Shown here one piece after another: positions 1 to 32,557 of a stretch of 32,557 bases of DNA. The stretch covers positions 1-32,557 of the forward strand of contig NZ_NIRT01000033.1 of assembly GCF_003207795.1 (NCBI RefSeq). The letters are read 5' to 3'. The notes below the pieces were generated by a model. That model worked only from the letters and a program-made list of their open reading frames with translations, was not told the origin of the DNA and searched no databases. The position numbers were made by a program, and so were the translations under genes. How positions within the stretch are numbered: the first letter of the stretch is position 1; every line of letters begins with the position of its first letter. The DNA is from Komagataeibacter nataicola (GTDB taxonomy: Bacteria; Pseudomonadota; Alphaproteobacteria; Acetobacterales; Acetobacteraceae).

Positions 1-97
1 CTCGCATACAACTGCAAAAGAATGGCACGGCTTCAGGCAGCATAAGCCGGGTCAGCCTCGGCGTTATCAGCCGCAAAATGCCCAACCCGACAGGCTG

Positions 98-274
98 CTA
101 GGTCCGGTGCCTGATGAACTGGACTCCGAGATCGATCAGCGCCGCCGCCAGCAGCAGCAGCGTCACCACGCGCAGGGCCAGCCGCAACCGGCGCTCACGC
201 GGGGTGGGGGGCAGTTCGCGCCGGTTCATGATAAAGGGCTGGCGCGGATTGCCTTGATCGGGTCGTTCAGCCAT
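98..274 (-). CDS. Small single-pass membrane protein, 58 aa, unknown function
   Basis: The minus strand reads from ATG at 274 to TAG at 98 and gives 58 residues. The N-terminal half is hydrophilic (MAERPDQGN, then RRELPPTPRERRLRLALR). One hydrophobic stretch follows (VVTLLLLAAALIDLGV), and the protein ends in a short basic tail (FIRHRT). The arginines before the hydrophobic segment suggest the N terminus stays in the cytoplasm. A GGAACAGG stretch 5' of the ATG is a weak ribosome binding site. The gene diverges from the nuclease gene at 344. I do not recognise a family. Bases 1-97, downstream of its stop, show no gene or clear terminator. Confidence 0.55.
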   Translation of the reverse strand: MAERPDQGNPRQPFIMNRRELPPTPRERRLRLALRVVTLLLLAAALIDLGVQFIRHRT

Positions 275-343
275 TGCCCTGTTCCATCAGATGTTTCATG
301 GATAAGCCACCATTTTACCAGAACAGATGGATAACACCAGAGC

Positions 344-1198
344 GTGCCCCTTCCCTTTCTCTGCCCGCGCATGACCTGGTCCGCGCTGCTGTTTTCCATG
401 GTCCTGCTGGCCACCATGCCCAACCGCGCAGCCCATGCCCAGAACTGCGCGGAACTTGGCACAGGCCAGAAACTGCCCGTGGTGGATAACCCAAAACTGG
501 CGCGTGATACGCAACTCCTGTGCAGCACCCGCTTTGCCGTGCTGTATTCCGCTTTGGCGCGTGAGCCGCTCTGGGTGGCCGAGCATCTCGACACCGCCAT
601 GATCCGCGCCGCCATGCAAACCCCGCGTGAAGGCGAATTTCACCCTGACACGCGTATTACCCCCGGCGCACGCGCGGAACTCCAGGATTACGTGCGCTCC
701 GGCTTCGATCGTGGGCACATGGCGCCCTCGGGCGACATGCCCGACCGGCAGACCCAGCAGGAAACCTTCGCGCTCTCCAACATCGTGCCCCAGCGCCCGG
801 TGCTGAACCGGGGCCGCTGGGCCGAGATCGAATCCGCGGTGCGAAACCTGGCCCTGCGCACGGGCAACCTTTACGTGGTCACCGGCCCGGCTTTTCACTC
901 AAGCAGGCTGTCGGCCATCGGGGCTGACAGGGTGCTTGTGCCCACCTCCACATGGAAAGCGGTCTATGACCCGCGCAGGCAGCAATCTGGCGTGTATGTC
1001 TGCCATAATGTGGCGCGCAGCCCCGGTTGCAGCCATGTCAGCGTGGCGGAACTGACCCATATCACCGGCGTCGATCCCTTTCCCGCGCTGCCAGCCAGCG
1101 CCAAGCAGACCTGCATGGCGCTGCCGCTTGGGCATGCCCGCACGGCCACGAAGCACGCCCGCCGCCGCAGCAAGCGGCGTGTGTATTATCGCTGGTAA
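344..1198 (+). CDS. Secreted DNA/RNA non-specific endonuclease (NucA/EndA type)
   Basis: The product is a beta-beta-alpha-metal nuclease that cleaves DNA and RNA without sequence specificity. The signature DRGH lies at residues 122-125, with His125 as expected general base, inside FDRGHMAPSGDM. The metal-binding Asn follows in PVLNRGRWAEIE (about Asn155). The N terminus has a signal peptide (hydrophobic run ending in AAHA before QN), so the enzyme should act in the periplasm or outside the cell. The start is uncertain: GTG at 344 gives an n-region containing an Arg, while the in-frame ATG at 371 removes nine residues and still leaves a signal peptide. Neither has a clear ribosome binding site. 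The C terminus is very basic (ARRRSKRRVYYRW), perhaps for nucleic-acid binding. A repeat element (1221-1300) follows 22 bases after the stop. Confidence 0.88.
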   Translation: MPLPFLCPRMTWSALLFSMVLLATMPNRAAHAQNCAELGTGQKLPVVDNPKLARDTQLLCSTRFAVLYSALAREPLWVAEHLDTAMIRAAMQTPREGEFHPDTRITPGARAELQDYVRSGFDRGHMAPSGDMPDRQTQQETFALSNIVPQRPVLNRGRWAEIESAVRNLALRTGNLYVVTGPAFHSSRLSAIGADRVLVPTSTWKAVYDPRRQQSGVYVCHNVARSPGCSHVSVAELTHITGVDPFPALPASAKQTCMALPLGHARTATKHARRRSKRRVYYRW

Positions 1199-1220
1199 GA
1201 ATGCTTTGATAAAAAACGGC

Positions 1221-1300
1221 AAAAGCTCTGGGCTGCCGCCTTTTTTCAAAAAAGCGGTGGTCCCTGAAGTTTTTTGAAAAAAGCTTCACCAAAAACTTCT
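1221..1300 (-). repeat. Dispersed palindromic repeat, copy A (long form, diverged)
   Basis: This copy is in the reverse orientation relative to the copy at 19140. It contains a degenerate outer repeat (AAAAGCTCTGGG at 1221, CCAAAAACTTCT ending at 1300), one arm around GCCGCCTTTTTTCAAAAAAGC and a second around TGAAGTTTTTTGAAAAAAGCTTCA. It lies between two plus-strand genes, 22 bases after the nuclease stop. The mismatches in the outer repeat make it the most diverged long copy in this window. Confidence 0.85.
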
Positions 1301-1359
1301 GATGGTTTGCGGGTAGGCTTTTCACCCTGCCACCGGGAAATATTCTGGATGAAGGAGAC

Positions 1360-1638
1360 ATGACCATGACCGCCCACGCCCCCAAATCTACCGCCCTCGT
1401 GCCTTTTGCCGATAACAGCGCCAGCCGCACCATTGGCGGCATGACGGTGGAAAACGGCACCGACAGCATCGCCTTCTATGGCCAGACGGATTTTAGCCGC
1501 GACAGGGCCGGACTGGCACGCGCGCAGGCCTTGCTGGCGTTCATGCAGCAGGTTGTCACGACGCTCGAGGCACAGAAAGACCTGCCCGATGCCCTGCCAC
1601 CGCGCAAACCCGCCAAGGTGGACAATCCCTTCATGTAA
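1360..1638 (+). CDS. Conserved-looking hypothetical protein, 92 aa
   Basis: A strong ribosome binding site (GAAGGAG) stands six bases before the ATG. The product is soluble, with no signal peptide or membrane segment. The N-terminal half is Ser/Thr/Ala-rich and includes TIGGMTVENGTDSIAFYG. A predicted helix follows (ARAQALLAFMQQVVTTLEAQK), and the C terminus is proline and lysine rich, ending VDNPFM. I do not recognise a family and assign no function. It is convergent with rpsI, with two hairpins between them. The good ribosome binding site and unbroken frame are the main evidence that it is a gene. Confidence 0.7.
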   Translation: MTMTAHAPKSTALVPFADNSASRTIGGMTVENGTDSIAFYGQTDFSRDRAGLARAQALLAFMQQVVTTLEAQKDLPDALPPRKPAKVDNPFM

Positions 1639-1665
1639 CAGGGCACCCACCCTTGCCAAACGCAC

Positions 1666-1699
1666 AACGGGGCCGGTCCATTGCTGGACCGACCCCGTT
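1666..1699. terminator. Hairpin between convergent genes, possibly bidirectional
   Basis: AACGGGG-CCGGTCCA at 1666-1680 pairs with TGGACCGACCCCGTT at 1685-1699, giving a stem of about 15 bp with one mismatch and a four-base loop. There is no U-run directly after it on the plus strand. It may end transcription of the 92-residue gene or back up the rpsI terminator. Confidence 0.5.
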
Positions 1700-1700
1700 G

Positions 1701-1735
1701 AAAAACCCGTTTCCCGCAGCGCAGGGCTGCGGAAA
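1701..1735 (-). terminator. Intrinsic-type terminator after rpsI
   Basis: On the minus strand, bases 1735-1710 form a hairpin (TTTCCGCAGC paired with GCTGCGGGAAA around a five-base loop). CGGGTTTTT follows at 1709-1701. It lies nine bases after the rpsI stop codon, the expected place for the terminator of the rplM-rpsI operon. Confidence 0.65.
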
Positions 1736-1743
1736 AAGCCGGA

Positions 1744-2247
1744 TCAGCGCTTGCTGAACTGGAAGGAACGGCGGGCCTTGGCGCGGCCGTACTTCTTACG
1801 TTCAACAACACGCGAATCGCGCGTCAGGAAGCCAGCGGCCTTCAGGATGCTGCGCAGCGCGGGCTCGTAGTGGGTCAGCGCACGGCTGATGCCGTGACGG
1901 ACCGCACCGGCCTGCCCGGACAGACCACCACCAACGACCGTGCAGTACACGTCGAACTGGTTGTAACGGTCAGCCACCAGGAAGGGCTGCGTGATCAGCA
2001 TGCGCAGCACGGGGCGCGCGAAGTAGGTGCCGACCGGACGGCCATTGACGATGATATCGCCCTTGCCCGGCTTGATCCACACGCGGGCCACGGCATCCTT
2101 ACGGCGGCCGGTGGCGTAGGCACGGCCCTGCGCATCGCGCTTGGCTTCGTAAACCGGGGCGGCTTCCTGCGCGGACGTCACCTGGCCGGAAGCAACGGCT
2201 TCCTTGAGGTCAGCGAGCGTGCCCGTACGTTCTTGGGTTTCAGACAT
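1744..2247 (-). CDS. rpsI: 30S ribosomal protein S9
   Basis: Small-subunit ribosomal protein S9 of 167 residues. It has the conserved [11 protein letters not shown] entry (about residues 46-56), the GRPVGTYF region, [19 protein letters not shown], and the C-terminal [24 protein letters not shown] block, given here only as landmarks; its basic tail reaches the ribosomal P site. The roughly 40-residue acidic N-terminal extension ([18 protein letters not shown]) is typical of alphaproteobacterial S9. It is the second gene of the L13-S9 operon, with five bases between the rplM stop and its ATG. Confidence 0.98.
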
Positions 2248-2252
2248 ATGGT

Positions 2253-2735
2253 TCAGCCCCCGACCTTCTGGGTGTTGACGGCATTCTTGCGGTTGAGCGA
2301 TGCAACATCGAGAACCTGCGGCTTCTGCCCCTCATGCGGGTGCTCGGCGCCAGCATAGACATACAGGTGCTTCATCTGCGCGCGCTGCAGCGGGCCGCGC
2401 GTAATCATGCGCTCGATGGCCTTGCGCACGACATGGCCGGGGTTCTTGCCGGTCAGGCGCTGGGTGATGGTGCGCTCCTTGATCCCGCCGGGGTAGCCGG
2501 TGTGATAATGGAACAGCTTCTGGTCAACCTTGTTGCCGGTCAGGCGAACCTTCTCGGCGTTGATGATGACGATATTGTCGCCACAATCAACGTGCGGGGT
2601 GAACTGCGGCTTGTGCTTGCCGCGCAGGCGCTGGGCAACGATGGCGGCCAGACGGCCAAGAACGAGGCCTTCGGCGTCGATCAGGGTCCAGCCACGCGTC
2701 ACCTCGGCGGGCTTCAGCGAAAGTGTGGTCTTCAT
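2253..2735 (-). CDS. rplM: 50S ribosomal protein L13
   Basis: Large-subunit protein L13, 160 residues. Recognised by [15 protein letters not shown] near residues 16-30, [18 protein letters not shown] near 52-69, the YHTGYPGG motif, and the conserved C-terminal [16 protein letters not shown]. It is first in the rplM-rpsI operon, an order conserved across bacteria. The promoter-like boxes at 2780-2809 lie 45 to 74 bases upstream of its ATG. Confidence 0.98.
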
Positions 2736-2779
2736 GGATCTAGTGTTCCGTCCAGTAATGTAGCGGTAACAGGTGGCGC

Positions 2780-2809
2780 GTTATCAGCCGCATCATGTGC
2801 AAACGTCAA
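2780..2809 (-). promoter_or_regulatory. Probable sigma-70 promoter of rplM-rpsI
   Basis: On the minus strand, TTGACG (2809-2804) is followed by an 18-base spacer and GATAAC (2785-2780). This matches the -35 box at five of six positions and the -10 box at four of six. The position, about 45 bases upstream of the rplM ATG, fits a ribosomal protein promoter. Read by eye only. Confidence 0.5.
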
Positions 2810-2857
2810 GCACATAATCCCTCTCAGGCGGCATTTTTCCGCTAAAAAATCGTGTGT

Positions 2858-2871
2858 GGTATCATGATACC
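2858..2871. promoter_or_regulatory. Perfect 14-bp palindrome, candidate operator
   Basis: GGTATCATGATACC is its own reverse complement. It lies in the divergent intergenic region between rplM (minus) and the gene starting at 2967 (plus), 49 bases upstream of the presumed rplM -35 box and 95 bases before the plus-strand gene. A dimeric regulator could bind here, but no regulator gene adjoins it and the binding protein is unknown. Confidence 0.4.
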
Positions 2872-2910
2872 GCCATCTTTCGCATCACGACCTTCCCACG
2901 GGCGATTGCC

Positions 2911-2932
2911 GAGGAGGGGCACAATGCGATAG
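2911..2932 (+). other. Two-codon minigene with strong ribosome binding site
   Basis: GAGGAGG at 2911-2917 is a near-perfect Shine-Dalgarno sequence. Six bases later comes ATG CGA TAG (2924-2932), an open reading frame of only Met-Arg. It is not in frame with the gene at 2967, whose GTG start has no comparable ribosome binding site. It could be a regulatory start-stop in the leader of that gene, or chance in GC-rich DNA. Confidence 0.3.
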
Positions 2933-2966
2933 CAGTCAGTTCACGGTCATTACGGATATCAGCCTC

Positions 2967-4313
2967 GTGAAGAAACTCTATCCCGCCATTCCCCTGCTTG
3001 TACTGGTGCTGCTGGTTGGCAGCTGGGGGGTGCATCACTTTGCCCAGCACAGGCTTGAAGCCGGCATAGCCGACTTCCGCGCCTCCATCGGGCCGAATGC
3101 CACGTTCAGCTACGCCACGGCCCGGCCGCGCACGCTGGCGCGCGGCGCGCATTTCACGGCCGTCACCTACCACAACCCCGCCATGACGCTGATCGCGGCT
3201 GACGTGCGGCTCGGCGGGCTGACCGGCAACAACGTGCAGGGCGAGAAGATCGGCAGCATCGTGCTGCGCGATGTCAAGATCATGACCCAGACCAGCTCCA
3301 TCTCGCTCGACGAGGTGGACCTGCACAACCTGGTCCTGCCCAATACCGACCGTGCGAGCGCTGATTCCAGCCGCCCGCTCGGCTTCGATTCCCTCGTGCT
3401 GGATCAGGGCACGTTCACCAACATGCACCTGGCCATTCCCGCCAGCCAGACCGATGTGACCGTCGCCCACATGACCGTGGACCAGTACGGGATGGGCCGC
3501 GCCTCGCATCTCGATCTCGACCGGCTGGCCACCCAGATCAACCTCACGCCCACGCGCCGCATCTCGGTCGATCACATCAAGATCGACGGGCCGGATTTTG
3601 CCAGCGAGGTCGCGAGTCTGATCCAGTCGGGCCACCTGATCCATGAAAGCCATCCGCATACGATGGACCTCAGGAAGGTGGAGATCGACAGCACCCACCC
3701 CATGCTCCAGATCGACCATGTCGCCACCTCCAGCTTCTCCACCGCGACGGAGGACAAGATGGACACGACCCTGAGCAACTTCATGCTGTGGTCCACCGGC
3801 ACGGATAACCAGACGATTCTCAATGCGTTCGGCTATGACCATTTCAACGGCAACATCCACATCAACAGCACCAGCGACCGCAGTGCCGGGCGCGTGCATC
3901 TTGAACCGATGACCATCGAGTCGGCCGACATGGGCAACCTGACCGTGGTGGCCGAGCTGGACCAGATTCCCTTTGATGACATGGCCATCATCCCCGAGAC
4001 CGCGCGCATCGTTTCCGCCGCCATGACATGGGAGGACCACTCCCTGGCCGCCCATGTGCTGGCCGGACTGGCCAAAAGCCGCGATACCGACCCCGAAATC
4101 TACCGCCAGAACCTGCTGGCCTCGCTGGCCTCCTCCGATGACGCCTCGCTGCGCGCCATGGGCCGGTTCCTGCAATCGCCGCAGGACCACCCGCTGCAGA
4201 TCGCGCTGCGCCCGATGAAGCCGGTCAACCTGATGATGCTCGGTGTGGCCCTGTCGATGGCGGGCGACCCGTCGGTCGCGGCCCCGCTGGGCCTGACCAT
4301 TTCCACGCCCTGA
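2967..4313 (+). CDS. Membrane-anchored periplasmic protein, YdgA/DUF945-like or AsmA-like
   Basis: 448 residues. The N terminus (MKK, then a hydrophobic stretch at about residues 5-20, YPAIPLLVLVLLVGSWGV) is a membrane anchor or uncleaved signal. The rest is a long soluble region predicted to lie in the periplasm, with repeated beta-strand-like patterns (IGSIVLRDVKI, LDEVDLHNLVLPN, DHIKIDGPDFASEV, LRKVEIDSTHPMLQIDHV). The basic anchor plus large beta-rich domain resembles the YdgA/DUF945 or AsmA-like families, but I cannot confirm either. The start is GTG with no good ribosome binding site. Its stop overlaps the ATG of the next gene (TGATG), so the two are probably translationally coupled. 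Confidence 0.65.
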   Translation: MKKLYPAIPLLVLVLLVGSWGVHHFAQHRLEAGIADFRASIGPNATFSYATARPRTLARGAHFTAVTYHNPAMTLIAADVRLGGLTGNNVQGEKIGSIVLRDVKIMTQTSSISLDEVDLHNLVLPNTDRASADSSRPLGFDSLVLDQGTFTNMHLAIPASQTDVTVAHMTVDQYGMGRASHLDLDRLATQINLTPTRRISVDHIKIDGPDFASEVASLIQSGHLIHESHPHTMDLRKVEIDSTHPMLQIDHVATSSFSTATEDKMDTTLSNFMLWSTGTDNQTILNAFGYDHFNGNIHINSTSDRSAGRVHLEPMTIESADMGNLTVVAELDQIPFDDMAIIPETARIVSAAMTWEDHSLAAHVLAGLAKSRDTDPEIYRQNLLASLASSDDASLRAMGRFLQSPQDHPLQIALRPMKPVNLMMLGVALSMAGDPSVAAPLGLTISTP

Positions 4314-5179
4314 TGCCCCGCTCCGGCCCCGTGCATGTCATCGGGGCCAATGGCCGCTCGGGGCTGGCGCTGTGCCGGGCGCTGCGGGCCGGGGGGCGCA
4401 ATGTCGTGCCCATCGTGCGCGATACGGCGCGCTGGCAGGCAGCCCGCCTGCCCATTCCCGCCCGGCTGGCCGACCTTGCGCATGACCCCGCCCGCCTGCG
4501 CCACGCCCTGCATGACGCCACCACCATTGTGCTGACCGCCCATGCCCGCCACCTGCCCGCAGTGCTGGCCACAGCCCCCCCGCAGGCGCGAATCGTGGCC
4601 CTGGGCAGCACGCGCATCTTTACCCGCTGGCCCGATGCCCATGCGCGCGGCGTGCTTGAGGGTGCTCAGGCGCTGGCAGGCTCAGGCCGCGACGGCGTGC
4701 TGCTGCACCCCACCATGATCTATGGCGCAACGGGCGAGAACAATGTGCAGCGCCTGGCGGCCCTGATGCGCCGCCTGCCGGTGCTGCCGCTACCGGGCGG
4801 CGGGCGCGCGCGGCTCCAGCCCATCTGGCAGGGTGACGTCACCCGTGCGCTGCTCGCCGCCATCGGGCGCGCGTGGCATGGGCCGCATAGTCTGGTTATC
4901 GCAGGGGGGGATCAGGTCAGCTACCGGGACTTCACGCGCATGGTAGCCGTGGCCGCCGGACTGGGGCCGCGGCCGGTGCTGCCGGTGCCGAGTGCCGTGC
5001 TGATGGCGCTGGCGCGGCTCAGGCTGCCGGGGCTGCCCACCATTACGCCCGCCGAGATCCGGCGGCTTCAGGAAGACAAGATTTTCGATATTGCCCCCAT
5101 GCACGCGCAGCTCGGGCTTATGCCCCTGCCGCTGGCGGCGGGGCTTGCCCGTACGTTCGGGGTAGGGGCCTTTTGCTGA
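4313..5179 (+). CDS. Rossmann-fold NAD(P)-binding protein (atypical SDR/epimerase family)
   Basis: 288 residues. The N terminus holds a dinucleotide-binding motif after the first strand (VHVIGANGRSGLALCRAL, Gly-x-x-Gly-x-x-Gly type, residues 8-16). Later features fit an extended short-chain dehydrogenase or NmrA-like fold: ARIVALGSTRIFTRW, LHPTMIYGATGENNVQRL, QPIWQGDVTRALL and LVIAGGDQVSYRDF. A canonical Tyr-x-x-x-Lys active site is not evident, so it may bind NAD(P) without classic SDR catalysis, like the atypical SDRs related to the complex I subunit NDUFA9. The ATG overlaps the stop of the preceding envelope gene (TGATG). The last codons lie inside a terminator-like inverted repeat. Confidence 0.75.
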   Translation: MPRSGPVHVIGANGRSGLALCRALRAGGRNVVPIVRDTARWQAARLPIPARLADLAHDPARLRHALHDATTIVLTAHARHLPAVLATAPPQARIVALGSTRIFTRWPDAHARGVLEGAQALAGSGRDGVLLHPTMIYGATGENNVQRLAALMRRLPVLPLPGGGRARLQPIWQGDVTRALLAAIGRAWHGPHSLVIAGGDQVSYRDFTRMVAVAAGLGPRPVLPVPSAVLMALARLRLPGLPTITPAEIRRLQEDKIFDIAPMHAQLGLMPLPLAAGLARTFGVGAFC

Positions 5180-5224
5180 AACGCGACAGAAGACAAAGCC
5201 TTCCGGGGGAGGCTTCAGCAAAAG
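5170..5224 (+). terminator. Nested inverted repeat at the 3' end of the SDR-like gene
   Basis: CTTTTGCTGAA (5170-5180) is matched by TTCAGCAAAAG (5214-5224), a perfect 11-bp inverted repeat. Inside lies a second hairpin, AAGCCTTCC (5196-5204) against GGAGGCTT (5208-5215), which overlaps the outer arm, so the two folds compete. The TGA stop of the upstream gene (5177-5179) sits inside the left arm. It separates this gene from the minus-strand tRNA-His gene. Confidence 0.5.
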
Positions 5225-5252
5225 ATCTCTGATTTTTCAGGGAAATACGGGT

Positions 5253-5329
5253 TGGGGCGAACGACGGGGCTCGAACCCGCGACCACCGGTACCACAAACC
5301 GGCGCTCTACCAACTGAGCTACGTCCGCC
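5253..5329 (-). tRNA. tRNA-His (anticodon GTG)
   Basis: On the minus strand the sequence begins GGCGGACGTAGCTCAG. It has a D-arm, an anticodon loop TTGTGGT (anticodon GUG, His), a T-arm with GGTTCGAGCC, and ends CGTTCGCCCCA. Counting from the T-arm places the first G as the extra G-1 that pairs with C73, the identity element of tRNA-His, and the 3' CCA is encoded (5255-5253). All stems pair with only G-U wobbles. Confidence 0.96.
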
Positions 5330-5372
5330 ACAACTGGAGCGGTTATTTAGAGAAGCCGGACAGACCCGTCAA

Positions 5373-7062
<1,690 letters not shown>

Positions 7063-7184
7063 GGGTTGGCCTGCAAACATGGGTCTCATGGCGGCTGGCC
7101 TATCGACAGCGGCCTTGCGTTTCCGTAACCATAACCGCCGCGCCGCATGGAACCGCACACCAAAGTCAGGACAGGTAATTAACA

Positions 7185-8645
7185 ATGGCAAAAAAAGCAC
7201 AGGCTTCAGCCTCGGTTTCCACACCGTCGCATTCTGCTGAAGCCATCGCGAAGGTTTTTGAGATCATCAAGGAAAACGCGGTCGAGATGGTTGACCTGCG
7301 TTTCACCGATCCGCGTGGCAAGTGGCACCACACCACCCAGTACGTCACCACGATCGAGGATGACACCTTCCGCGAAGGCTTCATGTTCGATGGCTCCTCC
7401 ATCGCGGGGTGGAAAGCCATCAACGAAAGCGACATGATCCTGTTGCCTGACCCGACCACCGCGGTGATGGACCCGTTCTCCGCCAAGCCGCAGCTGATCC
7501 TGATCTGCGATATCGTGGAGCCCTCCACCGGGCAGTTCTACAACCGCGATCCCCGCGCCACCGCCAAGCTGGCCGAGCAGTACCTCAAGTCGACCGGCCT
7601 GGGTGATACCGCCTTCTTCGGCCCCGAAGCCGAATTCTTCATCTTTGACAGCGTGCGTTTTGGCACCGGCCCGAACTTCGGCACCTACGAGCTCGAAAGC
7701 ATCGAAGGCCCCGGCGCGTCGCTCAAGGATTACCCCGAGGGCAACATGGGCCACCGTCCGGGTGTCAAGGGCGGTTACTTCCCCGTGGCCCCGGTTGACA
7801 GCGAAGGCGACCTGCGCGCCGAAATGCTGACCACCATGGGCGAGATGGGCCTGCCCATCGAGAAGCACCACCACGAAGTGGCGCAGTCGCAGCACGAGCT
7901 GGGCACCAAGTTCGACACGCTGGTCCGCTCCGCCGACTTCATGCAGATCTACAAGTACTGCGTGCACAACGTCGCCCATTCCTACGGCAAGACGGCAACC
8001 TTCATGCCCAAGCCGATCTATGGCGATAACGGCTCTGGCATGCATGTGCACCAGTCCATCTGGCGCAACGGCAAGCCCACCTTTGGCGGCAACGGCTATG
8101 CCGACCTGTCCGATGAGGCGCTGTACTACATCGGCGGCATCATCAAGCACGCCAAGGCGCTCAACGCCTTCACCAACCCGTCCACCAACTCCTACAAGCG
8201 TCTGATCCCGGGCTTCGAGGCCCCCGTGCTGCTGGCCTATTCCGCCCGCAACCGTTCCGCCTCGTGCCGCATTCCGTATGCGACCAGCCCGAAGGCGAAG
8301 CGCGTCGAGGTCCGCTTCCCCGATCCGACCGCGAACCCCTACCTCGCCTTTGCCGCCATGCTTATGGCCGGCCTCGACGGCATCAAGAACAAGATCCACC
8401 CCGGCGATGCCATGGACAAGGATCTGTACGACCTGCCGCCCGAGGAACTGAAGCAGATCCCGACCGTGGCCGGCTCGCTGCGTGAAGCCCTGACCGCGCT
8501 GGAAGCCGATTACGAGTTCCTGCTCGCCGGTGGCGTGTTCACCAAGGACCAGATCGAGAGCTACTGTGAAGTGAAGTGGCAGGAAGTCTACAAGTTCGAG
8601 CACACGCCGCACCCGGCCGAGTTCGAGATGTACTACTCCGTCTGA
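7185..8645 (+). CDS. glnA: Glutamine synthetase type I
   Basis: Dodecameric GSI enzyme (glutamate + ammonia + ATP to glutamine), 486 residues including about 17 extra at the N terminus compared with enterobacterial GlnA. Signatures: FDGSSIAGW (68-76), [10 protein letters not shown] (146-155), [14 protein letters not shown] (280-293), [17 protein letters not shown] (331-347), and [10 protein letters not shown] (412-421), where Tyr415 is the adenylylation site. Its presence implies control by adenylyltransferase GlnE. It is downstream of glnB with a weak GGACAGG ribosome binding site, and a strong terminator follows at 8677. Confidence 0.98.
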
Positions 8646-8676
8646 TCCTGCCCCCTACGGGGAACAGAGCCGACAT

Positions 8677-8714
8677 GAAAAGCGCCGGAACCTTACGGGT
8701 TCCGGCGCTTTTTT
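8677..8714 (+). terminator. Rho-independent terminator of glnBA
   Basis: AAAAGCGCCGGAACC is paired with GGTTCCGGCGCTTTT around a short loop (TTAC), a stem of about 14 bp with a U-run of six. It lies about 30 bases after the glnA stop. The A-tract on the 5' side may make it work in both directions. Confidence 0.9.
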
Positions 8715-8827
8715 CATGTCCGGCCTCACGGCCACGCGCACGTTTGCTCGATTGCGTGGTCCGCGCACTGGTCGCAGCCGCCATATCGCCTACACCTTGG
8801 GAGCCTCCATCAGCGCAAGGACAGACC

Positions 8828-9871
8828 ATGACCCAGATGCCCCCCGCCACCATGCAGGCCGTGACCGTGAGCGAACCGGGTGGCCCCGATTCCCTGTGCC
8901 TCTCCACCATGCCCGTGCCCGTGCCCCGCGCAGGCGAGGTGCTGGTGCGGGTGATGGCCGCAGGCATCAACCGCCCCGACATCATGCAGCGCCAGGGCCT
9001 GTATCCGCCGCCGCCGGGTGCCAGCCCCCTGCTGGGGCTGGAGGTAGCGGGCGAGGTCGTGGCGATTGGCGAAGGCGTGCCGCCCGATGCCTTTCCCGCG
9101 CTGGGCGCGCGGGTGTGCGCGCTGGTCAATGGCGGGGGTTACGCGCAGTACTGCACCGTGCCTGCGGGCCAGTGCCTGCCCTGGCCCGCAGGGTTTGACG
9201 CCCCGCACGCCGCAGCCCTGCCCGAGACGTTCTTTACCGTATGGTCCAACCTGTTCATGACGGCGGGGCTGAAGCCCGGTGAAAGCGTGCTGGTGCATGG
9301 CGGCACCAGCGGCATCGGCACTACCGCCATCCAGCTTGTGCATGCCCTGGGCGGCACGGTTTACGCCACTGCCGGCACGGACGAAAAATGCACCCTGTGC
9401 ACCACACTGGGCGCAAAAGCCGCCATCAACTACCGCACCGAGGCGTTCCCCACGCGCATCAAGGAACTGACGGATGGCGAGGGGGTGAATGTCATCCTCG
9501 ACATGATTGGCGGGGCCTATATGGACGGCAACCTCAAATCCCTGGCCGTTGGCGGGCGGCTGGTCATCATCGCGCTCCAGGGGGGGGCCAAGGCCGATGG
9601 CGTGAGCCTTGCGCGCATCATGACGCGCAGGCTGGTGGTGACCGGCAGCACGCTGCGCCCGCGTGATGCGGCCTACAAGGCCGAAATCGCCCGCGAACTC
9701 GAGGCCCATGTCTGGCCGCTGCTGACCCGGCGGGCCATCCGCCCGCTCATCCATGCCACCTTCCCCTTGGCGCGGGTTGCCGACGCCCATAAACTCATGG
9801 AAAACGGAACCCATATGGGCAAGATCATGCTGGACCTGCAACAGCCGCCCCGACAGACGACCGGACGATAG
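8828..9871 (+). CDS. NAD(P)H:quinone oxidoreductase, PIG3-type medium-chain dehydrogenase
   Basis: 347 residues. AAGGACAG stands six bases before the ATG at 8828; the longer frame reaching back to 8576 inside glnA is not used. The N-terminal GroES-like domain contains MQAVTVSEPGGPDSL, AAGINRPDIMQRQGLYPPP and GLEVAGEVVAIG. The Rossmann domain has HGGTSGIGTTAIQLVHALG as NADPH-binding motif, then GAKAAINYRTE and VILDMIGG. It lacks the zinc-ligand pattern of alcohol dehydrogenases, as expected of the quinone oxidoreductase branch. It is 12 bases upstream of an alpha/beta hydrolase and probably cotranscribed with it. Confidence 0.9.
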   Translation: MTQMPPATMQAVTVSEPGGPDSLCLSTMPVPVPRAGEVLVRVMAAGINRPDIMQRQGLYPPPPGASPLLGLEVAGEVVAIGEGVPPDAFPALGARVCALVNGGGYAQYCTVPAGQCLPWPAGFDAPHAAALPETFFTVWSNLFMTAGLKPGESVLVHGGTSGIGTTAIQLVHALGGTVYATAGTDEKCTLCTTLGAKAAINYRTEAFPTRIKELTDGEGVNVILDMIGGAYMDGNLKSLAVGGRLVIIALQGGAKADGVSLARIMTRRLVVTGSTLRPRDAAYKAEIARELEAHVWPLLTRRAIRPLIHATFPLARVADAHKLMENGTHMGKIMLDLQQPPRQTTGR

Positions 9872-9883
9872 GAACACAAGCTG

Positions 9884-10669
9884 GTGCTACTGAACGTCAT
9901 TGAGCGCGGACCCGATGAAACCGGGCCCGACACGGCCGGCAGGCCCCCCATCGTCCTGCTGCACGGGCTGTTCGGGCGGGCGCGCAACCTTGGCTTCTTT
10001 CAGCGCAGGCTCGCACGCACCCGGCGCACGCTCGCCATCGACCTGCGCAACCATGGCGAAAGCCCGCACGGACTGATGGACTACAACACCATGGCGGGCG
10101 ACCTGCTGGAAACGCTGGCCCACCACAACGCACTGCCCGCAACGCTGGTCGGCCACTCCATGGGCGGCAAGGTGGCCATGACCCTGACCCGGCCGGGCAT
10201 GGTCCACAGCCTGCTCGTGGCCGACATTCCGCCCGCGCGCACCGGCCACGGGCAGTTTGCACTGGGCGAGCAGATGCTGCGGGTGCCGTTTCCGCCCTTT
10301 CTCAACCGGGCGGGGGCGGAGCGGCTGCTCCAGCATTACATCCCCAACACCGATGTGCGGGCACTGATGCTGCAGAACATCCGTGTGGGGGAAAACCCCG
10401 GCTGGAGCATCGGCCTGCGCGAGATGGTGGAATCGATGTCCAACGTCGAGAGCTGGCCCTACATCCCCGAAGGCTATACCTATCCCGGCCCCACGCTGTT
10501 CCTGGCGGGCGGGAATTCGCCCTATATCCGTCCCGAACATTATGCCATCATGCGCAGGCTTTTTCCGTGCTACCGGCTTGAACTGATCGAACGGGCAGGG
10601 CACTGGCTGCATGTCGAAAACCCGGAGAGATTCGCCGAACTGCTGGAAAACTTTGTCGAAAGCTACTGA
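9884..10669 (+). CDS. Alpha/beta hydrolase (YbfF/ABHD11-like esterase)
   Basis: 261 residues starting at GTG 9884, only 12 bases after the upstream stop. The oxyanion-hole motif is LLHGLFGRARN (residues 25-35), DLRNHGES lies at 53-60, and the nucleophile elbow is GHSMGGK with Ser92. The catalytic His is in ERAGHWLHVENPE near the C terminus. HGLFG plus DLRNHGxS and a GHWLH end are characteristic of the YbfF/ABHD11 esterase group, which hydrolyses short acyl esters or acyl-CoA; the physiological substrate is unknown. No signal peptide, so cytoplasmic. Confidence 0.88.
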   Translation: MLLNVIERGPDETGPDTAGRPPIVLLHGLFGRARNLGFFQRRLARTRRTLAIDLRNHGESPHGLMDYNTMAGDLLETLAHHNALPATLVGHSMGGKVAMTLTRPGMVHSLLVADIPPARTGHGQFALGEQMLRVPFPPFLNRAGAERLLQHYIPNTDVRALMLQNIRVGENPGWSIGLREMVESMSNVESWPYIPEGYTYPGPTLFLAGGNSPYIRPEHYAIMRRLFPCYRLELIERAGHWLHVENPERFAELLENFVESY

Positions 10670-10696
10670 AGTAGCCCTCCGTTACGCATCCGGTCC

Positions 10697-10728
10697 TTGA
10701 CAGGCCCCCCCCCCGCGTCAGTTATGCT
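10697..10728 (+). promoter_or_regulatory. Promoter-like boxes separated by a C10 tract, upstream of tonB-like gene
   Basis: TTGACA (10697-10702) is a perfect -35 box. After GG comes an unbroken run of ten cytosines (10705-10714), then GCGTCAGT and TATGCT (10723-10728). The spacer is 20 bases, longer than the usual 17, so the promoter as written should be weak. The TonB-like gene starts 69 bases further on. Confidence 0.4.
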
Positions 10729-10796
10729 GGCAACATGCCAGGGCAGGCAGGCAGGCCCCGGCACCAGACCCACACGGCGGAGACCCGCAGCCTTTC

Positions 10797-11960
10797 ATGA
10801 CGGTGACACTCAGTCCCTCCTCCCGGCGGCCAGAGGCCGTGGAGCCCGTACTGATCCCCCGCGACCCGCCACCTGGGGGCGGCCTGCCACGCAATGGCCG
10901 CACGGAACAGTACAACCCGCCCGAGCGCGAAAGGCTGCTGCCCGGCAACCCCGTGCCGCCGCCGCCCGGCTACCGCAAGCTGCGCCCCATGATGTCGGGC
11001 CTGATCCGCCCCGACACGGTGGAAACGCCCGGCCCCGGGCGCGCCATTGCCATATCGGGGCTGCTGCATGCCGCCCTGCTGGCCGCGATCCTGATTGAAT
11101 CCGCCCATCATAGCCAGCATGGCACGCCCGACGCCACGCGCACGGAGCCGCAGGTGGAGATGGTGTTCTCGCCCCCCACCTCCAGCGGGCTGCAGGGCCA
11201 GTCCTCGCCTGACATGGCGGGCGGGCAGAACGCCCACAGGCAGCAGCAGGACAAGGAACCCGAAGCCAGCGCGCAGGAAAAGACCAACACCCCGCAGCAG
11301 AACAGCGAGGATTCGTCCCCCTCCGCCAATGCCCCGACCGATGACACCCCCTCCGCCCCGCCGCTGAGCGAAGCACCCTCCGACCTGTCGGTGCCGCAGT
11401 CGCAGCAGCAGGACAGGTTCAACCCCGCCATGCAGAACTCCGGCCACGGCAGCCGCCCGGCCCAGCAGTCGCACAGCCAGTCCTCGCCCAATGCCTATGC
11501 GGCGCTGCAGCACCCGATGAACTGGTCGCTCTCCGCCTCCCCCCTTCCCCGGCGCAGCAGGCAGGGGCGCGCGGGCGGCACAGGCGGGCCGATCGACCTC
11601 TCGCTGGGGCCGGTAGTGCAGAATGGCAAGATCAATGCCCCCTACTCCACCAATACCCAGATCAAGGGCGTGAGCGACGATTACGGCGAGGAACTTCAAC
11701 GCTGGATCCACAGCCACCTGTACTACCCCATGGAAGCCGTCCAGGCTGGCGAGGAAGGCCCGGCTTCGGTTCATGTGGAAGTCGATCGCGACGGCCGCGT
11801 GACCAAGGTGCGCCTGACCGGGCAATCCGGCTCGTACTACCTTGACGCGGCGGCGACAGGCATATTCCGCAACGCCCAGCTACCCCCCGTGCCGCCCGAC
11901 ATGCAGGGCGATACCTTCCCCATTGACCTGACCATCAACTACATCCTGATCCGCCGCTAA
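10797..11960 (+). CDS. TonB-family energy transducer with long cytoplasmic N-terminal extension
   Basis: 387 residues. A hydrophobic segment at about 83-101 (AIAISGLLHAALLAAILI) carries Ser87-x-x-x-His91, the S-x-x-x-H pattern of TonB transmembrane helices that contact ExbB-ExbD. A Gln/Ser/Pro-rich region of about 150 residues follows, the usual periplasm-spanning part. The C-terminal domain (HLYYPMEAVQAGEEG, VHVEVDRDGRVTKVRL, DAAATGIFRNAQLPPVPP) matches the TonB C-terminal fold that binds TonB boxes of outer-membrane receptors. Unusually, about 82 residues precede the membrane helix and are rich in Pro, Arg and Glu; typical TonB has a short tail there. No exbB, exbD or receptor gene adjoins it. 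A GGAG about 16 bases upstream is the only ribosome binding site hint. Confidence 0.82.
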   Translation: MTVTLSPSSRRPEAVEPVLIPRDPPPGGGLPRNGRTEQYNPPERERLLPGNPVPPPPGYRKLRPMMSGLIRPDTVETPGPGRAIAISGLLHAALLAAILIESAHHSQHGTPDATRTEPQVEMVFSPPTSSGLQGQSSPDMAGGQNAHRQQQDKEPEASAQEKTNTPQQNSEDSSPSANAPTDDTPSAPPLSEAPSDLSVPQSQQQDRFNPAMQNSGHGSRPAQQSHSQSSPNAYAALQHPMNWSLSASPLPRRSRQGRAGGTGGPIDLSLGPVVQNGKINAPYSTNTQIKGVSDDYGEELQRWIHSHLYYPMEAVQAGEEGPASVHVEVDRDGRVTKVRLTGQSGSYYLDAAATGIFRNAQLPPVPPDMQGDTFPIDLTINYILIRR

Positions 11961-11988
11961 GCGCACGGGCACAAGGAGATTCATCGCC

Positions 11989-13443
11989 ATGGACACAGAA
12001 CAGCTCCTGCACCAGGCCGGGCATGACTTCCACGCCTTCGACAATGCCGATGCCGCCGTGGCCCGCATTACCGAGCTTTATGACCATGCCGCCGGGCTGA
12101 TCCGCCACGCCTTCGCCACGCGCGATACATCGGGCCTGGCGGATGCGGTCTATCCCTATCTCGCCTTCACGCCCGCAGCCCCCCTGCCCGCCGATGGGCC
12201 GCGCCCGCCCTTTGACGTGGTGCTCGAGCCCGGATTCTATGGCACCACGCTCACCCGTCCCGCCCTGTTCGGCGCCTACTGGTACGAGCAGATCGCAAGC
12301 CTGCTGCACCATTACCGCACGCCGGTCATGGTGGGACTATCGCGTCAGCCCATCCCGCTCTCCTACGTGATGGAGGAGGCGGTGACCTCGCTGACCGAAT
12401 CCGACCTTGCCTGGATCCAGACGCATTTCGCGCTGCCTGACCTGCACGTGACCGACGATTCGATCGCCAACTGCGAATACATCCCCCGCCCCGACGTGCC
12501 GCGCCCGCTCGCCCTGTTCACCGCCCAGCGCACCGATTACTCGCTGGCGCGGCTGCACCACTACACCGGCACGGCGCCAAGGCATTTCCAGCGTTTCATC
12601 CTGCTGACCAACTACCAGCGCTATGTCGATGCATTTCGTGAATACGGGCATGCGCAGGTGGATGCCGGGTCGGAATATACATCCTTTGTCGAGCCGGGCG
12701 AGATCATCCACACCCGCGAGTCCCCCCACGCGGCCACCCATGCGGGCCAGAGCCTGCCACAGATGCCCGCCTACCACCTGTGCCGCCCCGATGGCGATGG
12801 CATCACACTCATCAACATTGGCGTCGGCCCCGCCAACGCCAAGACCATTACCGACCATCTGGCCGTGCTGCGCCCGCATTGCTGGCTGATGGTGGGGCAT
12901 TGCGCGGGGCTGCGGCGCAGCCAGAAGCTGGGTGACTACGTGCTGGCGCATGGCTACCTGCGCGATGACCATGTGCTCGATGACGACCTGCCGCCCTGGG
13001 TGCCCGTGCCCCCCATTGCCGAGGTGCAGATGGCGCTACAGGACGTGACCGCCCGCGTGACCGGCCTGCATGATGCCGAGGTGAAAACCCGCCTGCGCAC
13101 CGGCACGGTCATGACCACCGACAACCGCAACTGGGAGCTGCGGCTGGGTGCGCTGTTCACGCGCATCAACACATCCCGCGCCATTGCGGTGGACATGGAA
13201 TCGGCCACGATTGCCGCCAACGGCTTCCGCTTCAGGGTGCCTTACGGCACGCTGCTCTGTGTTTCGGACAAGCCGCTGCATGGCGAACTCAAGCTGCGCG
13301 GCATGGCCAATGCCTTCTACCGCGAGCGCGTGCGCCAGCATCTTGTGGTGGGAATCGAGACCATGCAGCAGTTGCGCGCGCAGGGGGTAGACCGGCTGCA
13401 TTCGCGCAAGCTGCGCGGGTTTGACGAGCCTGCCTTCCGCTAA
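11989..13443 (+). CDS. amn: AMP nucleosidase
   Basis: Hydrolyses AMP to adenine and ribose 5-phosphate, a purine salvage and AMP-control step in the cytoplasm. 484 residues, the same length as the E. coli enzyme. AAGGAG lies upstream of the ATG. The N-terminal domain includes EPGFYGTTLTRPALF and GLSRQPIPLSYVMEEA. The C-terminal nucleoside-phosphorylase-like domain has NIGVGPANAKTITDHLAV, MVGHCAGLRRSQKLGDYVLA and AVDMESATIAANGFR (Asp402/Glu404 region), followed by LLCVSDKPLHGELK. It follows the tonB-like gene by 28 bases and may share its transcript, though no functional link is obvious. Its ribose 5-phosphate product feeds the pentose phosphate pathway. Confidence 0.95.
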   Translation: MDTEQLLHQAGHDFHAFDNADAAVARITELYDHAAGLIRHAFATRDTSGLADAVYPYLAFTPAAPLPADGPRPPFDVVLEPGFYGTTLTRPALFGAYWYEQIASLLHHYRTPVMVGLSRQPIPLSYVMEEAVTSLTESDLAWIQTHFALPDLHVTDDSIANCEYIPRPDVPRPLALFTAQRTDYSLARLHHYTGTAPRHFQRFILLTNYQRYVDAFREYGHAQVDAGSEYTSFVEPGEIIHTRESPHAATHAGQSLPQMPAYHLCRPDGDGITLINIGVGPANAKTITDHLAVLRPHCWLMVGHCAGLRRSQKLGDYVLAHGYLRDDHVLDDDLPPWVPVPPIAEVQMALQDVTARVTGLHDAEVKTRLRTGTVMTTDNRNWELRLGALFTRINTSRAIAVDMESATIAANGFRFRVPYGTLLCVSDKPLHGELKLRGMANAFYRERVRQHLVVGIETMQQLRAQGVDRLHSRKLRGFDEPAFR

Positions 13444-13455
13444 ATCATTAAAGTC

Positions 13456-13513
13456 ATAAAAGTTTTTGGATGCCGCCTTTTTCAAAAAGGCCGCGTTCTT
13501 TTGAAGCTTTTAT
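13456..13513 (-). repeat. Dispersed palindromic repeat, copy B (short form)
   Basis: 58 bases, reverse orientation. It begins ATAAAAGTTTTTGG, continues with one intact arm (GCCGCCTTTTTCAAAAAGGCCGC, one mismatch) and ends GAAGCTTTTAT. Half of the second arm and the adjoining outer repeat are missing; the junction on the minus strand reads ATAAAAGCTTC, joining the AAAAG of the outer repeat to the AAAAG of the arm. It sits between the convergent stops of amn (13443) and the phosphoesterase gene (13521). Confidence 0.85.
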
Positions 13514-13520
13514 CCGTTAA

Positions 13521-14336
13521 TCAGAAATCCGGCAGCGTGGGCGCAAGGTGGCCGCCCTGCCGCACCGGCGCCATGCGGCGGGCCAGGCCGGTGGCATCAT
13601 CGGTTTCCACCATCATGCCCGCGATGCTGGCTTCGCCCTCGGCCGGTTGCAGCCGCTCGCCGGGCATCTTGCGCACGAATCGGGCAATGGCCGCATCCTT
13701 GCCCATGCCGATCACGCTGTCATAGTCGCCACACATGCCCGCATCGGTCTGAAAAGCCGTGCCATGGGGGAAGATGCGGTGGTCCGCCGTGGGCGTGTGC
13801 GTGTGCGTGCCAATGACCAGCGACACCCGGCCATCAAGAAAATGGCCCATGGCCCATTTCTCGCTCGTGGCTTCGGCATGCACGTCCACCACAGCGGCAT
13901 GCATGGTAACACCCAGCCGGTGACGCGAGAGGATGTCGGTCACGCTGCGGAAGGGGTCATCCATCGCATCCATGAACTGCCGGCCCATGATGCTGACCAC
14001 CAGCGCCTTGCGGCCATCGACAAGTTCCACCACCACGCTGCCCTGCCCCGGCGTGCCGGGCGGGTAGTTGGCGGGGCGGATGATGCGGGGCTCGCTGCCG
14101 ATATGGCCGATGAGATCGCGCCGGTCCCAGCTATGGTTGCCCAGCGTGATGACATCGGCCCCCGCCTCAAGCAGGTCGCGGCCAATGGCGGGCGAGAGAC
14201 CGAAGCCGTGGCTGGCGTTCTCGCCATTAACCACCACGAGGTCGAGGGCAAGATCGCGCCGCAGGGCGGGCAGGCGGGAAATGACGGCCTCGCGGCCTAC
14301 GCGCCCGACAATATCGCCCAGAAACAGTATTCTCAA
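13521..14336 (-). CDS. YmdB/TIGR00282-family metallophosphoesterase
   Basis: 271 residues, full length for the family. Metal-binding motifs: FLGDIVGRVGR at the N terminus, VVNGENASHGFG (about 35-46), TLGNHSWDRRD (about 65-75), VDVHAEATSEK and VIGTHTHTPTADHRI. Proteins of this family are cytoplasmic metal-dependent 2',3'-cyclic nucleotide phosphodiesterases with effects on RNA turnover and multicellular behaviour in Bacillus; the role in alphaproteobacteria is not settled. It lies 15 bases downstream of fau, and the order zapA, 6S RNA, fau, ymdB-like suggests one transcript. Confidence 0.92.
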   Translation of the reverse strand: MRILFLGDIVGRVGREAVISRLPALRRDLALDLVVVNGENASHGFGLSPAIGRDLLEAGADVITLGNHSWDRRDLIGHIGSEPRIIRPANYPPGTPGQGSVVVELVDGRKALVVSIMGRQFMDAMDDPFRSVTDILSRHRLGVTMHAAVVDVHAEATSEKWAMGHFLDGRVSLVIGTHTHTPTADHRIFPHGTAFQTDAGMCGDYDSVIGMGKDAAIARFVRKMPGERLQPAEGEASIAGMMVETDDATGLARRMAPVRQGGHLAPTLPDF

Positions 14337-14351
14337 GAAAACAGCCTTTAT

Positions 14352-14963
14352 CTACCGCGTCCGCCCGTCACCACGACACCGGATCCATTCACGCTCGGTC
14401 ACGATCGCGGGCAGCGCCACGTCATACCGGCCGGTCGGGATGCACGCCACTTCCTGAAAGGAAAAGCCAAACCCCACGGCCCGCGCCGCAGGCAGGCTGG
14501 CCAGCGTGCGATCATAATAGCCCCCGCCATATCCCAGCCGCATGCCCCGCCTGTCAAATGCCAGCAGCGGCACGCACACCACATCAGGCTGCACGATGGG
14601 CCCTTCGGGGTGGGATGTGCCATAGCGGCCCGCCTGCATGGCGCAGCCCGGCTGCCACAGGCGGAAGGCCAGCTTATGGCCCTTGGGCGTGGTTTCGGGC
14701 AGGGCAATGCACAGGCCATCGGCATGGAGCGCGTGCATAACGGGCTGGAGTTCGCTCTCGCCGGGCAGTGGCCAGACAAGGGCGATGGCCTCCCCCGCCC
14801 CGGCCATGGCGCGCAGGGCGCGGACCATGCGGTGCTGGAGGGATTTCTCGGCCATCTCGCGCCCGGGCGCTGTGGCGAAGGCGGCCCGCCTGCTGGCCAT
14901 GACGCCGCGCAGGGCCTGTTTGGCATGCGCGGTGGACCACGATTCGTTTGCGATGGAAGTCAT
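14352..14963 (-). CDS. fau: 5-formyltetrahydrofolate cyclo-ligase
   Basis: Converts 5-formyl-THF with ATP to 5,10-methenyl-THF. 203 residues. N-terminal KQALRGVMASRRAAF gives the basic substrate/ATP region, and the C-terminal signature LAFDRRGMRLGYGGGYYDRT (about residues 134-153) is diagnostic. The protein is cytoplasmic. It lies directly downstream of a 6S RNA gene, the same ssrS-fau (ygfA) linkage known in many proteobacteria, where the 6S precursor can extend into the cyclo-ligase mRNA. Confidence 0.94.
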   Translation of the reverse strand: MTSIANESWSTAHAKQALRGVMASRRAAFATAPGREMAEKSLQHRMVRALRAMAGAGEAIALVWPLPGESELQPVMHALHADGLCIALPETTPKGHKLAFRLWQPGCAMQAGRYGTSHPEGPIVQPDVVCVPLLAFDRRGMRLGYGGGYYDRTLASLPAARAVGFGFSFQEVACIPTGRYDVALPAIVTEREWIRCRGDGRTR

Positions 14964-14975
14964 GGAAAATGATAC

Positions 14976-15129
14976 GGAGCCGCCATGGCCGTTGGTCGGA
15001 TCAGCCCTCCCGGACCTGCTGACGCAGGTGGGCGCCAGATAACGTGACCACGATCACGACAGTGCCAGCTCCCTAGGAAGTGCTTATCGGCCCAGGGGTT
15101 GAATCATGCCTGACGCACCCGGCAGCCCC
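14976..15129 (-). ncRNA. ssrS: 6S RNA
   Basis: The 177-base gap between zapA and fau is where 6S RNA lies in proteobacteria. On the minus strand, GGGGCTGCC (15129-15121) pairs with GGCGGCTCC (14984-14976) along all nine positions with two G-U pairs, closing a rod of about 154 bases. Inside, the strands flanking the centre (CACTTCCTAGGGAGC on one side, CAGCAGGTCCGGGAGGG on the other) can form the open bubble that mimics an open promoter for sigma-70 RNA polymerase. The top is a stem-loop around TCGTGATCGTGGTCACG. Ends are set by the closing stem and could extend a few bases. Identified by position and fold, not by a covariance-model search. Confidence 0.75.
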
Positions 15130-15140
15130 GCCCTTTCTAT

Positions 15141-15482
15141 TTAGTCCTCTTCCAGTGCGTCCGCAATGTTTTCCGCACGTTCGACAAGGTGAGCAAGCTG
15201 CTCTGCGCGGCGTTCGTTCTCGATGCGCGCCTGTCGGCCCTGCGCAAGCTGGTGGGCGGTGTCCGATGACATCTTTTCCGCCGTCAGGTCATGGATCTCG
15301 TCGGCCATGAGGAGGGCGGCAAGCGCAAGCAGCCGCCCCTCGCCGCTATGGCCGCCGAGTTCGCGGATGCGCTCGATCCGGCGCTCGACTTCCTGCGCCA
15401 TGGCCTGGAGGTGTTTCTCCTGCCCTTCCTTGCACCCCACGGCGTAGGAAAACCCATTGATGCGCACGGTAACCTGGCTCAT
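15141..15482 (-). CDS. zapA: Cell division protein ZapA
   Basis: Z-ring-associated protein that bundles FtsZ. 113 residues: N-terminal beta-rich head (MSQVTVRINGFSYAVGCKEG), then QEKHLQAMAQEVERRIERIR and a long helix with LLALAALLMADEIHDL that dimerises, ending in a coiled-coil-like tail (NERRAEQLAHLVERAENIAD). The zapA-6S RNA-fau order supports the call. It begins three bases after the upstream 88-residue gene, so the two are cotranscribed. Confidence 0.94.
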   Translation of the reverse strand: MSQVTVRINGFSYAVGCKEGQEKHLQAMAQEVERRIERIRELGGHSGEGRLLALAALLMADEIHDLTAEKMSSDTAHQLAQGRQARIENERRAEQLAHLVERAENIADALEED

Positions 15483-15485
15483 GGC

Positions 15486-15752
15486 CTATTCCTCCCCGCT
15501 GGTGGTTTCCCCACCCTCATCAAGCACGTCGCGCACGCGGGCGATGAGCACGTCGATATTGGCGGCAAGCGCCTGCAGATCAACATCGGGCGCCGCAGGC
15601 GGCTGGATGGCGGCCTGCCCGGCGCGGCGGTCAAGGGCGAAGGCAATGCGGTTAAGGGCGAGTTCAAGGCGATCAGCCGGATTCTCTCCAGCCTCCGAGG
15701 GGGAGCGCGTGGCGTCCTGTTCCGGTGGCATGATAATATCAGACACGTTCAT
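15486..15752 (-). CDS. Small acidic hypothetical protein upstream of zapA
   Basis: 88 residues from the ATG at 15752, which has GAGGGAAAGG directly upstream; a longer frame to 15806 lacks such a site. The N terminus is polar (MNVSDIIMPPEQDATRSPSE). Two predicted helices follow (ADRLELALNRIAFALDRR, and VDLQALAANIDVLIARVRDVLDE), giving an amphipathic, possibly coiled-coil protein. Many alphaproteobacteria carry a small coiled-coil protein next to zapA, so a role with ZapA is plausible but unproven. Confidence 0.75.
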   Translation of the reverse strand: MNVSDIIMPPEQDATRSPSEAGENPADRLELALNRIAFALDRRAGQAAIQPPAAPDVDLQALAANIDVLIARVRDVLDEGGETTSGEE

Positions 15753-15808
15753 CCTTTCCCTCGTTCCTCCCCTTGAACTGATCGCGCGGTGCGGTTTCAA
15801 CGTCAAGC

Positions 15809-16219
15809 ATGATCGACAAACATGACCATTATATGCCGCCTGTCACGGTTTCGGGCGCGGGGGAACTGGCGCTGGTCACCGCCACGGCGGCATCGTTACG
15901 CATAAACTGCGCCGTGGTTTCCCCGCCCGGTGCCGGGTGTTTCATGGGCGTGCCGTGGTGGGCGGCGCTGGTGGCGGGCTGCCCGCTGCCCGCCTGGCTG
16001 GACTGCGGGCAGGCGGCGGGCCATGCGGCAGCAGCCCTGCGCGCAGGATTGAGCGGTGTCATTGTCAGCGCCACCGCGCCGCAGCACCATGCACTCGTAT
16101 CACTGGCTCGCATGACGGGCGGCCACGTGCTGCGCCAGCGCCCGCACGCGCTGGAACTGCCGGCAAAGGGTGCGAGGGATGCGCTGGAAAGATACCTGCG
16201 TGCCTCCCACATACCATGA
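15809..16219 (+). CDS. Hypothetical protein, 136 aa, upstream of fba
   Basis: I do not recognise a family. The sequence alternates hydrophobic strands and helices (GELALVTATAASLRINCAVV, WWAALVAGCPLPAWLDCG, GLSGVIVSATAPQHHALVSL), which suggests a small alpha/beta fold without signal peptide. The first Met (MIDKHDHYMPP) is taken; Met9 is an alternative. It is divergent from the zapA-upstream gene by 56 bases and ends 59 bases before fba. The opposite-strand reading frames here lack ribosome binding sites, so this is the most likely coding frame. Confidence 0.6.
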   Translation: MIDKHDHYMPPVTVSGAGELALVTATAASLRINCAVVSPPGAGCFMGVPWWAALVAGCPLPAWLDCGQAAGHAAAALRAGLSGVIVSATAPQHHALVSLARMTGGHVLRQRPHALELPAKGARDALERYLRASHIP

Positions 16220-16278
16220 CAGAACCGTCCGGGCAGGCGCAGGATGCAAGGACACCCATATTGCAAGGGGAACAACAA

Positions 16279-17199
16279 ATGACACTGACACCGCAGGTCA
16301 AGGCGATCCTTGACCACTACGAAAGTGACACGCCGGGCACCAAGGCCAACCTGTACCGACTCATGAACACCGGCAAGCTCGCGGGCACCGGCAAGCTGGT
16401 GATCCTGCCGGTCGATCAGGGCTTCGAGCACGGGCCGGGCCGCTCATTCGCCCCCAACCCGCCCGCCTATGACCCGCATTATCACTACTCGCTCGCCATC
16501 GAGGCCGGGCTGAACGCATTCGCAGCGCCGCTCGGCATGCTTGAGGCAGGGGCCAGCACGTTCGCGGGCCAGATCCCCACCATCCTCAAATGCAACAGCT
16601 CCGACAGCCTGACCACGCAGAAGAACCAGGCCGTGACCGGCACGGTCGCCGATGCGCTGCGGCTGGGCTGCTCGGCCATCGGGTTTACCATCTACCCGGC
16701 CAGCGACTACCAGTTCCACCAGATGGAGCAGCTGCGCGAGATGGCGCGCGAGGCCAAGAATGCGGGCCTTGCCGTGGTGGTGTGGAGCTACCCGCGCGGC
16801 CCGATGCTCGACAAGGCAGGCGAGACGGCCATCGACATCTGCGCCTATGCCGCCCACATCGCCGCCGAACTTGGCGCGCACATCATCAAGGTCAAGCCCC
16901 CTACCGAGGACCTGTGCCTGCCTGCGGCCAAAAAGGTCTATATCGATGAAAAGGTCGATATTTCCACCCTGCCCGCGCGAATCCGCCATGTGGTGCAGTC
17001 GGCCTTTGCGGGCCGCCGCATCGTGATCTTCTCGGGCGGCGAGCACACCACCACCGAGCACCTGCTCGACACCATCCGTGGCATCCACCAGGGCGGCGGG
17101 TTCGGCTCGATCATCGGGCGCAACACCTTCCAGCGCCCACGTGCCGAAGCGCTGAAGCTGCTCGGTGACATCACCGACATCTTCGCGCAGAAGGTCTGA
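16279..17199 (+). CDS. fba: Class I fructose-bisphosphate aldolase (DhnA/FbaB type)
   Basis: Interconverts fructose 1,6-bisphosphate with dihydroxyacetone phosphate and glyceraldehyde 3-phosphate. 306 residues from ATG 16279, with AGGGGA upstream; the longer frame starting at 15937 is out of frame with the neighbouring ORF and not used. Landmarks: LVILPVDQGFEHGPG, the strand and loop AIGFTIYPASDYQF, VVVWSYPRG, and HIIKVKPPTEDL, which carries the expected Schiff-base lysine. GGEHTTTEHLL and IIGRNTFQRP near the C terminus bind phosphate. Acetic acid bacteria generally use the pentose phosphate route and lack phosphofructokinase, so aldolase here probably works in the gluconeogenic direction. 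Confidence 0.95.
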   Translation: MTLTPQVKAILDHYESDTPGTKANLYRLMNTGKLAGTGKLVILPVDQGFEHGPGRSFAPNPPAYDPHYHYSLAIEAGLNAFAAPLGMLEAGASTFAGQIPTILKCNSSDSLTTQKNQAVTGTVADALRLGCSAIGFTIYPASDYQFHQMEQLREMAREAKNAGLAVVVWSYPRGPMLDKAGETAIDICAYAAHIAAELGAHIIKVKPPTEDLCLPAAKKVYIDEKVDISTLPARIRHVVQSAFAGRRIVIFSGGEHTTTEHLLDTIRGIHQGGGFGSIIGRNTFQRPRAEALKLLGDITDIFAQKV

Positions 17200-17213
17200 T
17201 CCTTCCACGCACT

Positions 17214-17244
17214 CCCCCGCATGGCAAAGCTGGCCATGCGGGGG
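17214..17244 (+). terminator. Strong hairpin after fba
   Basis: CCCCCGCATGGC (17214-17225) pairs perfectly with GCCATGCGGGGG (17233-17244), a 12-bp GC-rich stem with a seven-base loop. A second small hairpin (GCCACCG with CGGTGGC, 17251-17267) follows. Neither has a U-run, so this may be a Rho-assisted end or an mRNA-stabilising structure between fba and the thiE-like gene. Confidence 0.6.
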
Positions 17245-17283
17245 CTGTTCGCCACCGCCACGGTGGCATAGGATCGGCCCGAC

Positions 17284-17916
17284 ATGACCGATTGCCAGCT
17301 CTATCTCATCACCCCCGAATCGCTTGATCCGGCCACCTTCGCCCCCCTCCTGGCCGAGGCGCTCGACGCAGGCCCGGTTGCGGCGGTGCAGCTACGCCTC
17401 AAGAACGTGGATGACGACACGATTCGCCGCGCGGTGGACGTGCTCCAGCCCGTGACCCATGCGCGTGACGTGGCCTTCATCATGAATGACCGCCCCGACC
17501 TTGCGGTAAGCTGTGGCTGCGACGGGGCGCATGTGGGCATGGACGATACCGATGTGGCCACTGCCCGGCGCATGCTGGGCGAGGAACGCCAGCTTGGCGT
17601 GTCCTGCTATGACAGCCGCGACATGGCCCTGCGCGCGGGCGAGGCCGGTGCGGATTACGTGGCGTTTGGCGCGTTCTTCCCCTCGCCATCGAAAGAAACC
17701 GAAGTGCGGGCCGATCCGGCGCTGCTCACATGGTGGAGCAGCATGATCGAACTGCCGGTGGTGGCCATTGGCGGCATCACACCTGCAAACTGCGGCACGC
17801 TGGTGCGCGCGGGGGCGGATTTCCTGTCGGTCATCAGCGCGGTGTGGTCGCACCCTGAGGGGCCGGGGGCCGGCGTAAAGGCCATGAACATGGCGATTGC
17901 CGCAGCGGAAGAATAA
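17284..17916 (+). CDS. thiE: Thiamine-phosphate synthase (ThiE-like)
   Basis: Family members join hydroxymethylpyrimidine diphosphate and thiazole phosphate to thiamine phosphate. 210 residues in a TIM-barrel pattern: QLYLITPESLDP at the N terminus, AAVQLRLKNVDD where substrate-contacting residues lie, FIMNDRPDLAVSCGCDGAHV with the Asn-Asp pair, VSCYDS, and YVAFGAFFPSPSKE and VVAIGGITPANCGTLVRAGA, the phosphate-binding loops. The typical Q-R-K motif is altered to QLRLKN, so a divergent ThiE/TenI-type member is possible. I see no TPP riboswitch upstream. The stop codon lies within repeat copy C. Confidence 0.85.
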   Translation: MTDCQLYLITPESLDPATFAPLLAEALDAGPVAAVQLRLKNVDDDTIRRAVDVLQPVTHARDVAFIMNDRPDLAVSCGCDGAHVGMDDTDVATARRMLGEERQLGVSCYDSRDMALRAGEAGADYVAFGAFFPSPSKETEVRADPALLTWWSSMIELPVVAIGGITPANCGTLVRAGADFLSVISAVWSHPEGPGAGVKAMNMAIAAAEE

Positions 17917-17998
17917 AAGTTTCCGGAGAAGCGTCTTTCAAAGAACTTCGAAAGACGCCGCCTTTTTAAAAAAAGGCGGCACCCAGAAACTGTTAATT
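17912..17998 (+). repeat. Dispersed palindromic repeat, copy C (long form)
   Basis: It starts AATAAAAGTTTCCGGAG, has a first arm with one bulge (GAAGCGTCTTT against AAAGAACTTC), then a perfect second arm (GCCGCCTTTTT against AAAAAGGCGGC), and ends CACCCAGAAACTGTTAATT. Its two ends overlap the stop codons of both flanking convergent genes: TAA of the thiE-like gene (17914-17916) and TAA of the HEAT-repeat gene (17995-17993, minus strand). Confidence 0.9.
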
Positions 17999-19018
17999 AA
18001 TGGCCCGTGCCTGCTGCTGGCGCAGATAGCCCGCCCATCGCCGCACGGTTGGACTACGGTCTGCCTCAAGCACAGGCACAATCGTAGCCAGATCGGGAAA
18101 ATCCCGCCAGCAATACGCCAATGCCCGCAGCGCCGTGCGCCTGACCATGGCGGAGCGGTCAAGCAGGGCCGTGGCGATCAGGGCATTACGGTCAACGGGC
18201 AGCGTGACATTCCGCCGGGTCAGTTCTGGCGCGGGGCGGTTGAGGCCCAGCGATTTGTTCACCCATTCCTGCCGGATGCCCGTTTTCCATCGCGCCTGCC
18301 CCCATAACAGCACCTGTAGCGCCGTTGCCCGCACGCTGGCCTGCCGGGCCATACTGGCCAGCATGGGCAGCGCAACATCAAGCAGCGGCGTGCGCAGGAA
18401 ATAGCGCAGGGTCACCGCCAGCGGGCCATCGCATGCGGTGGCAAACCGCGCGACCAGCAGCACCCGCACGGTGGGGCGGGCGAATAACTGGTCCATGCAG
18501 GCAGCCTGCGCGGGTGCCCAGCGGGTCCAGTCCTGCCAGCTTGCCCGCAGGGCCAGGCCCATGGCGACCGCAATATCGGGCGCAACCTGCGGGAACAGCC
18601 TGCCTGCACACCGTGCAGCGGCCTCGCGCACGGGGCCAGCCCAGTCATTGAGGCGCATGGCAAGGGCTGCCAGCATGAAAGGCGAGCGCGGCACGGTGGC
18701 CAGCGCGTTGAGGGCAGCCTCACGCACATGGCCATCGCGGTGCACTATGAGAACCTGCGCCAGCATGGGCATGGTGGCCAGCACGCCGCATATGCGGCGG
18801 CGATCCTTTCGGGGGTCTGTTACGGGGTAACAAAAACAGCACAACGCCTGTCCGGCCCGTACACTGGCCGTAACAACCTGCGCCGCTGGCAGGCCATCCA
18901 GCCTTGCAACACACGCCGCGACAAGGCCGGGGGGCGGCGCAATCCCTGCCAGCAGGCATTGGCCAAGCGCAACGAGGTCCGCCTCGAGCGCAGAGGGCAG
19001 GTCGTAATCCGTCAACAT
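17993..19018 (-). CDS. HEAT-repeat protein of unknown function
   Basis: 341 residues from ATG 19018 (MLTDYDLPSALEADLV); a TTG start at 19120 would add 34 residues. At least four HEAT-like helical repeats are visible, each with a Val-Arg-x-x-Ala core: DGHVREAALNALA, AGPVREAAARCAG, SAMVRRTALRALA and SPTVRRWAGYLRQ. The middle contains Trp-rich WQDWTRWAPAQAACMDQL. HEAT arrays bind proteins or nucleic acids; I cannot tell which. No signal peptide. Flanked on both sides by dispersed repeats (copies C and D), which isolates it as a single-gene unit. Confidence 0.75.
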   Translation of the reverse strand: MLTDYDLPSALEADLVALGQCLLAGIAPPPGLVAACVARLDGLPAAQVVTASVRAGQALCCFCYPVTDPRKDRRRICGVLATMPMLAQVLIVHRDGHVREAALNALATVPRSPFMLAALAMRLNDWAGPVREAAARCAGRLFPQVAPDIAVAMGLALRASWQDWTRWAPAQAACMDQLFARPTVRVLLVARFATACDGPLAVTLRYFLRTPLLDVALPMLASMARQASVRATALQVLLWGQARWKTGIRQEWVNKSLGLNRPAPELTRRNVTLPVDRNALIATALLDRSAMVRRTALRALAYCWRDFPDLATIVPVLEADRSPTVRRWAGYLRQQQARAIN

Positions 19019-19139
19019 GGCAAGAAAAGCTCCATGACCAGGTTCAGGCACCCAAAACGGGATCAATACCTGCCGACAGGAGGCCGGTGATCTTTTTACC
19101 AGCGAGGCCGCGGGTTGCAAATCCTGATAGACTAAAAAG

Positions 19140-19226
19140 AATAAAAGTTTTTGGTGAAGCTTTTTTCAAAAAGCTTCGAAAAGACGCCGCCTTTTTGAAA
19201 AAAGGCGGCACCCAAAAACTTTTATT
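19140..19226 (+). repeat. Dispersed palindromic repeat, copy D (best-preserved, type copy)
   Basis: 87 bases. Outer inverted repeat AATAAAAGTTTTTGG (19140-19154) against CCAAAAACTTTTATT (19212-19226), 15 of 15 matches. Arm 1: GAAGCTTTTT-TC-AAAAAGCTTC, a perfect 10-bp stem. A short linker (GAAAAGAC) follows, then arm 2: GCCGCCTTTTT-GA-AAAAAGGCGGC, a perfect 11-bp stem. Folded, this gives a three-way junction. It lies 14 bases after the end of epmA and upstream of the HEAT-repeat gene. Confidence 0.95.
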
Positions 19227-19239
19227 ACTTTCTAGTATT

Positions 19240-20262
19240 TTACGATCCGGCTCCCAGCCACTGCACATCCGCAATGCGGTTCGTGCCCGCCGCCAGCATC
19301 ACCAGCCGGTCAAAGCCCAGCGCAATGCCCGCGCAGGGCGGCAGGGTGCCAAGGGCTGACAGAAAGGCTTCATCCATCGGCCAGTCCAGCCCGGATTCGC
19401 CGGGGTACAGGGCTGCGCGCCGCGCCCGGTCGGCCTCAAAGCGGGCGCGCTGCTCGGCGGGGTCGGTCAGTTCCTCAAACGCATTGGCCAGTTCGATGCC
19501 CCCTGCATAAAGCTCAAAACGCAGCGCCACGCGCGGGTCGGCGGGATCGCGCCGGGCCAGCGCCGCCTGGCTTGCGGGCCAGTGGGTGAGAAAAGTGGGG
19601 CGCGTGCGGCCGATATGCGGCTCGATGCGCGCCATCATCAGGCGGAAGAACAGATCCTCCCACGTCTCGCCCCGGCGCAGGTCACAGCCTGCCGCCTCAG
19701 CCAGCGCCGGGGCGTCGCCCTCATGGGCAAGAATGTCCACCCCCGCATAGCGCGCGAAGGCTTCGGCAACCGTCAGGCGCTCGAAGGGGGCAGTCGTACT
19801 GATTTCATTTTCCCCTGCCCGCACCACCGGCGGCAGGACCGCGCGCAGCAGGGATTCGGTTTCATCCATCAGCCCTGCCAGCGTCGCACCCGGGCGGTAC
19901 CATTCCAGCATGGTGAACTCATGGGCGTGCAGCCTGCTGCCCTCTTCATTGCGCCACACCCGCGCCAGTTGGTACACGGGCAGGCCGGTGGCGGCGACGA
20001 TGCGCTTCATGGCGAATTCCGGGCTGGTGTGCAGCCACAACCGCTCGCGGCTGCCATCGACCCCCGCGCGCTCGGTGGCAAACACCTTGAGGTGCACTTC
20101 CTCGCCCGGAGTCGGCACGGCGTAGGGGGTCTCGACTTCCGTATAGCCACGCGCATCAAAAAACGCCCGCACCCCGCGCAGCACGAGGTTGCGGCGCAAT
20201 AGCCGCGGCAGCCGGTCGGCAATGCGGGCGCAGTCGGGGCGTGGAGGCAGGGACTCGGGCAT
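19240..20262 (-). CDS. epmA: EF-P--(R)-beta-lysine ligase EpmA (PoxA/GenX)
   Basis: A lysyl-tRNA-synthetase-like enzyme that attaches (R)-beta-lysine to EF-P. 340 residues from ATG 20262. It has the class II synthetase catalytic core but lacks the anticodon-binding domain, the defining feature of the PoxA/GenX group. Motifs: VRAFFDARGYTEVETPYAV (motif 1 region), LHTSPEFAMKRIVAA, VYQLARVWRNEE (motif 2), and GIALGFDRLVMLAAGTNRI (motif 3) at the C terminus. It is divergent from epmB with about 50 bases between, so the two modification genes share a regulatory region. The 939-residue frame that covers this region is an artefact of open GC-rich sequence. Confidence 0.95.
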   Translation of the reverse strand: MPESLPPRPDCARIADRLPRLLRRNLVLRGVRAFFDARGYTEVETPYAVPTPGEEVHLKVFATERAGVDGSRERLWLHTSPEFAMKRIVAATGLPVYQLARVWRNEEGSRLHAHEFTMLEWYRPGATLAGLMDETESLLRAVLPPVVRAGENEISTTAPFERLTVAEAFARYAGVDILAHEGDAPALAEAAGCDLRRGETWEDLFFRLMMARIEPHIGRTRPTFLTHWPASQAALARRDPADPRVALRFELYAGGIELANAFEELTDPAEQRARFEADRARRAALYPGESGLDWPMDEAFLSALGTLPPCAGIALGFDRLVMLAAGTNRIADVQWLGAGS

Positions 20263-20313
20263 GGGGCACGCTCTTTGGTTGCAGCGGACGGATACGCGCA
20301 GTACAGCCCCCGC

Positions 20314-21378
20314 ATGGCACTCCCGGTCAATCCCCCCCAGCCCCCGCGCACGCTGCGCAGCGTGGCCGACCTGCTTGCGGCAGGACTGATCACGCCCGCG
20401 CAGGCCCCGGCGCTGGAAAATGTGGCGCAACACTACGCCACCGCCATTCCGCCCGCCTTTGCCGACCTGATCGAGACCCCGGATGACCCGATCGGCCGCC
20501 AGGTCATTCCCGATGCGGCGGAATGCCATACCGACCCCACGGAAGACCCGGACCCGATTGGCGATGACGCACTCTCCCCCGTGCCGGGCATCGTGCATCG
20601 CTATGCCGACCGCGCGCTGCTCAAGCCGCTGCTGGTCTGCCCGCTTTACTGCCGCTTCTGCTTCCGCCGCGAGCATGTCGGCCCCGGCGGCGGCGTGCTT
20701 GATGAGGCCGCCCTTGTGCGCGCGCTCGACTGGCTGCGCACGCATACGGACATTCATGAAGTCGTGATGACCGGCGGCGACCCGCTCATGCTCTCGGCGC
20801 GGCGCATGCGCATGATCATGCAGGCCCTTGAGGGCATGACGCACATCCACACCATCCGCATCCACTCCCGCGTGCCGGTGGCCGATCCCGACCGGCTGGA
20901 TGAGGCGATGGCCGCAGCCCTCGAGACCACGCGCTCGATGTGGCTGGTGCTTCATGTCAACCACGCCCGCGAACTCACGCCCGCAGCCCGCGCCGCCATC
21001 CGCCGCGTGCAGGCGCGCGCCATACCGGTGCTGGGGCAATCCGTGCTGCTGCGCGGCGTAAATGATACGCCCGAGGCGCTCGAGGCGCTTTTGCGCGCGC
21101 AGGTGGCCGCCCGCATCCGCCCCTATTACCTGCACCAGCTTGACCCTGCACCCGGCACCGCGCGCTTTCACGTGCCCATACGCGAGGGGCAGCGCCTGCT
21201 GGCCAGCCTGCGCGGGCGGGTGACGGGCATTGCCTGGCCGACCTATGTGCTCGACATTCCCGGCGGGCATGGCAAGGTGCCGATCGGGCCGGATTACCTG
21301 CGCACCGGGCCCGATGGCATGCTCCATGCACTGGCGCCTGATGGCACGCTGCACCGCCTTGCGCGCGAACGGGGCTGA
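20314..21378 (+). CDS. epmB: EF-P beta-lysylation protein EpmB (lysine 2,3-aminomutase family)
   Basis: Radical-SAM, PLP-dependent lysine 2,3-aminomutase that makes the (R)-beta-lysine used by EpmA. 354 residues from ATG 20314; an upstream TTG at 20275 would add 13. The 4Fe-4S cluster motif is C109-PLY-C113-RF-C116 (CPLYCRFCFRRE). MTGGDPLML follows. The PLP-binding lysine is in DIPGGHGKVPIGP, the counterpart of the PGGGGK motif of lysine aminomutases. It lacks the C-terminal zinc-tetramerisation extension of clostridial enzymes, consistent with the EpmB branch. efp follows 87 bases downstream. Confidence 0.95.
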   Translation: MALPVNPPQPPRTLRSVADLLAAGLITPAQAPALENVAQHYATAIPPAFADLIETPDDPIGRQVIPDAAECHTDPTEDPDPIGDDALSPVPGIVHRYADRALLKPLLVCPLYCRFCFRREHVGPGGGVLDEAALVRALDWLRTHTDIHEVVMTGGDPLMLSARRMRMIMQALEGMTHIHTIRIHSRVPVADPDRLDEAMAAALETTRSMWLVLHVNHARELTPAARAAIRRVQARAIPVLGQSVLLRGVNDTPEALEALLRAQVAARIRPYYLHQLDPAPGTARFHVPIREGQRLLASLRGRVTGIAWPTYVLDIPGGHGKVPIGPDYLRTGPDGMLHALAPDGTLHRLARERG

Positions 21379-21465
21379 AAAGAAGGGCGCGAAACCTTGC
21401 CCTTCCGCGCGCGGGGCGCTAGAAGCCGAACCGCCATACTTCCCACAACCATCACAGGGACCACC

Positions 21466-22032
21466 ATGAAGCAGCAGGCAAACCTGATCCGTGCCGGGCA
21501 GGTCATCGAGCACGACGGCCGTCGCTGGACGGTCCTGAAGCAGCAGATCATCACGCCGGGCAAGGGTGGCGCATTCATCCAGGTGGAAATGCGCGACCTC
21601 AAGACCGGCAACAAGACCAACGAGCGCTGGCGCACCGCCGACACCGTTGAACGCCTGATGACCGAGGAGAAGGAATACACCTACTCCTACATGGACGGCG
21701 ACAACATCGTGCTCATGGACCCCGAGACCTTCGAGCAGCTGCTCCTGCCGCTTGACCTGCTGGGCGATCAGGCCCCCTTCCTGCAGGACAACATGACCCT
21801 GGTACTCAACCTCGTGGAAGGCGACCCGGTTGGCGTGACGCTGCCAGCCCAGGTGACCCTTGAGGTGGTCGAGGCCGACCCTGTGGTGAAGGGCCAGACG
21901 GCAAGCTCGTCCTACAAGCCCGCCCGCCTGTCCAACGGCGTGAAAACCATGGTGCCCCCCTTCATTGAAGCCGGCGAGCGCATCGTGGTCCGCACCGAGG
22001 ACAGCAGCTACGTCGAGCGCGCCAAGTCCTGA
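21466..22032 (+). CDS. efp: Translation elongation factor P
   Basis: Rescues ribosomes stalled at proline stretches. 188 residues from ATG 21466, with AGGGA upstream. The modification loop reads TPGKGGAF, with Lys33 as the beta-lysylated residue. The rest matches EF-P: VEMRDLKTGNKTNERWRTAD, YMDGDNIVLMDPETFEQL, and the C-terminal OB domain (VNGV-type region SNGVKTMVPPFIEAGERIVVRTED). With epmA and epmB adjacent, the whole core pathway is in 2.8 kb. Proline-rich proteins encoded nearby (the TonB-like and OmpA-like genes) are the kind of targets that need it. Confidence 0.97.
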   Translation: MKQQANLIRAGQVIEHDGRRWTVLKQQIITPGKGGAFIQVEMRDLKTGNKTNERWRTADTVERLMTEEKEYTYSYMDGDNIVLMDPETFEQLLLPLDLLGDQAPFLQDNMTLVLNLVEGDPVGVTLPAQVTLEVVEADPVVKGQTASSSYKPARLSNGVKTMVPPFIEAGERIVVRTEDSSYVERAKS

Positions 22033-22040
22033 CCCCACGG

Positions 22041-22080
22041 GGCGGCAGCCTGCCCGCATGCAGGCCGCCTCCCGTTTTTT
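22041..22080 (+). terminator. Rho-independent terminator of efp
   Basis: GGCGGCAGCCTGC (22041-22053) pairs with GCAGGCCGCC (22060-22069) with a small bulge. TCCCG and a run of six T follow. It begins eight bases after the efp stop. Confidence 0.8.
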
Positions 22081-22131
22081 CCTTCACCCTTCACACCCGT
22101 TCCACCGCCGAACCAGACAGGACCGATCACC

Positions 22132-22959
22132 GTGGCAATGCGACTCTCTCCCCATATGACGGTGATGCAGAACGCTGCCCAGAAGGCCGCACGCCGCCTT
22201 CTGCGTGACTTCAGCGAAGTCGAGCAGCTTCAGGTCAGCATCAAGGGGCCTGGCGATTTCGTCTCGCAGGCCGACCTGCGGGCCGAAACCACCATCCACG
22301 AGGAACTGGCACGCGCCCGGCCCGGCTACGCCTTCCTGATGGAGGAAAGCGGTGCCTCGGGCAGCGAAGGCTGGACATGGCGCTGGGTGATCGACCCGCT
22401 CGATGGCACCACCAACTTCCTGCACGGCGTGCCGCACTGGGCCATTTCCATCGGCCTGCAGCGCCGCCTGCCCGATGGCACGATCGAGATCGTGGCAGGG
22501 CTGGTGTACAACCCCGTAGCCAACGAGATGTTCTGGGCCGAAAAGGGCGTTGGCGCATTCCTCAACGACCGCCGCCTGCGCGTATCGGCCCGCCGGTCGA
22601 TGAACGAGGCGCTGTTCGCCACCGGCATTCCGTTCGCCAAGGTCTCGGCGCGCAACCGCCTGTCGTTTGCGCGCACGCTGGGCGCGCTCATGCCGCAGGT
22701 GGCGGGCATCCGCCGATTCGGCGCCGCCGCCCTCGACCTCGCCTGGGTCGCGGCTGGCCGGTATGACGGCTACTGGGAACTGGGCATCAAGCCGTGGGAC
22801 TGCGCGGCCGGCATCCTGCTCGTGCGCGAGGCCGGTGGCTACGCAACCGACCCGGCGGGCGAGGATCTCAACGATCTTGCGGCCTCCATCGATGCGGTGG
22901 TGGGCAACCCCCACATGCATGGCCCTCTGCGCGAACTCGTGGCCAGCAGCATCGACTGA
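22132..22959 (+). CDS. Inositol monophosphatase family protein
   Basis: 275 residues from GTG 22132 (an ATG lies two codons further), with AGGACC upstream. Li-sensitive Mg-dependent phosphatase signatures: MEESG with the metal-binding Glu, WVIDPLDGTTNFLHGVPHW (about residues 84-102), and the C-terminal GIKPWDCAAGILLVREAGG. N-terminal FVSQADLRAE supplies another metal ligand. Family members hydrolyse inositol phosphates or 3'-phosphoadenosine 5'-phosphate, and SuhB also aids ribosomal RNA transcription; the subtype is not decided by sequence. Next to the envelope genes, so possibly cotranscribed with them. Confidence 0.93.
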   Translation: MAMRLSPHMTVMQNAAQKAARRLLRDFSEVEQLQVSIKGPGDFVSQADLRAETTIHEELARARPGYAFLMEESGASGSEGWTWRWVIDPLDGTTNFLHGVPHWAISIGLQRRLPDGTIEIVAGLVYNPVANEMFWAEKGVGAFLNDRRLRVSARRSMNEALFATGIPFAKVSARNRLSFARTLGALMPQVAGIRRFGAAALDLAWVAAGRYDGYWELGIKPWDCAAGILLVREAGGYATDPAGEDLNDLAASIDAVVGNPHMHGPLRELVASSID

Positions 22960-23032
22960 TGCGCGGCACGGGCCCCTGTGGCCCGTTTGCCGATTGCGCC
23001 CCCGCCTGCGGCCCGGTAGCCTGCCGGGCATA

Positions 23033-23989
23033 ATGCAGCACACATTCCCCTCCCTTCCCCGCCGGTCCGCGCGCGTGCTGGCCGTGCTGGGTGTTGCCAC
23101 CTGCGCCCTGCTGGGCAGTGCGCAGGCGCAGGTCACCACCAGCAGGAGCGCGCTCGACGCGCTTGGCGCCCCCAAGAAACGCGCCACCATGCTGCCCGAT
23201 GGCGGCAGCATGAGCCTGTCGGGCGCCACCATGCCCGACACGCCGGACAGCGCCACCAGCGCGCCGCCCGCAGCCGAGCTGCCCCCCACGCCCACGGCCC
23301 GCCCACGGAAGGGTGCCAGCACCCCGCCACCCGCCACCCGTCACGCAACCGCTCCGGCCCCGGCGCCAGCACCGCAGGCCGCAAGCCCCGCGCCAGCGCC
23401 CGCCGCAGCAGCCCCGGCCGGCACGCACGCGACAACAGCGCCCCCCACCACGAGCGGGGCCACCAATGCAGTCGCCCCCGCCGCCGCCATTGCCGCCCTG
23501 CCGCCGGTAGCCGCCAGACCACCCGACAACCCGGTGCTGCACCCGCCCGAGACGCATGTGCCGCTGCACCCCTTCACGCCCCCGCCCGAGGTCAAGGCCG
23601 ACCCGCAGGCACGCGGCCGGGCGGAAAAGGTTACGGGTGGCACGCGCCTGCACTTCACCACGCAGTCAGCGGACATGAATCCGCGCATGGTTACGGCCCT
23701 GCAAACATTTGCCACAATCATGCAAAAGCTGCCGGACCAGCACATCAACATCGTGGCCTATGGCGAAGGCCGCCCCGATGATCCCTCCACGCCACGGCGG
23801 GTTGCCTTGAGCCGCGGGCTTGCCGCGCGCTCGGTACTGATCCACGCGGGCGTGGCCCCCACCCGCATCTATGTGCGCGCCATCGGCCTGCCCGATGAGA
23901 ACGCCCAGGGCGCGGGTGCGGATTGTGTTGACGTAACCCGTTCCGGTGTGGTGGCCTCAAACACCCCTACCGACCCACCGGCGCATTAA
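23033..23989 (+). CDS. Exported Ala/Pro-rich protein with OmpA-like C-terminal domain
   Basis: 318 residues. A signal peptide with a twin-arginine-free basic n-region (MQHTFPSLPRRSARV) and cleavage after GSAQA. About 150 residues rich in Ala, Pro and Thr follow (residues 60-200), probably an extended spacer. The C-terminal 110 residues fit an OmpA-like peptidoglycan-binding fold: TRLHFTTQSADMNPRMVTAL, INIVAYGEGRPDD, RVALSRGLAARSVLIHAGV and RIYVRAIG. It is 12 bases upstream of the MotA-like gene, whose ribosome binding site overlaps the stop of this one, so they are coupled. The start has no strong ribosome binding site. Confidence 0.75.
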   Translation: MQHTFPSLPRRSARVLAVLGVATCALLGSAQAQVTTSRSALDALGAPKKRATMLPDGGSMSLSGATMPDTPDSATSAPPAAELPPTPTARPRKGASTPPPATRHATAPAPAPAPQAASPAPAPAAAAPAGTHATTAPPTTSGATNAVAPAAAIAALPPVAARPPDNPVLHPPETHVPLHPFTPPPEVKADPQARGRAEKVTGGTRLHFTTQSADMNPRMVTALQTFATIMQKLPDQHINIVAYGEGRPDDPSTPRRVALSRGLAARSVLIHAGVAPTRIYVRAIGLPDENAQGAGADCVDVTRSGVVASNTPTDPPAH

Positions 23990-24001
23990 GGAAACCATTG
24001 C

Positions 24002-25048
24002 GTGACACGACCGACGACCTACCTTTTGCGGGTTCTTGTGTTTCTTCTGGCTGTCGGGGTTGTCGCAGCCCTGCTTTCCCCCACCCTCTATCAGGCGTTC
24101 TGCAACAATCCCTATCTTGATGGCCTGATCATCGGCATTCTCGTGCTCGGGGTGGCGTGGAACATCATCATGATCCTGCGCCTCATCCCCGAGGTGCGCT
24201 GGGTCAACATCCTGCGCCACCCGCGTGAGGGGCTGACCACGCCGCCGCCACCGCGCCTGCTCGCTCCCATGGCCTCGATGCTGGCCACGCACGACAAGGG
24301 CCGCAGGCTCACACTTTCCGCCCCGGTCATGCAGTCGCTGCTCGACAGCCTCTCCGCGCGCCTTGACGAAGGGCGCGAACTCTCGCGCTACCTCACCGGG
24401 CTGCTCATCTTCCTCGGCCTGCTCGGCACGTTTTATGGCCTGCTGCTGACCGTGGGCTCCATTGCCGATGTGATTGGCAACATGTCGGCTGGCAACGGCG
24501 ACACCAACGCCATGTTCGACCAGCTCAAGACCGGGCTGGCAGGCCCGCTGCATGGCATGGGCACGGCGTTCTCGGGTTCGATGTTCGGGCTTGCGGGCGC
24601 GCTTGTGCTGGGCTTCCTTGATCTGACGGCAGGCCAGGCCCAGACCCGCTTCTTCAACGAGCTTGAGGAATGGCTGGCCACCATCACCCGCCTTTCGGCA
24701 GGCGGACTGCAGGTTGGCGGCAATGATGCCAGCGTGCCCGCCTATGTGCAGGCCCTGCTCGAGCACACCGCCGAGAACATGGAAAAGCTGCAGGCCCTCA
24801 TGGCCCGCGGCGAGGAGACGCGCGCCCAGGAGCAGCGCCTGCTGACCGCGCTGAACGACCGCCTGGCCCAACTGGCCGACAACCGGGGCGAGGACCACCT
24901 GCAGGGCATCGAATCCCTGCTGGCCCGCCTTGTGCAGGAATCGGCGGCAGGGCGCGAGCAGATGGCAGCCGACATCCGCAACGACCTGCGCCTGCTCGCG
25001 CGCACCATTGCCGCAAGCACGCCCGGAACGGGCCACTCCGCTTCCTGA
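24002..25048 (+). CDS. MotA/TolQ/ExbB-family proton-channel protein
   Basis: 348 residues from GTG 24002, with AAGGAAA upstream. Four hydrophobic segments at about 8-27, 40-59, 131-151 and 188-210. Segments three and four carry the family motif (GLLIFLGLLGTFYGLLLTVG and GMGTAFSGSMFGLAGALVLG). The C-terminal 110 residues are a long charged helical region (ENMEKLQALMARGEETRAQE, LLARLVQESAAGREQMAADI), an unusual tail for TolQ or ExbB. With the MotB-like partner downstream it should form a proton-driven stator-like complex in the inner membrane. No flagellar genes are near. Confidence 0.87.
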   Translation: MTRPTTYLLRVLVFLLAVGVVAALLSPTLYQAFCNNPYLDGLIIGILVLGVAWNIIMILRLIPEVRWVNILRHPREGLTTPPPPRLLAPMASMLATHDKGRRLTLSAPVMQSLLDSLSARLDEGRELSRYLTGLLIFLGLLGTFYGLLLTVGSIADVIGNMSAGNGDTNAMFDQLKTGLAGPLHGMGTAFSGSMFGLAGALVLGFLDLTAGQAQTRFFNELEEWLATITRLSAGGLQVGGNDASVPAYVQALLEHTAENMEKLQALMARGEETRAQEQRLLTALNDRLAQLADNRGEDHLQGIESLLARLVQESAAGREQMAADIRNDLRLLARTIAASTPGTGHSAS

Positions 25049-25074
25049 CCGCAGACTAAGGCAAGGTTTATTTC

Positions 25075-26037
25075 ATGGCGCGCCGTTCCCGTCGTTCGAT
25101 CCGTTCCGAACTGAATGCCTGGCCGGGCTATGTTGATGCGCTGTCAACACTGCTCATGGTCATCATCTTCGTGCTGCTGGTGTTCGTTCTGGGGCAGGCT
25201 TTCCTGTCCGTTACACTGAACAAGCGCCAGCAGGCCCTTGACCAGCTCGAGCACGAGGTGGCCCGCCTGGCCCAGATGCTCTCGCTCGAGCACAGCCACA
25301 CCACAGCGCTCCAGACCGAAATCGCCACCCTGCACAAGGAGCATGAGGCAGACATGGCCACCGCCACCTCGCTTACCGCCCAGCTCAACCAGCAGACCAG
25401 CGAGCGCGATACCGCCCAGAGCCATGCCAGCGCGCTTGATACGCAGCTTGCCCAGCTCAACGCCCAGCTCAGCGCCGTCAGCGCCGCGCTGGAGGTCAGC
25501 GAACAGGCCGTGCAGGAGCGCGACCACAAGATCGACAATCTTGGCATGCAGCTCAACGTGGCGCTGGCGCGCAAGGTGGAGCAGCTACAGCAGTACCGCT
25601 CCGAATTCTTTGGCCGCCTGCGCAGCGTGATGCAGGACCACAAGGGCGTGCAGATCGTGGGCGACCGCTTCGTGTTCCAAAGCGAGGTACTGTTCCCCGT
25701 AGGCAGTGCCGACCTCTCGCCTGAAGGCGTGGAGGAGATCAAGGTACTCGCCAAAACCCTGAAGCAGGTTGCCGCCCAGATTCCGCCCGATGTGCCCTGG
25801 ATCCTGCGCGTGGATGGCCATGCCGACCGGCTGCCCATTCACACCGCCTTCCCCAGCAACTGGGAGCTGTCATCCGAGCGCGCCATTACGGTGGTTAAAC
25901 TGCTGATTGCCGAGGGCATCAACCCGCACCATCTGGCCGCGACCGGCTTTTCGGACTACCAGCCGCTTGATAACGGCACCACGGCCGAGGCCTATGCGCG
26001 CAACCGCCGCATCGAGTTCCGCCTGACTGACCGCTGA
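25075..26037 (+). CDS. MotB-like inner-membrane protein with coiled coil and OmpA peptidoglycan-binding domain
   Basis: 320 residues. A short basic cytoplasmic start (MARRSRRSIRSELN) leads into one membrane helix with an Asp at its cytoplasmic entry (YVDALSTLLMVIIFVLLVFV, Asp21), the equivalent of the proton-carrying Asp32 of MotB. Residues 46-170 are a heptad-rich coiled coil (Leu/Gln/Ala rich). The C-terminal OmpA domain has FPVGSADLSPEGVEEI, RVDGHADRLPIH, NWELSSERAITVV and AYARNRRIEFRL, so peptidoglycan contact is expected. 26 bases after the MotA-like gene. A dispersed repeat follows the stop. The coiled coil is longer than in MotB. Confidence 0.87.
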   Translation: MARRSRRSIRSELNAWPGYVDALSTLLMVIIFVLLVFVLGQAFLSVTLNKRQQALDQLEHEVARLAQMLSLEHSHTTALQTEIATLHKEHEADMATATSLTAQLNQQTSERDTAQSHASALDTQLAQLNAQLSAVSAALEVSEQAVQERDHKIDNLGMQLNVALARKVEQLQQYRSEFFGRLRSVMQDHKGVQIVGDRFVFQSEVLFPVGSADLSPEGVEEIKVLAKTLKQVAAQIPPDVPWILRVDGHADRLPIHTAFPSNWELSSERAITVVKLLIAEGINPHHLAATGFSDYQPLDNGTTAEAYARNRRIEFRLTDR

Positions 26038-26052
26038 GATGGGAAGAACGTG

Positions 26053-26140
26053 ATTAAAAGTTTTTGGTGAAGCTTTTTCAAAAAGCTTCAGTAAAGAATG
26101 CCGCCTTTTTGAAAAAAGGCGGCACCCAGACACTTTTATT
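26053..26140 (+). repeat. Dispersed palindromic repeat, copy E (long form)
   Basis: 88 bases: ATTAAAAGTTTTTGGTG, a perfect first arm (GAAGCTTTTTCAAAAAGCTTC), a longer linker (AGTAAAGAAT), a perfect second arm (GCCGCCTTTTT against AAAAAGGCGGC) and CACCCAGACACTTTTATT. It lies between the convergent stops of the MotB-like gene (26037) and the TPR-like gene (26156). Confidence 0.93.
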
Positions 26141-26155
26141 TTCTGGTTACGCCCA

Positions 26156-26770
26156 TCAGGTGGGCTGGCCAAAGGCCTTCAGGCGCAGTTGCTCGGTCTG
26201 GCGGGCCGCATCGGGAATGGTGGGCTCAAGCTGCACCACATGCTGCCACGCTTTCCACGCCGCCTGCCAGTCACCGCGCTGCGCTTCCGTATCTTCAAGA
26301 ATCTTCCATGCCATGACATCGCGCCCGTCATGGTGCAGGGCCACGCCCAGGTCAGCCACCGCGCCATCGGGGTTGGCGGCGGCAAGGCGGGCCTGCGCGC
26401 GGTTACGCCACAACACCTCTACATCAGGCTGGAGCAGCAGGGCATCATCCATGTCCTGCTCGGCATCGAGCGGGCGCTGGGCGTCAAGGTCATCCTGCGC
26501 GCGGCGCACCAGCAGCGTGGTGGTGGGGGCCAGATCCTTCAGGCGCAACTGCTCGATGCGCCCGAGCAGGTCACGCGCGCCGCGCGCGGTGGCCGCATGG
26601 GCCAGTTCTGTCTCCAGACTGTCCAGCGACGGCTCGGCTGCAGGGCTGCCATGCGCCCTGGCGGGCGGAGCTGCATGCCTGTCAAGCCCGTGGGCCGGAG
26701 CATCCGCCGCGCGGGCAGGCGGAGGCAAGAGGCTGGCGACAAGCATGAGTACGCACGAAAAGCCACGCAT
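26156..26770 (-). CDS. Exported TPR-like protein of unknown function
   Basis: 204 residues from ATG 26770, the start that places a signal peptide at the N terminus (MRGFSCVLMLVASLLPPPARA); a longer frame to 26833 puts 21 residues before it. The mature part has an Ala/Pro-rich linker, then helical repeats like TPRs (LLVRRAQDDLDAQRPLDAEQ, VLWRNRAQARLAAANPDGAV, MAWKILEDTEAQRGDWQAAW). It is probably periplasmic. Convergent with the stator-like cluster and separated by copy E. A role in envelope assembly is possible, but only from TPR and location. Confidence 0.7.
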   Translation of the reverse strand: MRGFSCVLMLVASLLPPPARAADAPAHGLDRHAAPPARAHGSPAAEPSLDSLETELAHAATARGARDLLGRIEQLRLKDLAPTTTLLVRRAQDDLDAQRPLDAEQDMDDALLLQPDVEVLWRNRAQARLAAANPDGAVADLGVALHHDGRDVMAWKILEDTEAQRGDWQAAWKAWQHVVQLEPTIPDAARQTEQLRLKAFGQPT

Positions 26771-26846
26771 ACAGGTTACTGAAAACCTGCCTGCGCGGCT
26801 TTGCGGCTGTTCAAAGATGAACCGGACGGTCAAGGCCGCCTGGCAA

Positions 26847-26972
26847 TCAGCCCTGACGGGCCTTCATGCGCGGGTTCTTCTTGTTGATGACGTAGACCTT
26901 GCCACGGCGACGGACCACACGGCAGTCCTTGTCCCGAACCTTGGCCGATTTCAGGCTGTTTCTGATTTTCAT
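26847..26972 (-). CDS. rpmJ: 50S ribosomal protein L36, zinc-free form
   Basis: 41 residues: [17 protein letters not shown], then [17 protein letters not shown] and RMKARQG. The start at 26972 has GAGGG upstream and matches the family. The Cys-x-x-Cys zinc ribbon of L36 is missing, only one Cys remains; this is the C-minus paralogue usual in alphaproteobacteria. It lies alone between the TPR-like gene and oxyR. Confidence 0.95.
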
Positions 26973-27070
26973 GATCCGACCCTCGACTAGCGGCGATGTG
27001 CCGCAAAAGAGGCGCCCGAATACCCTTGCCTGCGCCAAGAGTCAACTCCGGCGGCGGATTCTGGCGCCAT

Positions 27071-28006
27071 TTACAGCAGGGAATTCGCCTGCGGGATCGA
27101 ATCTGGCACAAAAAGCGGGGCAATGGCATGGAAATCCGCCGCACGGGGCGAGCGCGGCCGCCAGGCCAGCCCAATGGTGCGCCAGGCCTGCGCGCCGCTT
27201 ACGGGGCGCACGGTCAGGCGAGTCCAGTCCATCAGCGGCGACTCGACCGCCAGCTGCGGCAGCAGCGCCAGCCCCATGCCTGCCGCCACCATTTCCACCA
27301 GTGTGAACAGCGAGGTGACGGCGCATTGCGCCTCGTCCTCCGGGTGCGACCAGCCGCCCGCCTGGCGGCACATGGCCAGCGTCTGCTCACGCAGGCAGTG
27401 CCCGTCCTCGAGCAGGATCATGCGCTCATGCGCAAGGTCGGGCACCGGCACCACGTCAAGGCGGGCAAACGGGTGCGCGCGCGGCATGACCAGCATGAAG
27501 GGGTCGCGCCACAGCGGCAGGGTCTCGCTATCGGCGCAGTCGCACGGCATGGCCAGCAGCACGACGTCGAGCCGGCCCAGCGCGAGTTTTTCCATCACGT
27601 TATGGGTCAGATCCTCGCTCAGCGAGAGGTGCAGCCGCGGGTACTGCCGCGGCAGGCGGCCCACGAGGGCGGGCATGACAAACGGCCCGATGGTGGGAAT
27701 GACGCCCAGCCGCAGCAGCCCGCTCATCGGCTCACGCGAGGCCACGGCCATGTCGAGCACGCCCTGCAGGGCCTCGAGCGCGTGGCGGGCCTGGCAGACC
27801 ACCCTGTCACCCAGTGGGGTGAACACGACTTTCTTGCCCACCTCGCGGTCGAGCAGTTTCACATCCATCTGGCGCTCAAGGGCCAGTATACCGGCGGAAA
27901 GCGTGGACTGGGTTACAGCGCAGGCCCGGGCCGCGCGGCCGAAATGGCGCAGCTCGGCCAGCGAGACCAGATAACGGAGCTGCTGGGCGGAAGGCATCGG
28001 AATCAT
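27071..28006 (-). CDS. oxyR: Hydrogen peroxide sensor and LysR-type regulator OxyR
   Basis: 311 residues. N-terminal helix-turn-helix: RYLVSLAELRHFGRAARACA and TQSTLSAGILALERQM. The redox centre is intact: ILLEDGHCLREQTLAMC places Cys204 and Cys213 nine residues apart, as Cys199/Cys208 of E. coli OxyR, so peroxide should form a disulphide and switch DNA contacts. Met1 (28006) or Met4 (27997) may be the start. It is divergent from ahpC-ahpD, the expected target, and probably represses or tunes its own promoter through the shared site at 28008. Confidence 0.94.
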   Translation of the reverse strand: MIPMPSAQQLRYLVSLAELRHFGRAARACAVTQSTLSAGILALERQMDVKLLDREVGKKVVFTPLGDRVVCQARHALEALQGVLDMAVASREPMSGLLRLGVIPTIGPFVMPALVGRLPRQYPRLHLSLSEDLTHNVMEKLALGRLDVVLLAMPCDCADSETLPLWRDPFMLVMPRAHPFARLDVVPVPDLAHERMILLEDGHCLREQTLAMCRQAGGWSHPEDEAQCAVTSLFTLVEMVAAGMGLALLPQLAVESPLMDWTRLTVRPVSGAQAWRTIGLAWRPRSPRAADFHAIAPLFVPDSIPQANSLL

Positions 28007-28007
28007 C

Positions 28008-28040
28008 GATAATGCCTATCAATGTGGATATAAATAATTC
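28008..28040. promoter_or_regulatory. Candidate OxyR operator between oxyR and ahpC
   Basis: GATA-ATGCC-TATC (28008-28020) is an inverted repeat with the GATA/TATC half-site pattern of OxyR operators. A further GATA (28027-28030) and AATT (28036-28039) continue the spacing of about 9 to 10 bases, giving the four-half-site arrangement expected of an OxyR tetramer. It lies directly upstream of oxyR's start and about 100 bases from ahpC. The rest of the 127-base gap holds the promoters, which I cannot place with certainty. Confidence 0.5.
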
Positions 28041-28133
28041 ACTGGCATGATATCAGCATCCCCGCCATAGATACAGTTGCCGGGTTGCAATACCAGCCCG
28101 TTCCATATTTTAACCCGAACAGGAGATTTCCTG

Positions 28134-28676
28134 ATGCTGACAGTCGGTGACAAGTTTCCCGCCTTCAACCTGACCGCCGTTCCCGGTGGGCCCGAAGGGC
28201 TCAAGGGCGAGTTCGTGCAGATCACGGATGCATGCAACGAAGGCAAGTGGAAGGTCGTGTTCTTCTGGCCGCTCGACTTCACCTTCGTCTGCCCGACCGA
28301 GATCGTGGCCTTCGGCAAGCTCAATGGCGAGTTCAAGGACCGTGACGCCGTGGTGTATGGCGTGTCGATCGACAGCGCCTTCGTGCACCTGAACTGGCGC
28401 CTGAACCACGAGGACCTCAAGACCCTCGAAATTCCGATGCTCGCCGACATCAAGCGCGAGCTGATCGAAAGCTGCGGCGTGATGGCCCAGCAGGCTGGCG
28501 CCGCCCTGCGCGCCACCTTCATTGTCGACCCCGAGGGCATCATCCGCCATGTCAGCGTCAATGACCTGTCGGTTGGCCGCAACCCGCAGGAGGTGCTGCG
28601 CATCCTCGACGGGCTGCAGAGCGATGAGCTGTGCCCGTGCAACTGGAACAAGGGCGACGCCTTCATCAAGGCCTGA
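28134..28676 (+). CDS. ahpC: Peroxiredoxin AhpC (actinobacterial-type, AhpD-coupled)
   Basis: Reduces hydrogen peroxide, organic hydroperoxides and peroxynitrite. 180 residues from ATG 28134, with AGGAGA upstream. Peroxidatic Cys53 in FWPLDFTFVCPTEIV. The C-terminal end DELCPCNWNKGDAF has Cys167 and Cys169, the extra-cysteine pattern of the AhpC type reduced by AhpD instead of AhpF. ahpD lies 142 bases downstream and oxyR upstream, so the operon carries sensor, enzyme and its reductant. Confidence 0.95.
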   Translation: MLTVGDKFPAFNLTAVPGGPEGLKGEFVQITDACNEGKWKVVFFWPLDFTFVCPTEIVAFGKLNGEFKDRDAVVYGVSIDSAFVHLNWRLNHEDLKTLEIPMLADIKRELIESCGVMAQQAGAALRATFIVDPEGIIRHVSVNDLSVGRNPQEVLRILDGLQSDELCPCNWNKGDAFIKA

Positions 28677-28697
28677 TCCCTTATCCAGTCCGGGTTT

Positions 28698-28721
28698 CCG
28701 CGCGGGTCATGCCCCGCGCGG
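28698..28721 (+). terminator. Intercistronic hairpin between ahpC and ahpD
   Basis: CCGCGCGGG (28698-28706) pairs perfectly with CCCGCGCGG (28713-28721) around a six-base loop. No U-run follows, so it may be a partial terminator or an mRNA-protecting hairpin that lowers ahpD relative to ahpC. The rest of the 142-base gap holds a short tandem repeat (CCCTGACACCC twice, 28786-28807) just before the ahpD ribosome binding site. Confidence 0.4.
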
Positions 28722-28818
28722 CAGCCCGCGCCGCCTGCCCCGATCCCTGCCACGCGCAGGTGTGGGGACAAGCGGGGCCATGCCCCTGACACCCCCCTGA
28801 CACCCGTGGAGAAAGCCC

Positions 28819-29346
28819 ATGTCGATCGACTCCATCAAGGCCGCGCTGCCCGATTACGCCAAGGACCTCAAGCTCAACCTCAGCACGCTGGCCAATGACA
28901 TCACGCTCACGCCCCAGCAGCTTGGCGGCACGTTTGTCGCCTCCGCCATTGCCACGCGCAACACGGCGCTGACCCACGCGCTTGTGGCCGAATATGGCTC
29001 GAGACTCACCCCCGAGGCGCTCGAGGCCGCACGCGCCGCGGCAGCCATCATGGGCATGAACAATGTCTATTACCGCTTCGTGCATCTTGTGGGTGGCGAT
29101 TATGCCAAAATGCCCGCGCGCCTGCGCATGAACATCATCGCGCGGCCGGGCGTGGAGAAGGCGGATTTCGAGCTGTGGTCCATGGCGGTCTCGGCCATCA
29201 ATGGCTGTGGCATGTGCATGGAAAGCCATGAGCAGCAGCTCCGCGCGGCGGGCATCAGCACCGAGCAGATCCAGACCGCCGTGCGCATTGCCGCAACCGT
29301 AAGCGGGCTGGCTGTTGTGCTCGAAGGCGTGGAAATTTCCGCCTGA
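28819..29346 (+). CDS. ahpD: Alkyl hydroperoxidase AhpD
   Basis: Carries electrons from lipoyl proteins to AhpC. 175 residues from ATG 28819, with GGAGAAA upstream. The active site is Cys130-Gly-Met-Cys133 ([10 protein letters not shown]), with Glu118 and His137 in the same positions as the mycobacterial enzyme, so the proton relay is complete. In mycobacteria AhpD is reduced by dihydrolipoamide dehydrogenase and succinyltransferase; the same partners are assumed, not shown, here. Followed by a strong terminator. Confidence 0.96.
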
Positions 29347-29363
29347 TAACAGGCCCTGCCCTG

Positions 29364-29402
29364 AAAAACGCCATGAATCGGAAGATCATGGCGTTTTTTT
29401 TT
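29364..29402 (+). terminator. Rho-independent terminator of ahpC-ahpD
   Basis: AAAAACGCCATGA (29364-29376) pairs with TCATGGCGTTTTT around a nine-base loop and ends in nine T. It lies 17 bases after the ahpD stop and is one of the clearest terminators in the window. Confidence 0.93.
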
Positions 29403-29484
29403 GCCTGCCCTGTTGCCATGACGGGGCCAGCCTGTTATTTGCCCTTTCACCGAATGGTTGCTGCCCCACGGGGTTGCAGCGGAT

Positions 29485-29561
<77 letters not shown>

Positions 29562-29615
29562 CCTTATGGTGCCCTCCTTAAAATGAATACTGTCCCTATA
29601 CCGTAAGGGATAAGT

Positions 29616-29674
29616 AGAAAAAGTTTCTGGGTGTTGTCTTTTTTCAAAAAGGCGGCGTCTTCCGAAGCTTTTAT
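29616..29674 (-). repeat. Dispersed palindromic repeat, copy F (short form)
   Basis: 59 bases, reverse orientation, with the same deletion as copy B: on the minus strand it starts ATAAAAGCTTC. The plus strand runs AAAAAGTTTCTGGGTG, an arm TTGTCTTTTTTC against AAAAAGGCGGC, then GTCTTCCGAAGCTTTTAT. It sits between tRNA-Asp and the end of the convergent fructosamine-kinase-family gene. Confidence 0.85.
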
Positions 29675-29686
29675 GATTTCAGGCTA

Positions 29687-30508
29687 TTATCGGAACCCGC
29701 TTTCATCAAGGTACTGCGCCACCATGGGCCGGTATGTCACGCCGAACAGACGCAGATGCACCAGCGCGATCCATAGCCGATAGATGGCGAAGCGCACCGC
29801 ATGCCCCGCCTCCAGCGGGCCACCGGCCATGTAAAACGCCGCTGGCGGCTGCGAAAACACGCCCGCTGTTGCCAGGTCCACCTCCGCATGGCCGTAATAG
29901 CAGCACGGGTCGATCAGGCCGGTTACGCGCCTGTTCGCCACCAGCACGTTCCCACTCCACAGATCGCCATGCAGCAGGGCCGGCGCGGGCTTTGCGGGCA
30001 GCAGGTCCGGCAGGCGGCGCATGAGTTTTTCAAGGCTGTGGGCCACATCTATGGGCACATGCGCCAGATGCACGCCAAGGCGGTGCCGTGCCCAGAATTC
30101 GGGCCAGTTCCCGGTCCATGCATTGGGCACGCTGACCGCGCCAAGGGCGTAATCCCCGGCCCAGCCATAACGGGTCATGCCCCCTGCGGGCCGCCCCGCA
30201 TGCACCTGCGCCAGCACGCGGCCCAGATCACCCCAGCAGGTGGCCAGCATGCCCTCGGTTGGCCGGTATTCCACCACCAGCGCATCCGCATCCACCGCCA
30301 GCACGGCGGGCACGGGTGCGCCGGTCTCGCCAAGGGCACGCAGCATGGCGGCCTCAGCCAGCGGGTCGGGGCCGTTCTTGGCCACGACACTGCGCCCGTC
30401 ATTCAGGTAGACCAGCAGGGTCTGGGCAATGTCACCGCCCTGTAGCGGGCGCCAGTTCCACAGTCCCGACCCCAGCAGGGTGGCGGCATGGCGGGCGAGA
30501 CGGCTCAT
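29687..30508 (-). CDS. Fructosamine kinase family protein (probable ribulosamine/erythrulosamine 3-kinase)
   Basis: 273 residues from ATG 30508, which overlaps the stop of the upstream phosphatase gene (ATGA). Aminoglycoside-phosphotransferase fold: VAKNGPDPLAEAAMLRAL supplies the ATP-binding Lys and Glu, the catalytic loop is HGDLWSGN (180-187), and GLIDPCCYYGHAEVDLA (from about 197) holds the metal-binding Asp200. FN3K-family enzymes phosphorylate the third carbon of sugars attached to protein amines, which then fall off, reversing glycation. Bacterial members often prefer ribulosamines and erythrulosamines. Last gene of the rpiA-gntK operon. Confidence 0.88.
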   Translation of the reverse strand: MSRLARHAATLLGSGLWNWRPLQGGDIAQTLLVYLNDGRSVVAKNGPDPLAEAAMLRALGETGAPVPAVLAVDADALVVEYRPTEGMLATCWGDLGRVLAQVHAGRPAGGMTRYGWAGDYALGAVSVPNAWTGNWPEFWARHRLGVHLAHVPIDVAHSLEKLMRRLPDLLPAKPAPALLHGDLWSGNVLVANRRVTGLIDPCCYYGHAEVDLATAGVFSQPPAAFYMAGGPLEAGHAVRFAIYRLWIALVHLRLFGVTYRPMVAQYLDESGFR

Positions 30509-30978
30509 GGCCGGGCCTGCAACATCCTGACCAGCGCCTGCGCGCCCATGCTGACATCGCGCCATGTGGTCTCGAACCCGCTGGCATCACCATAATACGG
30601 ATCGGCCACTGCCTCGCCGTGCCTGCCCGGCACGTGGTCGAGCAGCAGCGACAGTTCGGCCCGTGCGCCCTCGGGCCGCATGGCCCGCAGATGCGCCAGG
30701 TTGGCATGGTCGAGCGCGATGATATGGGTAAAGCGGGTAAAATCAGCAGGCCGGACCACGCGGGCGCGGTAGCGGCCCATATCGATGCCATGCCGCAGGG
30801 CGACAGCGCAGGCCCGGCGGTCGGGCGGGGAGCCGGCATGCCAGTTGCCCGTGCCCGCCGAATCAACCACGACCTCCAGCCCGGCCGCCTGCGCTGCCTG
30901 CTTCAATGCGGCCTCGGCCAGCGGCGAGCGGCAGATATTGCCCATGCACACAAACAGGACGGCAGGGCAGGTGGTCAT
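30505..30978 (-). CDS. Low-molecular-weight phosphotyrosine-phosphatase family protein
   Basis: 157 residues. The P-loop is CMGNICRSP (11-19), with Cys11 as nucleophile and Arg17 for phosphate binding. The general acid is in DPYYG (Asp126). This is the full catalytic set of LMW-PTPs, so the protein should be active. It starts directly after the gntK stop (TAGATG) and overlaps the FN3K-family gene by four bases. In other bacteria an LMW-PTP beside an FN3K homologue can act as a ribulosamine 5-phosphatase, which fits here better than a protein-tyrosine role since no tyrosine kinase or exopolysaccharide genes adjoin it. Confidence 0.93.
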   Translation of the reverse strand: MTTCPAVLFVCMGNICRSPLAEAALKQAAQAAGLEVVVDSAGTGNWHAGSPPDRRACAVALRHGIDMGRYRARVVRPADFTRFTHIIALDHANLAHLRAMRPEGARAELSLLLDHVPGRHGEAVADPYYGDASGFETTWRDVSMGAQALVRMLQARP

Positions 30979-31539
30979 CTAGCCCTCTTTATGTTCAGGA
31001 AATTTCTGCGCCAGAATTCCCAGCGTCTCGGCAATGAGAGCGGCTGGCGTTTCCTCAAGGTGCACCACGATGGGGTGTTCATCCGCCGTAGGCGCCTCGA
31101 GGGTGGAAAGCTGGCTGGGCAACAGGCTGGGCGGCATGTAATGCCCGCGCCTGCGCTTGAGGCGGTCGTAGAGCGTGTCCTCGGGGATTTCGAGATAGAT
31201 GAACACGATATCCGACGCCCCATCCGCACGCAGCAGATCGCGGTAGGAACGCTTGAGCGCCGAGCAGGTCAGGATGCCCCCCTGCCCCGATGCCACACGC
31301 TCCAGCAGCCATTTGTGGCATTGCTCAAGCCAGGGCAGACGGTCGGCATCGGTCAGGGGAATGCCGGCGGCCATTTTTTCCACATTGGCGCGCGGATGCA
31401 GCAGGTCGCCTTCCTGGTAGGGCCAGCCCAGCACGTTGTGCAGCCCCTCGGCCAGGGTCGTTTTACCGCAGCCCGAAACACCCATGATGACAAGAACCAG
31501 CGGCCTTATGCCCTGGTCCTGCAAGGCCCGCCCGGTCAT
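30979..31539 (-). CDS. gntK: Gluconokinase
   Basis: Phosphorylates gluconate to 6-phosphogluconate, the entry to the pentose phosphate pathway that matters in acetic acid bacteria because they oxidise glucose to gluconate outside the cytoplasm. 186 residues. Walker A GVSGCGKTT (20-28), EGDLLHPRANVEKMAAGIPL and DRLPWLE, CSALKRSYRDLLR and GHYMPPSLLPSQLSTLE match GntK-type shikimate-kinase-fold gluconokinases. The ATG overlaps the rpiA stop (ATGA). Confidence 0.95.
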   Translation of the reverse strand: MTGRALQDQGIRPLVLVIMGVSGCGKTTLAEGLHNVLGWPYQEGDLLHPRANVEKMAAGIPLTDADRLPWLEQCHKWLLERVASGQGGILTCSALKRSYRDLLRADGASDIVFIYLEIPEDTLYDRLKRRRGHYMPPSLLPSQLSTLEAPTADEHPIVVHLEETPAALIAETLGILAQKFPEHKEG

Positions 31540-32240
31540 GCCACACCCAGCCGCTGCAGCCCATCGGCGGTGGCCACGATCACCTCCGACGTGCGGCCAA
31601 TAAACAGCCCGGTCTCGATCACGCCCACGATCTGCTCAAGCTGGCGCTGCAGGCCAACGGAATCGGCAATCGGGCCAAAATTGCAGTCAAGAATCATGTT
31701 GCCGCCATCGGTCACGAACACATTCCCGCCCCGGTCCAGCCGCTGGCTGACCCTGGCACCAAGCGCTTCAAGCTGGCGGGCGGTGTTGGTCCAGCCAAAA
31801 TTGGCTACTTCCACCGGCACCGGCACACGCGTGCCCAGACGATCGACGATCTTGCTGTCATCAACCACCACCACGAATTTGCGCGCGGCGGCCGCCACGA
31901 TCTTCTCGCGGAACAGCGCGCCGCCCAGCCCCTTGATCAGGTTGAGCGTGCCGCGCTCGACCTCATCGGCGCCGTCGATGTCGATATCGATCTGCGGATG
32001 GGTGGCGAAGGTGACGAGCCTGATGCCGTGCGAGCGCGCCTGCTCGGCCGAATGCTCGGATGTGGGAATGGCGCAAAAGCGCAGGCCATCCGCCCAGCGG
32101 CGGCCCAGCTCCTCGATCATGAAGGCCGACGTGCTGCCCGAGCCAAGGCCGACCACCATGCCTTCCTTGACCATGTCAGCCGCTTCAAGTGCGGCCTGCC
32201 GCTTCAGTTCTGCCCGTGGGTCCGCGTTATGGGTGGACAT
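31536..32240 (-). CDS. rpiA: Ribose-5-phosphate isomerase A
   Basis: Interconverts ribulose 5-phosphate and ribose 5-phosphate. 234 residues from ATG 32240, with AGAGGAAG upstream; the extension to 32267 is not used. Motifs: VGLGSGSTSAFMIEEL, DIDIDGADEVERGTLNLIKG, GGALFREKIVA and VVVVDDSKIVDRLG, and the C-terminal GVIETGLFIGRTSEV. First gene of the tightly packed rpiA-gntK-phosphatase-kinase block. Confidence 0.96.
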   Translation of the reverse strand: MSTHNADPRAELKRQAALEAADMVKEGMVVGLGSGSTSAFMIEELGRRWADGLRFCAIPTSEHSAEQARSHGIRLVTFATHPQIDIDIDGADEVERGTLNLIKGLGGALFREKIVAAAARKFVVVVDDSKIVDRLGTRVPVPVEVANFGWTNTARQLEALGARVSQRLDRGGNVFVTDGGNMILDCNFGPIADSVGLQRQLEQIVGVIETGLFIGRTSEVIVATADGLQRLGVA

Positions 32241-32260
32241 GCGCTGCTTCCTCTTCCTGC

Positions 32261-32325
32261 GGGGCATCCCGGCCTTGGGTGCCCCGTCGTTTTTATTTGG
32301 CCCTGCACCGTATCATGCCGATACG
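32261..32325 (-). promoter_or_regulatory. Leader hairpin and inverted repeat upstream of rpiA
   Basis: GGGGCATCCC (32261-32270) pairs with GGGTGCCCC (32277-32285), a stable hairpin just before the rpiA ribosome binding site. On the plus strand it is followed by TCGTTTTTA, so it could also stop antisense transcription. Further upstream, CGTATC-ATGCC-GATACG (32309-32325) is an inverted repeat that could be an operator. The 98-base gap between pgl and rpiA may therefore hold its own promoter. Confidence 0.4.
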
Positions 32326-32338
32326 ATACGCCACGCAC

Positions 32339-32557
32339 TTATTGCCCTGCTGCCGCCTTGTCCATAAGCCAGATGAGTTCGCCCTCGGTGGTGATGTGGC
32401 TGGCAGGCTCCGCCGGGTCACCGGCACGCACTTTTGCAAAGGCTTCGCGCTTGCCGGCACCCGCGAGCATGAACACCACATGGCGGCTGGAATGGATGGC
32501 GGGATAGGTCAGCGTGAGGCGGGTGTGGGGTGCATCATCGGGCACGCAGGTCGAGAC
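32339..32557 (-). CDS. pgl: 6-phosphogluconolactonase, C-terminal part (runs off the window)
   Basis: The frame is open to the window edge and ends with TAA at 32339; 72 residues are seen. RLTLTYPAIHSSRHVVFMLA followed by GAGKREAFAKV and a tail ending AAAGQ match the C terminus of the Pgl/DevB lactonase family (typical 230-240 residues). It hydrolyses 6-phosphogluconolactone after glucose-6-phosphate dehydrogenase. Its N terminus lies beyond the window. With rpiA and gntK downstream it marks an oxidative pentose phosphate operon; zwf and gnd may lie further upstream. Confidence 0.85.
   Translation of the reverse strand, partial: VSTCVPDDAPHTRLTLTYPAIHSSRHVVFMLAGAGKREAFAKVRAGDPAEPASHITTEGELIWLMDKAAAGQ

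What the first reader, a model, noticed from the sequence alone, without database searches (positions are those of the whole stretch)
19140..19226. A dispersed three-way-junction repeat in six copies
Seen directly: six related elements at 1221-1300, 13456-13513, 17912-17998, 19140-19226, 26053-26140 and 29616-29674. Full copies have an outer inverted repeat (AATAAAAGTTTTTGG and its complement) enclosing two separate hairpins, arm 1 with GAAGC/GCTTC ends and arm 2 with GCCGCC/GGCGGC ends, both centred on a T-run/A-run. All of it can fold as one cruciform with two arms. This is unlike single-hairpin REP or ordinary terminators. No transposase is near, and copies differ in sequence but keep pairing. 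Inference: a non-autonomous mobile element or RNA-shaped 3' module spread through the genome.
Basis: seen in the sequence. Interest (0 to 1): 0.78.

Follow-up and report, generated by a model that had tools for sequence, protein, structure and literature searches.

The report
Dispersed three-way-junction repeat at gene ends
A short repeat that can fold into a three-armed shape sits just after the stop codons of many genes in acetic acid bacteria of the Komagataeibacter group, and it looks like a transcription stop signal that is also carried around by a small jumping element.

Summary
The six elements exist: four full-length, two single-arm. They belong to a large family: 109 copies in 832,557 bp sampled from this genome, about 480 by extrapolation; all 19 genus genomes searched match. 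Copies sit 3' of genes: 55 of 86 convergent, 44 of 286 tandem and 3 of 106 divergent gaps hold one. Elsewhere some copies are the middle of a roughly 162-bp MITE with ends GAGRCTGTTTGAAAA; 34 of 44 have identical 3-bp flanks, 31 of type TNA. The window copies are the bare core. Five orthologous sites are occupied in 58 of 64 genome-sites, yet orientation changes; flipped copies rank among unrelated copies (8th-55th of 90), so the occupant was probably exchanged. Repeats with the same base stem but other arms occur in further Acetobacteraceae genera. Best reading: a bidirectional, branched, terminator-like 3' module, spread by a MITE and kept for function. Termination is inferred; no transposase with these ends was found; an orientation bias did not replicate; simple terminator scans mostly miss the element; outside the Komagataeibacter group many repeats fold best as one long hairpin.

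The parts
1216..1303 (-). full-length copy with a trace of the MITE right extension beside it; after the endonuclease-like gene 371-1198 (+), before ORF 1360-1638 (+)
   Evidence: gene context, Pfam
13456..13513 (-). single-arm copy (arm 2 kept); between amn (11989-13443 +) and ymdB-like gene (13521-14336 -), convergent
   Evidence: Pfam
17912..17998 (+). full-length copy with damaged arm 1, overlapping both stop codons of thiE-like (17284-17916 +) and HEAT-repeat gene (17993-19120 -), convergent
   Evidence: Pfam
19140..19226 (+). best full-length copy: base stem 19140-19154 / 19212-19226, arm 1 about 19155-19178, arm 2 about 19186-19209; 13 bp from the stop of the epmA-like gene (stop at 19240, -)
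   Evidence: Pfam
26053..26140 (+). full-length copy between ompA-like (25075-26037 +) and a TPR-like ORF (26156-26833 -; TPR match below Pfam's cut-off), convergent
   Evidence: Pfam
29616..29674 (-). single-arm copy between tRNA-Asp (29485-29561 +) and a fructosamine-kinase-like gene (29687-30565 -), convergent
   Evidence: Pfam

Best explanation
The core is a symmetric 3'-end module that most likely works as a bidirectional intrinsic terminator whose hairpin is branched. When RNA polymerase runs past a stop codon, the two arms fold first; then CCAAAAAC pairs with GUUUUUGG to close the base stem directly in front of the CUUUUAUU tract, and polymerase is released there. The A-tract before the stem and the U-tract after it are mirror images, so one copy can serve both genes of a convergent pair. 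Copies spread as an approximately 162-bp MITE (TIR GAGRCTGTTTGAAAA, mostly TNA duplication), presumably moved in trans by an IS5-type transposase; the outer parts are later lost and the core is kept. Occupied sites can receive a new copy by insertion into the old one or by ectopic recombination, so the occupant and its orientation change while the site stays occupied. Shown by computation: copy number, 3' placement, MITE structure and duplications, occupancy of orthologous sites with changed orientation. Inferred: exchange as the cause of the flips, termination, the transposase, the order core-versus-MITE, the loss of the ends.
For: 3' placement in two separate samples: convergent 28 of 46 and 27 of 40 gaps occupied, tandem 20 of 156 and 24 of 130, divergent 1 of 56 and 2 of 50; in tandem gaps the median distance is 20 bp to the upstream stop against 146 bp to the next start, p 1e-8. 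Pairing kept under change: 49 double-changed cells against 26.1 in shuffles, 0 of 500; 70 of 94 copies fold singly as the junction on each strand. MITE: 34 of 44 identical flanking triplets, shifted controls 0 and 2. Sites occupied in 58 of 64 genome-sites although orientation differs at four of five sites among the five closest genomes; same-orientation orthologues are close (rank 0-3 of 90 in 7 of 9 comparisons, 9 and 17 in two), flipped ones rank 8-55. Extension-less cores lie 12.5 bp (median) from a stop. Other genera: base stem kept with other arms, pairing beyond the searched stem 117 against 97.2, 1 of 1000 shuffles.
Against: No transcript 3'-end data. A consensus terminator scan flags only one of the five elements in 12558-32557; a home-made scan of 104 full copies in one direction and 35 of 104 in the other. 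The orientation bias (18:5) did not replicate (14:12). An apparent lack of ordinary terminators beside elements vanished with matched masking. The U-tract is short and interrupted, and the base stem is A-T rich. RNAalifold on all 94 rows did not return the junction, only on the best 20-30 rows. In other genera 16 of 30 loci fold by minimum energy as one long hairpin. 3' placement is also expected of a tolerated selfish element. In 6 of 9 comparisons flipped copies are in the nearer half of the paralogues, so in-situ inversion is not strictly excluded.
Confidence: 0.62

Rival explanations
1. Selfish MITE family tolerated only where it does no harm: copies survive at gene 3' ends because promoters and coding sequence are purged; the fold is a by-product of inverted repeats or serves transposition.
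For: TIRs and duplications; 31 of the 44 MITEs could be placed, 14 convergent, 14 tandem, 3 divergent; new copies land in old ones (K. swingsii).
Against: Most cores have no ends left: 74 of 104 near-full cores show neither extension, yet are kept at 83% mean pairwise identity (57 copies compared); sites stay occupied through exchange; 64% of convergent gaps are occupied; same plan with other arms in other genera.
Confidence: 0.22
2. mRNA 3' stabiliser rather than terminator: the fold blocks exonucleases after termination by Rho or another signal further on, as proposed for REP elements (recalled).
For: Position next to stop codons; strong folds in both strands; weak scores as a terminator.
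Against: Mirrored A-tract and U-tract are what a bidirectional terminator would have; strong preference for convergent gaps.
Confidence: 0.1
3. DNA-level element: a cruciform or protein-binding site that takes up supercoils between convergent genes.
For: Symmetric in both strands; concentrated in convergent gaps.
Against: Also frequent in tandem gaps right after the stop (44 of 286); no protein or motif identified; not an uptake-signal-like word, since GAAGCTTTTT occurs outside elements only 2 of 82 times.
Confidence: 0.05

Closest known systems
Bacterial MITEs (Correia/NEMIS, RUP and others; reviews PMC2229807 and PMC10969869, passages seen)
   Same: about 100-200 bp, terminal inverted repeats, target duplication, stable folds, no coding sequence
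   Different: concentrated after stop codons; a core that persists without the ends; the core folds as a three-way junction
SPRITE, the Rho-independent terminator-like element of Streptococcus pneumoniae (named in PMC10969869, passage seen)
   Same: a small dispersed element described as terminator-like
   Different: other phylum; its sequence was not compared here; the branched plan and the TNA-flanked MITE form were seen here
Uptake-signal terminators of Neisseria and Pasteurellaceae (PMC1852404, passages seen)
   Same: hundreds of gene ends share a repeated word arranged as an inverted pair
   Different: here the words hardly occur outside the element, copies are whole 87-bp units, and a MITE form exists
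REP/BIME and GTAG- or CGTC-tagged palindromes with RAYT (PMC3733652, passage seen)
   Same: high-copy extragenic palindromes
   Different: no Y1 transposase in this genome; two arms in a base stem; that paper states that CGTC repeats are missing in Acetobacteraceae
IS5-family insertion sequences (IS1031-like group; the group name and its TNA target are recalled)
   Same: mostly TNA duplication and ends starting GAG; an IS with a PF13586 transposase in sister genome G015 (L311, 884 bp) shares 13 of 15 end bases with the MITE
   Different: no IS with the MITE's own ends was found; L311's flanking triplets (TTA, TGA) are not identical

Membership tests
MITE | short, non-coding, terminal inverted repeats | tested here: met
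   44 full-length copies of 150-164 bp, 37 of them 161-163, ends within 3 mismatches of GAGRCTGTTTGAAA; this was also the selection rule. The window copies themselves do not meet it
MITE | target-site duplication | tested here: met
   34 of 44 identical flanking triplets, 31 TNA; triplets 3 and 6 bp further out agree in 0 and 2; 43 distinct sequences, no two with similar flanks
MITE | filled and empty allelic sites | tested here: inconclusive
   exchange and nested insertion seen; the one gap comparison aligned was too diverged
MITE | autonomous element with the same ends | tested here: not met
   none in 40 own loci or in 30 loci from two sister genomes; the nearest, L311, shares 13 of 15 bases. 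Searches covered two Pfam families only
RAYT-driven REP | Y1/RAYT transposase in the genome | tested here: not met
   PF01797: 0 matches, 3 candidates scored
intrinsic terminator | stable hairpin followed directly by a U-tract | tested here: inconclusive
   base stem followed by CUUUUAUU by sequence; consensus scans mostly fail
intrinsic terminator | transcripts end there | not testable with these tools
   needs 3'-end mapping
DNA-uptake-signal terminator | short word frequent also outside terminators | tested here: not met
   GAAGCTTTTT 2 of 82 and AAGCTTTTT 3 of 94 outside elements; shorter words such as GGCGGCACC are common outside (62 of 89)
SPRITE | sequence relation to the pneumococcal element | not tested
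   only named in a review passage
Rfam family | score above gathering | tested here: not met
   no element is among the 3 window hits; only sub-gathering hits, mostly eukaryotic, at 19040-19330

The most novel reading that the evidence does not exclude
Across Acetobacteraceae there is a class of branched terminators in which the base stem (AAAAGTTTTT..AAAAACTTTT) and a two-arm plan persist while arm sequences are replaced wholesale; in Komagataeibacter and Novacetimonas it was packaged between IS5-like ends, so that terminators are seeded, exchanged and reoriented at orthologous gene ends by a mobile element that supplies most convergent gaps of the genome.
Probability: 0.33. Interest if true: 0.82.

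Novelty: new variant of a known kind. Interest (0 to 1): 0.62.

Why it matters
If right, most convergent gene pairs in these industrial bacteria end in copies of one transposable module. That would show how a mobile element can become the standard terminator of a genome, explain turnover of terminators at fixed sites, and add a branched hairpin design that simple terminator scans miss. It also gives a natural system for asking whether selection keeps an element while the individual copy is exchanged.

Tried and rejected
In-situ inversion between the outer repeats as the cause of flips: three flipped copies in nine comparisons rank 8-55 of 90 paralogues, against 0-3 (7 of 9), 9 and 17 for same-orientation orthologues; replacement is preferred, inversion not strictly excluded. 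DNA-uptake signal: the arm word is almost absent outside elements. RAYT-driven REP: no Y1 transposase. Phage origin: no phage-record match at E 1e-5. Direction-specific terminator (arm 2 read first): 18:5 in the first sample, 14:12 in the second, pooled 32:17, p 0.044; not claimed. Replacement of ordinary terminators: an apparent depletion, 7 of 101 against 22 of 83, was a length artefact (mask-matched mean 1.45 of 83). Wobble-pair strand test: helices 1 and 2 point one way, helix 3 the other. Autonomous IS: not found; L317 is another IS inserted in a MITE arm. Clean empty site: not obtained. Plasmid searches with MITE ends returned mostly chance matches. A Nostoc plasmid match to the end showed no annotated transposase next to it. 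Two Pseudoroseomonas cervicalis plasmid matches to one arm turned out on reading not to be the junction: the same words occur in another order. A first gene call missed epmA and was redone with more start choices; 17993-19120 was set by hand for the statistics. Literature: ten searches listed no description of this repeat; two of them returned nothing, several thousand hits of others were not opened, and only open-licence PubMed Central papers are covered, so this does not show that it is unpublished.

Full report
WHAT IS THERE. The six elements are real and close to the stated coordinates. Four are full-length and two (13456, 29616) have only arm 2. The best copy, 19140-19226, folds on either strand as an outer stem closing two hairpins (about -41 kcal/mol, z about -8). 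26053 does the same on the strand tested; 17912 has a damaged arm 1; 1216 and the single-arm copies fold weakly on the strand tested there, the latter better on the other strand. The window is one whole contig of a 3.67-Mb genome in 105 contigs. Its relatives, found with the 939-aa ORF that ends in the epmA-like gene, are Komagataeibacter species: K. melomenusus 93% over part of the query, K. xylinus 90%.

HOW MANY. A profile built from 30 copies finds 53 copies at E 1e-3 in the window plus 400 kb and 56 in a second 400 kb: 109 in 832,557 bp, or about 480 per genome if the sampled large contigs are typical; 66 of the 109 span more than 70 of the 88 positions. The covariance-model search of the whole genome scored 150 of 1436 candidates and kept 149, a capped lower bound. 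All 19 genomes of the genus match at E 1e-7 (18-150 matches each, at most 150 scored). In the family, 11 of 200 genomes in 4 of 102 genera match at E 1e-10 under stricter filters: the own genus (4 drawn), g73 (3; strong; probably Novacetimonas, because N. cocois, N. hansenii and N. maltaceti loci carry copies), and weakly g68 (3) and g80 (1). A later search showed Komagataeibacter-like copies also in one genome of g31 (G382). Five Asaia and Acetobacter loci scanned carried none. Four plasmid records match, three Komagataeibacter and one Novacetimonas; no phage record does.

WHERE COPIES SIT. Genes were called with a home-made hexamer caller, which makes boundary errors. Pooled over both samples, copies occupy 55 of 86 convergent, 44 of 286 tandem and 3 of 106 divergent gaps of at least 40 bp; one of 109 copies could not be placed in a gap. 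Both halves agree (28 of 46, 20 of 156, 1 of 56; then 27 of 40, 24 of 130, 2 of 50). In tandem gaps copies are next to the upstream stop (median 20 bp) and far from the next start (146 bp; p 1e-8). An orientation preference in the first half (18:5) was not seen in the second (14:12). I read this as a module of 3' ends that works either way round.

STRUCTURE UNDER CHANGE. On 94 full-length copies the named three-helix structure has 90.7% paired cells against 42-64% when the partner is slid by 1-3 columns; 15 of 36 pairs have changes on both sides (11.1 in shuffles, reached by 17 of 500); 49 double-changed cells against 26.1 in shuffles, 0 of 500. Shuffles ignore relatedness and the structure came from these copies, so this is support, not proof. 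RNAalifold on all 94 rows returned a different, very weak fold; on the best 20-30 rows it returned the junction. Individually 70 of 94 copies fold as the junction on each strand.

THE MOBILE FORM. Some copies continue outward on both sides to inverted ends GAGRCTGTTTGAAAA. Among 104 near-full cores from the loci then in hand, 13 had both extensions, 17 one and 74 neither at the chosen score. Collecting full-length elements from the fetched Komagataeibacter and Novacetimonas loci gave 44 insertions of 150-164 bp, 37 of them 161-163, with 43 distinct sequences and no two with similar flanks. Many were fetched because they carry the exact end, so the number is not a frequency. 34 have identical flanking triplets, 31 of the form TNA; triplets 3 and 6 bp further out agree in 0 and 2. 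This is a MITE by structure. The exact end occurs in 18 of 19 genus genomes, 63 times in G014, with no hits for the backward control. Bare cores lie nearer to stops (median 12.5 bp, 89% within 30 bp, n = 82) than MITE cores (median 57 bp, none within 30 bp, n = 28). The MITE's own extensions are about 35-42 bp long, which by itself forbids the short distances; so bare cores that close to stops must have lost the ends by deletion, been placed by recombination, or never had them.

SITES KEPT, COPIES EXCHANGED. Around the epmA-like gene, 17 named relatives plus the window cover five sites where the window has a copy. Genomes in which a site was not spanned by both flanking genes were dropped for that site. 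Copies or parts of copies are present in 13 of 15 (amn-ymdB), 15 of 17 (ompA-TPR), 15 of 17 (3' of epmA), 10 of 10 (cmd-fructosamine kinase) and 5 of 5 (thiE-HEAT): 58 of 64. The sites were chosen because the window is occupied there, which biases the count upward, and several genomes are close relatives. In the five closest genomes (window, three K. xylinus, K. melomenusus) four of the five sites show both orientations. Three flipped copies, in nine comparisons, rank 8-55 of 90 paralogues in similarity to their orthologues (six of the nine in the nearer half); same-orientation orthologues rank 0-3 in 7 of 9 comparisons and 9 and 17 in the other two. I take the flips as replacements. Two snapshots suggest how: a complete MITE inside what look like the remains of a resident element in K. 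swingsii, and in K. xylinus NBRC 15237 a reversed core that keeps the MITE's right end next to the resident's terminal TTAT. In K. saccharivorans the amn-ymdB site instead holds what looks, by eye, like an ordinary hairpin with a T-run.

BEYOND THE GENUS. Weak matches in g68 are repeats with the same base stem and other arms (for example GTGGCCCC..GGGGCCAC and GTGGGGGC..GCCCCCAC); of the eight read, most fold as the junction. A search for the base stem alone, AAAGTTTTT N46-76 AAAAACTTT, hits 57 of 397 family genomes in 18 of 102 genera, the own genus included; the backward control gives 0-3 per genome except 47 in G202. In the class, 22 of 385 genomes match, 20 of 380 outside the family, 18 of these 20 once and without arms visible in the listing. 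Of 27 loci fetched from the family search, by eye 23 show two inverted-repeat arms, L171 and L172 one, L175 none (inside a gene), and L179 is unclear. Pairing continues beyond the searched stem (117 pairs against 97.2 shuffled, 1 of 1000; 30 loci). By minimum energy 10 of these 30 fold with two hairpins, 16 as one long hairpin and 4 otherwise, because in many both arms are pyrimidine-then-purine. Of 35 such loci 23 are tandem, 8 convergent, 1 divergent, 2 inside genes and 1 unclassed. Two plasmid matches in Pseudoroseomonas cervicalis share the words in another order and are not the junction. Common descent of these repeats with the Komagataeibacter family is possible, not shown; the base stem was the search criterion.

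WHAT MOVES IT. The genome has no Y1 transposase match. It has 20 PF13586 and 28 PF13340 matches; of these, 40 loci (20 and 20, overlapping in places) were read and none has the MITE's ends as its own. Of 42 PF13586 matches in G014 and G015, 30 loci were read: L311 has ends GAGCCTGTTTGGAAA, 13 of 15 like the MITE, with TNA-type but unequal triplets; L317 is another IS inserted into a MITE arm. An IS5-type helper is likely but unproven; the family label and its TNA habit are recalled.

AGAINST THE TERMINATOR READING. The strongest objections are the lack of transcript data, the failure of simple terminator scans, the loss of the depletion signal under matched masking, and the one-hairpin folds in other genera. 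The positional and site-occupancy data still favour a 3'-end function over mere tolerance, and the mirrored A-tract and U-tract favour termination over other 3' roles; these last steps are inference.

LITERATURE. Passages were read in PMC8970348, PMC12306157, PMC3733652, PMC2267715, PMC1852404, PMC10969869, PMC2229807 and PMC2680597; other papers were seen only as search listings with abstract beginnings. The review PMC10969869 calls it conceivable that MITEs could act through Rho-independent terminators and names SPRITE as terminator-like. I therefore file this as a new variant of a known kind.

Noticed in passing
window 19240-22059 (-): The 939-aa ORF is probably a short epmA-like gene (class II tRNA-synthetase domain at residues 621-933) with a long open shadow antisense to a radical-SAM/lysine-aminomutase-like gene (20314-21378 +).
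   Followed up: partly
window 13456-13513 and 29616-29674: A recurrent single-arm form in which arm 1 and the left base stem seem deleted between AAAAG repeats, leaving ATAAAAGCTTC; at the amn-ymdB site three close relatives have the full form in the same orientation.
   Followed up: partly
window 5160-5232: Weak model match (E 0.017) between ORF 4313-5179 (+) and tRNA-His (-): a CTTTTGCTGAA/TTCAGCAAAAG stem around a GC-rich hairpin, perhaps an unrelated convergent terminator or a degenerate copy.
   Followed up: no
window 14973-15131 (-): 6S RNA by Rfam (72.7 bits).
   Followed up: no
L317 (G014:C58): An IS of about 0.8 kb with ends like GGGCCTGTTGGGAATT sits inside arm 1 of a MITE copy; similar ends flank transposase locus L137 of the own genome.
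   Followed up: partly
L031 and L020: The same MITE sequence occurs on Novacetimonas hansenii plasmid p1 and in the own genome at different places, so plasmids may carry it between genera.
   Followed up: no
G014: 63 exact MITE ends, far more than in the sister genomes listed, suggesting a recent burst; contig length and a shared MITE locus suggest G014 is K. swingsii LMG 22125.
   Followed up: partly
L218 1400-1560 and L219 1400-1560: Pseudoroseomonas cervicalis plasmids carry the base-stem and arm words in permuted order around a GC-rich hairpin.
   Followed up: no
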